From Spirosoma sp. (lineage in GTDB: Bacteria; Bacteroidota; Bacteroidia; Cytophagales; Spirosomataceae), in the NCBI RefSeq assembly GCF_026391055.1, contig NZ_JAPLET010000021.1:1-64000 (forward strand): a stretch of 64,000 nucleotides of DNA, given 5' to 3'. Numbering within the stretch: the first letter of the stretch is position 1; each line of letters begins with the position of its first letter. The position numbers and the translations under genes were made by a program. Positions 1 to 64,000 of this stretch are shown one piece after another. The notes under the pieces were generated by a model that was not told the origin of the DNA, did not search any database, and worked only from the letters and a program-made list of their open reading frames with translations.

Positions 1-723
1 CCGTGAGCCGTAGATAGCGGCCGAAGCATCTTTCAGCACCGACATGCTTTCGATATCGGCCGGGTTCAACCGGTCGATCCCCCCGGCCCGGGCCGGTACG
101 CCGTCGATAACGATCAGCGCGTCGTTGTTTCCCAGCGTGTTGGAACCCCGAATTCGAATAGTAGCCCCATCCGCCCCAGGCTCACCGCTGGCGTTGGTGG
201 CAATAACGCCCGGCATCCGGCCCGCAATGGAGTTGGAGAGGTTAACGGCTGGCGACTTAACCAGATCGGTGCCCTTTACCGTGGCTACAGCCCCCGTAAC
301 GGTTTCTTTCTTCTGCTCACCGTAGCCGACTACAACCACCTCGCTCAGCATCTTATCGTCTGAAGCCAGGGTAATGTTAATACTACTGCGGTTATTGAGC
401 GCTACTTCCTGCGTCAGGAAGCCGATGTAAGAAAAGACCAGCGTCTCATTACCTCTGGCTACGTTAAGGGTAAAATCACCCTCACTACCCGAAACCGTAC
501 CCGTTGTCGTGCCCTTCACGACGATACTCACCCCTGGCAGAGCCAGCCCCTGCGCATCGACCACCTTACCCGAAACTTTCGTCTGAGCATAAGCACCTAC
601 TGAGACCAGGAGACCCAGTAGGAATAACGAACAAAAAGCGACCTGTCGACTGACGGTCGCATAAAATGGAAAAGCATCATCCCGTTGAAAGGAGGCTTCC
701 TGTTGAGTAAATTGTTTGTACAT
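1..723 (-). CDS. SusC/RagA family TonB-linked outer membrane protein, N-terminal part
   Basis: This is the first 241 codons of an outer-membrane TonB-dependent receptor; the gene continues past the left edge, so the beta-barrel is not visible. Reading from the ATG at 723, a hydrophobic signal segment ends near AYAQ (about residue 45). A carboxypeptidase-regulatory-like domain follows (VSGKVVDAQGLALPGVS, KGTTTGTVS), then the SusC linker (LSEVVVVGYG) and the start of the plug domain (IRIRGSNTLGNNDALIVIDGVP). In this family SusC works with a SusD lipoprotein to import glycans or peptides; no susD is visible because it would lie beyond the missing 3' end. About 45 residues precede the signal cleavage site, so the true start could be slightly downstream. 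The family call is secure; the substrate is unknown. Confidence 0.93.
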   Translation of the reverse strand, partial: MYKQFTQQEASFQRDDAFPFYATVSRQVAFCSLFLLGLLVSVGAYAQTKVSGKVVDAQGLALPGVSIVVKGTTTGTVSGSEGDFTLNVARGNETLVFSYIGFLTQEVALNNRSSINITLASDDKMLSEVVVVGYGEQKKETVTGAVATVKGTDLVKSPAVNLSNSIAGRMPGVIATNASGEPGADGATIRIRGSNTLGNNDALIVIDGVPARAGGIDRLNPADIESMSVLKDASAAIYGSR

Positions 724-738
724 GTGTGCTTATGATTA

Positions 739-759
739 AGCCTATATTGATTGTAGGCT
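739..759. other. Small hairpin in the leader of the SusC gene
   Basis: AGCCTA and TAGGCT form a 6-bp stem with a 9-nt loop just upstream of the susC start. The surrounding 185-base gap (724-908) is very AT-rich and presumably holds the susC promoter, but I could not assign a clean -7/-33 pair. The role of the hairpin in leader control is speculative. Confidence 0.3.
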
Positions 760-908
760 AAAGTACCACACACAAATAATTATACTCAGCAATTCTTGAC
801 CAAATTTTAGTCTATTTTACCATTAAATAATAATATTATACAGTTTATGCACGTATTTAAATTTATAAATATACTCTTATTTTATTATGTTTACTTAAGA
901 CTATTTGC

Positions 909-3017
909 CTATGAAATTCTACCCCAATTATTCTCCGACTGTTTGATGGAGTCGACATGGTTTCGAATAGGTCCATGTTGGGGTAAAAGGAGTTCCGGGT
1001 CCTCAGCCAAAATGGCCTGAGCCGACTCTCGGGCAGCCGATAAAATGGCTCCGTCTTTGGCGAGATCGGCGATCATTAGGTCCATCACACCACTCTGCTG
1101 CGTGCCTGTTAGATCGCCGGGACCACGTAGTTGAAGATCTACATCAGCGATTTCGAACCCATTATTGGTACGTACCATTGTTTCGAGCCGGGTGCGGGTG
1201 TCGGTGCTTAATTTATAGCCGGTCATCATGATACAATAGGACTGGTCAGCTCCCCGTCCTACCCTACCCCGTAGCTGGTGAAGCTGTGATAGCCCAAAGC
1301 GTTCGGCGCTCTCAATGACCATCACACTGGCGTTCGGCACGTTCACGCCAACTTCAATAACCGTTGTGGCTACCAGTATCTGTGTTTCCTTCTTCAGAAA
1401 CCGCTTCATTTCGTCGTCTTTCTCATACGGAAGCATCTTGCCGTGCAGCATTCCGATTTCGTATGTTGGTCGGGGAAACGCCCGCTGCATGCTCTCGAAA
1501 CCATCCATCAAGTCTTTATAATCCAGCTTTTCTGATTCTTCAATGAGCGGATACACCACGTACACCTGCCGACCCAATTCAATCTGCTGCCGGATAAACC
1601 CGAATACTTCTGACCGATGTTTGTCGTACTTATGAACCGTTTTGATAGGTTTTCGGCCTTTGGGCAACTCGTCGATAGTAGATACGTCGAGATTACCGTA
1701 CAGTGTCATCGCCAGCGTACGCGGGATGGGCGTTGCCGTCATGACCAAAATATGGGGCGGCACCGTTTCGTTTTTACGCCACAGTTTAGCGCGTTGGGCA
1801 ACGCCAAAGCGGTGCTGTTCGTCAATGATGCAGAGGCCGAGATTTTTGTACTGAACGGCATCTTCCAGCAGGGCGTGTGTTCCAACCAGAATGTGCATTT
1901 TACCCGATTGCAATTCTTCGTGAAGTACAACCCGGCGCTTTTTATTAGTCGAACCGGTCAGAATACCCAGGTTCAGCCCCATAGCATCGGCAAAGGGTTT
2001 GAGCCCATTATAGTGCTGATCGGCCAGAATTTCTGTAGGTGCCATCAGGCAAGCCTGTGCGCCATTGCCAATGGCGATCAGGCAGGTGATAAACGCGACT
2101 ATAGTCTTTCCGCTGCCCACATCGCCCTGCAACAACCGGTTCATTTGCTTGCCGCTCAAGAAGTCGGCGTAGATTTCTTTAATGACGCGCTGCTGCGCCC
2201 CCGTCAGTTCGAAGGGCAGCAGTTCATTATAGAAATGCTTCATGAGTGAGGTATCCCGAAATACCTGACCAGGAAACTCTTCTTTTTGCAGGAGTTTATT
2301 CTTAATGAGTCGTAGCTGGTTGTAGAACAGCTCCTCAAACTTCAACCGGCGTTGCGCCTGCTTAAGCCAGCCCTGATTCTGCGGCAGATGGATATTCCAC
2401 ATAGCCTCCCGTTTGCCAATGAGCCGATACTGCTGAATCAATGAGTCGGGCAGGGTTTCGCGGATGTGTGTCCAGGACTGTTCCAGCAGCACACGCATGG
2501 CTTTGCCCAGCACTTTACTATCAAGATGCCGCTTGCGAAGCTTATCCGTTAAGTTATAAACCGGAAAGAAGCCCGGTTCATTTTCCGAGGCCGCATTGGC
2601 GTTTTCCAGCTCCGGATGCACGATGCTAAACTGCCCGTTAAACGACTGCGGTTTGCCATAGGCGATGTATTCCCCTTCCCGCCGGAGTGTTTTCTCGATA
2701 AAGGTAATCCCCTGAAACCAGACAAGACTTATGGAACCAGTGCCATCGGAAAAGGTAGCGACCAGCCTTTTTTTGGGTCCTTCGCCTTCCAGGTACCAAT
2801 CACGCAGCCGCCCGCGAATCTGAGCGGAGGGCATCGAATCCATCAATTCACTGATGGTATAGTACCGGGAACGGTCGTCGTATCGAAATGGATAGTACTG
2901 AATCAGGTCACCGTACGTAAACAGATTCAACTCTTTATTGAGCAGTTCCGTACGCTGCGGCCCCAAACCTTTAAGATAGGCAAGCGGGGTATCAAAAAAA
3001 GTAGCTCGTTCGGTCAT
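909..3017 (-). CDS. recG: ATP-dependent DNA helicase RecG
   Basis: RecG is the monomeric superfamily 2 helicase that reverses stalled replication forks and processes branched DNA. The 702-residue product matches the usual family length. An N-terminal wedge/OB region precedes the helicase core. The core shows Walker A (LQGDVGSGKT, near residue 300), motif Ia (MAPTEILADQHY), a DExH-type box (IIDEQHRFG), motif III (VMTATPIPRT) and the C-terminal lobe with VATTVIEVGVNVPNA and QLRGRVGRG. It is transcribed alone from a TAATTTTG promoter element about 40 nt upstream; the 3' end faces the susC promoter region. The ATG at 3017 is followed directly by the conserved N-terminal sequence, and nothing suggests a different start. 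Confidence 0.98.
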   Translation of the reverse strand: MTERATFFDTPLAYLKGLGPQRTELLNKELNLFTYGDLIQYYPFRYDDRSRYYTISELMDSMPSAQIRGRLRDWYLEGEGPKKRLVATFSDGTGSISLVWFQGITFIEKTLRREGEYIAYGKPQSFNGQFSIVHPELENANAASENEPGFFPVYNLTDKLRKRHLDSKVLGKAMRVLLEQSWTHIRETLPDSLIQQYRLIGKREAMWNIHLPQNQGWLKQAQRRLKFEELFYNQLRLIKNKLLQKEEFPGQVFRDTSLMKHFYNELLPFELTGAQQRVIKEIYADFLSGKQMNRLLQGDVGSGKTIVAFITCLIAIGNGAQACLMAPTEILADQHYNGLKPFADAMGLNLGILTGSTNKKRRVVLHEELQSGKMHILVGTHALLEDAVQYKNLGLCIIDEQHRFGVAQRAKLWRKNETVPPHILVMTATPIPRTLAMTLYGNLDVSTIDELPKGRKPIKTVHKYDKHRSEVFGFIRQQIELGRQVYVVYPLIEESEKLDYKDLMDGFESMQRAFPRPTYEIGMLHGKMLPYEKDDEMKRFLKKETQILVATTVIEVGVNVPNASVMVIESAERFGLSQLHQLRGRVGRGADQSYCIMMTGYKLSTDTRTRLETMVRTNNGFEIADVDLQLRGPGDLTGTQQSGVMDLMIADLAKDGAILSAARESAQAILAEDPELLLPQHGPIRNHVDSIKQSENNWGRIS

Positions 3018-3057
3018 AACAGACCCGGTAAATCCCGGTTTATAGGCAGGATTAGAC

Positions 3058-3065
3058 CAAAATTA
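3058..3065 (-). promoter_or_regulatory. Candidate -7 promoter element of recG
   Basis: The minus strand reads TAATTTTG, matching the Bacteroidota sigma-ABfr -7 consensus TAnnTTTG, 41 nt upstream of the recG start. No convincing TTG was found at -33, so only the -7 box is claimed. Confidence 0.45.
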
Positions 3066-3079
3066 CGCATTTCTGCCGA

Positions 3080-4501
3080 TTACTCCTCCACTCGTCCAAT
3101 ACCAAACGCAACCCCCAGATAGATATCCAGTCCGCGCGGATTGATGCCATTGGAGCTGTTTCCCATCAACCCCAGCAGATTGTCGGTGCCGAGCCAGCCC
3201 GGTCCTACCCGAACGGCGGCTCCGGCAGTAAGGCTACCATTCAGGTACGTAATGGGCGTCGACAAACTAAGCCAGCGGGCATCGTACCGGGGTGTTATGG
3301 CAACAACAGTGGGTTGGTGAATAGCCCTTGCCTGTACCGATCGCATATCCTGCAGGTAGGTCAGATTGATGCCTAATCCACCAGGAAGTTGATAATCAGC
3401 CGTGAAATTAAAAGACGTTGGCAGACCAGCGTTGAATCTGTTTTTATCGGCAGCCCGACCCGTGTTTAGCTTCTCCTGAATAACCTGCGCAATGGCTTGT
3501 GGACGGCTGTTTCCATTAAAGTCGCTGGCGGCAAACCGCACCGGATTAACTCCAATGTCGGTAAAGCTATACTCTCCGCCCGTGTAACTAATCCCGCCAA
3601 TATCTGTAATGGCCATTCCTACCCGCAGGGCAGGGCTGTCGTTATCATACTGATCGATATAGGTAAACCCAACATCAATACCCAAGCCTTTGCCAGGTGC
3701 GGATGTACTGAATAAAGTTTGCGGATTCAGGCTCCTGTCTTGCAAAAAAGTCGTATAGGCCAGTGTAGCATCAAGGTCAGTGACTTCCAGCAACGCGTTG
3801 TTAAGATTAGACGGATCGGTGATAATTCGGTAGTCTAACCCCCTGTTTATCAATTGCTGCGTATTATAGCCCAACAGAAATTTACCGGTGGCTCCTAACA
3901 AAAGCTTTCGCCCGTCGTTTTCCCAAATGGTCCCGGCATAGGTAACGCCTAGTTCGGCATAGGTATTTGTGTTGGCACTAAACTTATTGTCGCTGCTTGG
4001 AATACTATAAAACCCACCATTATTCAGGCTGGCGCGCAGGGCAGACAGAATGGATTCTGATGCCCCAATGACTTGACCTACTGCCCGGAAACGCGTTGTT
4101 ACGGCGATGGCGGCCCGTTCGCCGGTACGCATTAAAAAGGATGGCCCCCGAACCTCGCCCCAGATCGTCCCGTTTTTAGGTCGTCCGTTCAGCGTTTCAC
4201 GCGTATAGTCCGTTTCGAACCGAATAGAACCATCCGCACTTTTGTACTGAGCAGGTACATTGTCGGTAATTAGACGCAGTAATGAAAATGGAGCCTGATA
4301 ACGAACGTAATTATTATCAACATGCCCGTTGCCCGTAGCGATATTCAGGTAAAATTTAGAAGGAGAATCGGCCGCTAATGCGGGATTGATATATAACCGA
4401 TTAGTACCACCATAGCGGCTCGTCGAAATACCAAGGAGATTTTGAGAAAAGCCTGCTGTTGTATACAGAAAAAACAAACTAAAAATAAACGGGTACTTCA
4501 T
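3080..4501 (-). CDS. DUF5723 family outer-membrane protein
   Basis: A 473-residue secreted protein beginning MKYPFIFSLFFLYTTAGFSQ, a typical Bacteroidota signal peptide ending in FSQ. I chose the ATG at 4501 because the upstream in-frame ATGs (for example at 4555) would put a non-signal extension ahead of it. The rest is rich in alternating hydrophobic and polar strands with many Gly, Asn and Tyr residues (LLLGATGKFLLGYN, GLGINLTYLQDMR, LDIYLGVAFGIGRVEE), consistent with an outer-membrane beta-barrel, and it ends in a short strand. It resembles DUF5723 proteins, which are common in Bacteroidetes and have no defined function. It lies 62 nt upstream of recG on the same strand, but recG has its own promoter element. 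Confidence 0.75.
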   Translation of the reverse strand: MKYPFIFSLFFLYTTAGFSQNLLGISTSRYGGTNRLYINPALAADSPSKFYLNIATGNGHVDNNYVRYQAPFSLLRLITDNVPAQYKSADGSIRFETDYTRETLNGRPKNGTIWGEVRGPSFLMRTGERAAIAVTTRFRAVGQVIGASESILSALRASLNNGGFYSIPSSDNKFSANTNTYAELGVTYAGTIWENDGRKLLLGATGKFLLGYNTQQLINRGLDYRIITDPSNLNNALLEVTDLDATLAYTTFLQDRSLNPQTLFSTSAPGKGLGIDVGFTYIDQYDNDSPALRVGMAITDIGGISYTGGEYSFTDIGVNPVRFAASDFNGNSRPQAIAQVIQEKLNTGRAADKNRFNAGLPTSFNFTADYQLPGGLGINLTYLQDMRSVQARAIHQPTVVAITPRYDARWLSLSTPITYLNGSLTAGAAVRVGPGWLGTDNLLGLMGNSSNGINPRGLDIYLGVAFGIGRVEE

Positions 4502-4663
4502 GCAGTGAACAGATGAATAAGATAGCATACTGCAAAAGAAACGCAAATCCGCCACCGGAGTTAACCGATAGCGGATTTATTTTTACAAAAATCAGCAGAC
4601 TATCTAAATAAATAAGACTATAGGCAAGTTAACAGATTCTGAAAAAGGTGTTGACTAATTGAT

Positions 4664-5266
4664 TTATACACCCTCAGCTTCAACCAGTTTTACTTCAGGC
4701 ACTAAGCGGGTCAATAGATTTTCGATACCCGCTTTCAGAGTTAATGTAGACGATGGGCAACCGCTGCATGATCCCTGTAGCAGCACTTTTACCGTGCCGC
4801 TGGGCTCGTCGAACGAATAAAAACTAATGGCTCCCCCATCCGATTCTACGGCAGGCTTGATATACTGTTCCAGCACTGCCTTGATTTTCTGAACGGTTTC
4901 AGAATCCATATCCAGCTTCGTCGTATTTGTATCTACGGTCCGCTGCGAGAAAACGGGTTTCTGCTCGCCAAAATAATCCTTTAGAAATAGCTTCACTTCA
5001 AGCAGCACCTCATCCCAATCGGTTTCATCGTCCTTGGTTACGGTCACGAAGTTGGCCGAAATAAACACCCGCCGAACAAACTCAAATCCGAACAGCGCGA
5101 CAGCCAAAGGCGATGCTTTTCCATCGAGAAGGGCATCGCCCGGTGTGGCATAGTCGAAGGAAAGACCAGTTGGTACGAGTTCGAAGTTAACGACGAACTT
5201 CATGGAGTTCGGATTGGGGCTTCCTTCCGTAAAGATGGATACGGGACGGTCTAGCGTAGGGTTCAT
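4664..5266 (-). CDS. NifU/Nfu-type iron-sulfur cluster carrier
   Basis: A 200-residue cytosolic protein with two domains. The N-terminal Nfu domain carries the hallmark SPNPNSMKFVVN (about residues 15-26). The C-terminal NifU domain carries GSCSGCPSS, with the cluster-binding cysteines at about 167 and 170. Nfu proteins receive a [4Fe-4S] cluster from the scaffold machinery and pass it to apo-enzymes. No other suf or isc gene lies nearby, so it is an unlinked carrier here. The ATG at 5266 gives the family-typical N-terminus. The role in cluster transfer is established for the family; client proteins are unknown. Confidence 0.92.
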   Translation of the reverse strand: MNPTLDRPVSIFTEGSPNPNSMKFVVNFELVPTGLSFDYATPGDALLDGKASPLAVALFGFEFVRRVFISANFVTVTKDDETDWDEVLLEVKLFLKDYFGEQKPVFSQRTVDTNTTKLDMDSETVQKIKAVLEQYIKPAVESDGGAISFYSFDEPSGTVKVLLQGSCSGCPSSTLTLKAGIENLLTRLVPEVKLVEAEGV

Positions 5267-5351
5267 TGTCGCAAAATTTTAGTTCACCGAAACGTTCGGT
5301 CTGTTTTCGTACTGACGTAACAGCCGACTCGTTTTTTTAGTTTTTGTACCC

Positions 5352-5387
5352 AAAAAAACCCGTTCAACGAATGTCGAACGGGTTTTT
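5352..5387 (-). terminator. Intrinsic terminator after rpmA
   Basis: CCCGTTC and GAACGGG form a GC-rich stem flanked by A-run and T-run on opposite sides, so it works on either strand. It sits 23 nt beyond the rpmA stop and between two minus-strand genes, so it most likely ends the rplU-rpmA transcript. Confidence 0.75.
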
Positions 5388-5409
5388 CCAGAAACCTATA
5401 AGGATTTAC

Positions 5410-5712
5410 TTAAGCCGCAGCGACTTCAGCTACAGGTGCTGTTTCTACTGCCGATGGACCAGCAGGGATAATGTCTACGTAAGACCGGCTATCCCGACCT
5501 GGACGAAACTTCACCGTACCGGCTACCAGTGCAAACAGGGTATAATCTTTACCCAGACCGACGTTTTTACCGGGGTGATGTTTCGTACCACGCTGACGGA
5601 CGATGATGTTGCCGGCAATTGCCGACTGGCCGCCGAAGAGTTTCACACCCAGGCGTTTGCTGTGTGAATCGCGGCCGTTTTTGGAACTACCTACACCTTT
5701 CTTGTGTGCCAT
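5410..5712 (-). CDS. rpmA: 50S ribosomal protein L27
   Basis: A 100-residue L27 with the characteristic start [20 protein letters not shown] and the [22 protein letters not shown] core that reaches towards the peptidyl-transferase centre. The C-terminus has an Ala/Val/Glu-rich extension ([14 protein letters not shown]) beyond the conserved fold, seen in some Bacteroidota homologues. It follows rplU as in most bacteria, but the 98-nt spacer holds a hairpin repeat that could affect read-through. An intrinsic terminator follows. Confidence 0.98.
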
Positions 5713-5722
5713 TTTTTTGAGA

Positions 5723-5808
5723 AGTCAGGAGTTAGGAGTCAGGAGCGAGGAGTTTCTGGTACACTTGCGTCAGCCATTCTCACTCCTCGCTTCTCATTCC
5801 TACCTACT
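5723..5808. repeat. GAG-rich inverted repeat between rplU and rpmA
   Basis: The left arm AGGAGCGAGGAGT (5741-5753) pairs with ACTCCTCGCTTCT (5782-5794) with one mismatch. The loop contains GCGTCAGC (5767-5774). Read on the minus strand, the element is clearly similar to the repeat at 59205-59278: TAGGA, GAGAAG and GAGGAGT blocks followed by GCTGACGC. Lying inside a ribosomal protein operon, it could modulate the rplU/rpmA ratio; that is inference. Confidence 0.65.
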
Positions 5809-5810
5809 AG

Positions 5811-6128
5811 TTATAAAGTTATGTCTTCAATCATGACCTTAGTCAGATACTGACGGTGGCCGTTCTTCTTTTTGTAACCTTTCCGACGCTTTTTCTTGAA
5901 GATGATTACTTTCTCACCTTTCAAGTGTTCGACGATTTTGGCTGATACTGTCGCTCCAGCGACGGTTGGGGCACCGATGGTGATGCTCCCTTCGTTGTCA
6001 ACAAGGAGAACTTTCACCTTGTCGGAGGCAAGTGCAGCGTCCACATCGCCCTCTAACCGGTGGGTATAGATGAAGCGACCTTTTTGGATCTTGAATTGCT
6101 GCCCTGCGATCTCTACGATTGCGTACAT
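5811..6128 (-). CDS. rplU: 50S ribosomal protein L21
   Basis: A 105-residue L21 beginning [17 protein letters not shown], the standard N-terminus, so the ATG at 6128 is preferred over the ATG 33 nt upstream at 6161. The C-terminal RNA-binding signature [16 protein letters not shown] is intact. L21 binds 23S rRNA and assembles early into the large subunit. It is the first gene of the rplU-rpmA operon and has a good TACCTTTG promoter element 31 nt upstream, which lies at the position of the rejected start and supports the chosen one. Confidence 0.98.
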
Positions 6129-6158
6129 GTGTGATGTATGAAATTGAAAATTAGGGTG

Positions 6159-6166
6159 CAAAGGTA
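6159..6166 (-). promoter_or_regulatory. -7 promoter element of the rplU-rpmA operon
   Basis: The minus strand reads TACCTTTG followed by CACC, the same string found upstream of the tRNA-Glu gene at 16422-16429. It fits the Bacteroidota TAnnTTTG -7 consensus. The -33 region is only a partial match (TTC). Confidence 0.6.
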
Positions 6167-6218
6167 AGAAAAAAATTTACGATCTGCGAATGAAACCCAA
6201 CGATTTTCTTATTCCTCT

Positions 6219-6983
6219 TCAGGCCGCCCTTCCTTTCATAAAATCACCGGCGGCCGATTTGAGCAGACCGGCAAAAGAGTTCAGACAAAATAAAACGCCC
6301 CGGTCGATCAATGCTCTGGCCTGGTCGCCGGTAGCGGCTGTGGTTCCGGCAATCAGACCAGCCTTTCTGATTTTTTCTACAACTCCGGCAATGGTTCGCT
6401 TTACTTCGTCATGGCCCGGCCCATCGTAATAGCCCATACTCATAGCCAGGTCGCGGGGGCCGATCACGAAGCCATCAATGCCTTCCACAGTCAACAGATC
6501 ATCCAGGTTGTCGATGGCTTCTTTATCTTCCAGCTGGGGCAAAATCAGAATCTGTTCGTTGGCAAACGCAACGGCTTCTCCCTGGTTCATAGTGCCCAGC
6601 AGGTAGTCGTTGGCCCGCACGGGTCCGAAACCGCGAGTGCCCAGCGGTGGGTATTTTACGGCTTGCACTAATGCTTCGGCATCGGCAACGGTACTAATGG
6701 CGGGCATCATAATGCCCATGACGCCCGCATCCAGAAACTGTAAAATAAGCTTTTGGTCATTGCTGCGAACACGAGCCAGGGGTGTAATACCGGTTAGCTC
6801 ACAGGCGCGTACGATGTCCTGAACCTGAGCCGTTGTGACGGGGCTATGTTCACCATCGATCATGTAAAAATCCAGCCCCGAAAAGCCACAAAGTTCGGCA
6901 ACGGTCGGATCGCTGCTATTGGACAGAACACCCAGAACGGGTTGGCCGTTTTTAAGCCGGGTTTTAACGATATTTTGCTTCAT
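6219..6983 (-). CDS. HpcH/HpaI family aldolase (2-oxo acid class II aldolase)
   Basis: A 254-residue cytosolic TIM-barrel protein. Visible signatures are the metal-site and substrate-loop stretch FYMIDGEHSPVT (about 39-50), LARVRSND, GVMGIMMPAISTVADAEALVQA, and YPPLGTRGFGPVRANDY (about 111-127), followed by IDGFVIGPRDLAMSMGY. Family members cleave 4-hydroxy-2-oxo acids to pyruvate and an aldehyde using a divalent metal. The natural substrate cannot be read from sequence and no aromatic-degradation genes flank it. It is a single gene with its own presumed promoter upstream of 6983. Confidence 0.9.
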   Translation of the reverse strand: MKQNIVKTRLKNGQPVLGVLSNSSDPTVAELCGFSGLDFYMIDGEHSPVTTAQVQDIVRACELTGITPLARVRSNDQKLILQFLDAGVMGIMMPAISTVADAEALVQAVKYPPLGTRGFGPVRANDYLLGTMNQGEAVAFANEQILILPQLEDKEAIDNLDDLLTVEGIDGFVIGPRDLAMSMGYYDGPGHDEVKRTIAGVVEKIRKAGLIAGTTAATGDQARALIDRGVLFCLNSFAGLLKSAAGDFMKGRAA

Positions 6984-7194
6984 AGTATAAGCAAAACGGG
7001 CACCTGGCCACGCTTTACTGCATTTTATCCGAAATATAGTAGGTTGCTACCTTACAACCGAATTGCCTTTAGCTGAAACCCGGATACCGGACGCGAATAA
7101 TCATTTATAGCTGTTCATAAGTTGTTGATTTGCGTTATTTTACAGCGTCAAATCTACACAAAGAGCCAAATCAGGCTTTATCCCTTCTCGTTCT

Positions 7195-10100
7195 ATGCGC
7201 TGGTTAGTTTTGATTCTTCTTTTGCTACCGCAGGTTGGACAGGCGCAGCCCCCCTTTTCGATTCGCCACCTTACCACAAACGATGGACTGTCGCAAGGTT
7301 CCTGCTTCTATATCCTGAAAGATTCGAGGGGATTTATGTGGATGAGCAGCCAGGATGGCCTAAACCGATACGATGGGAGTCGGTTCACGGTTTACAATTT
7401 TAACGAACAGGATTCAACTACACTCGGCAAAGGTGAGGTGCGTGGAGTGATCGAAGACCCAAATGGTGACCTCTGGATAGGCACCGAAGAATGCCTGAAC
7501 CGCTATCGGCGGCATAGCGATTCGTTCGAGCGTGTATACGCTATGGATAGCCGGGGCAAACGTCTTCCTGCCCTTCAGGAACCTTTTTTTGCCGACGATT
7601 CAACCGTTTGGTATGCCAGCAATCGGGAGGGCATCATGAAGCTGAATTACAAAACGGGGCACAAAACAAGAATTAGCCCCTGGGTGAAGCCCAAATTCAG
7701 TATCAATACCGAATGGATAATCCATCAGCCAGACCAGCAGGCTTTGCTTTATCTGCTGCCAGTGGGCTTTGCCCGTTACAATTACCGGACCCATCAGCTT
7801 ACTACCTTTCTGACCGGCAAGTCGACCGATCAGCCTTTCAAGGGGCTATCAACTGAACCCTTCAGAAGAGCATTCTTGTTTCAGTCCATACATCGCTGTC
7901 ATGTACCGGGCGTTCACTATGGCCATTACTGCTTTGCCGGACCTCAGGGAATTTTTGAGTTCGACGCCAAGCTGACTCACTTGCTGCGGTATCATCCAAT
8001 CCGAACCGGCCTTGGCCTATTTCGGCTAACGAGTATGGACGAAGACAAACAGGGGCGCTGGTGGATTGGTGCCGAGGGGTCTGGGGTGTGGCAGTATGAC
8101 CCGGACACAATGACCTTAGTTCGCGAAATAACCCCCGGCCCTACCCTTTCCAATTCACTCATGACGAACCAGATCTCGGCTGTGTACGTCGATGACCTGG
8201 GGCTCGTTTGGGCAAATGGCGATCCGTTTGGCATCGATGTCATTTATCCAAACGCCTACACGGTGGAAACCTTTCCCGATGATCCGCTCAATGTCTATGA
8301 CCTGAACAGACACCCGATTCGGGGCTTGTGCGAAGACAGGCAGGGGCGAATCTGGATCGGGACGGTAGATGGCGGCATCCGACGCTTTGATCCGGCTACC
8401 GGCCTTATGCAGGCCTACACCTCAGCACAGGGGGTACCCACCGAAGGCAACGTCCGGCATATATTTCGTACCCGAGACGGCCGAATCCTGGTGACAAATT
8501 TGCAGGGTTTACTGCGTTACGACCCTTTCCACGACCGCTTTGTTGAATTGCCGAATCCTCTCTGTTCCGACCCGGACTGCCGGTTTGCACGGGGTATCTG
8601 CGAGTTGCCTGACGGTCGATTTGTGATGGCTACTTTTGGCGGGCTTTTCATCCTGACAAACGACCTAAAACCCATTAGCCGTATCGATCCGGACGGTACT
8701 TTTTTCGGCTCTCTCCATTTCGATCCGGCTACTAACCTCCTGTATGCGGGCCGGCGCGATCAGGATCTGGCCGTCTATCGATACCGGCGTAATGGCAGCC
8801 CGACATCGGCGCCACGTAAAGACTTGTTGACACTTGATTACATAACTCTGTCGGGCCACAACGTCATGGATTTCTTTGTCGATTCGGTACGTCATTGCCT
8901 GTGGCTTTCTACGGATCGGGGCCTGGTACGGTTTGATCCGGTCACCCGGCGCGTCATTCGAACCTATACCATTCGCGATGGACTACCCAATAATGTGGTG
9001 TATGGCATGCTTCCCGACCGGAAAGGGCACTTCTGGTTAAGCACCAACAATGGTCTGGTTAAGTTCAACCCAACCAATGTGACGTTTGCTCCGGTTGTAT
9101 CGACCAAGGGGCGGGAATACAACAGCCACGCGCTGCTGGCAGGGTCTGATGGGACGTTTTACGCAGGTGGTGTGCATGGGTTAGATCGATTCATACCCGA
9201 GCAGCTTGAAACTTACAAAGCCAATGTTCCAGTTCGAATCATTAGCTTCGACGTCAATGATCTTCCCTATCGCACGAATGGCTTCGTGGGCGAAACCGGC
9301 CGGGTCTCCCTATCTCATGAGCAAAATACGCTCTCTATTGGCCTGGCAACGCTGGATTACTTCAGCAATGGTAAAAACCAGATTGCCTACACACTGTCTG
9401 GTATTGATCGTGGCTGGGTCAACTTGAAAAATACCAATGTTGTACGCTATGCAGACCTGCCTCCGGGTGATTATACCTTCCGGGCCAGGGCCACCGATGC
9501 GCGCGGAAAGCTTACCCCAGCCTTACAGCTAGCCATTACCATTCATCCGCCCTACTGGCAACGCTGGTGGTTCCGCTTGCTCGGCACACTGGTTATTGTG
9601 GGTTGTGCAGCCATCTGGATAAATGCTTATAATCGGCAAAAACTTAACCAGCAAAGACGACTACTGCAGAATACATTGGCCACGCAGGAAGACGAGCGCC
9701 GACGAATTGCCCGGGATCTGCACGATGATGTGGGAAATACCCTGGCAGCAATAAAAGGTGTTCTTGGATTAGCGCGGGAACGCCTTGGCCAGGCCGAGCA
9801 GATGCCTGAAGTCGACAAGGCCTATACCATGATCGACAAAGCGGGGAATGACCTTCGTACCATTACCCACGACCTGATGCCCATCGAGTTCGAAACCTAT
9901 GCGTTGCCCGACGTGGTGGGGCAGTTGGTTGACCGGGTAAATCAATCATCACGGACAGCATTTGCGTACATACTGTTTGGAGAAGTTAATCGACTAAAGC
10001 CCGAACGCGAACTGGTTGTTTATCGAATTATTGCAGAATTAGTACAGAATGCCCTCAAACATGGAGGAACAGGAATGGCGATTGTTCAGTTAGGTTACCA

Positions 10101-10305
10101 CCCGAAACACATGAGTGTTCTGGTAGATACCCCCTTGCAGAACAAAGAGGTCACTCCTTATCAAATCAACCAACTTGTCACCGGTATCGGTCAAAAAAAC
10201 ATAAACTACCGGGCGGAATATCTGCATGCAACGCTCACTACCGACAGCAATGAAGACAGTTATATTGTAATGCTCGACGTTCCTTATGACACAAGCAGTT
10301 TCTAA
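7195..10305 (+). CDS. Two-component regulator propeller sensor histidine kinase
   Basis: A 1036-residue membrane sensor kinase. A signal peptide (MRWLVLILLLLPQVGQAQ) precedes two seven-bladed propellers of the reg_prop type, with repeated blades such as DLWIGTEECLNRY, RWWIGAEGSGVWQYDP and RIWIGTVDGGIRRFDP. A Y_Y_Y domain follows (YTLSGIDRGWVNLKNTNVV), then one membrane span near residues 790-812. The cytoplasmic part is a HisKA_3 dimerisation domain with phospho-acceptor His843 in RRIARDLHDDVGN and a HATPase domain with N-box Asn952 (ELVQNALKHG) and a G2-like TGIGQKNINYRAEYL. The usual DNGxG G1 box is replaced by VDTPLQ (Asp978). There is no fused DNA-binding domain; the partner is the overlapping LuxR-type regulator. 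The ligand is unknown. Confidence 0.93.
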   Translation: MRWLVLILLLLPQVGQAQPPFSIRHLTTNDGLSQGSCFYILKDSRGFMWMSSQDGLNRYDGSRFTVYNFNEQDSTTLGKGEVRGVIEDPNGDLWIGTEECLNRYRRHSDSFERVYAMDSRGKRLPALQEPFFADDSTVWYASNREGIMKLNYKTGHKTRISPWVKPKFSINTEWIIHQPDQQALLYLLPVGFARYNYRTHQLTTFLTGKSTDQPFKGLSTEPFRRAFLFQSIHRCHVPGVHYGHYCFAGPQGIFEFDAKLTHLLRYHPIRTGLGLFRLTSMDEDKQGRWWIGAEGSGVWQYDPDTMTLVREITPGPTLSNSLMTNQISAVYVDDLGLVWANGDPFGIDVIYPNAYTVETFPDDPLNVYDLNRHPIRGLCEDRQGRIWIGTVDGGIRRFDPATGLMQAYTSAQGVPTEGNVRHIFRTRDGRILVTNLQGLLRYDPFHDRFVELPNPLCSDPDCRFARGICELPDGRFVMATFGGLFILTNDLKPISRIDPDGTFFGSLHFDPATNLLYAGRRDQDLAVYRYRRNGSPTSAPRKDLLTLDYITLSGHNVMDFFVDSVRHCLWLSTDRGLVRFDPVTRRVIRTYTIRDGLPNNVVYGMLPDRKGHFWLSTNNGLVKFNPTNVTFAPVVSTKGREYNSHALLAGSDGTFYAGGVHGLDRFIPEQLETYKANVPVRIISFDVNDLPYRTNGFVGETGRVSLSHEQNTLSIGLATLDYFSNGKNQIAYTLSGIDRGWVNLKNTNVVRYADLPPGDYTFRARATDARGKLTPALQLAITIHPPYWQRWWFRLLGTLVIVGCAAIWINAYNRQKLNQQRRLLQNTLATQEDERRRIARDLHDDVGNTLAAIKGVLGLARERLGQAEQMPEVDKAYTMIDKAGNDLRTITHDLMPIEFETYALPDVVGQLVDRVNQSSRTAFAYILFGEVNRLKPERELVVYRIIAELVQNALKHGGTGMAIVQLGYHPKHMSVLVDTPLQNKEVTPYQINQLVTGIGQKNINYRAEYLHATLTTDSNEDSYIVMLDVPYDTSSF

Positions 10306-10933
10306 CCCCGTTACGATTCTGATTATTGACGACCATCGCCTGTTTAACGATGGCCTGGGACTTATGCTGGCCGATGTGCCCGATATGCGTATCGTAGGCC
10401 ATGTCTATCATAGCAGCGAGGCCGTTCAGCAGGTAGAGAAGCACCACCCGGATGTGCTGATCATTGATTTTAACATGCCCGACATCGACGGCCTTGCACT
10501 AACCCGCCAGCTCATTGCGCAACTCGGTCAGCAACGAATCCTGATCCTGAGCATGTACGGTGAAGCCCGGCACATCAGTGACTTTAGAAAGGCGGGTGCC
10601 CTGGGCTATATGCTGAAAACCTCGACAAAAGAAGAACTACTAACGGCCATTCGGGCCGTTGCCCGGGAACTACCTTACTTCGATTCTAAACTCGCCGATA
10701 ACAGGCAGTTCAGTAATCATTCTGATGACATCTTTCTGAAGAAATACAAACTTTCCCCCCGCGAGGTAGAAATAATCCGGCTCATCAAAGATGGCTTGAG
10801 TAGCCCACAGATTGCGGAGAGAATCAATTTAAGTCAACATACCGTCGACACGCACCGAAAGAATATTCACACCAAACTAGGCATCAATACGGTTGCAGAC
10901 CTGGTTCGATTTGCCCTTGAAACAAGCATATAG
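10286..10933 (+). CDS. LuxR/NarL-family response regulator
   Basis: A 215-residue regulator. The receiver domain begins TILIIDDHRLFNDG and has phospho-acceptor Asp61 in VLIIDFNMPDIDG, then ILSMYGEARH and the conserved Lys in MLKTSTKEEL. The C-terminal HTH LuxR domain (about 150-212) shows LSPREVEIIRLIKDGLSS and AERINLSQHTVDTHRKNIHTKL. It overlaps the kinase stop by 20 nt, so the two are almost certainly translationally coupled and act as a cognate pair. Target promoters are unknown. No terminator was recognised immediately after its stop other than the hairpin at 11041-11082. Confidence 0.96.
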   Translation: MTQAVSNPVTILIIDDHRLFNDGLGLMLADVPDMRIVGHVYHSSEAVQQVEKHHPDVLIIDFNMPDIDGLALTRQLIAQLGQQRILILSMYGEARHISDFRKAGALGYMLKTSTKEELLTAIRAVARELPYFDSKLADNRQFSNHSDDIFLKKYKLSPREVEIIRLIKDGLSSPQIAERINLSQHTVDTHRKNIHTKLGINTVADLVRFALETSI

Positions 10934-11040
10934 CCTACTTAACATATAAATATACCCGGATTATGGTATTGTGCTCGTAATAGGTTTTCTCAAACTTTAC
11001 GTGCTTTTATGCACACCATTAGTTTTTCTGAAAATCGCCC

Positions 11041-11082
11041 AATAAACGGTCGCCCCAATTGACAAGGGAGCGGCCGTTTATT
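11041..11082. terminator. Bidirectional terminator between convergent genes
   Basis: AATAAACGGTCGC (11041-11053) pairs with GCGGCCGTTTATT (11070-11082) with one G-T wobble. It lies between the plus-strand response regulator and the minus-strand deacetylase-like gene and ends immediately before the latter's stop codon. Confidence 0.7.
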
Positions 11083-11083
11083 A

Positions 11084-11986
11084 TTAGAAGAATAAATTCG
11101 TTGCCACCCGAAACGTATTGCAATGCGCTTCCACAATATCGGTTAGCCGGGGGGAGTAGCCCCCACCCATCGACACCGTAATGGGCAGGTTGTTTTTTAT
11201 GGCCTGTTCAAAGACGAACACATCACGTTGCCGACAGCCATCCCGGCTCACAGCTAGTTTACCCAACCGGTCAGAGGCCAGAATATCCACTCCAGCGACA
11301 TAAAAAAGGAAATCGGGCTGCTGCTGTCTGATCAGGCGAGGCAATGAGTCGTAAAGGGTGTTCAGATAAAAGTCATCGGTGGTCCCGGTGGGCAGATCAA
11401 TATCCAGGTCAGATGTCTCTTTTCGAAGGGGATAGTTATCAGCACCGTGCATACTGAATGTAAACACCCGCGATTCTGTCTGAAACATGACGGCGGTGCC
11501 GTTTCCCTGATGAACATCCAGATCTACAACCAGTATTTTTTTCGCCTGCCCCATTGCAAGAAGGTAGTTGGCCGCTATGCCTACATCATTGAGCATACAG
11601 AAGCCTTCGCCCCGGTCAGGAAATGCATGATGCGTTCCACCGGCGATATTCATCGCTACCCCATCCCGTTGCGCCAGCTGCGTACAATCGATAGTACCCT
11701 GCGTGATAATCCATTCGCGGTCGATGAGTTCAGGTGTCAGGGGAAAACCAATCCGGCGCATCATTCTTGGATCGACTGTACCGGATTTCAACGCCTGAAC
11801 GTACTCAGCGGTGTGAACGCCCAGCGCCCAGCGGTCGTCAACCGGTTCAGGACCGAAGAAGTTAGTCTCCGTACAGGTGCCTTCGTAAAGAAGTTGTTCG
11901 TGAATCAGTTCATACTTAAGCATGGGGAAGCGATGCCCCTCCGGCAACCGTAACCGGTATACCGGCGAAAACGCAATCTGAAGCAT
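11084..11986 (-). CDS. Histone deacetylase / acetoin utilization (AcuC-like) family hydrolase
   Basis: A 300-residue zinc-dependent amidohydrolase of the arginase-deacetylase fold. Key motifs are GGTHHAFPDRGEGFCMLNDVGIAA (catalytic His pair and charge-relay region, about 137-160), ILVVDLDVHQGNGTAVMF (zinc-ligand Asp and His), YVAGVDILASDRLGKL (second Asp ligand) and VSMGGGYSP. Bacterial relatives deacetylate acetyl-lysine or acetylpolyamines; substrate choice cannot be assigned. It is a single gene, divergent from the SDR gene across about 115 nt, and convergent with the response regulator. The ATG at 11986 begins MLQIAFSPVYRLRLPEGHRF, the common start for this subfamily. Confidence 0.93.
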   Translation of the reverse strand: MLQIAFSPVYRLRLPEGHRFPMLKYELIHEQLLYEGTCTETNFFGPEPVDDRWALGVHTAEYVQALKSGTVDPRMMRRIGFPLTPELIDREWIITQGTIDCTQLAQRDGVAMNIAGGTHHAFPDRGEGFCMLNDVGIAANYLLAMGQAKKILVVDLDVHQGNGTAVMFQTESRVFTFSMHGADNYPLRKETSDLDIDLPTGTTDDFYLNTLYDSLPRLIRQQQPDFLFYVAGVDILASDRLGKLAVSRDGCRQRDVFVFEQAIKNNLPITVSMGGGYSPRLTDIVEAHCNTFRVATNLFF

Positions 11987-12102
11987 AGAAGCAAACGAAG
12001 CCCGTCCCGTTCGATAAGAGATGTATTTTTATTAACCCGTTCAGCAGCGAATCTGTTACCCAACGTTGCATTTTCGTGGTTCTTAGGGTTTACCCCAGTA
12101 CT

Positions 12103-12852
12103 ATGAAAACAGCAATTATTACGGGCGGAGGTCAGGGAATTGGCCGGGTTACCACGCAATACCTGCTCACACACGGCTATAATGTAGCCGTGTGGGAAGC
12201 CGATAGCGATGCACTTACCGAACTTCAGGAGTCCTTTACAACCTCGTTAGCCCAGCTTCTCTTCGTTGCCTGCGATGTCTCCAGCGAGGACCAGGTCAAA
12301 AAAGCCGTTGAACAGACATTGTCACATTTCGGGCAAATCGACGTCTTAATTAACAATGCAGCGCTGATGACGGTAAAGCCTCTCGACAAGCTAACGTTCG
12401 ATGAATGGAACACGGTTATTGGAACAAACCTTTCCGGTCCGTTTTTGTGTGCTAAATATGCAGCTCCTCACCTGGCCGAACAAAAAGGGAGCATCGTTAA
12501 TTTGTGTTCTACACGGGCCTTCCAGTCAGAACCCGATACGTTTGCGTATTCGGCCAGCAAGGGCGGCATTTTGGCACTTACTCATTCGCTGGCGATTAGT
12601 CTGGGGCCAAACGTTCGTGTCAATGCCATTAGTCCAGGCTGGATTGATGTATCGGCAATAAAGAAAAAAGCAAATGCCAAAGCGGACAAGCTTCGACCTG
12701 AAGATCATAGCCAGCACCCGGCGGGGCGCGTGGGCCAGCCAGAAGATGTTGCCCGTATGATACTCTTTCTGATCAGTCCGGAGAATAGTTTCATTACCGG
12801 GCAGAACTTTGTGGTAGATGGGGGAATGACACGAAAGATGATTTACGCATGA
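12103..12852 (+). CDS. SDR family NAD(P)-dependent oxidoreductase
   Basis: A 249-residue classical short-chain dehydrogenase. The Rossmann glycine motif GGGQGIG lies at residues 7-13, followed by NNAA (about 88-91) and the catalytic YxxxK (Tyr149, Lys153 in YSASKGG). The C-terminal [20 protein letters not shown] is typical. The ATG at 12103 places the glycine motif correctly; the upstream ATG at 12076 adds nine atypical residues. It catalyses NAD(P)-dependent oxidation or reduction of a small alcohol or ketone; the substrate is unknown. It is divergent from the deacetylase-like gene, with no clear operon partner. Confidence 0.94.
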
Positions 12853-13001
12853 TCAACTATAAATACAGTCAAACATCCCTTCCCCTTATCTAGTTAGTAT
12901 CGTCTAGTTGTTGGGATAGTTCTACTCTATTTGTTTCTTGAATCAGCGTTCCCATTCTGAATTGACGACCAAAAACACATTTTCAACCTTCTTCATCTCC
13001 T

Positions 13002-13439
13002 ATGAATATAGAACTTACTACTGCTTCAGAAACCGCTCCACTCGAAGTGTTGGACTTGCAGGTTTCTTCTCTCCGGACGGCCGGTAAATCACTGCTATCC
13101 GTAAAGCTATTGTGCCGCAGTGAGCGGTATGCAAACCACTTGCAGATGCCTTCTTTATCCTGGTTCGACGCCAGCCAGTTGCAGCGTTTTTCTCAGGAAC
13201 TGGCCACCGCTCAGTACCCGGAAACCAGTCGGATTGATCTGATTGATGCCGGCATTCGCCTGACGGGTTCCGTACGGCGGCTGGCCGGTATGTGGACAGC
13301 AGGCCGTACTATCCGTATCGAGCCGCTGCCCTCATCGGCAACTCAGTTTACTACTTTTACAATTCATGCCTCACCCAACGACATCAAGACGTATGCGAGT
13401 ACATTATACAGTCGGCTGTGGGAATTGTTCACCAAGTAA
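13002..13439 (+). CDS. Hypothetical protein, 145 residues
   Basis: I do not recognise this family. The product has no signal peptide, membrane span or cysteine-rich motif. It appears to be a mixed alpha/beta protein with a strand-rich centre (IDLIDAGIRLTGSVRRLAGMW), two leucine-rich helices and a C-terminal helix ending LYSRLWELFTK. Coding is supported by codon composition like its neighbours, a clear ATG at 13002 and absence of a competing frame. The next gene begins 62 nt downstream on the same strand, so the two could be co-transcribed. Confidence 0.65.
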   Translation: MNIELTTASETAPLEVLDLQVSSLRTAGKSLLSVKLLCRSERYANHLQMPSLSWFDASQLQRFSQELATAQYPETSRIDLIDAGIRLTGSVRRLAGMWTAGRTIRIEPLPSSATQFTTFTIHASPNDIKTYASTLYSRLWELFTK

Positions 13440-13501
13440 AAAACTGAACCTTGCTTTTCGGGTTATTCAGATAGAGATACCCCAAACTTTCAGGCTCACT
13501 T

Positions 13502-13822
13502 ATGGAAAATACGAACCAGGATGCTATGCTCAATGAGCAATCGCGCACATTCGATCCCGGCACTGGCGGAACGGCTCAAACGCCAGACGACAGTATTCTA
13601 ATCAATCAGGATTATAATCCGACCGATTTAGCCGGCGATGTTAACGCGCCCCCTACTACCCCAACAGACGAAGAAGAGGCCGCTACTGGCAACGACGGAA
13701 CCGGTGCCTTTTCGGGCAGCCCCAACATGGAAGTAGATTCTGGTAATTACGGTAATGGAGACACACTAGGAAATAACGATGGAACGGAGCCCGACCCGGA
13801 ATTAACTGATCCAATAAGTTAA
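13502..13822 (+). CDS. Hypothetical acidic, probably disordered protein, 106 residues
   Basis: A small, strongly acidic protein dominated by Asp, Glu, Asn, Gly, Thr and Pro (for example TDEEEAATGNDGTGAFSG) with almost no hydrophobic core, so it is probably intrinsically disordered. There is no signal peptide. It follows the 145-residue unknown gene and ends at a very strong terminator. It faces the DUF892 gene, whose family is often linked to stress response; a desiccation- or stress-related role would be pure inference. Coding status is likely rather than certain because of the low complexity. Confidence 0.6.
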   Translation: MENTNQDAMLNEQSRTFDPGTGGTAQTPDDSILINQDYNPTDLAGDVNAPPTTPTDEEEAATGNDGTGAFSGSPNMEVDSGNYGNGDTLGNNDGTEPDPELTDPIS

Positions 13823-13845
13823 GACAGTGGCAGCATCCCAAACTA

Positions 13846-13903
13846 ATTTCCGTTACTAAAAATGGCTCACCAATCAAGGTGAGCCATTTTTAGTAACGGA
13901 AAT
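13846..13903. terminator. Perfect 26-bp stem bidirectional terminator
   Basis: Positions 13846-13871 and 13878-13903 are perfect reverse complements with a 6-nt loop (AATCAA). The stem core GGCTCACC/GGTGAGCC is flanked by A5 and T5 runs, so it can terminate both the plus-strand gene ending at 13822 and the minus-strand gene ending at 13928. Confidence 0.9.
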
Positions 13904-13927
13904 TTCTATTTGAAATCTGGTTCTGGC

Positions 13928-14671
13928 TTAGATTAAACTGGAACCACTCGTTGATGAACTGCTACCGGTATTGTAACCCGTTGTCGACGAACTATCCCCA
14001 TAGCGAGTACCATCAGGATTTACTGAGCCATACTGATCTGCACTGCTACCGGTACCGGCATATTGGCTACCACTATATTGACCCTGAGTACCATACTGGC
14101 TGGAACCCGAAGACGAGTTATCATCTTCCGAAGCAGCGCGCTGGTTGATGAACGATTCGGCTAATTGAGTCAATTTTCTATCGGTATTTTTTTCTTCGTC
14201 AAGCGTTTGCTGTAACATACGGGCGGCATCCGAATAACCCAGCACACTAGCTAGCGTTACGGCTGATCCATAGGCGGCAATTTCGTGGTGCTCGATTTTC
14301 TGTCCGGCTATAATTAGTCCGGCATCACGGGTTAAGGAGCCCGATTCGGTTTCGGAGACGACCATCTGAGCGTCGTCGACCAGACCGTCTATAGCCGCAC
14401 AGGTTTTGTCATCCACTTCTACTCCGATGCTGCGAAATACATCCTCCAGACGAGCAACCTGCCCACGGGTTTCTTCCTGGTGTTGTAGAAACGCGTTCCT
14501 CACTTCATCGGTTGTAGAAGCATCTGCCTGCTCGCCAAGAGCGTCTACTGCTTGCTTTTCAGCATAATAAATTCCCTTCAATTCACTAACGAAAAGGCTT
14601 TGCAGGCCTTCCCGCGTATCGTTGTCATTACCACTAAAGAAATTTGCGATTTGACTTCCTAGAGATGCCAT
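13928..14671 (-). CDS. DUF892 (YciF-like) ferritin-like protein with Ser/Gly/Tyr-rich tail
   Basis: A 247-residue protein. Residues about 17-180 form the DUF892 four-helix ferritin-like bundle: LFVSELKGIYYAEKQAVDAL, LQHQEETRGQVARLEDVF, GLIIAGQKIEHHEIAAYGSA and LQQTLDEEKNTDRKLTQLA carry the Glu and His residues expected for a di-metal site. Related YciE/YciF proteins are stress-induced. The last 60 or so residues are an unusual low-complexity tail of Ser, Gly, Tyr, Gln and Thr (SSQYGTQGQYSGSQYAG) not part of the fold. It is a single gene with a 341-base divergent intergenic region upstream. Confidence 0.9.
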   Translation of the reverse strand: MASLGSQIANFFSGNDNDTREGLQSLFVSELKGIYYAEKQAVDALGEQADASTTDEVRNAFLQHQEETRGQVARLEDVFRSIGVEVDDKTCAAIDGLVDDAQMVVSETESGSLTRDAGLIIAGQKIEHHEIAAYGSAVTLASVLGYSDAARMLQQTLDEEKNTDRKLTQLAESFINQRAASEDDNSSSGSSQYGTQGQYSGSQYAGTGSSADQYGSVNPDGTRYGDSSSTTGYNTGSSSSTSGSSLI

Positions 14672-15012
14672 GATTTTGTTGGGTTAGTTACTAATGATTT
14701 GCCCACCATATGACTAAAACCATGCCATGCACTGATACTGTGCAGCTTACGAATCAGGCCATTTCAATGTTGACTATGTTTTTCTACAGAATCTGTAGAG
14801 TAGTGTCCCTTTTACCACAAATTGCCCCATAATCAGGCAATTAACTTATCCAGACCATAGTCTCATTAACTGTTTTTATTTAAAACACGGGGTCTCCTGC
14901 TTGGTTACTGACTTGTTTAAGCCTTTAATTCCGAGCAAACAGCGATCCCTCGTTTCCCGAACGTTAAGGGCGTAAACAATAAACTCAACGTATTATAAAT
15001 TAAATTCTTCAC
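14672..15012. other. Divergent intergenic region of 341 bases
   Basis: This gap separates the DUF892 gene and the sugar dehydrogenase gene and must hold both promoters. I found no gene in it. The one distinctive feature is a perfect palindrome CTACAGA-A-TCTGTAG at 14784-14798, a plausible operator. No clean TAnnTTTG element was found. Confidence 0.5.
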
Positions 15013-16245
15013 ATGAAAAACGTAGTCAAGCCGACTATCTTATCAGGGCTGATTGCCGCAGGTTTTCTTGTTTCCTGTAGTAAAGATGAGGTCTTCAATG
15101 CCCAGATTCCTGAGACAAACCAGCAACCGACCACCGCTCAGGTGAATGGTAATGTTTTTGAACCCGCTCTGGTAGCCGCAACCGATGCGCGGATTGCTCA
15201 ACTCAAACTCCCAGCTGGTTTCACCATCGCCAAATTTGCCGATCAGCTTGGCAAACCCCGAATGCTGACGGTTAGCGCAACAGGCAATGTATATGTTACC
15301 AGCCGCGATGCCGGGACCGTTACCTTACTTCGCGATACAAACAATGATGGCAAATCAGATCAAAGTCAGGTAGTAGCCAGGATCAAGGATGTTCACGGTC
15401 TGACAATTTTTTCGGGCAAAATGTATCTGGTAGCCATCCACGATGTGTATTCGGCAACGATAAATGCAGATGGTACGCTGGGAACTCCGCAACAGATTAT
15501 GACCGGCCTTCCTGATGCGGGTCAGCACCCAAACCGTACCATTGGGTTCGGCCCCGATGGGTTCATGTATATCACCGTGGGTAGTACCTGTAACGCCTGT
15601 GCTGACTCTAATCCCGAAAGTGCAACCATCCTCCGGGCCAATCCAGACGGGACAGGACGGCGGATTTACGCGAAAGGGCTGCGTAATACCATTGGCTTTG
15701 GCTGGCACCCCGAAACGAAAGAACTGTACGGATTCGACCATGGCATTGACTGGCTCGGCGACGAACAGCAGAAGGAAGAATTGAATCTGATCAAAGACGG
15801 GGCTTTTTACGGATGGCCTTATATTTATGGCGACGGCAACTACAACCCCCATCCAAGGCCCATGGGCGACACCACTTACGCGCAGATTCTGGCTAAAACG
15901 ACCTTACCTTTCTTACAATACGATGCGCACGCAGCTCCGCTGGGAATGGTATTTTACACAGGCAGTGGCGCATCGGGAGGCTTTCCCGCCGAATACCAGA
16001 ACGATGCTTTCGCTACCATGCGTGGCTCCTGGAACCGCAGTCAGCCTTCAGGCTATAAAGTAGTGCGGGTACATTTTGACGCGGGTAAACCCACGCGCAT
16101 TGATGATCTGGTAACGGGTTTTGTTGTCGATAACAACCAGGCTCAGTTTGGGCGGCCCGTGGGCATTGCCACTATGCCCGATGGGTCTCTGCTATTTACT
16201 GATGACAACAACGGAATTATTTACCGGGTAAGCTACACCAAGTAA
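15013..16245 (+). CDS. PQQ-dependent sugar dehydrogenase-like lipoprotein
   Basis: A 410-residue lipoprotein: MKNVVKPTILSGLIAAGFLVSC contains a lipobox with the modified Cys at residue 22. The rest is a six-bladed propeller of the soluble glucose/sorbosone dehydrogenase (GSDH) type, with FTIAKFADQLGKPRMLTVSATGNVYVTSR, DVHGLTIFSGKMYLV, HPNRTIGFGPDGFMYITVGS, AKGLRNTIGFGWHPETKELYGFDHGIDW and MPDGSLLFTDDNNGIIYRVSY. The family oxidises aldoses using PQQ and calcium, but many Bacteroidota homologues have no proven activity. It is a single gene followed by a good intrinsic terminator. Confidence 0.88.
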   Translation: MKNVVKPTILSGLIAAGFLVSCSKDEVFNAQIPETNQQPTTAQVNGNVFEPALVAATDARIAQLKLPAGFTIAKFADQLGKPRMLTVSATGNVYVTSRDAGTVTLLRDTNNDGKSDQSQVVARIKDVHGLTIFSGKMYLVAIHDVYSATINADGTLGTPQQIMTGLPDAGQHPNRTIGFGPDGFMYITVGSTCNACADSNPESATILRANPDGTGRRIYAKGLRNTIGFGWHPETKELYGFDHGIDWLGDEQQKEELNLIKDGAFYGWPYIYGDGNYNPHPRPMGDTTYAQILAKTTLPFLQYDAHAAPLGMVFYTGSGASGGFPAEYQNDAFATMRGSWNRSQPSGYKVVRVHFDAGKPTRIDDLVTGFVVDNNQAQFGRPVGIATMPDGSLLFTDDNNGIIYRVSYTK

Positions 16246-16249
16246 AGCA

Positions 16250-16278
16250 AAAAAGCCCACCTTCCAGGTGGGCTTTTT
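16250..16278 (+). terminator. Intrinsic terminator after the sugar dehydrogenase
   Basis: GCCCACCT and AGGTGGGC form an 8-bp stem with a 3-nt loop, preceded by A6 and followed by T5. It sits between the plus-strand dehydrogenase and the minus-strand tRNA-Glu gene and can serve both. Confidence 0.85.
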
Positions 16279-16290
16279 CATTCTTGTTAG

Positions 16291-16362
16291 TGACCGATAC
16301 GGGAATCGAACCCGTGTTACCGCCGTGAAAGGGCGATGTCCTAACCGCTAGACGAATCGGCC
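16291..16362 (-). tRNA. tRNA-Glu (anticodon UUC)
   Basis: The minus strand folds as a 72-nt cloverleaf: acceptor GGCCGAT pairs with ATCGGTC, the D arm contains AGCGGTTAGGA, the anticodon loop reads CCCTTTCACGG giving UUC, and the T arm contains GGGTTCGATTCCC. The discriminator base is A and CCA is not encoded. It is monocistronic with a strong promoter about 60 nt upstream. Confidence 0.97.
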
Positions 16363-16421
16363 GTCTTGTTTAAAAGACCCACCCTTTTGACTTTCTGTCG
16401 CTGTGGTGGCGAATCGTGGTG

Positions 16422-16451
16422 CAAAGGTAAGGCAAGAATTTTAAAGTGCAA
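16422..16451 (-). promoter_or_regulatory. Promoter of tRNA-Glu (TTG-N19-TACCTTTG)
   Basis: On the minus strand TTG (16449-16451) is followed after 19 nt by TACCTTTG (16422-16429), matching the Bacteroidota -33/-7 consensus. It lies 60 nt upstream of the tRNA 5' end and is the clearest promoter in the window. Confidence 0.8.
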
Positions 16452-16502
16452 TAGTAGGCATCAAAAAAAATTAAAAAAAAGGGTTCCTGAGCGTTTTAGT
16501 GC

Positions 16503-16510
16503 TATTTTTG
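16503..16510 (+). promoter_or_regulatory. Candidate -7 element of the M14 peptidase gene
   Basis: TATTTTTG lies 33 nt upstream of the ATG at 16544. It is placed inside the possible longer coding start at 16499, which argues for the shorter start. No matching -33 element is evident. Confidence 0.45.
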
Positions 16511-16543
16511 AGGAGGTTAGCATTCAAATTTTTTTTCGCCTTC

Positions 16544-19126
16544 ATGAAACATTTTTTGCTGCTGGCGGGCCTAACGGTCGCGTCACTGTCGGCTTCAGCA
16601 CAGTCAACATCCTCTTCGTCAACATCTTTATCCCCATCTGCTGCGATTGATTCGCCCGCAAAATTTCTGGGTTATCAGATTGGTGAACGCTTCACACCAC
16701 ATCATCGGGTGCTGGCCTATGCCGAGCAGGTAGCTCGTCAACTGCCCAGCCGGATAAAATTAATTCCGTATGGCACTTCTTACGAAGGTCGCCAGCTGAT
16801 GGTGGTGGCTATCGGCTCGGAAGCAAACATGAGTCGTCTGGAAGAAATCAGGACCAATAACCTAAAGCGCATTGGTCTGATGGATGGAACGCCAACAGCT
16901 TCTTCCCAACCGCCTATTGCCTGGCTCAGCTACAACGTTCACGGCAACGAGGCCGTCAGTTCCGAAGCCTTCATGGATGTATTGTATCACCTGCTTAGTT
17001 CATCCGATGCCGTGGCGAAAAAAATTATGAGCACCACGGTTGTCATTCTCGATCCCGGCCTTAACCCCGATGGCCACGATCGGTATGTGAACTGGTATAA
17101 CCAGATGCAGGGTCGCGTGGCCGACCCTATCCCCTCGGCTCGTGAACACAACGAACCTTGGCCGGGCGGGCGCTATACACACTACCTGTTCGACCCAAAC
17201 CGTGACTGGGCCTGGCAAACGCAGGAAATCACCCAGCAGCGTATGGCGCTCTACCAGCAATGGATGCCCCAGCTACATGGCGATTTCCACGAAATGGGCG
17301 TTGAAAGCCCCTATTATTTCGCGCCATCGGCCAAGCCTTATCACGAAGACGTTACCCCCTTCCAACGGCAGTTTCAGCAAACGATTGGTCAATATTGCAG
17401 CCGCTACTTCGACAAAAACGGCTGGCTCTATTACACCCGTGAACGGTTCGATCTGTTCTACCCAAGCTATGGCGATACCTACCCGACCTACAACGGCGCC
17501 ATCGGCATGACCTTTGAACAGGGCGGCAGCGGCCGGGCTGGACTGGCTATTGAAAAAGCCGATGGGGACACCCTCACGCTTCGCCAGCGAATTGATCACC
17601 ATTTTGCCTCCAGTATTGCCACGCTCGAATCCGTAGCCGACCGGCCCACTGAAATCGTGAAGGAGTTTGGCCAGTTCTTTGATAAATCCCGGAATACACC
17701 CATTGGTGCGTACAAAAGTTACGTCATCAAATCCAGTGGCGATGCCGGGCGTATTAAAGCACTGCAACAACTGCTGGAACGAAACAAAATCAGTTACGGC
17801 TACGCAGGCAAAGCTCAGAATGTAGCCGGCGGGTTCAACTACACGACTCAGAAAACAGATAAAACGGTAGCCATCACAGCCGACGATATTGTGATCAGCG
17901 CGTATCAGCCTAAATCGACTCTATTGAAGATCCTGTTCGAGCAGAATTCAAAACTGGAAGATTCGGCAACGTACGATATCACAGCCTGGTCGCTGCCGTA
18001 CGCCTTTGGCTTACAAACGTATGGCCTGACCACCCGGCTCAATCCGGGAAGCACGCAACTCGCTACGGCTACACCAGCCGCTGCGGTAAACCCACAAACT
18101 CGCCCATATGCGTATGTGGTTAAGTGGCAGTCGCTTCCGGCGGTGCAAATGCTGGCTGGGCTCCTGAAGCAGAAAATACGCGTACGGGCCGCCGAAAAGC
18201 CCTTCGAACTGGAGAATAAAACCTACCCGTCGGGCACGCTGATCGTGACACGGGCAGGTAACGAACGCTTTGGCGACCGATTCGATGCATTAGTTCGGGC
18301 GGAAGCTACCCGGACGGGGGCTGATTTGACACCAGTGCAGACAGGTTTTGTCACGACGGGTTCCGACTTTGGGTCCGATTTCGTTTCGGGCCTGAAAGCC
18401 CCACGTGTGGCGGTGGTTGTGGGCGAAGGTACTCCTCCCCCATCGGCGGGCGAAGTGTGGCACTACTTCGACCAGGAACTTCAATACCCCATTACGCTGG
18501 TTGACGGTAATACACTGGGCAATGTGCAGTGGAACAAGCTGGATGTGCTGATTCTGCCGACAAACTACAATTACAGCCGCTTTCTGAATGAAAAAACCCT
18601 GAACGCCATCAAAGAGTGGGTCCGGGCGGGTGGAAAACTCATTGCCATGGAACGGGCTGCGTCGTTTTTGGCCGGTAAGGATGGGTTTGAGCTAAAAGAA
18701 AAGGAAGATAAATCAGCTGATAAGAGCAAAAAGGGAGATAATACCGACACGCTCAAACGCTATATCGATCGGGAACGAACCGCTGTTTCTGATGATATAC
18801 CAGGCAGTATCTACCGGGTAAACATAGATACCTCGCACCCGCTGGGTTTTGGTTTGTCGGGCGGTTATTATTCCCTGGTACAAAATGCTTTTAACTTTGA
18901 TTACCTGAAGGAAGGCTGGAACGTTGGCTATCTGAAAACGGATAACTACGTCGCTGGTTTTTCGGGCAAAAACGCCAAGGAAAAGTTAAAAAATACCCTG
19001 GTGATGGGTGTTCAGTCCCTCGGTCGGGGCAGCGTTGTTTACCTGGCCGATGATCCGCTGTTCCGGGGTTTCTGGTACAACGGAAAGCTTCTGTTCGCCA
19101 ATGCCGTATTTATGGTCGGCAATTAA
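16544..19126 (+). CDS. Secreted M14 family zinc carboxypeptidase
   Basis: An 860-residue exported peptidase with signal peptide MKHFLLLAGLTVASLSASAQ; the ATG at 16544 is chosen because it starts the signal peptide exactly. The M14 domain spans roughly residues 50-360, with zinc ligands His133 and Glu136 in NVHGNEAVSSEA, substrate-binding residues in DPGLNPDGHDRY, a third His in LHGDFHEMG and the likely catalytic Glu in GMTFEQGG. The long C-terminal part, which includes a Rossmann-like segment around APRVAVVVGEG, resembles the extra domain of large Bacteroidota M14 proteins and may be a glutamine-amidotransferase-like fold. It is a single gene ending at a 16-bp hairpin. Substrate peptide is unknown. 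Confidence 0.92.
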   Translation: MKHFLLLAGLTVASLSASAQSTSSSSTSLSPSAAIDSPAKFLGYQIGERFTPHHRVLAYAEQVARQLPSRIKLIPYGTSYEGRQLMVVAIGSEANMSRLEEIRTNNLKRIGLMDGTPTASSQPPIAWLSYNVHGNEAVSSEAFMDVLYHLLSSSDAVAKKIMSTTVVILDPGLNPDGHDRYVNWYNQMQGRVADPIPSAREHNEPWPGGRYTHYLFDPNRDWAWQTQEITQQRMALYQQWMPQLHGDFHEMGVESPYYFAPSAKPYHEDVTPFQRQFQQTIGQYCSRYFDKNGWLYYTRERFDLFYPSYGDTYPTYNGAIGMTFEQGGSGRAGLAIEKADGDTLTLRQRIDHHFASSIATLESVADRPTEIVKEFGQFFDKSRNTPIGAYKSYVIKSSGDAGRIKALQQLLERNKISYGYAGKAQNVAGGFNYTTQKTDKTVAITADDIVISAYQPKSTLLKILFEQNSKLEDSATYDITAWSLPYAFGLQTYGLTTRLNPGSTQLATATPAAAVNPQTRPYAYVVKWQSLPAVQMLAGLLKQKIRVRAAEKPFELENKTYPSGTLIVTRAGNERFGDRFDALVRAEATRTGADLTPVQTGFVTTGSDFGSDFVSGLKAPRVAVVVGEGTPPPSAGEVWHYFDQELQYPITLVDGNTLGNVQWNKLDVLILPTNYNYSRFLNEKTLNAIKEWVRAGGKLIAMERAASFLAGKDGFELKEKEDKSADKSKKGDNTDTLKRYIDRERTAVSDDIPGSIYRVNIDTSHPLGFGLSGGYYSLVQNAFNFDYLKEGWNVGYLKTDNYVAGFSGKNAKEKLKNTLVMGVQSLGRGSVVYLADDPLFRGFWYNGKLLFANAVFMVGN

Positions 19127-19148
19127 TTCATTTGTTTTATTTAAAATG

Positions 19149-19190
19149 CATAAACGCAACGGCCGATTGGTCGTTGCGTTTATGTTTTTA
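19149..19190 (+). terminator. Intrinsic terminator after the M14 peptidase
   Basis: The 16-nt arms 19149-19164 and 19169-19184 pair with one wobble around a GATT tetraloop, followed by a T5 run. It lies 23 nt after the peptidase stop. Confidence 0.85.
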
Positions 19191-19203
19191 TGTAGTATCG
19201 GGG

Positions 19204-19211
19204 TAAATTTG
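19204..19211 (+). promoter_or_regulatory. Candidate -7 element of the DUF5916 gene
   Basis: TAAATTTG followed by CACC lies about 45 nt upstream of the TTG/GTG start and directly after the preceding terminator. No good -33 TTG at the right spacing was found. Confidence 0.5.
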
Positions 19212-19252
19212 CACCCTTCTACTCTTTTCGTATTGCTTTATAACGCATTTAC

Positions 19253-21481
19253 TTGGTGAAATTTTTACTGATTTTTTCGCTGTTCTTTTCACTCATCTAT
19301 TCTTTACCTGTACTGGCTCAAAAGAAAAATGAGCAGTATCAGTTGCATATTAGCCAGGCAACCTCGTCGGTTATCGTAGATGGTGCGGTTGATGAACCAG
19401 CCTGGCAAGCAGCCGAAGTGGCAACCGATTTCTGGATGGTGTTGCCCATGGACACCAGCCGCGCCAAGGTTCGTACGGAGGTCCGTATGACTTACGACGA
19501 CCACAATATGTATCTGAGCGCCGTATGCTACCACGGTGATGTACCTGGCCCATATATAGTCGAATCACTCCGGCGAGACTGGGCATTCGGGAAAAATGAC
19601 AACTTCATTTTCTTCATGGACACCTTCGACGACCAGACTAACGGGTTTACGTTTGGTACCAATGCCGCCGGAGCCCAATGGGATGGTTTGTTGTACGAAG
19701 GTGGCAAAGCGAACCTGAGCTGGGACAACAAATGGACATCGTCCGTCCGCAATTACCCAGACCGTTACGTTCTGGAGATGGCCATACCGTTTAAAACCAT
19801 CCGGTACAAACGGGGCATTTCGCGCTGGGGGATTAACTTCAGTCGGCAGGATTTAAAAACCACAGAGAAGTCATCCTGGACACCCATTCAGCGGCAATTT
19901 CCGACGGCCTCTCTGGCCTTAACGGGCGTACTGGTCTGGGACCAGCCCCCACCACAGCCCGGCCCGAACATCTCACTCATCCCCTACATGCTGAGCGGTG
20001 TCACGCGTGATTATCAGCAAAATATTCCTAACAAAAGTCGCTTCGATGCCGGACTCGACGCTAAGGTGGCCGTTACCTCGTCATTGAATCTTGACCTAAC
20101 AGTAAATCCCGACTTTTCGCAGGTTGACGTTGACCAACAGGTAACGAACCTCGACCGTTTTGAGTTATTTTTCCCGGAAAGACGACAATTCTTTCTGGAG
20201 AACGGCGATCAGTTTACCAATTTTGGCTATGCCACGATTCGACCATTTTTTAGTCGGCGGATTGGTTTGGGTGGAGTACCCATTCGGTTTGGGGCTCGCC
20301 TGAGCGGGAAGCTGAATAAAGACTGGCGACTGGGCGTAATGGATATGCAAACGGGACGGGTCGAAGATATGGGGCCTGGTGTAGAGTCGCTTCCGGCACA
20401 GAATTTCGCCGTTCTGGCGTTACAACGTAGGGTTTCGGCGCGGTCGAACATTGGCATGATCTTCGTCAATAAAGAATCGCTTTCCTACACCCCAACGTCC
20501 GACAAACCGCTTTATACGCGTTACAACCGAAACCTGGGGCTGGAGTACAACCTGGCCTCGGCTAATAATTTCTGGTCGGGCAAGGCGTTGTACGTTAAAT
20601 CATTTAGTCCTACCCAATCGGGTGAGGATGCCGTTTACGCGGCCAACCTTCAGTATAACACGCGCCGTTGGCTCATTAGTGGTCAACTGGAATCAGTTGG
20701 AAAGAATTACACGGCCGAAGCCGGTTATGTGCCCCGTCGGGGGTATGAACGCGCGTTGGCAACCGTTGGTTATACGTTTCTCCCAACGGGCAGCGGAGTG
20801 CTCAGCCACGGTCCAACGGCAACATCGACGTATTTTTTTGACCCGGCCGGGCGACAAAGCGATAATGAATCTGTTCTTAGCTATGTTGTCACTTTCCGCA
20901 GTAAAAGCGTTTTTACGGGCTGGATCGCCACAGACTATGTACGATTACTACAACCCTTTGACCCAACGAATACGGGTCGGCAAACGCTGGCAACGGGTAC
21001 TGAACACCGCTGGACGGCCTGGGGAACGGACTTCGACTCTAAACCACAGAGTGTATTCACCTATGGTTTTTCGTCCCGTTACGGCGGCTACTATGACAAT
21101 GGCACCCGTTTAAACCTGGCAGCCGATATTGGCTACCGTTTTCAGCCTTACGTGAGTTTAGCGGCTAGTGCCAACTACAACGATATTCGGTTGCCCCAAC
21201 CCTGGGGCCAAACGACGTTCTGGCTTGTAGGCCCGCGTTTCGACGTAACCGTGACCAATACCCTGTATCTGACCACGTTTGTCCAGTACAACGAGCAGCA
21301 AAAGAACATGAATGTCAATGCGCGCGTACAATGGCGCTACAAGCCCGCATCCGATTTTTTCTTGGTGTATACGGATAATTATTTACCTAATTCAGCACAG
21401 ATCGGCCAGGATGTGGCGGGGTTTTTCTCGGTCAAAAACCGCGCGTTGGTATTAAAGTGGACTTACTGGTGGAATATCTGA
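19253..21481 (+). CDS. DUF5916 protein with CBM9-like N-terminal domain
   Basis: A 742-residue exported protein. A signal peptide (FLLIFSLFFSLIYSLPVLAQ) is followed by a carbohydrate-binding family 9-like domain (residues about 30-215; VIVDGAVDEPAWQAAEVATDFW, EVRMTYDDHNMYLSAVCY, VLEMAIPFKTIRYK, RWGINFSRQD). The rest is a DUF5916 beta-rich, probably outer-membrane barrel region with LNLDLTVNPDFSQVDVDQQVTNLDRFELFFPERRQFFLEN-type sequence. No ATG is available: the start is TTG at 19253 or GTG at 19256, the latter giving MKFLLIF, a more usual beginning. Function of the family is unproven. It is a single gene with its own promoter element. Confidence 0.88.
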   Translation: MVKFLLIFSLFFSLIYSLPVLAQKKNEQYQLHISQATSSVIVDGAVDEPAWQAAEVATDFWMVLPMDTSRAKVRTEVRMTYDDHNMYLSAVCYHGDVPGPYIVESLRRDWAFGKNDNFIFFMDTFDDQTNGFTFGTNAAGAQWDGLLYEGGKANLSWDNKWTSSVRNYPDRYVLEMAIPFKTIRYKRGISRWGINFSRQDLKTTEKSSWTPIQRQFPTASLALTGVLVWDQPPPQPGPNISLIPYMLSGVTRDYQQNIPNKSRFDAGLDAKVAVTSSLNLDLTVNPDFSQVDVDQQVTNLDRFELFFPERRQFFLENGDQFTNFGYATIRPFFSRRIGLGGVPIRFGARLSGKLNKDWRLGVMDMQTGRVEDMGPGVESLPAQNFAVLALQRRVSARSNIGMIFVNKESLSYTPTSDKPLYTRYNRNLGLEYNLASANNFWSGKALYVKSFSPTQSGEDAVYAANLQYNTRRWLISGQLESVGKNYTAEAGYVPRRGYERALATVGYTFLPTGSGVLSHGPTATSTYFFDPAGRQSDNESVLSYVVTFRSKSVFTGWIATDYVRLLQPFDPTNTGRQTLATGTEHRWTAWGTDFDSKPQSVFTYGFSSRYGGYYDNGTRLNLAADIGYRFQPYVSLAASANYNDIRLPQPWGQTTFWLVGPRFDVTVTNTLYLTTFVQYNEQQKNMNVNARVQWRYKPASDFFLVYTDNYLPNSAQIGQDVAGFFSVKNRALVLKWTYWWNI

Positions 21482-21572
21482 TTTTGTGCCGTAAACAAAC
21501 GGTGCCAATGTCAGTTGTTTAAGCAATCTACCAGCGGTAGTCATGACTACTACACACTTAAAACCAACGATT

Positions 21573-21773
21573 ATGAAAACGCTTCTGCGCTATTTCCCCA
21601 CGGCCCTGGTCGCCGTACTCCTGACGCTCACGCTGACCAGTTGCGCAGCTATTGGCGACATATTTAAAACCGGTGTCTGGACAGGCGTTATCCTGGTTGT
21701 TGTCGGTATCGGCGTTGTCATCTGGATTGTCTCAAAGCTATTTGGCGGTGGTGGCGGCAACAGCAATGTTTAG
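21573..21773 (+). CDS. Small single-span lipoprotein, 66 residues
   Basis: MKTLLRYFPTALVAVLLTLTLTSC is a lipoprotein signal with the acylated Cys near residue 24. It is followed by AAIGDIFKTGVWTGV, a second hydrophobic span (ILVVVGIGVVIWIVSKLF) and a Gly-rich end. Short proteins of this layout are widespread in Bacteroidota and are often mislabelled phosphatidate cytidylyltransferase, which the 66-residue size rules out. The ATG at 21573 is preferred over 21543 because it begins the signal peptide. Function is unknown. A terminator follows. Confidence 0.8.
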   Translation: MKTLLRYFPTALVAVLLTLTLTSCAAIGDIFKTGVWTGVILVVVGIGVVIWIVSKLFGGGGGNSNV

Positions 21774-21800
21774 CCGGTTAGCATATATAGCCTTACGCAC

Positions 21801-21835
21801 AAAAAAGCCGAATCCATTCAGGATTCGGCTTTTTT
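21801..21835. terminator. Bidirectional terminator between the small lipoprotein and dapA
   Basis: AGCCGAATCC and GGATTCGGCT form a 10-bp stem with A6 before and T6 after, between two convergent genes. Confidence 0.9.
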
Positions 21836-21854
21836 GTTATTTATTAAAGCTGGC

Positions 21855-22751
21855 TTAGGCAACCAGTTCCAGTAAGCCATCACGTTGAAGAACCGCGCGC
21901 TGCCGTTCGGCTAAGTCGTCGGATGCGCGCATGAGCGGCAACCGAACCTCGGCCGAAATTATGCCCATAATCTCCAGAATACTTTTTACCCCTACCGGAT
22001 TGCCTTCCTCGTAGAGGAGCGGGTCGATACGCAGGAAATGGGAAAGTTCTTTACGGGCAAAAGCAAAATCACCCTGTAAAGCAGCATCGATCAGGCCCGT
22101 AAATTTAGCCGGGAATGCATTGGCAATCACCGACATTACGCCTACACCACCAATGCTGATGATGGGCACAGCCTGCACATCGTCGCCGGAAATCAAAAGG
22201 AAATCCTCGGGTTTATCGCGGGCAATTTCCATGCACTGCTCAATCACACAAGACGCTTCTTTAACACCGATTATGTTGGGATGCTGGGCCAGTTCGCAAA
22301 TTGTTTCGGCTGACATGTTGATGCCCGTCCGAAACGGAATATTATACAGGATAACCGGAACTGGACTGGCGTCGGCAACGCGGGTAAAATGCTCAATGAC
22401 GCCCCGCTTGCCGGGCTTATTGTAGTAGGGACAAACCGACAGAATAGCATCGACACCATCAAAATCAATATCCTTCATGCCCGACACGACATCGGCAGTG
22501 ACGTTACCCCCCACCCCAAAAACGATAGGCAGATTCTTTGGATTGTTTTCCTTAAGGTATTGGAGTAACTGTTTCTTCTCCTGCTTCGTCACCGTTGGCG
22601 ATTCGCCGGTGGTGCCCTGAAGGACGATATAGCGAACGCCCCCATCGGAGATGTGGCGAACGACACGGCCGAAGCCGTCGAAATCAATTGATTGGTCAGC
22701 GGTAAAAGGCGTCACGATAGCAACACCCACGCCGTGAAATTTGGTATCCAT
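21855..22751 (-). CDS. dapA: 4-hydroxy-tetrahydrodipicolinate synthase
   Basis: A 298-residue class I aldolase that condenses pyruvate and aspartate semialdehyde, the first committed step of lysine and diaminopimelate synthesis. The N-terminus FHGVGVAIVTPFTADQSIDFDG, the pyruvate-binding GTTGESPTVT (about 46-55), the catalytic tyrosine in PVILYNIPFRTG and the Schiff-base lysine Lys164 in GVKEASC are all present. Length is normal. It is transcribed alone on the minus strand with a TAACTTTG promoter element 28 nt upstream. The related sialic acid lyase is less likely, given the DapA-like GTTGESPT and YNIPFRT motifs. Confidence 0.96.
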   Translation of the reverse strand: MDTKFHGVGVAIVTPFTADQSIDFDGFGRVVRHISDGGVRYIVLQGTTGESPTVTKQEKKQLLQYLKENNPKNLPIVFGVGGNVTADVVSGMKDIDFDGVDAILSVCPYYNKPGKRGVIEHFTRVADASPVPVILYNIPFRTGINMSAETICELAQHPNIIGVKEASCVIEQCMEIARDKPEDFLLISGDDVQAVPIISIGGVGVMSVIANAFPAKFTGLIDAALQGDFAFARKELSHFLRIDPLLYEEGNPVGVKSILEIMGIISAEVRLPLMRASDDLAERQRAVLQRDGLLELVA

Positions 22752-22778
22752 TAGGGGAAACAGGAATGTATATTATGA

Positions 22779-22786
22779 CAAAGTTA
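22779..22786 (-). promoter_or_regulatory. Candidate -7 element of dapA
   Basis: The minus strand reads TAACTTTG 28 nt upstream of the dapA ATG, matching TAnnTTTG. The -33 position lacks TTG. Confidence 0.5.
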
Positions 22787-22899
22787 CGGGAATTTATAGA
22801 GCCGTCATGCGTTTAGGCTACCATAATGAACGAGAAATCTTGCGGCACGATGTCAGCGGGTGTTTTAACGCATACACCTCATCGTGAATCGCAACCGGT

Positions 22900-25032
<2,133 letters not shown>

Positions 25033-25240
25033 TCACTGGACATCAGTTTAGCCGTTATCCAAAACTTCCTTTGTTCTAAACGGGCAACATCGTTATTGTT
25101 TCTTCGTTCATCCAAAAAAAAGTATTTTTACGGGATAAAAAAGTTGTGTGTTTAGAGTGGTCAGTTTTCAGTTAATTGTTTTTTTGATTCAATATACTCA
25201 GAAGTGCTGACTATTAGGCCTCAACTATTGCCTTACGTCC

Positions 25241-25912
25241 ATGATAAAGCCTCTTATTGCTCCATCGCTGCTTGCGGCCGACTTTGCTAACTTGCAACGC
25301 GATCTTGATTTAATTAACCGGAGTGAGGCTGATTACCTTCATTTTGATGTCATGGATGGCGTCTTTGTGCCAAATATTTCGTTCGGTTTTCCCCTCCTTA
25401 AGGCGGTTCATGAACATTGCAAAAAACCGCTGGACGTCCATCTGATGATTACGGACCCCGACCGTTATCTGGAAGCGTTTGCCGAAGGGGGTGCCTCCAC
25501 TATCCATGCCCATTACGAAGCCTGCCCCCATCTGCACCGGACGCTTTCCCGCATTCGTGAATTGGGTTGCCGGGCGGGGGTTGCCCTGAACCCACACACG
25601 CCTGTTTCCGGACTGGTCGACGTGCTTGAGCAAATTGACGTTATCCTGATCATGTCCGTCAATCCCGGTTTTGGGGGGCAGGCATTTATCCCGCACACAA
25701 TTCAGAAAATTGCGGGACTCAAACAGTTTTTGCAGACAAATCAATGCCCGGCCTTAATTGAGGTTGATGGTGGCGTTAGTCTATCCAATGCTCAGTCCCT
25801 GCTCAATGCCGGAGCGGATATGCTGGTAGCGGGTAGCTCCGTCTTTAACGCGCCCGACCCCTTAGTGGCCATTACTCAGTTAAAAAATAGCCATCTACCG
25901 TTGATGGCTTAA
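25241..25912 (+). CDS. rpe: Ribulose-phosphate 3-epimerase
   Basis: A 223-residue TIM-barrel metalloenzyme that interconverts ribulose-5-phosphate and xylulose-5-phosphate in the pentose phosphate pathway. Signatures: APSLLAADFANL, the metal-site HFDVMDGVFVPNISFG (about 34-49), LDVHLMITDPDRYLEAFAEGGAS, GVALNPHTPVSGL, IMSVNPGFGGQAFIPHT and IEVDGGVSLSNAQSLLNAGADMLVAGSSVF. Length and motifs are standard. The GH13 lipoprotein gene starts 42 nt downstream on the same strand and may be co-transcribed, which would put both in carbohydrate metabolism. Confidence 0.98.
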   Translation: MIKPLIAPSLLAADFANLQRDLDLINRSEADYLHFDVMDGVFVPNISFGFPLLKAVHEHCKKPLDVHLMITDPDRYLEAFAEGGASTIHAHYEACPHLHRTLSRIRELGCRAGVALNPHTPVSGLVDVLEQIDVILIMSVNPGFGGQAFIPHTIQKIAGLKQFLQTNQCPALIEVDGGVSLSNAQSLLNAGADMLVAGSSVFNAPDPLVAITQLKNSHLPLMA

Positions 25913-25954
25913 TCTATCCGTAACATATACTTTACCTGATCTGGTCTAATTTTC

Positions 25955-27358
25955 ATGAATAAATCGTACCTGCACGTCCTGTTAAGTGCGTTGCTACTGG
26001 CAACGGGCTGTCAACAAACAAAAACGGACCAAAGCGGAACAGTCATTTCCGATACGACAAAACAGTCCGCTCCCCCCTCTCCCGAGTGGGCTAAAAATGC
26101 GACGATTTATGAAGTGAATATTCGCCAGTTTTCGCCAGAAGGAAATTTCAAAGCCGTTGAAGAGCAACTGCCACGACTCAAAGAGTTGGGGGTCGATATT
26201 GTTTGGTTGATGCCGATTTATCCAATCAGCCAGAAAAATAAGAAGGGAACACTCGGTAGCCCTTATGCCATTGCGGATTACAAAAACGTTAACCCGGCCT
26301 ATGGTACACTTGCCGACTTCAAATCCCTCGTTAATCGGGCCCACGCCCTGGGTCTGCGAATCGTGCTGGATTGGGTAGCTAATCACACCGGCCGGGACCA
26401 CGTTTGGGTAAACGAGCACCCGGACTGGTACACCAAGGTGAACGGCAAAATGATAGCACCCATTGACCCTAAAACCGGAAAGCCTACCGACTGGACCGAT
26501 GTCGTTGATCTGAATTACAATAACCCCGATATGCGCAAAGGCATGATCGATGCCATGCAGTACTGGGTTAAAGAATGCGGCATTGACGGCTACCGCTGCG
26601 ATGTAGCGGGGTTTGTTCCGAATGATTTCTGGGCTGAACTACGGCCCCAGCTGGATAAAATAAAAACCGTATTCATGCTGGCCGAATGGGAAGATGAGCC
26701 AGACCACTTCAAGAGTTGTTTCAACATGAATTACGGCTGGAGTATGCATACCATGATGAAAGCTGTAGCAAAGGGGGCCCGCACCGCCGACAAAATCGAC
26801 TCCCTGCGCGAAGCCAACCAGAAACGGTTTCCCAAATGGTACTATCAGATGCTGTTCACGCAGAATCATGATGAGAACGCCAATAATGGCACCCTGGCAG
26901 AATCATTCGGTCCCGCAGCCGACGCCCTCGTTGTCCTGAGCAGCACGCTGGAAGGCATGCCGCTGATCTACAATGGTATGGAGGCTAACCTAAACAAACG
27001 GTTAGCGTTTTTCGAAAAAGATACCATTGTCTGGAATAATTACCCCAAGAGCGATTTTTACAAAACACTGCTCACACTGAAACACCGTAACCGGGCACTC
27101 TGGAACGGATTGGATGGCGGCAGAGCGGTTAAAATCCCGACTGATCACGATGATAAAGTATACGCTTTTTACCGGCAACGGGACAACGACCGCGTCACAG
27201 TTTTCCTGAACCTGAGCAATGAGCCCCAAACCGCTCGGCTAACAGGCGATGGGTATGCCGGTACCTATACCGATGTGTTCAGTCATCAGCCGGTTGAACT
27301 GAAACCTGAAATCACGATTACGCTAAAACCCTGGGAATACCGGGTCATGACAAACTAG
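25955..27358 (+). CDS. GH13 alpha-amylase family lipoprotein
   Basis: A 467-residue glycoside hydrolase exported as a lipoprotein (MNKSYLHVLLSALLLATGC, lipobox Cys at 19). The catalytic barrel shows conserved region I VLDWVANHT, region II with nucleophile Asp216 in DGYRCDVAGF, region III with acid/base Glu244 in MLAEWEDEP and region IV with Asp306 in FTQNHDENAN, so all three catalytic residues are present. A small C-terminal beta domain follows. The family hydrolyses or transfers alpha-1,4 or alpha-1,6 glucosyl bonds; exact specificity cannot be read from sequence. It would act at the periplasmic or outer-membrane face, supplying glucose units. Confidence 0.94.
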   Translation: MNKSYLHVLLSALLLATGCQQTKTDQSGTVISDTTKQSAPPSPEWAKNATIYEVNIRQFSPEGNFKAVEEQLPRLKELGVDIVWLMPIYPISQKNKKGTLGSPYAIADYKNVNPAYGTLADFKSLVNRAHALGLRIVLDWVANHTGRDHVWVNEHPDWYTKVNGKMIAPIDPKTGKPTDWTDVVDLNYNNPDMRKGMIDAMQYWVKECGIDGYRCDVAGFVPNDFWAELRPQLDKIKTVFMLAEWEDEPDHFKSCFNMNYGWSMHTMMKAVAKGARTADKIDSLREANQKRFPKWYYQMLFTQNHDENANNGTLAESFGPAADALVVLSSTLEGMPLIYNGMEANLNKRLAFFEKDTIVWNNYPKSDFYKTLLTLKHRNRALWNGLDGGRAVKIPTDHDDKVYAFYRQRDNDRVTVFLNLSNEPQTARLTGDGYAGTYTDVFSHQPVELKPEITITLKPWEYRVMTN

Positions 27359-27468
27359 CCATCACTGTTTAACCTTCAGAACGATCCTCAGAGGGCTCCG
27401 TTCGACAAATACTGCTTTTTTCAATAGGATTTGCTGCCTATATTAGAGCTTATAGAGCGTTTAATCTT

Positions 27469-29583
27469 ATGCTTACGCGACGTATCCTTTTCTTTAGTTG
27501 CCTTTTAATCAGTCCATTCAGTGGCCACACTCAGTCGACCGGGACCCGTTCGGCCGAGTCCCAAAAGCGACCAAACAATCTGGCAGACACTCAGCAGCAA
27601 TCCAATGGCAATGTGCAGTGGGCCAGTCGGGCAATTGGGGTGTCTTCCGAAAAGAAAGGAGAGCCCTACGGCGAACAGTATAAAGCATCTCAGGCCCTGG
27701 GTCGCCCCAGCAAATTACCGAATACGGGCGAAAGTCCCTGTGCCTGGGCACCCTTTTATGCCGATGGCACGGCCGATGAGTGGATACAGGTAGGCTTTGC
27801 TAAACCCATGCATGCCCGCCAGGTTGTTATTGCCGAGAATGTAAATCCGGGATCGGTGGTGCGTGTCCTGGCCATCGACTCTAAAGGGACCGAGCACCTG
27901 ATCTACGAAGCAACAACGATTCAGGCACGACCCGACCCGCTGCTTCGCCTGTTCCCGAAAGATACCGCCTTTCTGTGCACTCAGCTAAAAGTCTTTATCA
28001 ATGGCGCAGCCCTGAAAGGTATTAACCAGATCGATGCGATTGGTATTTCTGAAGATAGCAAACCCGTTTCGGTGAACTTGAGCATTTCGAAAGACATACC
28101 GAAAGAAATCAAGAAAGAGAACCTGGGCAAAACGGTGAATTCAGCCGGGCAAGAGGTGGCTCCCGTCATTTCGCCCGATGGCCGAACGCTTTATTTTACC
28201 CGCAATTTCAATAAAGCCAATATTGGTGCATCAGACCGGCAGGACGTCTGGTATTCGACCCTGGAGTCGGGTGTTGGCGGAAATCCATCCGGCTGGAGTG
28301 AAGCGGTAAATATCGGCTCTCCCATCAACAATACCGGCGACAACGCCATCAGCGGCATGGCTACCGACGGACGGACGGCCTACCTGATCAATGTGTACCG
28401 CCCTGATGGGGGTATGTCGTTTGGTATTTCCAAATCCATCCGGACCAAAACGGGCTGGTCGCAACCGGTCGAATGCCGCATTGCCAACAATTATAACCTT
28501 CACGAGAAAAATCAGCTCGAGTTCTGTGTCTCGCCCGATGGGCACGCCATTATTCTGGCCGTACAGCGAAAAGATACAAAGGGCGACCGCGACCTGTATA
28601 TCTCTTTTCAAAAGGCAGACAACAGCTGGCAGGAACCCGTTTCGTTGGGCAACGTCATCAATACCGCGGATTTTGAGAGTTCTCCCTTTCTGGCAGCCGA
28701 TAGCCGCACGTTATACTTTACGTCGGGGGGGCATCCCGGTTATGGCAATGGGGATATTTTCGTGTCGCGTCGGCTCGATGATTCCTGGAGTAACTGGAGT
28801 GAACCCGAAAACCTGGGGCCAGCAATCAATACAAACGAATGGGATGGATATTTTACCATTCCGGCGTCCGGCGATTATGCGTACCTAAGCTCCCGGTCGG
28901 GGTCGCTGGGTGAAGATGATATATTCCGGCTGAAGTTATACCCTGCCATTAAGCCTGACCCTGTTGCCATTATCTCCGGGTTAGTACTGGACTCAAAAAC
29001 GAAGAAGCCCATTGCCTCGGAGATCGTGTCGACCTTGTTTGGAGAACAGAAACCCCTGACCAAAGTTGACTTCAGCCCCGAAACCGGCGAGTTCAAACTT
29101 ATTCTGCCAACTCAAAAAACGTACGTGCTGACGGCCACTAAAGAAGGGTACTTCCCAACGATAGAAACCCTGGACCTGAGCAAAGACAAGCGTTTCCGCG
29201 ACATAAAAAAGAACCTTTACCTCGCTAAAATCGAGGCCGGTCAGACAATCACCATGCGCGAGGTCTTGTTCCAGCAGAGCCAGTTTACTCTTTTGCCCGG
29301 TGCCGATGCAGAGCTCGACAAGATGGTTGACATGATGGAAACGCATCCAACGATGGAATTGCTCATCGAAGGCCATACTGATAATCAGGGCGACTGGGAG
29401 CCAAATATGAAACTGGCCGAAGACCGCGTGCGGGTGGTAAAAGAGTACCTACTGAAGAAGGGGATCAAGCCCGACCGTATCCAGACCAAAGCTTGGGGAC
29501 CCAGCAAACCGATTGCCAGTAACGAAACCGAAGAGAAACGTAAACTTAACCGAAGAGTAGAATTCACCATCCTTAAATTGTAA
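27469..29583 (+). CDS. Discoidin-like/PD40/OmpA-family outer membrane protein
   Basis: A 704-residue exported protein with a signal peptide ending HTQ. Four modules are visible. A discoidin-like beta-sandwich covers about 60-195 (KASQALGRPSKL, ADEWIQVGFAKPMHARQVVI). PD40/WD40-like blades cover about 225-500 (SPDGRTLYFTRNF, SPDGHAIILAVQRKDTKGDRDLY, AADSRTLYFTSGGHPGYGNGDIF, YLSSRSGSLGEDDIF). A carboxypeptidase-regulatory-like domain covers about 505-590 (ISGLVLDSKTKKPIAS). A C-terminal OmpA peptidoglycan-binding domain carries LLIEGHTDNQGDWEPN and NRRVEF. The layout resembles PorE of the type IX secretion system but has no TPR region and adds the discoidin-like domain. Probably an outer-membrane anchored, peptidoglycan-tethered surface protein; function is unproven. 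Confidence 0.88.
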   Translation: MLTRRILFFSCLLISPFSGHTQSTGTRSAESQKRPNNLADTQQQSNGNVQWASRAIGVSSEKKGEPYGEQYKASQALGRPSKLPNTGESPCAWAPFYADGTADEWIQVGFAKPMHARQVVIAENVNPGSVVRVLAIDSKGTEHLIYEATTIQARPDPLLRLFPKDTAFLCTQLKVFINGAALKGINQIDAIGISEDSKPVSVNLSISKDIPKEIKKENLGKTVNSAGQEVAPVISPDGRTLYFTRNFNKANIGASDRQDVWYSTLESGVGGNPSGWSEAVNIGSPINNTGDNAISGMATDGRTAYLINVYRPDGGMSFGISKSIRTKTGWSQPVECRIANNYNLHEKNQLEFCVSPDGHAIILAVQRKDTKGDRDLYISFQKADNSWQEPVSLGNVINTADFESSPFLAADSRTLYFTSGGHPGYGNGDIFVSRRLDDSWSNWSEPENLGPAINTNEWDGYFTIPASGDYAYLSSRSGSLGEDDIFRLKLYPAIKPDPVAIISGLVLDSKTKKPIASEIVSTLFGEQKPLTKVDFSPETGEFKLILPTQKTYVLTATKEGYFPTIETLDLSKDKRFRDIKKNLYLAKIEAGQTITMREVLFQQSQFTLLPGADAELDKMVDMMETHPTMELLIEGHTDNQGDWEPNMKLAEDRVRVVKEYLLKKGIKPDRIQTKAWGPSKPIASNETEEKRKLNRRVEFTILKL

Positions 29584-29609
29584 AACCGGTGGGTAGTGGC
29601 TTACATTTG
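29578..29609 (+). promoter_or_regulatory. Promoter of the GT39-like gene (TTG-N21-TACATTTG)
   Basis: TTG (29578-29580) and TACATTTG (29602-29609) are 21 nt apart, a good -33/-7 pair. The predicted start of transcription is about 29613-29616, just ahead of the ATG at 29617. This rules against the upstream GTG at 29596 and predicts a very short leader. Confidence 0.65.
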
Positions 29610-29616
29610 TCCCCAA

Positions 29617-31440
29617 ATGCCGAATTCTATCACTTCTGACCGCATGATTACCAATAACCGTTCCGGTTTGTTTGCCCAGTTGAGTTCTCCACGCCTGCTC
29701 ATTTTTTTGATTCTCCTGTTTGCTTTAGGCCTCCGGCTCTATAAATCCAGCGTTCATGGCCTGTATCTCGATGAAAAATTCACATTAATCAATACCTCAG
29801 GCATCTCTCTCGAAGGATATAACCAGCACGATGTGTTTTTTACACCGGGCAAGACCTATTTCACCCCCAAAGAATTCTGGAAAGAAAAGCCCCTAAAAGA
29901 TTATATCAGGGCCATCATCCAAACCGACATTGGGAATAGCCCCTCTCATTACGCGCTGCTTTGGGCCTGGATACAGGTTTTCGGACTTAGTGACCTTTCC
30001 ATCCGAATGCCGTCCATTTTGTTTAGTACGCTTATTGTAGGACTGGTCTTTTTGCTGGTTCGACGATACCTGCGTTCCGACTCACTGGCGCTGCTATGTG
30101 CCTTTCTGACTGCCATTGAACCTTTTTTCATTGCCTACAGCCACATGGCCCGCAATTATTGCATGACCATATTTATCAGTCTGCTGGGCACTTATCTCTT
30201 TCTACGGATTCTGGACCGACGGGCTGAAGGCAAGCAACCCGTTGGCCTCTACATTGGATACGGCTTATCTTTCGCGCTGGCTACGCTCGGCCATTACCTG
30301 GCCGTAACTATTTTTTTATGCCATGGGCTTTATCTGGTACTGTTCAATCGCGACCTGAAAACATACATTGGCCTGGGGCTTAGTACCATCGGAGGAGCCG
30401 TTAGCCTGATTATTCCCTGGTTCGTGTTTGGCGGGGGGAAGTACACCTTTCAAACCTTAGCGTATCAGGCCAAACTGTATGGCGGGCTAGCCCTGACGAA
30501 CCCGTACAATAATGGGTTTGGCATCATTCTGCCCGCTACGGTGGGCAATGTGGTGAAGAAATCAATTCCTGTTCTGGCCGATTTGTTTATGTTCTCCAAC
30601 GGTCTTTCAACAGATACACTCGCTTTCCGGAATCTGGTTATTGCCTTCGCATTGGGCTGTGTGGCGGTGGTGATCATCCACCGGTTTGGCCGGGGGCGCT
30701 CCGTACCTGTATGGGTTGGCATTCTGACACCACTGTTGCTGGTGGTCGGATTTGCCTTATATTCCGTACAATCGCCCCGGCTGATTGTGGCTGCCGCTGT
30801 TCCTCTATTTTATTACCTGCTGAGTCAGGCATTCATTGGGTACACAAATCGACCTGAGCGCCGGTTTCTGTTTCTGCTGGTGCTGATGAGCACAATACCC
30901 ACCCTGTTTTTGATTGCCATCGCCTTTCGGAACGGGCATACGTATGGTATTACTCAACGGTATTCCGGCTTTTCCTTCCCCTATGCGCTCATTCTGGTGG
31001 GCCTGACCGTTCGGCAGGTGTTCCGCCAGCCGACTTACCTTCGGCTGACACTGGCAGCAGTTCTGCTCTTGCAGGGTTATTACATAGCCGATTTGCTGTA
31101 CCGCATTTACGAGGATCAGGCGCCAAAATACACGTACTACGGCCACTACCGCATCGAAAACCCGTATGTCACAGCCGCTAACCGCATAAAGAGTATGTAT
31201 ACGCCGGGCGACACCGTTTTATATCCGTCTCCCCGAACAGCGCCACGCGACGAAGTAGAGAATACATATACAACGCATTCAATCATCGACGCACAGTACA
31301 CAAACCTGTATCTGCCCAAAGACGCTACGTATTACCAGCGTATGGATACCACCCAGACCGACCGTATCATTCTGGTAAAAGGGAAGACAAAACAACGCGT
31401 GACAATTTTCGATTTTGAAGGCACCAAATACCGGTACTAA
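29617..31440 (+). CDS. GT39-like (PMT/ArnT-type) membrane glycosyltransferase
   Basis: A 607-residue polytopic GT-C enzyme. The first periplasmic loop has the catalytic acidic pair in VHGLYLDEKFTL, preceded by LLFALGLRLYKSSVHG, the classical opening of ArnT/PMT_2 proteins. At least ten membrane spans follow (for example SLALLCAFLTAIEPFFIAYSH, PVWVGILTPLLLVVGFALY). The C-terminal soluble part is about 100 residues. Such enzymes transfer a sugar from a polyprenyl-phosphate donor on the outer face of the inner membrane. It opens a run of six plus-strand genes; the next begins 2 nt after its stop. Start ATG 29617 fits the promoter; ATG 29644 is also possible. Donor and acceptor are unknown. Confidence 0.85.
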   Translation: MPNSITSDRMITNNRSGLFAQLSSPRLLIFLILLFALGLRLYKSSVHGLYLDEKFTLINTSGISLEGYNQHDVFFTPGKTYFTPKEFWKEKPLKDYIRAIIQTDIGNSPSHYALLWAWIQVFGLSDLSIRMPSILFSTLIVGLVFLLVRRYLRSDSLALLCAFLTAIEPFFIAYSHMARNYCMTIFISLLGTYLFLRILDRRAEGKQPVGLYIGYGLSFALATLGHYLAVTIFLCHGLYLVLFNRDLKTYIGLGLSTIGGAVSLIIPWFVFGGGKYTFQTLAYQAKLYGGLALTNPYNNGFGIILPATVGNVVKKSIPVLADLFMFSNGLSTDTLAFRNLVIAFALGCVAVVIIHRFGRGRSVPVWVGILTPLLLVVGFALYSVQSPRLIVAAAVPLFYYLLSQAFIGYTNRPERRFLFLLVLMSTIPTLFLIAIAFRNGHTYGITQRYSGFSFPYALILVGLTVRQVFRQPTYLRLTLAAVLLLQGYYIADLLYRIYEDQAPKYTYYGHYRIENPYVTAANRIKSMYTPGDTVLYPSPRTAPRDEVENTYTTHSIIDAQYTNLYLPKDATYYQRMDTTQTDRIILVKGKTKQRVTIFDFEGTKYRY

Positions 31441-31442
31441 TA

Positions 31443-33236
31443 GTGATCACACAACAGCCCATAACGGATAAATCACGACAACCCGAATTGCCACAGCCAG
31501 TGCTGCGCTGGCTGCCGGGTATTTCGTGGGTATTGCTGGGGCTACCAATCCTGTTTTTTGCCTTCGTCTGGCAGTATTATGCCATAGCTATTCCTAAATG
31601 GGACGACCACGCCCTGCGGGCTTTTTTGTATTACTCCGATCAGGAATCGACCGTTTCGGGTAAAATCTACCAGCTTTTCCGGCAACATAACGAACACCGG
31701 ATTGTGTATGACCGGCTCATCACGAGACTCGATTACACGCTGTTTGGGAAGCTCAACTTTGTCCACCTCATGCTGGTTGGCAACCTGAGTCTGGTTGGTT
31801 TGCTACTGGTGTTCACCGCTGCACTGCGCCGGTCGATGCCTGGTTCACTAACCGCATTTTATGCCCTCCCGGTTGCCCTATTGCTTTTCAACCTTTCGCA
31901 GTGGGAGAATATGTATTGGGGGATGGCCGCTCTGCAAAACTTCTCCGTTGTGTTATGGGTACTGGCGGCTTTCTATTTTTTGAGTTACACCCCTTTATGG
32001 GGGCTGGCGCTGGTATCGGCAACACTGGCAACGCTAACCAGCGGTAATGGTCTCATGGTATGGCCAATCGGATTTGTTATTCTCGCACTGCGTTTACCGA
32101 CTTACGCGCCTACAACCAGTCGACAACTTTACCGACCTCTGCTCGGCTGGCTGACTGGGGCTGTACTCGTAATCGGCCTTTATTTCACCGGCTTCGAAAA
32201 ACCGGATGGCATTGCTTATGTAAAACCAGGGTTCACCGATCTGTTAAAAGGCTGGTTTGCCGTTTTGGGAGCAGCCGCCGAAGCCCTCCCGGCTCGCGCT
32301 CCGCTTCGTACATGCCTTTTGCTGGGCGCTATCCTGTTTGCGGCCATCGTTTGTGTGATCGTCCAGACGCTCTGGACCAACCGAGTTCTTATCGGTAAGT
32401 TATTCAACGCGCTGGCAACGCGTAACACAAACGCACTGAAAACGAAAAAAGTAATGGCTTCCGGTACACTCTTCTTCTGGAGTAGTGCCGCTTTCATTTT
32501 GGGAACAACGCTCGTTGTCGCCTGGGCTCGGACGGGCTTTGGGGTCGATTTACTCATTACGAGCCGGTACAAAATGTACTCTCTTACGGGTTTATCATTG
32601 ATGTATTTTTACATGGTGGCGAATCTGCCAGGGCGTCTGGCCCGGTGGTGGATGATGGGAAGTGTGCTTGGCAGTTGCGTATTTGCAGGTCTGACATATT
32701 ATGCGTTTCTGGACGAAACCATCTGGTGGCGGCATTGGCTGACAACCAATCAGTTCAACTGGACGTTTACAACCAACCGGCCCGTTATTTCCTCCGATTC
32801 TGTATCAAAGAAGTATACGCCCCCCTCTCCAGCCTTCTATGACGCGGCATTACCGGTGTTATTCGGCCCCGCCCAACAACCGGTTATCGACTTAAAACTG
32901 ACCCAAATCAACGGTGGCTTCTCGATTGAAAACGCAACCTTTCCTTTCCAGGGTTTGCGTGATGAAGGGGCTTATGTGGTCGCCCGGTCGGCAAAACGGA
33001 TGTATTTGTTTCCGGTCTGGCAAAACCAGCAGTCTGTTCTGACGGCACGATTCAAACCGGCCAGCGTATTCACGAATGGATTTAGAGCAACCCTTCTCGA
33101 TTTGGAGCTGGAAGCAGGCAGTTATCGACTGTTTGTGTTGAAGGTGACGAGTCCAACTACCTTTAGTTTGTATCCTACCAATCAGCAACTAATTTCAAAA
33201 GGCCCACCGGCTACCGTAAGTACCAAAAACTGGTAG
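31443..33236 (+). CDS. Uncharacterised polytopic membrane protein, possible GT-C transferase
   Basis: A 597-residue protein with about ten hydrophobic spans (ISWVLLGLPILFFAFVW, FVHLMLVGNLSLVGLLLVFT, SVVLWVLAAFYFLS, others) and a C-terminal soluble region of roughly 160 residues that looks beta-rich. The first loop carries IPKWDDHALRAF, and QHNEHRIVYDRLITRLDY follows. The acidic pair in the first external loop recalls GT-C glycosyltransferases, but I cannot assign it to a named family. It begins with GTG at 31443, only 2 nt after the GT39-like stop, so the two are certainly co-transcribed and likely coupled. No ATG start is available near the N-terminus. Confidence 0.75.
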   Translation: MITQQPITDKSRQPELPQPVLRWLPGISWVLLGLPILFFAFVWQYYAIAIPKWDDHALRAFLYYSDQESTVSGKIYQLFRQHNEHRIVYDRLITRLDYTLFGKLNFVHLMLVGNLSLVGLLLVFTAALRRSMPGSLTAFYALPVALLLFNLSQWENMYWGMAALQNFSVVLWVLAAFYFLSYTPLWGLALVSATLATLTSGNGLMVWPIGFVILALRLPTYAPTTSRQLYRPLLGWLTGAVLVIGLYFTGFEKPDGIAYVKPGFTDLLKGWFAVLGAAAEALPARAPLRTCLLLGAILFAAIVCVIVQTLWTNRVLIGKLFNALATRNTNALKTKKVMASGTLFFWSSAAFILGTTLVVAWARTGFGVDLLITSRYKMYSLTGLSLMYFYMVANLPGRLARWWMMGSVLGSCVFAGLTYYAFLDETIWWRHWLTTNQFNWTFTTNRPVISSDSVSKKYTPPSPAFYDAALPVLFGPAQQPVIDLKLTQINGGFSIENATFPFQGLRDEGAYVVARSAKRMYLFPVWQNQQSVLTARFKPASVFTNGFRATLLDLELEAGSYRLFVLKVTSPTTFSLYPTNQQLISKGPPATVSTKNW

Positions 33237-33286
33237 CTTCCAGAGTGGTTCGTTCGAGTTGATTTTTGGTTTAATTCAACACACAC

Positions 33287-34477
33287 TTGATTCATCAGCA
33301 GCACCCTTCGTCCAATTTGTCTAACCAATCGTCTATACCAGCCTCTGTCCCTGCCCGTTCAACGCTGAATCACCTTCGGCAGCTGGACGGCATCCGGTTC
33401 ATTGCGGTTGGCATGGTTCTGTTCGACCACTGGATGGTTGGCCGGGCCGATGGGCTGGCATTGGGGGCATTGGGCGTTACGATCTTTTTTGTACTAAGCG
33501 GTTTTCTGATAACCCGTATCCTGCTGTCGAGTAAAGACAAGCTAAGCAACCAGCCAAACGGAGGGTTGGGCAAGTACCTCAAGACGTTTTATATACGCCG
33601 TACCCTGCGTATTTTCCCAATTTATTACCTGACGCTTTTTGTTCTATACCTGATCAACGAACCACCCGTCCGCCGAACTTTTGGGTGGCTGGCTCTTTAT
33701 GCATCCAACATATACATAGCCCGTTATGCTACCTGGATGGGCACCGTCGATCACTTGTGGTCACTGGCCGTTGAGGAGCAGGTGTATCTTATTTTCCCTT
33801 TACTCCTCTTTATCATGCCGCGCCGGTGGGTTCCGCTCACCTCCGTGCTTATGATCATTGGCAGCGTTGGGTTGCGGTATATTCTGTTTCATAAGCAGTT
33901 GCCCTGGTTTATCGGGTACGTGTCCATGCCCACATGCCTGGATGCGTTTGGTCTGGGTATGCTGATGGCCTTTACCTGGCTGTATCGACGTGAGTGGTTT
34001 ACCCGCTTGTTTCAATCGTCGACCTGGGTTGTTGTCAGCCTGCTGGCGTTTCTGGGGGCGGTATGGCTCACAAACTGGCTGGCCCAGACACCATCAATTG
34101 GGTATCATAACGAGGTGGCCGATGTGTGGGAACGGCTGATCGGCTCCCTGTTTGGCTTTTTTCTCATTGGCCGGGCAGTTGTTGGATTCAGGGGGCCAAT
34201 GAAATGGGTGCTCGAAAATCCGGTCAGTCAATACATGGGCCGCATCAGTTACGGACTATACCTTTTTCATAATTTCGTCTTTAACTTTTTTCACACGCAA
34301 CCAACTCATTTTACGGTTCGAGCCTGGAAACGCCTTTCCGAAATGATGCCTTTCCTGACAAGTTCCTATTTTTTCCAATTTTCATTTTATCTTGCATTAA
34401 CTGTCGCATTGGCAACAATTTCCTGGTTTTTGATTGAAAAACCGATTAATAATCTGAAAGATCGCTTTTCGTATTAA
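33287..34477 (+). CDS. Acyltransferase_3 (OafA/YrhL-type) membrane O-acyltransferase
   Basis: A 396-residue polytopic protein of the acyltransferase family 3. The signature LRQLDGIRFIAVGMVLFDHW contains the His proposed to take part in acyl transfer. Further typical stretches are GVTIFFVLSGFLITRILL, RRTLRIFPIYYLTLF, HLWSLAVEEQVYLIFPLLLF and SQYMGRISYGLYLFHNFVF. These proteins move acyl groups, usually acetyl, across the inner membrane onto glycans. The start is uncertain: no ATG precedes the conserved region, and TTG at 33287 or 33317 must be used. It follows the polytopic gene by 50 nt and probably modifies the same glycan. Confidence 0.9.
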   Translation: MIHQQHPSSNLSNQSSIPASVPARSTLNHLRQLDGIRFIAVGMVLFDHWMVGRADGLALGALGVTIFFVLSGFLITRILLSSKDKLSNQPNGGLGKYLKTFYIRRTLRIFPIYYLTLFVLYLINEPPVRRTFGWLALYASNIYIARYATWMGTVDHLWSLAVEEQVYLIFPLLLFIMPRRWVPLTSVLMIIGSVGLRYILFHKQLPWFIGYVSMPTCLDAFGLGMLMAFTWLYRREWFTRLFQSSTWVVVSLLAFLGAVWLTNWLAQTPSIGYHNEVADVWERLIGSLFGFFLIGRAVVGFRGPMKWVLENPVSQYMGRISYGLYLFHNFVFNFFHTQPTHFTVRAWKRLSEMMPFLTSSYFFQFSFYLALTVALATISWFLIEKPINNLKDRFSY

Positions 34478-34572
34478 TCCCTTAACTCCTTGTACCCTAC
34501 TCCCGGAATGATTGTCAATCAGCCACTCGCTAAGGTCAGGTTAGTTTACACATTTCACCGATAACAATTTCC

Positions 34573-34580
34573 TATATTTG
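34573..34580 (+). promoter_or_regulatory. Candidate -7 promoter element for the GT2 gene
   Basis: TATATTTG matches TAnnTTTG in the 234-nt gap between the acyltransferase and GT2 genes. It would produce a leader of roughly 125 nt before the GT2 ATG. The -33 region is weak. Confidence 0.4.
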
Positions 34581-34664
34581 CGAATCCTCTTAATCAAAAA
34601 CATAGTTACCACTATTATCGTCTCTGAATATCGGCTGCATCGAATACTATCCCACTCAATCAAG

Positions 34665-34715
34665 ATGCCGATTTCAATGTCTGTTAATGAGTTTTCACTA
34701 ATTAGCCAAGTATGA
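34665..34715 (+). promoter_or_regulatory. Possible 16-codon leader ORF coupled to the GT2 gene
   Basis: An ATG at 34665 opens 16 codons (MPISMSVNEFSLISQV) ending at TGA 34713-34715, which overlaps the GT2 ATG (34712-34714) as ATGA. This arrangement permits termination-reinitiation coupling. It may be a chance ORF; no conservation information is available here. Confidence 0.25.
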
Positions 34716-35473
34716 GTCTCCTGCTGTCAATTGTAATGCCGGCTTACAACGAAGAAGAAGTGATCGAAACTGTTGTTAAGCAGTGGACTGATTTGTTGAC
34801 CCGCCAGTTTCCTACCGAAAATACGCGTCTGATAGTTGTTAATGATGGCTCCCGCGATAAAACGGGCGCTATACTGGATCAAATTAAAGACCTCTACCCA
34901 AAACTGCTGGTTGTGCATCAACCAAACGGTGGGCATGGTAACGCCGTTGTGAACGGGTATCGGCAGGCGGTAGCCCTTGACTCAGAGTATATATTTCAAA
35001 CGGATAGCGACGACCAGTTCATTGCCGACGATTTTGAAAAGCTTTGGGAGAAGCGCAGCAAATCGCCGTTTATTCTGGGCTACCGGGAAGAGCGTTATGA
35101 CGCCCCGGCCCGCCTACTCATCACCCGCATTCTACGCTGGAGCATTGCCTTTATTTATGGCACATACATTATGGACAGTAATATTCCGTTCCGGCTCATC
35201 CGGGGCACATTCCTGCGGAAGTTACTGGCTCAATTGCCCGATCCAACTCCGTTTGCACCTAATATATTTTTGGCCGTCATGGCAAAAAAGGCCGGATACA
35301 ATACTTTCGATATTCCAATTACCCACAAAGAGCGGGTTACAGGTACGGTTTCAATCCTGAAATGGAAGCTACTGAAAGTATGTATTCAAAGCTTTAAAGA
35401 ACTGGCTCAATTCCGTTTTGAATTAGGCGGTAAAGTGAAAGCTCTGAAGAAACCGGAACCGGTAATAGCCTAA
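34712..35473 (+). CDS. Glycosyltransferase family 2
   Basis: A 253-residue GT-A enzyme resembling dolichol-phosphate mannose synthase but without C-terminal membrane spans. Motifs: LSIVMPAYNEEEVIETVV (nucleotide-binding start), VVNDGSRDKTGAIL, PNGGHGNAVVNGYRQA and the DxD-like metal site in QTDSDDQF (about 97-104). A later DSNIPFRLIRGTFLR segment is characteristic of this subgroup. It likely transfers a sugar from a nucleotide donor to a polyprenyl phosphate on the cytoplasmic face, which would supply the GT39-like enzyme encoded upstream; this link is inference. It is separated from the next gene by a hairpin. Confidence 0.92.
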   Translation: MSLLLSIVMPAYNEEEVIETVVKQWTDLLTRQFPTENTRLIVVNDGSRDKTGAILDQIKDLYPKLLVVHQPNGGHGNAVVNGYRQAVALDSEYIFQTDSDDQFIADDFEKLWEKRSKSPFILGYREERYDAPARLLITRILRWSIAFIYGTYIMDSNIPFRLIRGTFLRKLLAQLPDPTPFAPNIFLAVMAKKAGYNTFDIPITHKERVTGTVSILKWKLLKVCIQSFKELAQFRFELGGKVKALKKPEPVIA

Positions 35474-35511
35474 AAATGTAGGGTATACGTCAGTAAGTGG
35501 TCCGTTAATAC

Positions 35512-35562
35512 ATGATAAGTGGCTGACGCGAAAGCAATACTCGTGCATCAGCCACTTATCAT
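35512..35562. repeat. 15-bp perfect inverted repeat between GT2 and the 905-residue gene
   Basis: Arms 35512-35526 and 35548-35562 are perfect complements (ATGATAAGTGGCTGA). The loop begins with the rest of GCTGACGC (35522-35529), an octamer shared with the hairpins at 5723-5808 and 59205-59278. It lacks a T-run, so a simple intrinsic terminator is less likely. Confidence 0.65.
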
Positions 35563-35590
35563 ATATTGACGCACCGATTCACTATCAATT

Positions 35591-38308
35591 ATGAAACGAA
35601 GTCTCTGGATTGCTCTTGGTGCAGTGGGGCTGCTGATTGGTGGCTGGCTGGGTTACCGACAGTTTTTTCCAGCGAGTCGTACGGTTGGATCGCTGGTGCC
35701 GCCGGGAGCGTTGCTGGTGCTGGCAAGTGATCGTCTTCAGGATACCGTATCAGCGCGCACGCTGCGTACCCAGATGTCGCTTCGGCAGGTACCATTTTTT
35801 GATGAGGCTCGCCAGAAACTCGACCGGTTCCTGTACGCAACGGCCGATACAGCGACCGTTCTGAAATTTGTGTCGGGCCGGAATATCCGATACTCCCTCC
35901 ACTCGATTTCAAAAACGACGCTCGACTTTATTTTCTATATTCCTATCAGTTCGGCTGATCAGGATTTTCTAAATCGGGTAACCAACCCTGACCCACGCCG
36001 GTACCGTGTCTTGAACCACACATTTGCCGGTGAAAAAATCCTTGACCTGGTCGCCAGAGGAAATGAACCGGTTGGCTCATTCATTTTGACCGATAACTTT
36101 TTAGTAGGCAGTGTATCGGGCATTCTGATTGAGAATGTTGCCAAACGAATGCATCAGCCCCTGAGGTTTGTATCTGACGAACCCGATTTTCGTTTGGACG
36201 ACGATCATCTGGCGGGTTTGTCAGTTCGACCGGAAGTACTCCAATCGCTTTTCAGCAATGCGGCCTCACTAGTAAAACTTTTTCTGCCGGAAGAGTTGAA
36301 CCTTCAATTTCGGCAATCGGCTTCCCGCTCGCATTTAATTGGGTATGCCGTCGACCAAATTGGAAATCGACGGGATGTGGCGGCTTTATTTGCCGGTCAG
36401 GCTCCCCGTCGTATTCAGCATGCCTATCTGATTCCTCAATCGACATCGACACTATACCACATTGGCATCAGTGATGCAGGGCAGTTTGGTCAGTCTCTCA
36501 GCAAGCTGCTAAGTTCGGCATCCGGTGACTTCCTCCGCGAGCGGTTCCGGCAGATACAAGTCGACACAAAACCGTTGTATGAGTCGCTGGGCAGCGATAT
36601 TTTGCTGTGTCGACTCGAATCCAGGACGGGGGCTCCACGGCAGGTTTTGGTACTGACGGCCCAAAATGGTAAACAACTTGCCAACATGTACCAGCAGGTT
36701 GCGTACCGATCAGGAGCTAAGGCTGCGTCGTTACCAAAAAGTTACCTCGGCCATAAGATACTGCTCCTCAAAGTCTCTGAGCTGCCGGCATCCCTTTTCA
36801 GCAGTCTATTTTCGGGGTTTCCGCAAAGCTGGATCACCCAGCATGGTTCGTCGCTGGTTATTGCCAACAGTGAGGATGCCATGCTGGATTACTTACAGCA
36901 GATTCAGCGCGGTGCCGTCTGGTCGACCGACGCACGCCAGGCCGAGTTATTGAATGAAACCCTTCGACCGGCCAATTTTACGGCCTTTGCCCGACTAAAT
37001 CGAGGACAAATGAGCGTTCTCAACACCTGGCCACTGGGTTGGCAAAACTTACTCGACAAAGTTGACCCTGCCACCGGAACATCGGCTTTGGCTAATCTGG
37101 AAAATATGGCTTATCAGGCTAGCTATGGCAACGAGAATATCCAATCGACTGTAATATTGGGCCGTACCACCCGCCGGGCTAGCCGGGCCGTACTTAATAA
37201 ACTTCTGCTTCAAAAGAAAACCGAATTTAATGCTCCCCTCGTTTCGGCCCCGATCGTAACGGGCTCGCTGAGCGACAGTTCTGCCCAGTTTTACGCCCAG
37301 AATAATGCTGGGCAGTTTGTACTGGTAACTCCGGAAGGCGACAAACTGGTGCAGAATAACATTGACGGTCCCATTCGCAGCAATGCCCTTGGCGTTGATT
37401 TCCTGAACAACGGGCGACTACAGTACCTGTTCATGACCGACCGAACCCTGTACATTGCCGATCCGGTTCGTATCCGAAAAGAGGTTGCCCTTCAATCCAT
37501 TCCTCTCCCGGCGGGCATCGACGCATCCTTTCTGGCTCGCCCTCGGGGAAGTCAACAGCGCAACCTGGTTGCACTGGCTGCGCATCAGGATGGCCATATT
37601 TATGCCCTCGACCGACAGCGCCGAACGTTTATCCGGCTTTTAACGGCCTCGCACAAGGGAGCTTTGCAGTTGCCTTTTCAGGTTATGACTACCCCAACGG
37701 GTATGGATATTCTGGCGATCCAGGCCGACGGTACCCTGAACCACTGGCGCGAAAACGGCACCCAGTATCCGCATTTCCCAACCCATGTAGAACGAACCAA
37801 TGAAGAAGAGCCAGAAATACGTTTCATAGGTCCCGCTTTGTTACCTCCCGACCAAACCCAGATCCGAACCATTACCGATGAAGGGCAGCTCCTTACGCTG
37901 ACCAGAAACGGCCTGATTGCCAAACGTATTCAGTTATACCGCCCGGTACGGAATGGTAAATTCCGGCTGTTTCCCGATGAGGATCAGACGAACTGGTTGC
38001 TGCTACGAACGACCGATACAGAAATAGCGGTATTGGACCAGCAGGGTAAACGCCGGTTCGACGTACGGGCCTTACAATCGGGGCGCAACAATGTTCGTTA
38101 CCATCGACTCGGATCAGGAATTGAGTTGATTAGTGTTAAATCGGGCGGCTTCACCATGCTCTACGACCTCAATGGCCGTATTCTGAACGACCGCCCTATT
38201 CCAAGTGATTTCCCGGTTGCCGTTCAGTTCGACGACCGAACAAATGAGCTATATATTTTAAGTGGAGCCCAGCAGGCTGTACAGTTATTCAGCATTCGAC
38301 TTCGGTAA
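35591..38308 (+). CDS. Uncharacterised 905-residue membrane-anchored protein with C-terminal propeller-like region
   Basis: The N-terminus MKRSLWIALGAVGLLIGGWLGYRQFF is a signal anchor. Residues about 30-560 resemble DUF3352-type proteins: VPPGALLVLASDRLQDT, then paired alpha/beta segments including LGHKILLLKVSELPASLFSSLFSGF. From about 580 on, short beta repeats (AQFYAQNNAGQFVLVTPEGDKL, IYALDRQRRTFIRLL, EIAVLDQQGKRRFDVRAL, TMLYDLNGRILNDRPIP) suggest a seven- or eight-bladed propeller. There are no catalytic motifs I recognise. It faces the periplasm and is followed 36 nt later by the AlgX/AlgJ-like gene, so it may be an accessory or scaffold for glycan modification; this is inference from context. 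Confidence 0.8.
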   Translation: MKRSLWIALGAVGLLIGGWLGYRQFFPASRTVGSLVPPGALLVLASDRLQDTVSARTLRTQMSLRQVPFFDEARQKLDRFLYATADTATVLKFVSGRNIRYSLHSISKTTLDFIFYIPISSADQDFLNRVTNPDPRRYRVLNHTFAGEKILDLVARGNEPVGSFILTDNFLVGSVSGILIENVAKRMHQPLRFVSDEPDFRLDDDHLAGLSVRPEVLQSLFSNAASLVKLFLPEELNLQFRQSASRSHLIGYAVDQIGNRRDVAALFAGQAPRRIQHAYLIPQSTSTLYHIGISDAGQFGQSLSKLLSSASGDFLRERFRQIQVDTKPLYESLGSDILLCRLESRTGAPRQVLVLTAQNGKQLANMYQQVAYRSGAKAASLPKSYLGHKILLLKVSELPASLFSSLFSGFPQSWITQHGSSLVIANSEDAMLDYLQQIQRGAVWSTDARQAELLNETLRPANFTAFARLNRGQMSVLNTWPLGWQNLLDKVDPATGTSALANLENMAYQASYGNENIQSTVILGRTTRRASRAVLNKLLLQKKTEFNAPLVSAPIVTGSLSDSSAQFYAQNNAGQFVLVTPEGDKLVQNNIDGPIRSNALGVDFLNNGRLQYLFMTDRTLYIADPVRIRKEVALQSIPLPAGIDASFLARPRGSQQRNLVALAAHQDGHIYALDRQRRTFIRLLTASHKGALQLPFQVMTTPTGMDILAIQADGTLNHWRENGTQYPHFPTHVERTNEEEPEIRFIGPALLPPDQTQIRTITDEGQLLTLTRNGLIAKRIQLYRPVRNGKFRLFPDEDQTNWLLLRTTDTEIAVLDQQGKRRFDVRALQSGRNNVRYHRLGSGIELISVKSGGFTMLYDLNGRILNDRPIPSDFPVAVQFDDRTNELYILSGAQQAVQLFSIRLR

Positions 38309-38344
38309 GGGATTGCCTGTCCTCTGCCCAACGCCCTGTGATCT

Positions 38345-39346
38345 ATGCGTTTTCTTCGGTATATAATTATTCTTTTTGCGCTCCTCCTGTGGAGTGGAGG
38401 CCTGTCGAGCACAGTTTCTCACTGGCTTTATCAGGTTGGTATCATTGCCGACGACTATCGGTTTGGCGATCTATATCGCCTTTCCGCGCTGCCTCAATTT
38501 AAAGAACCAAAGCCTGTTTGCTCACCGTCAAACCGGTCGACCGACACGGCATCCACGCACCTATATTTGATTGGGGATAGCTTTTCGGAACCCGAACGGC
38601 TCAGTCAGGACGATTTCCGGGTTAGCCGTTATCAGCGGGTGCCCTGGGACTTCCGGCAACGGGCCCAACTCGATCCGACCAAACGGAATGTCTTATTAAT
38701 TGAATCCATCGAACGGCACGTTCGGGAGCATTTCGCCGGAGACGTACAGGAGCTTGTCGTTGAGAAAGATACCGCTCAACATCCCAGCCTGCGCCCGTCT
38801 TTCTGGCAACGTTTAAGCAACGAATTTCACCGGAGCGACATGGAGGAACGGCTCGAATCGACCCTGTTCAGCCGCGATTGGGCCTTTTGGTTTAAAGAAC
38901 TAAAAGCCAGCCTGACGCTAAATTGGTTCGACCGGGCAAGTAGCAGCGTGAGCCTGTCTGAAGACAGAAAACATGTATTTCTACGCAGTGACACCGATAC
39001 CGGCAAACCATTAAATTCATCGTTTTCGAGCCTGACCGATGCTGAGGTAAACACGCTTGTCGACAGTATAAATTCGGTCGCCAGTCGATACAAACAGCTT
39101 GGTTTCGATGCGGTTTATTTGTCGATCATCCCCAACAAAGCCAGTATTCTGGAGCCTGAGCGAGCGGCTTATAATCACCTCATCGAACGAATTCAGGCAA
39201 ATCCAGCTTTACAGGTGCCGTTTATTGATACCTACGAAGCGTATAAAAATAGTCCTGTACCGCCTTATCTGAAAAGTGATACGCACTGGAGTTGTGAAGG
39301 CCGCGCCCTCTGGCTTGACCTTGTGCGGCAGAAAGCGCAGATTTAA
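38345..39346 (+). CDS. AlgX/AlgJ-like SGNH-hydrolase-fold protein
   Basis: A 333-residue protein with an N-terminal membrane anchor or signal (FLRYIIILFALLLWSGGLSS). Two motifs place it near the SGNH-like acetyltransferase-associated proteins: LIGDSFSEPERL (block I GDS, serine at about residue 79) and SDTHWSCEGRALWLDLV (DxxH-type block V). In AlgX, AlgJ and related proteins these residues transfer or remove acetyl groups on an exported polysaccharide. The central part is helical and does not resemble a known family to me. It is the last gene of the run and is followed by a strong terminator. Pairing with the acyltransferase_3 gene suggests a two-step O-acetylation route, as in other bacterial glycans. 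Confidence 0.7.
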   Translation: MRFLRYIIILFALLLWSGGLSSTVSHWLYQVGIIADDYRFGDLYRLSALPQFKEPKPVCSPSNRSTDTASTHLYLIGDSFSEPERLSQDDFRVSRYQRVPWDFRQRAQLDPTKRNVLLIESIERHVREHFAGDVQELVVEKDTAQHPSLRPSFWQRLSNEFHRSDMEERLESTLFSRDWAFWFKELKASLTLNWFDRASSSVSLSEDRKHVFLRSDTDTGKPLNSSFSSLTDAEVNTLVDSINSVASRYKQLGFDAVYLSIIPNKASILEPERAAYNHLIERIQANPALQVPFIDTYEAYKNSPVPPYLKSDTHWSCEGRALWLDLVRQKAQI

Positions 39347-39434
39347 GTAAACGGTATGCTTTTGCTCAGCGGATCGGCCTAGTCTGTAACTATGCCCCAC
39401 CACCCATGCTTATTGGTAGTGATTTACAGGTAAA

Positions 39435-39471
39435 AGCCAAACACCGTTTCTCAAAGAAACGGCGTTTGGCT
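39435..39471. terminator. Bidirectional terminator between the AlgX-like gene and the metal RND gene
   Basis: The 17-nt arms 39435-39451 and 39455-39471 pair with a single mismatch around a 3-nt loop, between convergent genes ending at 39346 and 39492. Confidence 0.8.
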
Positions 39472-39491
39472 GACTGTCCACTGCGTACCAT

Positions 39492-42400
39492 TTACACTTC
39501 ACTGTAGGCTAGCCGCTTACTCGATTTGGGTGTTTGAGACCGATAAAATAATCGGTAAATGATGGGGAAGATAAGCAGGGTTAACACCGTTGCGGTTATC
39601 AATCCGCCGATGACAACAATAGCCAGTGGCTTTTGTGTTTCGGAGCCAATTCCGGTGGAGATGGCGGCCGGAAAAAGACCGATAGCTGCCATCAGGGCGG
39701 TCATGACTACTGGACGGATTCGCGATTGAACCCCCGTTCGAATGGCCTCATCGAGCGGCATTCGTTCTTTTCGATTATTGTTAAATACCGACACCAGGAT
39801 TACGCCATTCTGGATACAGATGCCGAACAGGGCAATGAAGCCAACCCCCGCCGAAATTCCGAAATTCATACCCGTGGCATGCAGGGCCAGAATGCCGCCA
39901 ATGAGCGCAAAGGGCACATTCAACAGAACTAATCCAGCATCTTTGGCATTTCCAAAGGTGATGAACAGGATTACAAAAATAGCCGCCAGACTAACCGGTA
40001 CAACCTGTCCGAGCCGCCCTGTAGCCCGGACCTGGTTCTCAAACTCCCCTACCCAATCTACTGAATAGCTTTTCTCCGGACGAAGTTTTTCCTGTACCCG
40101 CTGTTGCGCTTCGGCAATGGTACTGCCCAAATCGCGCCCACGCACGGAAAACTTCACACCAATAAACCGTTTGTTGAGATCACGGTAGATGAACGCTGGA
40201 CCCGTAATTTGTTTGATGGTCGCAATTTCTTTCAACGGTATTTTGCCACCACTCATCGTGGGTACCATTAGTTGCATGATGTCCTCTTCGCTTTTTCGAT
40301 ACTCGGGTTGAAAGCGCACCCGAATGTCAAACTTCCGTTCTCCTTCGTACAAAATAGAAGCGGTTTTACCCCCGATAGCCATTTCGATTACCGCCTGGGC
40401 ATCGGCCGTCGATACGCCGTAAAGCGCCATCTTATGATCGTGGAACATCACACTCATTTCGGGCTGTCCCACGTTGCGAATAATTCCCAGGTCTTTGATC
40501 CCTTCCACGTTCCGGATGGCTTCCATAGCCTGGTTGGCGTACTTCTCCAGCTCGTACACATCCGGACCAAAAATCTTGATCCCGTTACTCGCTTTATAAC
40601 CCGCTACAGCCTCGGCCACATTGTCGATAATCGGTTGCGAGTAATTGTAGAGCACACCGGCATAATTTTTCAATTTGGCGTCCATCTCGTCGGTAAGCTG
40701 CTCGTCGGTTAATCGGCGTCCGAGCCGTCGTTCGGGCCACTCCCCTTTCTGTTTTAGATCGACCTGAAACTGGCAGAAATAAAAGCCGTTAGGGTCCGTA
40801 CCGTCGTTGGAACGGCCCACCTGCGAAAGCACCTGTTTCACCTCGGGAAAGGTATTCAGGTCTTCCCGAATGGTTTTGGCCATATCCACACTTTCGGGCA
40901 GCGACATACTCATGGGTAATTCTGCCGTTACCCAGAGCGCTCCCTCGTTGAGCTGGGGCAGAAACTCGGTACCCAGCATACTGGACGAAAAAAAAGTAGC
41001 AATCATAAAGCTGATGGCGCCAACCAGACTCAGCCGACGGTTGCGATAGCACCAGCCAAAACCGGCCATAACAATACGGTCGAAGAAGTTGACAATGGGG
41101 TTCTTTTTTTCCCGAACGTTTTTCTTCAGCAGCATCGAGCACAGTACCGGCACCAGCGTCAGGGTAAACAATAGCGCACCCAGCAGCGCAAAGCCGAGCG
41201 TCCACGCCAGGGGCGAAAACATTTTTCCCTCCACTTTCTCGAAGGAGAAAATAGGCAGTAAGGCCGTTATGATAATCAGTTTCGAGAAGAAGACCGCTTT
41301 ACCCAACTCTCCGCCCGTTTTTCGAATCAGACCCAGCTTAGCCATGCGGTTATACCGGTTCATACCCACCCGGTGCGCCAGGTGGTCGAGCGTGACGAAT
41401 ATCCCCTCGACCATGACGACGGCGCCGTCAATGATAATTCCGAAATCAACCGCCCCCATAGACAGCAGGTTGGCCGACATGCCCCGCAGCCGTAAACACA
41501 TGAATGCAAACAGGAGGGCTAACGGAATAATGATGGATACGATCAGGGTCGTGCGCCAATCGGCCATGAACAGGAAAACAATAACCGTTACGAGGACAAT
41601 ACCCTCTGTAAGGTTATGCAGCACCGTTTGGGTACAAAACTCAATGAGGTTATCGCGGTCATAGAACGTCACCATCTTTACATCAGACGGCAGTACACGC
41701 GTGTTCAATTCCTCTATTTTGTCTTTTACCCGAGTCAGTACCTCACTGGGGTTTTCGCCTTTCCGCATCACGATGATGCCTTCAACTACATCGTCGTTCG
41801 TATCCAAACCCACCTGCCCCACACGGGGCAGATTCGATTCGGCCACTTCGGCCACATTCTTTACCAGCACCGGGTTACCACCGGCTTCTTCGATCAAAAT
41901 GTTCTCAATGTCCTGAATGGACGTCAGGAGTCCAACACCCCGGACAACATACGCCTGCCCATTCCGCTCGATGACATCGCCCCCCACATTGATATTACTT
42001 CGGGTGACGGCCTGATAGACATCCAGTGGAGTAATGTCGTATTTGGCAAGTTGAGTGGGGTTGACGCGCAGTTCGTACATTTTCTCGCGTCCGCCAAAGG
42101 CAACGATATCCGCAACACCCGGTACACTGCGCATCTGCCGGTCAACGACCCAGTTTTGCAGGGTAAGCAGATCGCGGCTGTCGCGGTCTTTGCTTTCCAG
42201 CGTGTACCGGAAAATTTCGCCCGTTGGCCCGTAGGGCGGCTGTACCTCCGGCTCTACCCCTTCCGGCAGGGATACATTGCGCAGTAGATTGTTGACCTGC
42301 TGACGGGCGAAAAAGTCCTCGACATCATCATCGAAAATAATCTTCATCACCGATAACCCAAACATGGTCGTTGACCGGACATTACTCTTTCGCTGCACCG

Positions 42401-42632
42401 AGTTCATGGCCACCTCAATGGGTACGGTCACAAATCGCTCTACCTCTTCAGCTGAGCGCCCATTCCATTCGGTAACCACAATAATTTGCGTGTTTGTTAC
42501 GTCCGGGAAAGCCTCAAGGGGTGTTTTTAAGTAACTGACGATGCCGGCAATAACCAGCCCCGCTGTCATGAAAAAGATAAAGAAGCGGTTCTTCAGTGAA
42601 AAACCGACTACATTACTGATGAATTTATTCAT
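39492..42632 (-). CDS. CusA/CzcA family heavy-metal RND efflux pump
   Basis: A 1046-residue inner-membrane proton/metal antiporter. The N-terminus (FSLKNRFFIFFMTAGLVIAGIVSYLKTPLEAFPDVTNTQI) is typical of the HME-RND group, as is the TM4 signature DFGIIIDGAVVMVEG with the proton-relay Asp residues. Later signatures are AIGLFPAAISTGIGSETQKPLAIVVIGGL and the C-terminal basic end. Twelve membrane spans and two large periplasmic loops are inferred from the length and pattern. It is the last gene of a tolC-adaptor-pump operon with a 3-nt gap after the adaptor. Zinc, cobalt, cadmium, nickel, copper or silver are possible substrates; I cannot select one from the sequence. Confidence 0.96.
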   Translation of the reverse strand: MNKFISNVVGFSLKNRFFIFFMTAGLVIAGIVSYLKTPLEAFPDVTNTQIIVVTEWNGRSAEEVERFVTVPIEVAMNSVQRKSNVRSTTMFGLSVMKIIFDDDVEDFFARQQVNNLLRNVSLPEGVEPEVQPPYGPTGEIFRYTLESKDRDSRDLLTLQNWVVDRQMRSVPGVADIVAFGGREKMYELRVNPTQLAKYDITPLDVYQAVTRSNINVGGDVIERNGQAYVVRGVGLLTSIQDIENILIEEAGGNPVLVKNVAEVAESNLPRVGQVGLDTNDDVVEGIIVMRKGENPSEVLTRVKDKIEELNTRVLPSDVKMVTFYDRDNLIEFCTQTVLHNLTEGIVLVTVIVFLFMADWRTTLIVSIIIPLALLFAFMCLRLRGMSANLLSMGAVDFGIIIDGAVVMVEGIFVTLDHLAHRVGMNRYNRMAKLGLIRKTGGELGKAVFFSKLIIITALLPIFSFEKVEGKMFSPLAWTLGFALLGALLFTLTLVPVLCSMLLKKNVREKKNPIVNFFDRIVMAGFGWCYRNRRLSLVGAISFMIATFFSSSMLGTEFLPQLNEGALWVTAELPMSMSLPESVDMAKTIREDLNTFPEVKQVLSQVGRSNDGTDPNGFYFCQFQVDLKQKGEWPERRLGRRLTDEQLTDEMDAKLKNYAGVLYNYSQPIIDNVAEAVAGYKASNGIKIFGPDVYELEKYANQAMEAIRNVEGIKDLGIIRNVGQPEMSVMFHDHKMALYGVSTADAQAVIEMAIGGKTASILYEGERKFDIRVRFQPEYRKSEEDIMQLMVPTMSGGKIPLKEIATIKQITGPAFIYRDLNKRFIGVKFSVRGRDLGSTIAEAQQRVQEKLRPEKSYSVDWVGEFENQVRATGRLGQVVPVSLAAIFVILFITFGNAKDAGLVLLNVPFALIGGILALHATGMNFGISAGVGFIALFGICIQNGVILVSVFNNNRKERMPLDEAIRTGVQSRIRPVVMTALMAAIGLFPAAISTGIGSETQKPLAIVVIGGLITATVLTLLIFPIIYRLFYRSQTPKSSKRLAYSEV

Positions 42633-42635
42633 GAA

Positions 42636-43715
42636 TTAGTTATTCAGGGCGTTGTAAACCAGTAACTGGCTTTTGGAGATAACTTTTTCGCCGGGTTTGA
42701 TGCCCTGACTGATATAGGCGACATCGCCGAGCGATTTGAGGACGCTGACCTCACGTGTTTCAATGTGGGAACGGCTTTTGAAAACCAGCACGTACTGCTT
42801 GGAGCGATCGAAAATGACGGCTTTAGCGGGTACGGTGGCTAATTGTCCACCTTCTTCATAGCGCAGGGTCACGGTAGCGTGCATTTCCGGCCGGAGTTTC
42901 ATGCCCGTGTTGTGCAGCCGAATCCGAACGGTCATGGCTTTAGTTCTCGGGTCAAGCACAGTATAGATTTTATCGACATGCCCGGTAAAACGTTCATCGG
43001 GGTAACTCAGCGTTTGTATGCTCGCCTGCATGCCGGTATGCACCCGCCGGATATCACTTTCGTTGACATTGGCCAGCACCCACACATCACTGATCTGCCC
43101 GATCGTAAACAGGTTATCAGCGTTATCGGAGCGGAGCTGCATGTCGCGGTTAACATTCTTTTCGATCACATAGCCATCGATGGGTGCTTTTACGGTGTAC
43201 ATCGACGCGTTGTTGATGCCGTATATCTGCGACACTTCGCTGATCCGATTTGCTTCGGCCTGCGCTTTCTCGACCTCTTTCTGGGCAGCAACTACTTCGC
43301 GCTGAGACGTGAGCTTCGTTTCGAGCAGGTCCTGTGCTACCCGGAGGTTCTTTTCGGCAACCAGCAAATCGGACTGAGCCTGTATGGTCTGCCGCTTGAG
43401 ATCGGCCACTTCGCCTGAGCGGATAGCCGCCAGCGTCTGTCCTTTCCGCACGAAATCGCCCAGTTCGACCTTTACATCTTCTACATTGCCCCCTACTAGC
43501 GGGAACACTTTGACAACCCGGTTTTCGTCGGCAACGATCTTGCCAACGAGCGTCAACTCACTCCGTACAGGCTGGGTAAACGCACTATCGAGCCGAATAC
43601 GGCGCAGCATCGTATCGGAAAGCATAAAGGCCTGTGCTTCCTCAGGTGCTGGCTTGGGGGCGCAGGAACCCAGGGCAGTCAAACTGCCAATTACCAGGAG
43701 AACGTGAATTTTCAT
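42636..43715 (-). CDS. RND efflux periplasmic adaptor, CusB/CzcB type
   Basis: A 359-residue membrane-fusion lipoprotein (MKIHVLLVIGSLTALGSC, lipobox Cys at 18). The order is a barrel-sandwich half (LVGKIVADENRVVKVFPLVGGNVEDVKVELGDFVRKGQTLA), an alpha-hairpin coiled coil (about 105-165), the second lipoyl half (YTVKAPIDGYVIEKNVNRDMQL), a beta-barrel domain (DVWVLANVNESDIRRVHTGMQA) and the membrane-proximal domain. It has no His-rich metal-binding extension. It bridges the pump and the TolC channel. Gaps are 29 nt from the upstream tolC gene and 3 nt to the pump gene, so all three are one transcript. Confidence 0.95.
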   Translation of the reverse strand: MKIHVLLVIGSLTALGSCAPKPAPEEAQAFMLSDTMLRRIRLDSAFTQPVRSELTLVGKIVADENRVVKVFPLVGGNVEDVKVELGDFVRKGQTLAAIRSGEVADLKRQTIQAQSDLLVAEKNLRVAQDLLETKLTSQREVVAAQKEVEKAQAEANRISEVSQIYGINNASMYTVKAPIDGYVIEKNVNRDMQLRSDNADNLFTIGQISDVWVLANVNESDIRRVHTGMQASIQTLSYPDERFTGHVDKIYTVLDPRTKAMTVRIRLHNTGMKLRPEMHATVTLRYEEGGQLATVPAKAVIFDRSKQYVLVFKSRSHIETREVSVLKSLGDVAYISQGIKPGEKVISKSQLLVYNALNN

Positions 43716-43744
43716 TTGTTTACGCGCCAGACAAATGGCTTTTT

Positions 43745-45013
43745 TTAGTTGAATAAATCGTCGCCGAGGAGGTAGTTCAACTCTTCGTATGCACTCACGC
43801 GGTCGGCGCGCAGGCGGTTGAGATTGCTGATACTGTCGTTATAGGCTTCGACCAGATCGACAAACTCCAGTAAGGTGATATTACCCTTTTGAAAACTTAG
43901 CAATACCCCCTGATTCAACTGATCGAACTGAGTAGTAAATGCTTGTTCAACAGCCTGCACCCGGCGTTCTACCTCCCGCACTTTTTGCAGGGCCGTTGCT
44001 ACTTCGTTCCGAACCTGCATGACTTTTTGCTGCTGCAACTGCGTCTGATAGCCAATCTGACTTCGGGCAGCCTTAATAGCGCCCTGATTCCGGTTGAACA
44101 GAGGAATATCAGTAGATAAGGATAGGCCAACGTAGTTCTGAATATAGCTTCCTGCCTGATCGTAGTTGGCCCCTATACGAACATCCGGTACGGCCAGGGC
44201 ACGTTGCAAGGTATGGTTCAGTTCTGCCTGACGTGTGAGTGAGACGGCTGCTTTAAGATCAGGCCGATTACGTAATGCCATCTGCTGCAACGTGTCGTCC
44301 GGCTGGCTCGGTATATGGTATACTGCCAGCGTTTCGTCTGGAAGTATGGGCTTAATGGGTTGATCGACTGTGAGTAAGGTACGTAATGACCGCTGATCAT
44401 CGGCCAGTTGAAACACGATAGCCGTACGGTCATTGCTCAGTTGAAACAACAATGCTTTTAACCGGAGCAGCTCTCGAAGCGACACATTCTGGCGACCATA
44501 CTGAACCTCGTAAGCCGCCACAGTCGACTGAAGGGTAGCTAATTGCTGATCAAAACGAGACAGTGTTTTTCCCAAAAAATAGATGGAGTAGAACCGGGTC
44601 CGCAGGTCGAACCGCAGTCCACGCACCAGATCGAGGAGTTCGAACTGGGTTAACTGAGCTGACTCCGACGCTAGTGCTATACGTTTGTTTCGTTTACCGG
44701 CGGTATAAAGCAGTTGCTCAATGGCGAGGATTTTTTGACCCTGTCGACCCACATCCAGCACACGTCGGGCTTCGGGGTTGTACGTGCTTAGCTCAGCTGT
44801 AACCGTGGGGTTATCGTATAAGCTTGCCTGCAACACTTGCGCCTGGCTGGCGTCGATCCGAAACCGCTCGGCCAGCAGCAGCAGGTTATTTTTAATAAAC
44901 AGACTGTCGGCCTGTTTAAGGGTAATTTGGAGTGAATCTGCCCGACTGGACGTTTGTGCCAGAAGTTGTCCTGTATTCAGGAAAAGGAAAAAAAAGAAAA
45001 GTAACAGCCGCAT
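43745..45013 (-). CDS. TolC family outer-membrane efflux channel, CzcC type
   Basis: A 422-residue outer-membrane factor with a signal peptide (LLLFFFFLFLNTGQLLAQ). Two repeats of long heptad helices typical of TolC flank beta strands: SLQITLKQADSLFIKNNLLLLAERF near the start and LNRLRADRVSAYEELNYLLGD at the end, with GLSLSTDIPLFNRNQGAIKAARSQI in the middle. It forms the exit duct for the pump encoded downstream. It is the first structural gene of the metal-efflux operon, 127 nt after the response regulator gene on the same strand. Confidence 0.95.
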   Translation of the reverse strand: MRLLLFFFFLFLNTGQLLAQTSSRADSLQITLKQADSLFIKNNLLLLAERFRIDASQAQVLQASLYDNPTVTAELSTYNPEARRVLDVGRQGQKILAIEQLLYTAGKRNKRIALASESAQLTQFELLDLVRGLRFDLRTRFYSIYFLGKTLSRFDQQLATLQSTVAAYEVQYGRQNVSLRELLRLKALLFQLSNDRTAIVFQLADDQRSLRTLLTVDQPIKPILPDETLAVYHIPSQPDDTLQQMALRNRPDLKAAVSLTRQAELNHTLQRALAVPDVRIGANYDQAGSYIQNYVGLSLSTDIPLFNRNQGAIKAARSQIGYQTQLQQQKVMQVRNEVATALQKVREVERRVQAVEQAFTTQFDQLNQGVLLSFQKGNITLLEFVDLVEAYNDSISNLNRLRADRVSAYEELNYLLGDDLFN

Positions 45014-45140
45014 GCCTTAAGTAATGTACGGCTACAAAGGTCAGTCAGGCAAATTACAGCAGGCTTACAATCGGGTTAGAAGAGTTTTAGAAAATGATTA
45101 GAAAACGCTTAGAGCCGTGCTTCGAGCCAGTCTGTAACGG

Positions 45141-45833
45141 TTATTCTTCTTTAAGCACGTAGCCCATACCCGGCCTCGTATGAATAAGCTTAGGTTCAAA
45201 ATCCCGATCGATCTTTTTTCGGAGGTAGTTGATATACACCTCCACAACATTGGTAGTAGGGTCGAAATTCAGGTTCCAGACCTGCTCGGTAATGTCTAGT
45301 TTTGCCAGCACCCGGCCCCGGTTACGAATCAGGTATTCCAGCAGAGCGAACTCGCGAGCGGTCAAGTCGATGGTAGTTTCTCCCCGTTTCACCTCGCGGG
45401 AAGCTGAATCGACGGTTAAATTGGCTACCCGCCATACCTTTTCCGGCTCGGCAGTCATTTCCTCCAGCAAGGTTGACCGGCGCAGGCAAGCCTCCACACG
45501 GGCAATCAATTCCCGAATATCAAAGGGTTTGACCAGATAGTCGTCAGCGCCCAGCCCCAATCCTTCTACTTTATCTTCGATCTCACCCAATGCCGTCAGC
45601 ATAATAATGGGGAGATTGGGCTTTTCGGCCCGAACGCTGCGGCACACTTCAAATCCGTTGATACCGGGCAGGTTGATATCCAGAATCAGCAGATCAACGC
45701 CCGGCAGCAACGCCATCTGACGACCGTTAATCCCTTCATAAACCACCTCCGTTGTATACCCATCTTCCTGTAGCGTCCGGCTAATGTTCTGGGCAATACG
45801 ACGATCGTCTTCAATAATTAGTATTTTCTTCAT
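45141..45833 (-). CDS. OmpR/PhoB-family response regulator
   Basis: A 230-residue regulator. The receiver domain starts MKKILIIEDDRRIAQN, which is why ATG 45833 is preferred over ATG 45872. It has phospho-acceptor Asp in VDLLILDINLPGINGFEV (about residue 52), the Thr in IIMLTALGE and the conserved Lys in DYLVKPFDIREL. The C-terminal winged helix is typical (LTAREFALLEYLIRNRGRVLAKLDITEQVWNL and YINYLRKKID). In metal-resistance operons this family (CusR, CzcR) activates the adjacent pump genes. No histidine kinase gene lies next to it or elsewhere in the neighbourhood, so its partner is unlinked. Confidence 0.95.
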   Translation of the reverse strand: MKKILIIEDDRRIAQNISRTLQEDGYTTEVVYEGINGRQMALLPGVDLLILDINLPGINGFEVCRSVRAEKPNLPIIMLTALGEIEDKVEGLGLGADDYLVKPFDIRELIARVEACLRRSTLLEEMTAEPEKVWRVANLTVDSASREVKRGETTIDLTAREFALLEYLIRNRGRVLAKLDITEQVWNLNFDPTTNVVEVYINYLRKKIDRDFEPKLIHTRPGMGYVLKEE

Positions 45834-46062
45834 TCCGCTGACCTGTCCGAAAGCTTTCTCTGCACTGAACATCCGTCAAGGTGCAGATAAGCCTGGAGAC
45901 CTAGGGTGTACTTGATAATGAGCGCTAATTACTGAAAGATTTACCGACAAGCCAGCCTATCAGTAAATTCTAATCTTTTTCTAAGTTGGTCGTAAAGCAG
46001 TAAACGGTTCCCTAGACTGGCCGGGGACTTGAATAGTAATCGGGAAAGTAGAAGATCAGGGC

Positions 46063-46293
46063 TTATGCCAGGTAAGGCAGGTAGGGTTCCAGCTTATCGG
46101 TTTCGCGGAAAGCCGTAACCTGATGTAGACTATTGGTGTAGGCGTCGTACTTGAGTTCGACGTAAAAGCTGTGAAGATTATACAGCAGGAAAATGTTCTC
46201 GCCTTCATAGCGGTTGGCAAGAATGTCACCCGTAAAGTAAAGGGTATCGAGTTGCTGGTCGGCGGGCAGGCAGGTAAAATCGGCAGGTTGCAT
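46063..46293 (-). CDS. Hypothetical small protein, 76 residues
   Basis: A short protein beginning MQPADFTCLPADQQLDTLYFTGDILANRYEG. It has no signal peptide or membrane span and shows a regular beta-rich pattern (NIFLLYNLHSFYVELKYDAYTNSLHQVTAF), with aromatic residues spaced as in small beta-barrel proteins. I do not recognise a family. The ATG at 46293 was chosen over the in-frame ATG at 46344, whose extra residues look non-coding. An overlapping frame (46056-46325) is much poorer in composition. It lies alone between a terminator and the response regulator gene. Confidence 0.6.
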   Translation of the reverse strand: MQPADFTCLPADQQLDTLYFTGDILANRYEGENIFLLYNLHSFYVELKYDAYTNSLHQVTAFRETDKLEPYLPYLA

Positions 46294-46323
46294 AGCTGTA
46301 CGGGGTTGACAGGCGAAATAAAC

Positions 46324-46356
46324 AAAAAGCGGGCGGCTCACCAAATGAACCGCCCG
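46324..46356 (-). terminator. Intrinsic terminator downstream of the Gfo/Idh/MocA gene
   Basis: CGGGCGG (46330-46336) pairs with CCGCCCG (46350-46356), extended inside by TCA/TGA. On the minus strand it is followed by T5. It lies about 115 nt beyond the oxidoreductase stop. Confidence 0.7.
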
Positions 46357-46472
46357 ACTTTATATAGCACAAGAAAAACACTAATACAATACAACTAAAA
46401 CACTACCTAAAGTAACACCTTGCGATACAGTATACTTGTAGAGCAAAGCAGTTAGTATTGAATTATATTTTT

Positions 46473-47570
46473 TTAGGCAATTTTTACCTGCTTGCCTGTC
46501 TTGGCAGCCTGGTAGATAGCCTCTACAATTTTTATATCACGTAAGCCTTCTTCGCCGGGCACCATCATTGGCTTTTTATTCATAATAGCTTCGGCATCGT
46601 CGTCCATTTGTTTTGCCTGCTGCCAGGTCACTTCGTAAGGATGGTCTATCTTACCTCCGTTACTCCATACGCCTTTCACATTGTTATAGCCCGAATATGG
46701 CTCTACCCGCAGCGTGCCTTTACTACCAATCACGTCCATAAAATTCATGTTCATGCCGTAACTCGACTGAACCACCGCCCGTGCCCCGCTTGGGAAGATC
46801 AGCTGAGCCATGGACGTTTCATCCAGACCGTTCTTATAAACTTCCGGCCGGGATGTGTACTGCTGGGCCGTAACGGCAATGGGTTCTTCGCCGGTTGCCA
46901 GCCGGGCACCCTGCAACACGTACACACCCATGTCGTACATGACGCCACCGCCCATCTCTTTCTTTTGCTTCCAGTGATCAGTCCGGGCGTCGTAATAGGC
47001 CGCTGAACAGTTCACCATCTGTATTTTACCGATCTTGCCATCGCGCAGCCCTTTTACATACTCCTGCGTGTTGGGGTCGTGGTGCAACCGGTAGCCAACG
47101 GCCAGCGATACCTTGTTTTTGTTACAGGCATCGATCATATTCTGGCATTCTTTAGCGGTAACAGCCATTGGTTTTTCAACCCATACCTGTTTGCCCGCTT
47201 TAGCCGCCCGCACTACGTATTCTTCGTGCATGGAGGGCGGAAGCACCACATAAATTACATCGATATCGGGGTTGTTGGCGATCTGATCGAACGTCTGGTA
47301 CGAGTAGATATTCTTATCCGGAATATTGTACTGCTTCTTCCACTTTTCGGCCTTTTCGGGCGTTCCGGTCACGATTCCGGCGAGGTAACAGTTCTTGGTT
47401 TTTTGCAGAGCTGGTGCCAGCAGATCGGTGCTGTAATAACCCAGACCCACCAGAGCTACACCGAGTTTATCTTTGGCTGGTTTTGTCGATGCCCAAAGCG
47501 CATTGGGCGAAATGGCAGCAGCTGCGCCTGTCAGTGCTGTTGTTTGCAGGAACGTTCTGCGAGAGGTCAT
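46473..47570 (-). CDS. Tat-exported Gfo/Idh/MocA family oxidoreductase
   Basis: A 365-residue NAD(P)-dependent oxidoreductase. The N-terminus MTSRRTFLQTTALTGAAAA is a Tat signal (SRRTFLQ), implying export of a folded, cofactor-loaded enzyme. The Rossmann domain shows VALVGLGYYSTDLLAPAL (glycine motif, about 38-55), VYVVLPPSMHEEYVVRAAKAGKQVWVEKPMAV (EKP motif) and a C-terminal GFO-like domain. It resembles glucose-fructose oxidoreductase, and the family acts on sugars or inositols. It follows the SASA esterase gene by about 80 nt on the same strand, suggesting a shared glycan-processing role. Confidence 0.92.
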   Translation of the reverse strand: MTSRRTFLQTTALTGAAAAISPNALWASTKPAKDKLGVALVGLGYYSTDLLAPALQKTKNCYLAGIVTGTPEKAEKWKKQYNIPDKNIYSYQTFDQIANNPDIDVIYVVLPPSMHEEYVVRAAKAGKQVWVEKPMAVTAKECQNMIDACNKNKVSLAVGYRLHHDPNTQEYVKGLRDGKIGKIQMVNCSAAYYDARTDHWKQKKEMGGGVMYDMGVYVLQGARLATGEEPIAVTAQQYTSRPEVYKNGLDETSMAQLIFPSGARAVVQSSYGMNMNFMDVIGSKGTLRVEPYSGYNNVKGVWSNGGKIDHPYEVTWQQAKQMDDDAEAIMNKKPMMVPGEEGLRDIKIVEAIYQAAKTGKQVKIA

Positions 47571-47650
47571 GAGTGTCTAGTTAACGGTTTATTTGATAAA
47601 ATTCAGGAATTGAAATTGAAAGGACAAGTTAATCGGTATCTGTTCGATTT

Positions 47651-48445
47651 TTACTTGTGTTTCTTCGACTGGGCAAGATAAGCATCCGCAAACCGACGAC
47701 CCAGGGTTCGGGCAGAAGACGTGTCGAAATGAGTCGTATCGCCTTTATCCGTCAACCCCCTTGCCAATACAACGTACATATTAGGCACTGTCTTGGGCAA
47801 ATCTTCCAGAACTGTATTGATCTGAGCCGCGGCCGGGTGCTTTTTCACGTAAAAATCACCCAGGGTGCCAACTAGAAACGGGACGTTTTCAGCGTGTAAA
47901 TCCGTTCGGATACGACTCACCAGAGCGGTTAATTTCTGAGCATAAACAGCCGCTTTCTCAGGCTGGCTATCCGATTCGCCCTGGTGCCAGAGTATGCCTG
48001 CCAACTCACCATTTTCCAACGCTTTTTTGGCTCGTTTAATCGCATCATCGTACGGATAGGACTTTGTGGCCGCATAATAGGCATCCGGCACCCAGACGTC
48101 AATTCCTGACCCACCCTGAGCACATGGAATTAGCCCAACATTAACTTCTTCATCAGAATCGACCAGTTTTTGGGCAAACGCCAGTCCGGGCCCAACACCA
48201 ATTACGGCGGGTTTATCAAAATGAAGCGGATCGCGGGCGGGGACCCAGGTTTGTTCCTTGGTGAGCATCCAGATACGACCGTGCGGTTGCTTGTCTTCAG
48301 CTTCGGGTATACCCCGGCCAGCCATATTCGACTGACCAATGAGGAGAAACAGTTTCAGCCGGGGCGGCACATCCTGCCTAAAGGCAACACATACCCCCAA
48401 TAGCAGCAGAAACAGAAGTGGATTTAACCGTAGCTGGATTTTCAT
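47651..48445 (-). CDS. SASA-domain carbohydrate esterase (sialate O-acetylesterase-like)
   Basis: A 264-residue exported SGNH-type hydrolase. The signal region MKIQLRLNPLLFLLLLGVCVAF starts at the ATG at 48445; the ATG 9 nt upstream is less likely. Catalytic motifs are LLIGQSNMAGRG (nucleophile Ser, about residue 40) and ILWHQGESDS (block with the oxyanion and His residues), plus a C-terminal DTTHFDTSSARTLGRRFADAY block containing Asp and His. The family removes acetyl esters from plant or animal glycans, for example xylan or sialic acid. It probably heads a two-gene operon with the Gfo/Idh/MocA gene. Confidence 0.9.
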   Translation of the reverse strand: MKIQLRLNPLLFLLLLGVCVAFRQDVPPRLKLFLLIGQSNMAGRGIPEAEDKQPHGRIWMLTKEQTWVPARDPLHFDKPAVIGVGPGLAFAQKLVDSDEEVNVGLIPCAQGGSGIDVWVPDAYYAATKSYPYDDAIKRAKKALENGELAGILWHQGESDSQPEKAAVYAQKLTALVSRIRTDLHAENVPFLVGTLGDFYVKKHPAAAQINTVLEDLPKTVPNMYVVLARGLTDKGDTTHFDTSSARTLGRRFADAYLAQSKKHK

Positions 48446-48593
48446 AACTGGCATTTATGCTAAAAGGCATTTTGCCCATCATTATACGGTTGCCTACGGC
48501 ACAAAATCTTCGTTGAGTTGGAAGTGACTAAAAATAACAAACTCAAATGATCAATAATTACACTAATGCTCCAAATAAAGTATTAAAAATCAA

Positions 48594-49220
48594 TCAAGTG
48601 CCCTCGTTATAGAACCGAGGTGTCAACAGTCCGTGCAGAAGCAGATGAACGATTTGATCGGCTCGTTCGGGAAGCTCCTGTGAGAGCGCTGATGTGATGG
48701 ATTCAGGAAACTGATTCAGGAAGTCCAGATCGGTAAGTTGCTGAATAGCGGCTATATAGGTCAGCATGGCGATGTGCCGGGACGAATCATCACGTAGGTA
48801 TCCCACCCGAACACCCTCATCCATCAACTGACTGAAATGTTTCAGCGGTATATCCCGCCTGATCTCGCATGCTTTTCGCCACGCATCTGGTTCTGAACGT
48901 TTTATATCCGTCCAGAAACCCTGATTGATGTTGGCAAAACTTACACCGATAAACCGCAGATAAGCCGCTACCTTCTGCCGTAAGGTTAAATCAACATCAT
49001 TCAGAATAGCATCTGCCTTTGCCTGGTATTCAAGAGCAAATTGCTCTATGCCAGCCATTAACAGCTCAGACTTGCTACTAAAATGATTGTAAATCGTCTT
49101 CTTGCTGATACCAAGTTCGCGGGCCAAGTCATCGACAGACATGTTACTATACCCATGCTGTAAGAACAATTTTTGAGCGGCTTCTATAATATGCTGCCTT
49201 GTTTTCGCTTTTGCTGACAC
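48594..49220 (-). CDS. TetR/AcrR family transcriptional regulator
   Basis: A 208-residue repressor-type protein. The N-terminal HTH domain is typical: RQHIIEAAQKLFLQHGYSNMSVDDLARELGISKKTIYNHFSSKSELL (residues about 8-54). The C-terminal ligand-binding helices are not classifiable. It is divergent from the AcrAB-TolC-type operon across 163 nt that contain a GTACTT-N6-AAGTAC palindrome, so local repression of the pump is the simplest role. The inducer is unknown. Confidence 0.95.
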   Translation of the reverse strand: MSAKAKTRQHIIEAAQKLFLQHGYSNMSVDDLARELGISKKTIYNHFSSKSELLMAGIEQFALEYQAKADAILNDVDLTLRQKVAAYLRFIGVSFANINQGFWTDIKRSEPDAWRKACEIRRDIPLKHFSQLMDEGVRVGYLRDDSSRHIAMLTYIAAIQQLTDLDFLNQFPESITSALSQELPERADQIVHLLLHGLLTPRFYNEGT

Positions 49221-49286
49221 AGTTTCTTGCCCTAATGGAAACTAAAATTAATAAAATAGTGTAAATTATACAAAATAAAAATGCAG

Positions 49287-49304
49287 GTACTTACTAAAAA
49301 GTAC
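49287..49304. promoter_or_regulatory. Candidate TetR operator
   Basis: GTACTT (49287-49292) and AAGTAC (49299-49304) form a perfect 6-bp inverted repeat with a 6-nt spacer, in the middle of the divergent region between the regulator and the efflux operon. A second, weaker palindrome TGTA-N5-TACA lies about 25 nt closer to the regulator gene. Confidence 0.4.
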
Positions 49305-49383
49305 ATAGCTTTCTAAACAAAGCCGGTACTGATCTATTATACCTGAAAAAGTAAGTCTTTTTTAAACTTATTCACCCTTCATT

Positions 49384-50454
49384 ATGACTACTAACTTTAT
49401 ACGCTCCCTTACGTTTTTCCTGTCGATTCTGACGCTGTCGGCCTGTCAGTCTTCATCCGACAAAAAACAGAATCAGACGGCTGCAGTCACCGAAACACCA
49501 GTTGCTATCCCGGTGGTTGTTAGCCGTGTTCAGGATACAACCGAAGGTGGGCAATTGATTCTAAGCGGTTCCACCGAATCGGAAACGACCGTAAATTTAG
49601 GGTTTATGGTGGCCGGAAAACTAAATCGGGTCACAATTCAGGAAGGGCAAACCGTTCGGGCAGGGCAATTGATTGCTTCCATCGAACCCACCGACTACCA
49701 GTTAGGCGTCACCATCGCTAACGCCAATGTAGCCCGGGTGCAGGACGAATACAACCGGCTGACTATTCTGAAGGAACGGGGCAGTGTGACGCCCAGCGAT
49801 TATGAAAAGGTCGTAACGGGACTCGAGGAGGTAAAAGCCCGTCAACAACTGGCGGCCAAAAACCTTCGCGAAACCAAACTTTACGCTCCTATTTCTGGCA
49901 TCGTGGCCCGCAAAGGAGCCAATCCGGGCGAGATCATCCCGCAAGGGCAACCCCTCTTCCAAATCGCCGACATTCAGCCAATCAAAGTAAGGGTATCGGT
50001 GCCGGAATCGGAAGTCGGGCAGCTTCGACTGGGGCAGTCGGCGCAGATTACGATTCCGGCCATAAACGGAATCTTCACCGGTAAAATTTCGCTCATCGGT
50101 GCCGTAGCAGACCCCGCTTCCCGCGCTTATTCGGTCAAGATAGACCTCCCTAATCCGAAACTTCAGATTCGCCCCGGCATGATTGCCGATGCCCGGATCA
50201 CATCAGCCCGCCGGGCTAAAGCCCTGAGTTTGCCGGGCAATGCCGTGTTGCGCGACGACGACCAGTCAACCTACGTATTTGTGGCGGACTCGCTCAAAAA
50301 ACAGGCGTTCAAACGGAAAGTGACCATTGGTAAGATTTTCGCCAGTAATGTCGAAATCACATCGGGCCTTACCCCCAGCGACCTCGTTGTAACCGGCGGT
50401 CAGCAGAAACTACAGGAAGGTGCTTCGATTCAATTTAACCAACCCGCTCAATGA
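49384..50454 (+). CDS. RND efflux periplasmic adaptor lipoprotein, AcrA/MexA type
   Basis: A 356-residue membrane-fusion protein with a lipoprotein signal (FIRSLTFFLSILTLSAC, Cys at about 21). The lipoyl half LGFMVAGKLNRVTIQEGQTVRAGQLIASIEP is followed by an alpha-hairpin (about 100-150), the second half ETKLYAPISGIVARKGANPGEIIPQGQPLFQIAD, a beta-barrel domain and the membrane-proximal domain (VVTGGQQKLQEGASIQF). It forms the periplasmic bridge of the tripartite pump. The stop overlaps the pump start by 4 nt (ATGA), indicating translational coupling. Confidence 0.95.
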   Translation: MTTNFIRSLTFFLSILTLSACQSSSDKKQNQTAAVTETPVAIPVVVSRVQDTTEGGQLILSGSTESETTVNLGFMVAGKLNRVTIQEGQTVRAGQLIASIEPTDYQLGVTIANANVARVQDEYNRLTILKERGSVTPSDYEKVVTGLEEVKARQQLAAKNLRETKLYAPISGIVARKGANPGEIIPQGQPLFQIADIQPIKVRVSVPESEVGQLRLGQSAQITIPAINGIFTGKISLIGAVADPASRAYSVKIDLPNPKLQIRPGMIADARITSARRAKALSLPGNAVLRDDDQSTYVFVADSLKKQAFKRKVTIGKIFASNVEITSGLTPSDLVVTGGQQKLQEGASIQFNQPAQ

Positions 50455-53400
50455 ATCCCATTCAAGGCTCGTTAAAATACCCGCAGGTAACGCTCAGCGT
50501 TGTCTTTCTGGTGGCGGCATTGGGCATCTATTCCCTGCTGACCATGCCGCGTCGGGAAGACCCGAAAATTACGATTCGTACGGGGCTAGTTGTCGCCTTC
50601 TTCCCCGGTGCCAATTCCGCTCAGGTCGAAGATCAGGTGACCCGTAAACTGGAACAGTATTTGTTCGGATACGCCGAAGTTCGTAAAGAAAAAACGTACT
50701 CCACCACCCGCGACGGTGCCGTGGTCATCAACGTTGAACTGGAAGAGAATGTCAAAAATCCGGACATCTTCTGGTCCAAGCTTCGCCACGACCTCAACCA
50801 GGCCAAAGTGCTGGATTTACCGCAGGGCGTTCAGGGGCCAATCGTCAACACCGACTTTGGCGATACCGTTGCCCTGCTGATTGGGGTTGAATCCGATCAG
50901 CTTTCCTACACTGAACTGGACGATAAGCTCAAACGAATTGAAGACGGGCTGCGCACTATCAAAGCTGTGTCGAAAATAAGGCGGTACGGCGAACAGAAGG
51001 AGCAAATCACCATTACGGCCCGTTCTGAGCAAATTGCCCAGTATGGCATCAAATGGACGCAGGTCGTTCAGGTTCTCCAGGCGCAGAACGCGATCAAAGC
51101 AACCGGAAACGTCAAAACCGACCAGTCGCAGGTGCCGTTGTACGCTCAAGGCTCTTATAATTCGGAGCAGGAAATAAGCAATCAGGTGATTGGCACCACG
51201 CCAACCGGGTCCGTTATTCGGCTGGGCGATGTGGCAACGATTAGACGGGAAGGTACGGAGCCAACATCGACCATCAACGTGAATGGTCATCGGGCCCTGA
51301 TGCTGTCCGTCGAAATGCAGGAAGGCAATAATATCGTCAGGTTTGGCCACGATGTAGCCGCTAAACTGGACGATATCCGACACTATCTGCCCAGTTCGGT
51401 GAAGCTCACTACCGTTGTCAACCAGCCGCAGGTTGTTCAGCATAGTGTGAGTGATTTTATCCGGGAGTTCTTTCTGGCTATCGTCTCCGTCGTTGTCGTC
51501 ACCATTGTTCTGCTGCCGTTCCGGATTGCGGCCGTGGCCGCCATGGCCATTCCAGTTACGGTAGCCGTTACGTTTGCGCTGCTGCATACGTTCGGGATTG
51601 AGCTGCACCAGGTGTCTTTGGCCGCATTGATCGTAGTATTGGGCATGGTTGTCGATGATGCCATCGTGATTGCCGACAACTACGTAGAACTGCTCGATGA
51701 AGGTATTGACCGATGGACAGCCGCCTGGCGCAGCGCCAGTGACCTGGTTGTTCCGGTACTGACGGCAACGGCCACGATTATCGCTTCGTTTTTGCCGATG
51801 GTTATTCTGACCGGATCGGTGGGTGAGTTTATTTTTTCGCTACCCATCACGGTTTCCATTGCGCTGGCCTCGTCGTTCATCGTGGCCATGCTGCTTACAC
51901 CTTTTCTGTGTTACACATTCATCAAAAAAGGGCTGCATCAAGTGATTGCCCCCAGTGATCGTCCTGAGAAACGAAAGCGAAAATCGCTGCTCGACTACAT
52001 GCAGGACGGCTACGACAAGGCTATCAACTGGTGCATCGACCACCGAACCGCCACGCTGGTGTTTGCCGTCATCTCCATTGCGGCATCGGGTCTGTTGTTT
52101 AAGGCCATTCGGCAGAAATTCTTTCCGGCGGCCGAGCGCAACCAGTTTGTGGTAGAGGTATGGATGCCAACCGGCACCAAACTCGACCGAACGAAAGAGG
52201 CCCTCGCCAGACTGGAAGGGTTGCTCAAAAAAGATGGTCGGGTGGAAACCTACGCCACCTTTATCGGTACCAGCGCCCCCCGTTTTTATTACAACTTTTC
52301 GCCCGAGCCCCCCGTCACCAACTACGGACAGATTCTGGTGAACACGACAACCAATGAAGAAACGGAAACCCTGGCAGAGGAACTGACCGAGAAGGTGGCC
52401 GCGCTGGTTCCCGATGGCACGCCCCGCGTGCGGCTGATGCAACAGGGTGCGCTCACGATTGCGCCAGTTGAGGTTCGGATTATTGGTAACGACCTGAACG
52501 TGCTGAAACGGCTTGGCTCGCAAGTGCAGGACATTGTCCGGAAAGCGCCCGGCAGCGCCCTCGTCCGCACAGATTTCAAGGAAGATTACTATGGCGTTGG
52601 GATTAGCCTGACTGAAGAGGCCAACCGGCTTGGTTTTACAACCACCGGTATCGCTACCAGCATTTACACGGGTTTCTCGGGAGCGCCGATCTCGGTAGTA
52701 TACGAAGGTGACCAGCCCGTCAATCTGGTATTACGGCTCGACGAAGAAAGCCGCCAGAACTTTACGGACCTGGAGAATACGTACCTCACCTCCCCCGTAA
52801 CAGGCAGCAGTGTACCACTCCGGCAAATTGCGACGTTACGCCCCGAATGGCAAACCGGGCGGATTATGCACCGAAACGGCGTTCGTACTCTGACGGTTCA
52901 GTCCGAAACGAGTGGTAATACCCTCCCGTCGGAAGTGCTGAAAGCCATTCAACCGAAAATTGCCAGCATACCCCTGCCCGTGGGGTACAGCATTCAATAC
53001 GGCGGTGAGGACGAAAACCGGAAGGCCACGTTCAGCCAGATGGTTGGCGCGCTGGGCATTAGCCTCGTACTTATTTTCCTGATCCTGCTCTTTCAGTTCC
53101 GCAACCTGAAAGAATCGCTGGTGGTCATGGCCTCCATTCCCTTGAGTCTATTTGGCGCGTTGCTGGGACTGGTTCTAACGGGGAATCCCTTTGGCTTTAC
53201 GGCGTTCATGGGCCTAATCAGCCTGTCGGGTATTGTGGTCCGAAACGCCATTATTCTGGTCGATTACGCCAATGAACTGATTCGAAAAGGCATGAACATT
53301 CGGCAAGCGGCTATGGAAGCGGGTAAACGACGACTGCGGCCTATTTTCCTGACAACGATGGCCGCAGCGATTGGCGTCGTCCCTATGATCCTGTCCGGTT

Positions 53401-53558
53401 CACCCATGTGGAGCCCGCTGGCCAGTGTCATTGCCGTTGGCGTTATTTTCTCGATGGTGATGGCACTGCTGGTCATTCCGGTGCTGTTTGTGATGACCGT
53501 CAAACCCAAAGAGGCCAACACAGAAGTCGCTTCTTTACCAACCACCCAGACTCACTGA
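50451..53558 (+). CDS. AcrB-type RND efflux transporter permease
   Basis: A 1035-residue inner-membrane proton antiporter. The N-terminus (SLKYPQVTLSVVFLVAALGIYSLLTMPRREDPKI) and the TM4 signature VVLGMVVDDAIVIADNYVEL with the double Asp of the proton relay are typical, as are the later GFTAFMGLISLSGIVVRNAIILVDYANE and PIFLTTMAAAIGVVPMIL. It exports drugs, detergents or lipophilic molecules rather than metals, judging by the GMVVDDAIV signature and the MPRREDPKI N-terminus. It lies between the adaptor and the TolC gene. Substrate profile is not inferable. Confidence 0.95.
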   Translation: MNPIQGSLKYPQVTLSVVFLVAALGIYSLLTMPRREDPKITIRTGLVVAFFPGANSAQVEDQVTRKLEQYLFGYAEVRKEKTYSTTRDGAVVINVELEENVKNPDIFWSKLRHDLNQAKVLDLPQGVQGPIVNTDFGDTVALLIGVESDQLSYTELDDKLKRIEDGLRTIKAVSKIRRYGEQKEQITITARSEQIAQYGIKWTQVVQVLQAQNAIKATGNVKTDQSQVPLYAQGSYNSEQEISNQVIGTTPTGSVIRLGDVATIRREGTEPTSTINVNGHRALMLSVEMQEGNNIVRFGHDVAAKLDDIRHYLPSSVKLTTVVNQPQVVQHSVSDFIREFFLAIVSVVVVTIVLLPFRIAAVAAMAIPVTVAVTFALLHTFGIELHQVSLAALIVVLGMVVDDAIVIADNYVELLDEGIDRWTAAWRSASDLVVPVLTATATIIASFLPMVILTGSVGEFIFSLPITVSIALASSFIVAMLLTPFLCYTFIKKGLHQVIAPSDRPEKRKRKSLLDYMQDGYDKAINWCIDHRTATLVFAVISIAASGLLFKAIRQKFFPAAERNQFVVEVWMPTGTKLDRTKEALARLEGLLKKDGRVETYATFIGTSAPRFYYNFSPEPPVTNYGQILVNTTTNEETETLAEELTEKVAALVPDGTPRVRLMQQGALTIAPVEVRIIGNDLNVLKRLGSQVQDIVRKAPGSALVRTDFKEDYYGVGISLTEEANRLGFTTTGIATSIYTGFSGAPISVVYEGDQPVNLVLRLDEESRQNFTDLENTYLTSPVTGSSVPLRQIATLRPEWQTGRIMHRNGVRTLTVQSETSGNTLPSEVLKAIQPKIASIPLPVGYSIQYGGEDENRKATFSQMVGALGISLVLIFLILLFQFRNLKESLVVMASIPLSLFGALLGLVLTGNPFGFTAFMGLISLSGIVVRNAIILVDYANELIRKGMNIRQAAMEAGKRRLRPIFLTTMAAAIGVVPMILSGSPMWSPLASVIAVGVIFSMVMALLVIPVLFVMTVKPKEANTEVASLPTTQTH

Positions 53559-53560
53559 CG

Positions 53561-54898
53561 ATGAATTTACCTCTCAAATTATCCTTTTTCTCAGTCCTCC
53601 TGACCGGCTCGGCTATAGCTCAAACCACCCAGCCACTCCAACTAAAGCAGGTACAGGACCAGGCCGTTCAGCAAAACCGGCGATTAAAAATTGCCCGCTA
53701 TAAAGTAGACGAGAGCGATTATAAAATCGCGGAAGCCCGCAGTAGGCTCTACCCGCTGGTTGTTGCGAATGGCAGCTACACCTACAATGGCGTCACCCGC
53801 GATCTGACCCTGCCTCGCGGTTCTATTGGCGTATTGCCTGGCGCAACACCCATTCCGCTGCCCCAGCAGGACCTGACACTGTTTAAGGCCAAGCATAACC
53901 TGTTTTTCGGTAATGTGCTGGCCTATCAACCTATCAGTCAATTGGGGAAGATCAAGGACGGTATCAAAGTAGCCGAAACCGATGTAGCGTTGGCCAAAAC
54001 GCAGGTAAGTCAGGCAGAGCTGGCTGTTAGGCAGGGGGTTGAAAAGCTTTATTTTGGTTTACTGATTGCCCAGCGCCAGCAGCAGCAGGTACAAACAACT
54101 ATTGAACTGACTCAGGCCAAGTTGTACGATGTAGAAAGCGCACTGCTGGCCGGAAAAACCGACCCCGTCAATAAAGTTGGCCTGCAAGCCGATCTGGCCA
54201 ATCAGCAGCAGCAGTTACTCCAGCTCACGAATCAGGTAGAAGATTATACTGCTGATCTGAATGAGTTGCTCGGCCAACCCGCCGAAACGCCGTTGAACCT
54301 GAACCCGGTTTCGGATTCGCTACCCGCTCTACCGGAACTGGCAACTTTTCTGGAGGGTGCTAAAAGTGGGAATCTAGAGGTTCGTCAGGCCGATCAGACC
54401 AGTCAGAAAGCCACGCTGGGAGTACAGGCGGCCCGCAAGGATTACATACCAACGGTTGGCGCACTAGGCGGCTATCTGTTCCAGAATGTGATCTCTGACC
54501 TTCCCCAAAGCAATTATTTCGTAGGTCTTCAACTGAGTTACAATATTGTTGATTTTGGCCGTCGCCGGTCTGCGCTCAACCAGCGATTGTCGCAGGAGAA
54601 GCAAGCCAGCGAAAATGTTCAATATACGCGGGAGCATATTGCCGGTGAGGTGCAGAAAGCCCATCGCAAAGCCCGTCAGGCACAATCCTTATTGCCGATT
54701 GCCGCTCAGGCTGCCCAATATCGGCGCGACGAGCTGAAGCTAAAAACTGACCGCCTTGCCGCCGGGCTCGCCCTTAAACGCGATGTGCTGGAGACACAGG
54801 CCGCGCTGGCAAAGGCCGAAGCGGACTTGTATTCGGCCCAGTTGGCTTACCGGCTGGCTCTGTCCGATTTAGAAGCACTCACGGGCATTAGCCGGTAA
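53561..54898 (+). CDS. TolC family outer-membrane efflux channel
   Basis: A 445-residue outer-membrane factor with signal peptide MNLPLKLSFFSVLLTGSAIAQ. I chose the ATG at 53561, two bases after the pump stop; a longer in-frame reading from 53408 runs through the pump gene and is spurious. Two structural repeats of long helices are visible (LAVRQGVEKLYFGLLIAQRQQQQVQ and LKRDVLETQAALAKAEADLYSAQLAYRLALSDLEALTGI). It is the third gene of the operon, followed by an intrinsic terminator. Confidence 0.95.
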   Translation: MNLPLKLSFFSVLLTGSAIAQTTQPLQLKQVQDQAVQQNRRLKIARYKVDESDYKIAEARSRLYPLVVANGSYTYNGVTRDLTLPRGSIGVLPGATPIPLPQQDLTLFKAKHNLFFGNVLAYQPISQLGKIKDGIKVAETDVALAKTQVSQAELAVRQGVEKLYFGLLIAQRQQQQVQTTIELTQAKLYDVESALLAGKTDPVNKVGLQADLANQQQQLLQLTNQVEDYTADLNELLGQPAETPLNLNPVSDSLPALPELATFLEGAKSGNLEVRQADQTSQKATLGVQAARKDYIPTVGALGGYLFQNVISDLPQSNYFVGLQLSYNIVDFGRRRSALNQRLSQEKQASENVQYTREHIAGEVQKAHRKARQAQSLLPIAAQAAQYRRDELKLKTDRLAAGLALKRDVLETQAALAKAEADLYSAQLAYRLALSDLEALTGISR

Positions 54899-54910
54899 GT
54901 TCCATTCCGG

Positions 54911-54950
54911 AAAGCTTATCGGGGGTCGAACCCACCCGATAAGCTTTTTG
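54911..54950 (+). terminator. Intrinsic terminator after the AcrAB-TolC-type operon
   Basis: AAAGCTTATCGGG (54911-54923) pairs with CCCGATAAGCTTT (54935-54947), followed by further Ts, 12 nt after the tolC stop. Confidence 0.85.
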
Positions 54951-54982
54951 TTGACAAATGGGACCATCAACGAATTACCGTC

Positions 54983-54990
54983 TATTTTTG
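54983..54990 (+). promoter_or_regulatory. Candidate -7 element of the amidase gene, possibly leaderless
   Basis: TATTTTTG ends only 4 nt before the ATG at 54995, so transcription would begin at or very near the start codon. No TTG lies at the right -33 spacing. Confidence 0.4.
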
Positions 54991-54994
54991 CCCC

Positions 54995-55870
54995 ATGTCT
55001 AAGAACGTCAATATCGGTTTAGTGCAGATGAGTTGCTCGGCAGATGTCGAGACGAATATCCAAAAAGCCATCAGCGGCATTCGTGAAGCAGCTGCGAATG
55101 GGGCTCAAATCGTTTGTCTACAGGAATTATTCACGTCGCTGTACTTCTGCGATGTGGAGGACCATCATAATTTTAGTCTGGCCGAAGCCATCCCCGGCCC
55201 CACCACCAACCGCTTAGGCGAACTGGCGGGCGAGCTGGGTGTGGTTATTGTAGCCTCTCTTTTCGAGAAGCGGGCGCAGGGATTGTACCACAATACGACG
55301 GCGGTGCTGGATGCCGACGGGGCGTATCTGGGGAAATACCGGAAGATGCACATCCCGGATGATCCGGGTTATTACGAGAAATTCTATTTCACCCCCGGCG
55401 ACCTTGGTTATAAGGTTTTCGACACGAAGTTTGCCCGAATTGGTGTGCTCATTTGCTGGGATCAGTGGTACCCCGAAGCGGCCCGTATTACGGCTTTGAT
55501 GGGAGCCGAAATTCTGTTTTACCCAACCGCCATTGGCTGGGATACCAACGAACCCGACCCGGCGCAAAACACGGAGCAGTATAACGCCTGGCAAACGATC
55601 CAGCGGAGCCATGCCATTGCCAATGGGGTTCACGTGGTAGCCGTCAACCGGGTTGGGCGCGAAGCCGATCAGCAGTTCTGGGGTGGTTCGTTCGTTGCCA
55701 ACCCATTTGGTTCGCTGCTTTATCTGGCCCCGCACGATCAGGAACTCGTCCACGTGCAAACGGTCGATCTGGCCCTTTCCGAGAAATACCGCACTACCTG
55801 GCCCTACTTCCGAGACCGCCGGATTGATTCGTACCAACCTATCACCAGACGGTACATCGACCAGGAGTAA
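54995..55870 (+). CDS. aguB: N-carbamoylputrescine amidase (nitrilase family)
   Basis: A 291-residue cytosolic C-N hydrolase with the full catalytic triad: Glu44 in CLQELFTSLYF, Lys117 in KYRKMHIPDDPGYYEKFYFTPGD and Cys154 in VLICWDQWYPEAARI. The YFTPGD and DQWYPEAAR stretches are characteristic of AguB, which turns N-carbamoylputrescine into putrescine, ammonia and CO2 in the agmatine route of polyamine synthesis. The partner agmatine deiminase (aguA) is not adjacent in this window. It is a single gene beginning just after the efflux operon terminator. Confidence 0.92.
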   Translation: MSKNVNIGLVQMSCSADVETNIQKAISGIREAAANGAQIVCLQELFTSLYFCDVEDHHNFSLAEAIPGPTTNRLGELAGELGVVIVASLFEKRAQGLYHNTTAVLDADGAYLGKYRKMHIPDDPGYYEKFYFTPGDLGYKVFDTKFARIGVLICWDQWYPEAARITALMGAEILFYPTAIGWDTNEPDPAQNTEQYNAWQTIQRSHAIANGVHVVAVNRVGREADQQFWGGSFVANPFGSLLYLAPHDQELVHVQTVDLALSEKYRTTWPYFRDRRIDSYQPITRRYIDQE

Positions 55871-55928
55871 CTGGTCTGGGTTCGGTTTTTCGTTGCGTTC
55901 TTAAACTCACACCTTGTTGAAGTCGGTT

Positions 55929-57551
55929 ATGAAATTAGTTGCATTGGGCCTGCTGGTCAGTTTGGCGGGTACTGGATACTGGTACTGGCAATCGACCGAC
56001 GCTCCGTCGGTTGCAGCGGTGCAGTTGCAGGGACCTTTACCGGCGCAGACATCGTTGGTGCCCACGCCCCGCTCCCGGTTCACGCCAACGCCGAGATCTC
56101 GAAAAGGGTATTATAGCCTCGATGTTGTCGGTGACTTCACGCTGCCAGCGACGAAAACCATTACTTTCTGCGGAGCTGGGCGCAACCTGCACGTTCAGAA
56201 AGACCGCACGAAGATTTTCCGGCGGGGGTTCTCGGCGGTAGATCAAAGCCGTATGGTCTCCAATGTTGAGATCTGGAAAGACGGTTTTCCGGCGAATGGC
56301 TGGAAATCTGCGCTTCAACCGAGCCAGCGGTCGGTTATTCTGTATCAGGGCTATTTTAGAGATGCCTTTGGTCTGTCCTGGGCACAAAATAGCGAAAAGG
56401 CTGGTGAGACGATCTACCGCGCACCCTCCAGCGGCAATGCTGCTGGAGCGGCTCGCCCCATCAATCGCAATACCCTGTATCAGGCCTGTGCGGAGTTGAG
56501 CGGAGGATGTTTTGGTTTCGGCGACTGCCCGCCCGGCGGCATGAAAAGCACGTACGGGTTCATTTTCCTGGATATTGAGAACGATGGTGCCAACATGACC
56601 AATCGGCAGGAACAGGCTAACCTGTATGCTTACATGATCAAGACGATCAAGGAAAACGTTAGTCCGAAAACGCAGGTTGGGTCTATTGCGCCGGTTTTAC
56701 ACAACAGCGTTGGTTATTCAAAAGCTGAAGATTATAAAGCCACCCCCGACTGGCTCTGGGCAATGACCGCTCAGCACACGGCTACCAGCCGCCAGCGGGG
56801 TATGCCGAACGACCTGGTGGGCAAATCGTTCGGTGACTATGCTGATTTTCAGATGCCCGGTACGTATTACGCCTATCCTGACTTTGACTACTCAATCCGG
56901 CACAACGGAGACAACAGCCGCCATTGGCTAGCGTCTTTACTGGGCGAACAGGAAGTCAACATGAAGTTGTCGCCAAAGAAGCGGATAGCCTGGCAATGGC
57001 TGTTCAATACCCAGAGCGAACTTCCGAATAGCAGTAAAGCGGAACACGCGGCTCCCCCCGTCGTGGCCGAGGGCATGGGCATCTTTTACTGGTTCACCGG
57101 AGCCTACGGCGTATTATTCTGGGATGATCATCAGGACCTGGTACCCGATTCGCCCCCGCCCGCCGATCCGAGTCAGAAAGGGCTGGGCAATGATCGGAAT
57201 TATGCCTGCTATGAGCATTACGTTCACGGACTCTGGCGGCTATTCAAGCATCACAGCGATTTGTTCAATGGACGGGAAACCTACCTCAATGAATCGACGG
57301 AATGCTCCTACGACGGTGGGCAGACGTGGTATAAATACAATGCCAACCAACTCAAAGTGCGTGATTTGCCCGTTGTTCGTGCCATCGTGAACGGCAATCA
57401 GGTTCTGATTGCGGCTACCAAAGCCTACGCCCAACCAAATCAGACGAGCCGGGTCATGATGCGGTATGTGCAGAACGGCTTTAAATTTTACACGACTATT
57501 ACCCTGAAAGGCGACGAAATTTACCTGGGCCGGGCCACCATGAACCGGTGA
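55929..57551 (+). CDS. Uncharacterised exported or anchored protein, 540 residues
   Basis: The N-terminus MKLVALGLLVSLAGTGYWYW is a signal peptide or anchor; the ATG at 55929 is preferred over the TTG at 55914. A short linker with a duplicated PTPRSR unit follows (PTPRSRFTPTPRSRKGYY). The main body contains FIFLDIENDGANMTNRQEQANLYAYMIKTIKENVSPKT, which has the look of a barrel-type hydrolase strand with acidic residues, and MGIFYWFTGAYGVLFWDDHQDL. Four cysteines lie in CAELSGGCFGFGDCPPGG and nearby. I cannot name a family; a glycoside-hydrolase-like fold is possible. It is followed about 90 nt later by the ROK gene. Confidence 0.75.
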   Translation: MKLVALGLLVSLAGTGYWYWQSTDAPSVAAVQLQGPLPAQTSLVPTPRSRFTPTPRSRKGYYSLDVVGDFTLPATKTITFCGAGRNLHVQKDRTKIFRRGFSAVDQSRMVSNVEIWKDGFPANGWKSALQPSQRSVILYQGYFRDAFGLSWAQNSEKAGETIYRAPSSGNAAGAARPINRNTLYQACAELSGGCFGFGDCPPGGMKSTYGFIFLDIENDGANMTNRQEQANLYAYMIKTIKENVSPKTQVGSIAPVLHNSVGYSKAEDYKATPDWLWAMTAQHTATSRQRGMPNDLVGKSFGDYADFQMPGTYYAYPDFDYSIRHNGDNSRHWLASLLGEQEVNMKLSPKKRIAWQWLFNTQSELPNSSKAEHAAPPVVAEGMGIFYWFTGAYGVLFWDDHQDLVPDSPPPADPSQKGLGNDRNYACYEHYVHGLWRLFKHHSDLFNGRETYLNESTECSYDGGQTWYKYNANQLKVRDLPVVRAIVNGNQVLIAATKAYAQPNQTSRVMMRYVQNGFKFYTTITLKGDEIYLGRATMNR

Positions 57552-57642
57552 AATAACCAGGCGCTGAACAGTAGATTTTCAATGCACCCGCGTTACTCTC
57601 ACGCTGCTCAACGAGTACGTCTTTGTCAAAATAACCCCATAC

Positions 57643-58587
57643 ATGACTCTTGGTATTGAAATTGGCGGAACAAAGCTGCAACTGATCACAGGCGATGCTA
57701 CCGGTCAGATTAGCCAGCGATTCCGCTACATCGTTGACCCCGCACAGGGCGCTGAAGGTATTCTGACCCAAATTTCCACCACCATCCGACAACTTCCCGA
57801 ACCACCTACCGCCATTGGTGTTGGCTTCGGTGGCCCCGTCGACTGGACAACGGGTCGCATAGCTACATCACATCAGATTGGTGGCTGGTCGGGAGTCGAC
57901 CTCGCCGGATGGCTTCGGGATCAGGCGCCGGGCGCTACGGTTCAAATTGAGAACGACGCCAACGTGGCCGCCCTCGGCGAAGCCTGCAAAGGCGTTGCAA
58001 CGGGTTTTAACCGGGTGTTTTACATTACCCTTGGCAGCGGTGTTGGCGGGGGCATGGTCGTCGACCAAAACCTGTATCACGGCGCGCTACCCGGAGAAGC
58101 AGAAATTGGTCATTTGTGGCTTGTCCCGCCCGGCGATTCAACACCGGGGCAAACGGTTGAGCAGACCATCTCGGGCTGGGCCGTTGACCAGCAGATACGC
58201 GACCTTTTGCCGCAGTTACCGGACGATTCGGCCCTCAAGATGGCCGTGCAGGAAGCCCATGCTACCGGTGCTGTTGGTAAAGAAGCCCGGTTTCTACATC
58301 AGGCCTACGAAGCCAGCGATCCGGTTGCCAAAATGCTGATCGAACAGATTGGTTCGGTGCTGGCACTGGCGTTATCGCATGTTGTTCACTTGTTTCATCC
58401 AGACGCTATTGTGCTGGGGGGCGGCCTGTCGCTCATTGGCGAACCTCTGCGGGCAGCCGTACGGCAAACACTCCCCCGTTTTGTCATGAAGACCTTTCAT
58501 CCAGCTCCTGTTGTACTTCTCGCCAAACTCGGTGAAGACGCTGTACCAATTGGCGCGTTAATGCTTACCATAAATACGGATGACTGA
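57643..58587 (+). CDS. ROK family protein lacking the zinc-binding cysteines
   Basis: A 314-residue ASKHA-fold sugar kinase-like protein. ATP- and sugar-binding motifs are present: LGIEIGGTKLQLITGD, the GxGGPVDWTTGRI loop, IENDANVAALGEA (catalytic Asp) and ITLGSGVGGGMVVD. After EAEIGHLWLVPPGDSTPGQTVEQTISG the usual CxCGxxGCxE zinc site is absent, with no cysteine in that loop. It has no DNA-binding N-terminal domain, so it is an enzyme rather than a NagC-type repressor. It precedes a GmhA-like isomerase gene by 42 nt, which suggests a joint role in phosphosugar metabolism. Confidence 0.88.
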   Translation: MTLGIEIGGTKLQLITGDATGQISQRFRYIVDPAQGAEGILTQISTTIRQLPEPPTAIGVGFGGPVDWTTGRIATSHQIGGWSGVDLAGWLRDQAPGATVQIENDANVAALGEACKGVATGFNRVFYITLGSGVGGGMVVDQNLYHGALPGEAEIGHLWLVPPGDSTPGQTVEQTISGWAVDQQIRDLLPQLPDDSALKMAVQEAHATGAVGKEARFLHQAYEASDPVAKMLIEQIGSVLALALSHVVHLFHPDAIVLGGGLSLIGEPLRAAVRQTLPRFVMKTFHPAPVVLLAKLGEDAVPIGALMLTINTDD

Positions 58588-58629
58588 TGAATTTACACAG
58601 AGCTATCATCACTCATCATTCCTTTACCC

Positions 58630-59187
58630 ATGAACCAGACCTATTTCAAGAACTACCTCGACCGGCAGAAAGCCGCGTATGATGCTATTCCCATTGACCG
58701 GGTAGAGCATTTGATTAACCTTATCAAGAAATGCTGGGAGGAAGACCGGCAGTTTTTCGCCTTCGGCAATGGGGGTAGTGCCTCCAACGTATCGCACTTT
58801 ATTACCGACCTCGGCAAAAGTGCGTCGGACCGCATGGGCAAGCGGTTTCGGTGTCTGTCGCTCAACGAAAATGTATCCTGGATCACGGCCCTTGGCAACG
58901 ACTATGCCTACGAGGATATTTACCTGCGGCAACTTCAAAACTACGCCCGTCCCGGCGATCTGGTGCTTACCTTAAGCGTGAGTGGTAACTCACCCAACGT
59001 TGTCAAAGCCGTAGAATGGGCAAACGAGAACGGACTTACTACTATGGCACTCGTTGGCGGCAAGCGTGGTAAAATTGCCGACATTGCCCACGAGTCGATT
59101 GTTATTCAGGATGAGCATTACGGCCGGGTCGAAGATGCCCAGATGACCATTTGCCACATGCTGTGTTATGGATTTATTGAGAGTTAG
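58630..59187 (+). CDS. SIS-domain phosphosugar isomerase (GmhA-like)
   Basis: A 185-residue single SIS domain protein. FFAFGNGGSASNVSHFITDLGK (phosphosugar-binding loop, about 42-62), LVLTLSVSGNSPNVVKAVEWANENGLTT and the C-terminal QDEHYGRVEDAQMTICHMLCYGFIE match sedoheptulose-7-phosphate isomerase (GmhA) and close relatives. GmhA starts the ADP-heptose pathway for lipopolysaccharide core. No hldE lies nearby, and the ROK neighbour leaves other hexose-phosphate roles open, so I leave the symbol blank. It ends before a hairpin repeat. Confidence 0.85.
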   Translation: MNQTYFKNYLDRQKAAYDAIPIDRVEHLINLIKKCWEEDRQFFAFGNGGSASNVSHFITDLGKSASDRMGKRFRCLSLNENVSWITALGNDYAYEDIYLRQLQNYARPGDLVLTLSVSGNSPNVVKAVEWANENGLTTMALVGGKRGKIADIAHESIVIQDEHYGRVEDAQMTICHMLCYGFIES

Positions 59188-59204
59188 GTGTTTGTAACAG
59201 GAGA

Positions 59205-59278
59205 TGGGGGTTAGGAGCGAGAAGTGAGGAGTTGCTGACGCGTCTGTTTTTTGCATGCGTTAGCAACTCCTCACTCCT
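59205..59278. repeat. GAG-rich inverted repeat after the SIS gene
   Basis: Arms 59224-59241 and 59257-59274 are 18 nt long with one mismatch (GTGAGGAGTTGCTGACGC on the left). The loop contains a T6 run. It lies between convergent genes and can act as a terminator, but its sequence, including TAGGAGCGAGAAG and GCTGACGC, is shared with the repeat at 5723-5808, so it belongs to a dispersed family. Confidence 0.7.
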
Positions 59279-59289
59279 ATTACTACGGC

Positions 59290-59982
59290 TCAAGAATACC
59301 GATCATTTCTCCAGGGGTAAGCGGTGTTGGAGTAACCGCGTTCTTCCCAGAAGCCCAATTGATTTTTAGTCAGGAATTCGATCCGTTTGATCCATTTTGA
59401 GCCTTTCCAGGCGTATAGCTGCGGGGTGATCATCCGCAGCGGGCCACCGTGTTCACGAGTTAAGGGCTGGCCATCGGCGGTGTGCACGAGCAAGACATCG
59501 GGCTTTAGGGCTTCTTCCAGCGAGACGTTGGTAGAGTAGCCATCATAGCCGTAACACATAACGTGCGTAGCTGTGCCTTTGGGGTCAACCAGGGCTGCCA
59601 GGTCCATAAACCGGACACCTACCCAGGGGACGTCTAACCGCGACCAGGTCGTTACACAATGAAAATCGCTGGTGTCCTCTACCTGCGGCAGTTCCATCAG
59701 ATCTTCCCACTTCAGACGAACAGGGTTATTTACTTCACCATCAATATTGAGTTGCCACTTGTCGAGCGGGATGGCGGGCTGATAGCCTAAATCCAGCACC
59801 GGCCATTTTGTTGTAACCGTCTGGCCAACCGGTACGGCTGGCATACCATGTCGGTTTATCGGCCCGGAGCCCCGTGGCTTCTCGTCCGTCATGGAGGGCG
59901 TCTGGGCCATTTTTTCCTCAAACCGACGTTTGAGTTTCAGGCGGGCCTCAATGATTTTATCGGTCTTTTCGTTTGCGTCCAT
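59290..59982 (-). CDS. Molybdopterin-dependent sulfite oxidase-like oxidoreductase
   Basis: A 230-residue protein of the oxidoreductase molybdopterin-binding family. The molybdenum-ligand Cys109 sits in DFHCVTTWSRLDVPWVGVRF, and the family motifs WQLNIDGEV, YDGYSTNVSLEEAL and HGGPLRMITPQLYAWKGSKWIKRIEFL are present. There is no Tat or Sec signal, so it is cytosolic, unlike MsrP (YedY), and it has no C-terminal dimerisation domain or haem domain. Substrate and electron partner are unknown. It is a single gene convergent with the SIS gene. Confidence 0.92.
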   Translation of the reverse strand: MDANEKTDKIIEARLKLKRRFEEKMAQTPSMTDEKPRGSGPINRHGMPAVPVGQTVTTKWPVLDLGYQPAIPLDKWQLNIDGEVNNPVRLKWEDLMELPQVEDTSDFHCVTTWSRLDVPWVGVRFMDLAALVDPKGTATHVMCYGYDGYSTNVSLEEALKPDVLLVHTADGQPLTREHGGPLRMITPQLYAWKGSKWIKRIEFLTKNQLGFWEERGYSNTAYPWRNDRYS

Positions 59983-60093
59983 CGTATGCGAACTGGAAGT
60001 GTGTAGCGACTTTTCCTTTGTAAACTGTAATTTCTATTTTGTAGTTTTACACAAACGAAAAATGGCGTTATGGTAGCAAACCAGCGCCCTATT

Positions 60094-61167
60094 TTAGCTT
60101 ACACGCACGTAACTGCCAAGTAGTTTAACTTCGGCCGCGTGGTGATTCAATATCTCGTGCAAATCAGGATCGCTGGCGTGACCTTCACACTCCAGCAGGA
60201 ACCAGTAGCGGAATGTAGCCCCATCCCGTAAAGGCCGACTTTCAATCTTTGTCAGGTTGATGTTCCGGGTATTGAACTCCTGTAGAAACTCAGCCAGTAC
60301 CCCCGGCGACTGAGTATTCGGCAAGCGGGCAATTAACGTGGTTTTATCATGCCCGCTGGGCTGATTCACAAAATCCTTAGCCAGAATTAAAAACCGGGTT
60401 CGGTTCAGGTCACTATCTTCAATATTATCGAATAGTACCGGCACATCGAACAGCTTAGCGGCAATATGCGAGCAGATAGCTGCGGTATTGGGTTGTTGAG
60501 CGGCCATTTTAGCCGCCTTCGATGTCGACTCGACCGGCACCATCTCGGCTTTCAACTCATCGAAATAATCGTTCAGGAACCGGCTGCACTGCCGGAAGGC
60601 GATGTCTTTTGAATAGATGTGGGTGATATCGGCTAAATTCTCGGCTTTTGTGGCAAAGGTAAAATGCACGGGAATCTGCACTTCGGCGGCTATTCGCAGG
60701 TCTTTCTCCAGTAGCAGATCGATGGCTTCTTCCACGACGCCCTCCTGGTTGTTTTCGATGGGCACAACGCCAAACCGAACCCGCCCTGTTTCAACACTTT
60801 CAAATACTGACCGGATTGTTGGCAGGGCCATATAGGCACTCATCGCCCCGAATCGGCTTTCGGCAGCCTGGTGGGTAAAGCTACCTTCGGGGCCTAAGTA
60901 AGCCACTCGTTCAGGTAACTCAAGGTTACGGGATACGGCGAAGATTTCAAGAAAGATCGCTTCAATGGCCGAACGGTTCAGCAAACCATCGTTTTGTCCA
61001 TGAAGCCGGTCCAGGATTTGTTTCTCACGCTCCGGCCGGTAAATGACCGTATTGGTTGTTCGTTTGAGGTCGCCAACCCGGCGCACAAGTTCCATTCGTT
61101 GATTCAGTAACGTCAGGAGTTGATCATCGAGCGCATCAATGTCATTACGGAGAGACTCTAAAGTCAT
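60094..61167 (-). CDS. pheA: Chorismate mutase / prephenate dehydratase (P-protein)
   Basis: A 357-residue bifunctional enzyme for phenylalanine synthesis. The chorismate mutase AroQ domain covers residues 1-85 (LRNDIDALDDQLLTLLNQRMELVRRVGDLKR). Prephenate dehydratase covers about 90-270 (RVAYLGPEGSFTHQAAESRFG, FGVVPIENNQEGVVEEAIDLLL, and the TRF motif in LNRTRFLIL). A C-terminal ACT domain begins TTLIARLPNTQSPGVLAEFLQEF and carries LTKIESRPLRDGATFRYWFLLECEG; it normally gives feedback inhibition by phenylalanine. It lies downstream of parE on the same strand, separated by a hairpin. Confidence 0.96.
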   Translation of the reverse strand: MTLESLRNDIDALDDQLLTLLNQRMELVRRVGDLKRTTNTVIYRPEREKQILDRLHGQNDGLLNRSAIEAIFLEIFAVSRNLELPERVAYLGPEGSFTHQAAESRFGAMSAYMALPTIRSVFESVETGRVRFGVVPIENNQEGVVEEAIDLLLEKDLRIAAEVQIPVHFTFATKAENLADITHIYSKDIAFRQCSRFLNDYFDELKAEMVPVESTSKAAKMAAQQPNTAAICSHIAAKLFDVPVLFDNIEDSDLNRTRFLILAKDFVNQPSGHDKTTLIARLPNTQSPGVLAEFLQEFNTRNINLTKIESRPLRDGATFRYWFLLECEGHASDPDLHEILNHHAAEVKLLGSYVRVS

Positions 61168-61186
61168 AAAAAAGTCGGTAAGGCAA

Positions 61187-61250
61187 AAGTCAATAAGTTG
61201 GTAAGCACGAAGCCAACATACAAACTTAGCACTTACCGACTTATTGACTT
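61187..61250. repeat. 19-bp inverted repeat between parE and pheA
   Basis: Arms 61187-61205 and 61232-61250 are complementary with one G-T wobble. The left side is preceded by a second copy of AAGTCGGTAAG (61172-61182) that can pair with 61232-61242 instead, giving two alternative stems. It probably ends the parE transcript, though a T-run is missing. Confidence 0.6.
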
Positions 61251-61268
61251 ACTTACTTACAGACTTTT

Positions 61269-63167
61269 CTACACCAGAGCTACTTCGTCAACATCTTTTT
61301 CGACACGCAGATTGTCGATAATGAAACGCTGCCGGTCGGGCGTATTTTTGCCCATGTAATAACTAAGGAGCTTGGGAACAGATGTTTCCTTCTCCATGAT
61401 GACCGGTTCCAGACGCATGTTTTCGCCGATAAACAAGCCAAACTCATCGGGAGAAATCTCGCCAAGCCCCTTAAAACGGGTTATCTCAACTTTTTTGGCG
61501 GCTTTCGTCAGTTTATCAATCGCCTTCTGTTTCTCGTCTTCCGAATAGCAATAGGTTGTTTCTTTATGGTTCTTTGGATTGCGAACCCGGAACAACGGAG
61601 TTTCGAGAATATACAAATGCCCATTACGCACCAGATCGGGGAAAAACTGAAGGAAGAACGTCAGCATCAAGAGTCGGATGTGCATGCCATCAACGTCGGC
61701 ATCGGTTGCAATAACGATTCGGTTGTAGCGCAATCCCTCCAGGCCCTCCTCTATATCCAGCGCATGTTGCAGCAAGTTAAATTCTTCATTCTCGTACACC
61801 ACCTTTTTTGTGAGTCCAAAACAGTTAAGCGGTTTACCACGCAAACTGAAAACGGCCTGCGACTGCACATTGCGGGATTTGGTAATAGAACCACTGGCAG
61901 AATCCCCCTCGGTGATAAACAGGGTCGACTGGTAGCGGTCATCGGCTTTCAGATCGGGCAGGTGATTGCGGCAGTCGCGCAATTTTTTGTTGTGAAGGCT
62001 CGCTTTTTTGGCACGATCATTGGCTAGTTTCTTGATACCCGCCAGTTCCTTCCGTTCCCGTTCCGATTGTTCGATCCGCTTCTTGAGGGCTTCCCGAACA
62101 GCGGGGTTCATGTGCAGGAAATCGTCCAGGCGCTCTTTTACAAAATCCTTTACGAAAGAACTTACAGATTGTGCATTCGGCTCGGGCGACATATTCTGCG
62201 AACCAAGCTTAGTTTTCGTCTGTGATTCAAAAACGGGTTCCTGCACCCGAATACTAACGGCCGCAATGATTGACGAACGAATATCTGACACCTCATAGTT
62301 TTTATCGAAATGGCGTCGAACCGTTTCCACAACCGCTTCTTTAAGCGCGTTGAGATGCGTACCTCCCTGGGTGGTATACTGCCCGTTTACGAACGAATAA
62401 TACTCTTCGCCGTACTGATTCCCGTGAGTCAGGGCTATTTCGAGGTCATTTCCTTTCAGGTGAATAATTGGATACCGCAGCGAATCCTCATCCTTCTTCG
62501 TTTTATCACGAAGCAAGTCGAGCAGTCCATTTTGCGACAAGTATTTCTGCTTGTTGAACGAGATGGTCAGGCCAGCATTCAGGTAGCAGTAGTTCCAAAT
62601 CATGTTCTCCAGAAACTGGGGGATGAAATGAAAATGCTTAAATACCGTATCATCCGGTTCAAAGCAGATGAGGGTACCGTTCCGCTCAGTCGTGACGTCT
62701 TCGCCCCGCTGTTTCAGTTCGCCCCGGTCAAATTCGGCCCAAACCGTTTTACCCTCCCGGAACGACTGAACCCGGAAATAACTAGACAGTGCATTGACGG
62801 CTTTTGTACCGACTCCGTTGAGGCCTACCGATTTCTGGAAAGCCCCGGAATCGTATTTACCTCCGGTGTTTATTTTAGAAACAACTTCAACAACCTTACC
62901 AAGTGGAATACCCCGGCCAAAATCCCGTACCTCAACGCGATGATCCGTTACGCGTACTTCGATGACTTTACCAAAGCCCATGACGTGCTCATCGATACAG
63001 TTGTCGATGGTTTCTTTGATTAATACATAGATGCCATCATCGGCGGCTGACCCATCGCCAAGTTTACCGATATACATACCGGGCCGCAAACGGATGTGCT
63101 CTCGCCAATCCAGTGAACGGATACTATCTTCGTTGTATTGAACAGCTTGATTTAGCAATTCTGCCAT
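61269..63167 (-). CDS. parE: DNA topoisomerase IV subunit B
   Basis: A 632-residue type IIA topoisomerase ATPase subunit. The GHKL domain has [24 protein letters not shown] and [18 protein letters not shown]. The transducer has [12 protein letters not shown]. The TOPRIM domain has [16 protein letters not shown] with catalytic Glu and [16 protein letters not shown] with the magnesium-binding Asp residues. The [17 protein letters not shown] segment and the 632-residue length favour ParE over GyrB. ParE with ParC decatenates daughter chromosomes; parC is not seen in this window. The upstream gene is divergent. Confidence 0.95.
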
Positions 63168-63416
63168 AAGAGATTTTTTACTAATAGGCTAAAACCGACT
63201 ATGTAATTGAATAGCCATTTTAACGAAACATTGGAAAAATTATACCCTGTGTTTTGGAAACGCGAAAATTTGCCGCTCGATATGAAACTATTTATAATCC
63301 AACAAAAGTTCGCTTACTTTGTCGACTGAACTGCACTATGTACCACAAGATTCACTTTGTTCGTTAGATACAGGCTTCGTCTTCTTCGGTGCCGCGCTGT
63401 TCGACTTCTTAAAAAT

Positions 63417-64000
63417 ATGCAAAATCTAAGACTTTTCCACCTCTCGTCGAAATTTTTTTTTCATTTTTCTGCGGCATCAGTTCAAGGCCAAATTAAGGCT
63501 TTTCTAATCATTTTTACACTACTGATAGCGGGCTCTACAGCACAGGGTCAAATTGCAGTTCCCTCATCCTCAGGTTCAACAGGGCTTCCGGGCGGCACTA
63601 CCGGAATACCCGCAAACGCTATACCGAAAGGAGTTAACCCCGCTAATTTGCCAGCTAACGTCAGGCAGCAGGTCAACGGCAAAACCAGCCAGCCCCGGAC
63701 TACGACTACGGGTCGTACGTCGCCTACCTCACAAACACTTAAAGACAGAAAACAGGGTGTCAATGCGGCCAATCAGCAGGTCACCCCGGCCGATACGACT
63801 GATCCCGGCCCCGTCTCCGATGAAGAAATTATCCGGGAAGGAGCCGAGCGCGCACAACGTCGTGAACAGCAGGAAAAGCGCCAGAGAACGTTTGGTTACT
63901 CGCTCTTCAACGATCCGGCTATGGAGCGCACCTTCGAACCCAATCTAAACATAGCTACCCCCCGAAACTACGTTGTAGGCCCCGGCGATCAGCTTAACAT
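63417..64000 (+). CDS. Polysaccharide export (Wza/SLBB-type) protein, 5' part
   Basis: The first 194 codons of a gene that runs off the right edge. After an N-terminal stretch with a hydrophobic export segment (AFLIIFTLLIAGSTAQGQ, about residues 29-46) comes a long Pro/Gly/Thr/Gln-rich low-complexity linker and a charged helix (EEIIREGAERAQRREQQEKRQR). The visible end NYVVGPGDQLN is the start of the Poly_export/SLBB domain of outer-membrane polysaccharide exporters. The gene probably opens an exopolysaccharide cluster outside the window. The ATG at 63417 has a run of nine Ts shortly after it and the export segment begins unusually late, so the true start is uncertain. Confidence 0.8.
   Translation, partial: MQNLRLFHLSSKFFFHFSAASVQGQIKAFLIIFTLLIAGSTAQGQIAVPSSSGSTGLPGGTTGIPANAIPKGVNPANLPANVRQQVNGKTSQPRTTTTGRTSPTSQTLKDRKQGVNAANQQVTPADTTDPGPVSDEEIIREGAERAQRREQQEKRQRTFGYSLFNDPAMERTFEPNLNIATPRNYVVGPGDQLN

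Follow-up and report, generated by a model that had tools for sequence, protein, structure and literature searches.

A probable reduced Spirosoma form of a Spirosomataceae envelope-glycan locus with a possible galactofuranose route and predicted extracytoplasmic O-acylation

The genes at 29617-39346 of the window, as we call the whole 64,000-nucleotide stretch analysed here, appear to be a reduced Spirosoma form of a Spirosomataceae-wide cluster. We read it as an envelope-glycan cluster whose product would contain galactofuranose (Galf) and be O-acylated outside the cytoplasm by the route proposed below, a reading whose chances we hold to be evenly balanced. The sequence-only reading had proposed an O-acylated glycan of the envelope, made with the help of a polyprenyl-phosphate sugar, and in that outline it remains the best account. 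Conservation, protein families, folds, and the linkage and replacement of UDP-galactopyranose mutase (UGM) were computed. Two classes of UGM replace one another in a single slot of the cluster, which would neatly illustrate how gene context can name a sugar. The features are as follows.

27469-29583, + strand: OmpA/PD40 outer-membrane protein, 704 aa (PF00691 1.3e-19; PF07676 3.4e-15)
29617-31440, + strand: GT39-like GT-C glycosyltransferase, 607-614 aa (ORF open from GTG 29596)
31443-33236, + strand: GT-C-fold protein, 597 aa, probable glycosyltransferase (family outside Pfam; C-terminal beta domain)
33287-34477, + strand: stand-alone acyltransferase-3 (AT3), 396 aa (PF01757 5.6e-26)
34573-34580, + strand: TATATTTG, -7-like element, possible own promoter of GT2 (weak motif match)
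34712-35473, + strand: GT2, 253 aa, ArnC-related, predicted UDP-Galf-dependent transferase (PF00535 2.9e-22)
35500-35575, + strand: hairpin, probable terminator or attenuator (-38.2 kcal/mol, z -9.8)
35591-38308, + strand: N-terminally anchored protein, 905 aa (relatives match DUF3352, beta-propeller models)
38345-39346, + strand: anchored SGNH-fold protein, 333 aa, probable O-acyltransferase (GDSF 77-80; DxHW 312-315)
39435-39471, + strand: terminator-like hairpin between convergent genes (-24.2 kcal/mol, z -6.9)

The six co-oriented genes described from sequence are borne out by the ORF listing of the window, which has six long ORFs from 29596/29617 to 39346, all on the + strand. They had also been thought to end at one shared terminator; this holds for the last gene, but the stronger hairpin at 35500-35575 interrupts the row between GT2 and the 905-aa gene, where relatives carry UGM. 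Because hairpins lie 3' of both GT2 and the SGNH gene, the six genes probably do not form one transcription unit, and a single operon for the whole locus was rejected as unlikely given the hairpin after GT2. GT2 is preceded by a 234-bp gap, and TATATTTG resembles the Bacteroidota -7 element; four motifs of this type in 13 kb against 3.2 expected lend it little weight as a promoter, and a search with the promoter consensus gave 20 matches where 15.5 were expected, which is not informative. The conserved locus starts upstream of GT39, at the OmpA/PD40 gene, which ends 33 bp before the GT39 ATG at 29617 and stands ahead of the cluster in many relatives whose examined stretch extends that far. Its product is related to NCBIfam CHU_0125 but falls far under the cut-off (214.9 bits vs 620). 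The earlier statement that no flippase is present holds among the seven locus proteins scanned, none of which is a UGM or a flippase of the GtrA, SMR or MATE type.

Gene order was compared in 80 named loci, the best of a longer listing and not a random sample. The order AT3-GT2-(UGM)-905-(MBOAT)-SGNH is kept in one orientation in 53 of these best 80, so that the proposed check of gene order across Spirosomataceae came out in favour of a conserved locus, and GT39, both transketolase halves, an SDR-GT2 fusion and the GT-C gene lie upstream in 39. Every one of the 36 genus genomes searched, the window's own among them, has the 905-aa and SGNH genes side by side, and the fuller locus of relatives adds transketolase halves around the SDR-GT2 fusion, UGM and MBOAT. 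Separate occurrence of the genes, which the sequence-only reading had counted against itself, does occur, though only in a minority, as in G015, where about 1.1 Mb separates OmpA-GT39-GTC-AT3 from GT2-UGM-905-SGNH. In G048, MBOAT-SGNH stands alone within the 12 kb examined, and AT3-GT2-(UGM) occurs with neither 905 nor SGNH in the 10 kb downstream in 11 of the best 80.

The sugar is suggested by the slot directly 3' of GT2, which holds a first-class UGM in 25 of the best 80 named loci, a second-class UGM in 5 and no UGM in 50, including all those of Dyadobacter, Larkinella and Runella. The two classes show no likeness in BLASTP (best match E=0.009, 38 residues long), the best PDB match of the first being 4dsg (E=2.4e-141), a eukaryotic UGM, and that of the second 1i8t (E=6.5e-168), the E. 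coli UGM. A GT2 orthologue is present in 47 of 49 Spirosomataceae genomes, and 46 of these 47 encode a UGM; in G047 (82% complete) GT2 is present and UGM was not found. The first class, searched at E 1e-60 in 48 genomes and 1e-40 in 18, occurs in 37 of the 47, and the second in 9 of the 10 genomes without the first vs 9 of the 37 with it (Fisher p=2.8e-4, which ignores kinship). In these counts a two-piece first-class gene in G016 is present and its second-class fragment, below cut-off, absent, and a second-class gene split over two frames in G038 is present. Corrected for kinship, 3.5 of five pairs run in the expected direction, 0 against it and 1.5 show no difference, with a median p of 0.125 in an underpowered test unable to reach 0.05. 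The kinship tree behind this test was made by a quick method without bootstrap, with long-branch warnings for G043, G041, G036, G044, G039 and G042, and covers 42 of the 47 GT2-bearing genomes; G002, G003, G020 and G022 had no 905-aa sequence in the set, and in G046 the 905-aa protein was not found.

The window genome is among those with a second-class UGM only, and the gene lies on another contig (G000:C31:47069-48145; TIGR00031 E=7.1e-123, above cut-off) and not within the window locus, unlike in relatives that carry UGM at the locus. Its standing as an orphan was not fully upheld, with a GT2 3.7 kb and a GH1-like ORF 2.4 kb upstream. Neighbours of UGM scanned in G011 (4 proteins) and G013 (5) included no glycosyltransferase, and in G045 and G041 the second-class gene lies in clusters with Wzz/export genes; the second class may serve other glycans. 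The weight we give to Galf is unchanged by these neighbours because the in-slot evidence is independent of orphan status.

We consider UDP-galactofuranose the most likely substrate of GT2, given the UGM slot, the genome-wide co-presence of UGM and the UGM operons of its relatives. In other families these relatives occur in the orders GT87-UGM-GT2 (L188) and membrane protein-UGM-GtrA-GT2 (L199), with operon genes that overlap or lie 6 bp apart, GtrA standing between UGM and the GT2 relative in L198/L199; GT2-UGM pairs occur in L158 and L175, and in the distant relative from G328 UGM is not directly adjacent. The match to PF00535 upholds the GT2 call, and the motif DSDDQF is present in 102 of 104 family members. 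Against the PDB, the top three matches of the GT2 profile are ArnC sequences (from 2.2e-13), with DPMS at 6.9e-9, and the profile also matches GT2 enzymes without lipid carriers, some better than DPMS. ArnC and GtrB have C-terminal membrane helices, which GT2 lacks. GT2 would perhaps load Galf onto polyprenyl phosphate.

GT2 had been paired with the GT39-like protein as one polyprenyl-phosphate sugar route. The GT39-like call itself is sound (PF13231 E=1.5e-13, 51.7 bits vs cut-off 26.1; PF02366 E=5.7e-7, 29.8 bits vs cut-off 22.7), and the first loop carries LDEK, with DE kept in 51 of 56 relatives. The pairing is weakened, as the GT39 lineage follows the SDR-GT2 cassette and the window GT2 follows UGM. 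On a 56-row tree, from which proteins of at most 450 aa were excluded, the lineage tracks the cassette with 2 changes vs 14.1 in shuffles, where "with" means an SDR-GT2 gene on the same examined stretch; second copies from off the locus make up some of the rows. The cassette, an SDR-GT2 fusion with a polyprenyl-P-type GT2 flanked by transketolase halves, is absent from the window, and the window GT39 belongs to the lineage not found with it. GT2 of the window type occurs with either GT39 lineage and, in L086, without GT39 at the locus.

The product of 31443-33236, previously a "possible GT-C", does have the GT-C fold by its AlphaFold model (mean pLDDT 90.9) and VIA-align, not by sequence; neither Pfam nor PDB sequence searches, a profile search of the PDB among them, gave a noteworthy match. 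Rows 1-36 of the alignment (Z 17.9 to 8.2), among them the Pmt2 complex (17.9), ArnT (15.6), AftA (14.2) and AftB (13.7), are GT-C enzymes or GT-C-containing complexes save three, which are chain U of GPI transamidase, which has a GT-C-like fold; the next row (37) belongs to an unrelated beta domain (Z 7.2). Neither this model (best E 0.022) nor the SGNH model (best E 0.08) had a significant match in Foldseek by itself, and the fold statements for both rest on VIA-align. The protein is a probable glycosyltransferase, and its family has conserved WDDH and QHNEHRI motifs.

For acylation, the locus offers an AT3 protein, its earlier assignment confirmed by PF01757, with the motifs R-X10-H and RXXR in all 90 family members of at least 350 aa, and a probable SGNH-fold O-acyltransferase, with GDSF and DxHW in 77 of 77. 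The SGNH model (pLDDT 89.9) aligns with PatB (Z 9.0) and OatA-C (Z 8.9), so that of the former AlgX/AlgJ-like label the SGNH fold stands; the AlgX/AlgJ profile match does not, PF16822 scoring below its curated cut-off (E=0.001, 19.3 bits vs 26.5) and matching 17 of 22 family members weakly (best 3.6e-6). A PDB sequence search with the protein alone returned nothing useful, and a profile search with the family gave three unrelated matches from E 0.29; the 50 VIA-align rows listed do not include AlgX, AlgJ or DltD, which is no evidence either way. AT3 and SGNH, once read as a two-step pair, are encoded by separate genes and not as one polypeptide, and the pairing is weakened, each occurring without the other; in one genome without the downstream 905/SGNH genes (G046), an SGNH relative of 31% identity lies elsewhere. 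SGNH adjoins an MBOAT gene in several lineages (in L081, PF03062 1.1e-26; nearest NCBIfam DltB, 154 bits vs cut-off 375), and second SGNH copies lie beside MBOAT in four of the five genomes covered by both searches (G008, G009, G011 and G029; not G005). The window genome has four MBOAT matches, none at the locus.

At E 0.001 the 905-aa protein turns up in 67 of the 79 genomes; it occurs in 21 of the 30 from other families, and SGNH in none of those 30. Among 31 family members there are eight matches to DUF3352 (PF11832, the best at 1.5e-17) and a few to beta-propeller models; the window copy has no family match, with no PF11832 at E 0.1, and no paper on DUF3352 was found among open-licence PMC papers.

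Taken as a route, UGM, encoded on another contig here and directly after GT2 in many relatives, would make UDP-Galf, from which GT2 would transfer Galf to polyprenyl phosphate; a protein encoded outside the locus would flip the lipid-linked Galf, and a GT-C enzyme, most likely that at 31443-33236, would move it to a periplasmic acceptor. AT3 would carry acyl groups through the membrane to the glycan, with the SGNH protein a possible second acyl carrier or transferase, while GT39 would attach a further sugar from a separate lipid donor and the 905-aa and OmpA/PD40 proteins would be envelope parts. Each of these reactions is predicted, as are the lipid-linked donor, its use by a GT-C protein, the acceptor and the acyl group. 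The combination of Galf with AT3 acylation is supported by the stand-alone AT3 proteins WciG and WcjE, which acetylate Galf of pneumococcal capsules according to the portion of PMC9558356 drawn on here. That GT2 would be the founding polyprenyl-phosphate Galf synthase and 31443-33236 the founding extracytoplasmic galactofuranosyltransferase, together a hexofuranose three-component glycosylation with two swapped UGM classes, we propose tentatively, as a little less probable than the broader reading.

The genes could also be separate co-travelling modules (OmpA-AT3-GT2-UGM; GT39 with transketolase/SDR-GT2; 905-(MBOAT)-SGNH) that serve one or more envelope targets. The 11 loci with AT3-GT2-(UGM) but neither 905 nor SGNH downstream, the lone MBOAT-SGNH of G048, the split in G015, the second SGNH copies beside MBOAT and the spread of the 905-aa protein without SGNH all suit this; however, the downstream order in 53 and the upstream set in 39 of the best 80 loci exceed a loose neighbourhood, and we regard the idea as a serious contender that is somewhat doubtful. 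Bacteria usually attach Galf in the cytoplasm, with UDP-Galf as donor, and GT2 might likewise add it directly to a growing lipid-borne glycan there, with no lipid-phosphate Galf involved and the two GT-C proteins adding other sugars. This fits the same UGM linkage, the missing C-terminal helices and the profile matches to other kinds of GT2, and is the lactococcal route in the sections of PMC10821137 consulted; yet the closest solved relatives are ArnC, and in other places relatives have membrane proteins of the GtrA, GT87 or DUF2298 kind beside them, which leaves it unlikely in our judgement.

Less probable still is the sequence-only model in its original form, in which GT2 feeds a lipid-linked sugar to GT39, and AT3 and SGNH make up one two-step O-acetyltransferase. 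Both gene pairs are present, the SGNH fold is like OatA-C and PatB, and AT3-SGNH fusion enzymes act in two steps in the part of PMC7448272 used here, but the GT39 lineage follows another cassette, GT2 is found with either lineage or with none (L086), and AT3 and SGNH occur apart. We give very little credence to the locus building part of the general protein O-glycan of Bacteroidota, with the GT-C protein as the missing oligosaccharyltransferase or ligase. The GT-C model does resemble PMT and OST enzymes, and a 2025 review, as far as its excerpted text goes, leaves the O-transferase, ligase and core flippase undiscovered and finds acetyl groups common (PMC12871550); however, the GT2 profile occurs in 6 of 395 sampled phylum genomes at 1e-30 (six candidates scored per genome), far narrower than phylum-wide.

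The preferred Galf reading shares a furanose donor carried on a lipid (here a prediction), a periplasmic GT-C and a sugar-setting auxiliary enzyme with the three-component pentofuranosylation of Citrobacter youngae O1/O2, which in the extracts of PMC11127046 uses a polyprenyl-P-ribose synthase, a MATE flippase and a GT136 GT-C; it differs in a predicted hexofuranose, a GT2-made donor from UDP-Galf, a flippase not found in the locus, and the attached AT3/SGNH acylation. Like the GtrA-GtrB-GT-C and ArnC-ArnT systems, it couples an ArnC-related GT2 to a GT-C of ArnT/PMT-like fold, but the GT2 is without C-terminal helices, Galf is predicted and the GT-C lies outside Pfam families. AlgX/AlgJ, PatB and DltD are partners of MBOAT proteins, and AlgX and AlgJ have a reverse catalytic residue order; the window protein is likewise an anchored SGNH-type protein with MBOAT adjacent in several relatives, but has no MBOAT at its own locus and, unlike AlgX/AlgJ, places the catalytic Ser before Asp/His. 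PgfS is part of the Pgf protein glycosylation of Streptococcus and is the nearest match of the relatives' SDR-GT2 fusion (E=1.7e-70, 237.7 bits vs cut-off 500), whereas that gene is missing from the window locus and is flanked by transketolase halves in relatives. The AT3 and SGNH motifs are those of OafA, OafB and OatA as given in the available parts of PMC7448272 and PMC9558356, the latter also describing the AlgX-AlgI partnership; here they lie in two genes that are not always together, with MBOAT beside SGNH in other lineages.

Among open-licence PMC papers, we found no report of lipid-linked Galf, none that joins polyprenyl, galactofuranose, GT-C and UDP-galactopyranose mutase, and none on galactofuranose in Spirosoma. 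If true, a lipid-linked Galf donor serving a GT-C outside the cytoplasm would add a new branch to surface glycosylation. The reading gives a candidate substrate to a GT2 and a GT-C, neither of which had an assigned sugar, in an envelope-glycan locus that is kept across a family of environmental (soil, water) Bacteroidota.

ORF calling fills 29596-39346, in a genome of 7.98 Mb, with six ORFs in a single orientation, as the sequence-only reading had described.

Features of the locus and the gene before it
27469-29583: OmpA/PD40 gene, stop 33 bp ahead of the GT39 ATG at 29617
From ATG 29617, + strand: locus gene 1, GT39-like protein (PF13231, 1.5e-13)
31443-33236, + strand: locus gene 2, multi-helix protein of 597 aa, no family assigned by sequence
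+ strand: locus gene 3, acyltransferase-3 (AT3; E=5.6e-26)
+ strand: locus gene 4, GT2 (E=2.9e-22)
+ strand: locus gene 5, 905-aa protein, no family for the window copy
38345-39346, + strand: locus gene 6, 333-aa SGNH protein, ALGX match below threshold

The observation holds for the most part; its frame proved too small, as the six genes belong to a wider conserved locus. Gene maps of 40 fetched stretches and 80 named loci (the best among the matches listed, not a random sample) give a full order of OmpA, GT39, transketolase N half, SDR/GT2 fusion, transketolase C half, GT-C, AT3, GT2, UDP-galactopyranose mutase (UGM), 905-aa protein, an optional MBOAT and SGNH. The run AT3-GT2-(UGM)-905-(MBOAT)-SGNH is kept in 53 of the best 80 named loci, the remaining 27 being contig ends, AT3-GT2-(UGM)-only loci and GT2 relatives outside the family; GT39, both transketolase halves, SDR-GT2 and GT-C lie upstream in 39 of the 80. 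Where the sequence fetched from a relative extends far enough, OmpA/PD40 is in many cases found ahead of the cluster. Since the transketolase/SDR-GT2 cassette and UGM are absent from its locus, the window holds a reduced form. Separate occurrence of the genes in relatives, which the sequence-only reading took as grounds for abandoning it, is seen in a minority and not in most: the upstream and downstream halves lie ~1.1 Mb apart in one genome (G015), and GT-C and GT2 are 10.7, 13.8 and 13.6 kb apart in three (G001, G020 and G030) versus 1.5 kb in the window. Strong hairpins 3' of GT2 (z -9.8) and of the last gene (z -6.9), together with a 234-bp gap upstream of GT2, make a single transcription unit for all six genes unlikely.

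A ribulose-phosphate 3-epimerase and an alpha-amylase (25241-27358) lie ahead of the OmpA gene, and the epimerase cluster is also upstream in several relatives (L064, L066, L131). On the - strand, an RND-type efflux set (39492-45013; 1046, 359 and 422 aa), CusA/CusB/CusC-like by appearance only, converges on the locus. A record titled Flavobacterium sp. SUN052 (L115) carries a Spirosomataceae-type cluster with a GT2 85% identical; it is probably misnamed, and otherwise reflects a transfer. Breaks in several locus genes of G016 (905-aa, UGM, GT2, GT-C) and a second-class UGM split over two frames (G038:C2:3803398-3804476) are possibly assembly errors.

We searched 79 genomes at E 0.001 (36 of the genus, the window's own included, 13 of the family and 30 from the order's other families), finding GT2 in 79, the 905-aa protein in 67, GT-C in 51, GT39 in 50 and SGNH in 47. 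A clear GT2 orthologue (E <1e-70) is confined to 47 of the 49 family genomes, and the 905-aa and SGNH genes adjoin in 36/36 genus genomes. Homologues of the 905-aa protein, some weak or partial, occur in 21/30 other-family genomes and adjoin unrelated genes; SGNH was found in none of these 30. DUF3352 is matched by 8/31 family members, and beta-propeller models by a few. We regard the 905-aa protein as probably a general envelope component that in Spirosomataceae is linked to this locus. Its other-family neighbours include a PPIC isomerase with an M28 peptidase, or a PRPP synthase with a small L25-like protein (L095:1638-7715, L093:4793-9252).

The best-supported new statement, from gene neighbourhoods and co-occurrence, is that GT2 most likely belongs with UDP-galactofuranose. 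In many relatives the gene directly after GT2 encodes a flavoprotein whose top PDB matches are UGMs led by 4dsg (E=2.4e-141), which are eukaryotic enzymes. A bacterial-class UGM occupies this slot at six loci (L088, L129, L131, L135, L156, L180; the L129 copy matches 1i8t at E=6.5e-168 and PF03275 at 7.1e-82), and BLASTP detects no likeness between the two classes. Among the best 80 named loci, 25 have a first-class and 5 a second-class UGM in the slot; at the remaining 50 the slot has neither. Genome-wide, the first class occurs in 37/47 GT2-bearing family genomes (nine of them with both classes), and 9/10 of the others encode the second, whether within the slot (G044) or at another site; the tenth, G047, in which neither was found, is an assembly 82% complete. 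With kinship ignored, the association of the second class with absence of the first gives Fisher p=2.8e-4 across the 47 genomes and p=0.0053 within the genus (5/5 without the first versus 9/31 with it). On the 905-aa protein tree, presence or absence of the first class switches five times, and independent pairs place the second in the expected direction in 3.5/5 and the opposite in 0, too few for significance. G012 and G024, closely related to the window's clade, encode a UGM of each class, the state predicted by a history in which gain of the second preceded loss of the first. Around the second-class UGM, the window's genome has a GT2 3.7 kb and a GH1-like ORF 2.4 kb upstream, G045 and G041 have Wzz/export genes, and the scanned neighbours in G011 and G013 include no glycosyltransferase.

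Several GT2 relatives elsewhere keep similar company. At 1e-30 the GT2 profile matches in only 6/395 sampled genomes of the phylum, four within the family. Outside it, G097 encodes, as a single run of genes that overlap or are separated by 6 bp, a 511-aa membrane protein (no Pfam family), bacterial-class UGM, GtrA (PF04138, 8.4e-20) and GT2; G328 has a UGM-like amine oxidase ~4 kb from GT2 and no UGM directly adjoining. In G050, which belongs to a different family of the order, an Alg6/Alg8-like gene adjoins a GT87-UGM-GT2 run, L158 and L175 (not named Spirosomataceae) pair GT2 with first-class UGM, and GT2 adjoins DUF2298 at L183 and L184 and a MatE protein at L169. Against PDB sequences the top three profile matches are ArnC, followed by other GT2 enzyme kinds, some above DPMS. 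These neighbourhoods and the ArnC matches favour, short of proof, a polyprenyl-phosphate transferase. Compact runs in other families of the phylum, membrane protein-UGM-GtrA-GT2 (L199:476-4275) and GT87-UGM-GT2 (L201:9316-12409), are apparently minimal galactofuranosylation sets; the DUF2298 protein directly 3' of the GT2 relative at L183:9950-13083 and L184:9968-12968 is in Clostridia.

Both functional pairings first proposed, GT2 with GT39 and AT3 with SGNH, are probably wrong. Scored by whether SDR-GT2 is present in the fetched stretch, the GT39 tree (40 with, 16 without) needs two changes versus 14.1 in shuffles, and G029 carries one GT39 of each kind. Because the lineage split follows SDR-GT2, the cassette is, where present, probably the partner of GT39; the window's GT39 belongs to the lineage without it. 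At L075:3421-7346 and many of L105-L177, transketolase N and C halves flank a ~660-aa fusion of a dTDP-glucose-4,6-dehydratase-like SDR and a PgfS/ArnC-type GT2, and this split cassette tracks one GT39 lineage. The 597-aa protein has a confidently predicted fold (pLDDT 90.9), and VIA-align rows 1-36 are GT-C glycosyltransferases or complexes containing one, save three that are GPI transamidase chain U (Z 17.9 for Pmt2, 15.6 ArnT, 14.2 AftA, 13.7 AftB, down to 8.2 for AftD); row 37 is an unrelated beta domain (Z 7.2). For two translocon rows this assumes that the chain matched is OST's catalytic subunit. The model thus places the protein in the GT-C fold, a statement of fold rather than family given weak Foldseek E-values (0.022 at best).

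For acylation, R-X10-H and RXXR are present in 90/90 AT3 proteins of at least 350 aa, the window copy included. The SGNH model (pLDDT 89.9) resembles SGNH hydrolases (Z up to 10.7), PatB (9.0) and the OatA catalytic domain (8.9), and S79, D312 and H314 are invariant across 54 aligned sequences. AT3 and SGNH need not occur together: 11 of the best 80 named loci (Aquirufa and similar) have AT3-GT2-(UGM) with nothing of the rest downstream, SGNH stands with MBOAT at seven mapped loci (L081, L085, L092, L128, L129, L131, L156), and second SGNH copies adjoin MBOAT genes in 4/5 genomes covered by both searches. An MBOAT after the 905-aa gene or before SGNH occurs in some genera, at L081:3656-5080, L085, L089, L092, L128, L129, L131, L135, L156 and L157, and at none of the mapped Spirosoma and Dyadobacter loci. 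The stand-alone AT3 proteins WciG and WcjE are known to acetylate galactofuranose (PMC9558356).

We met no description of lipid-linked galactofuranose in open-licence PMC papers under the wordings tried. In the mechanism we propose, GT2 would make a lipid-linked galactofuranose donor, and transfer of the sugar would be extracytoplasmic. If this is right, the locus would be, set against three-component glycosylation (PMC11127046), a new variant of that system rather than a new kind of system.
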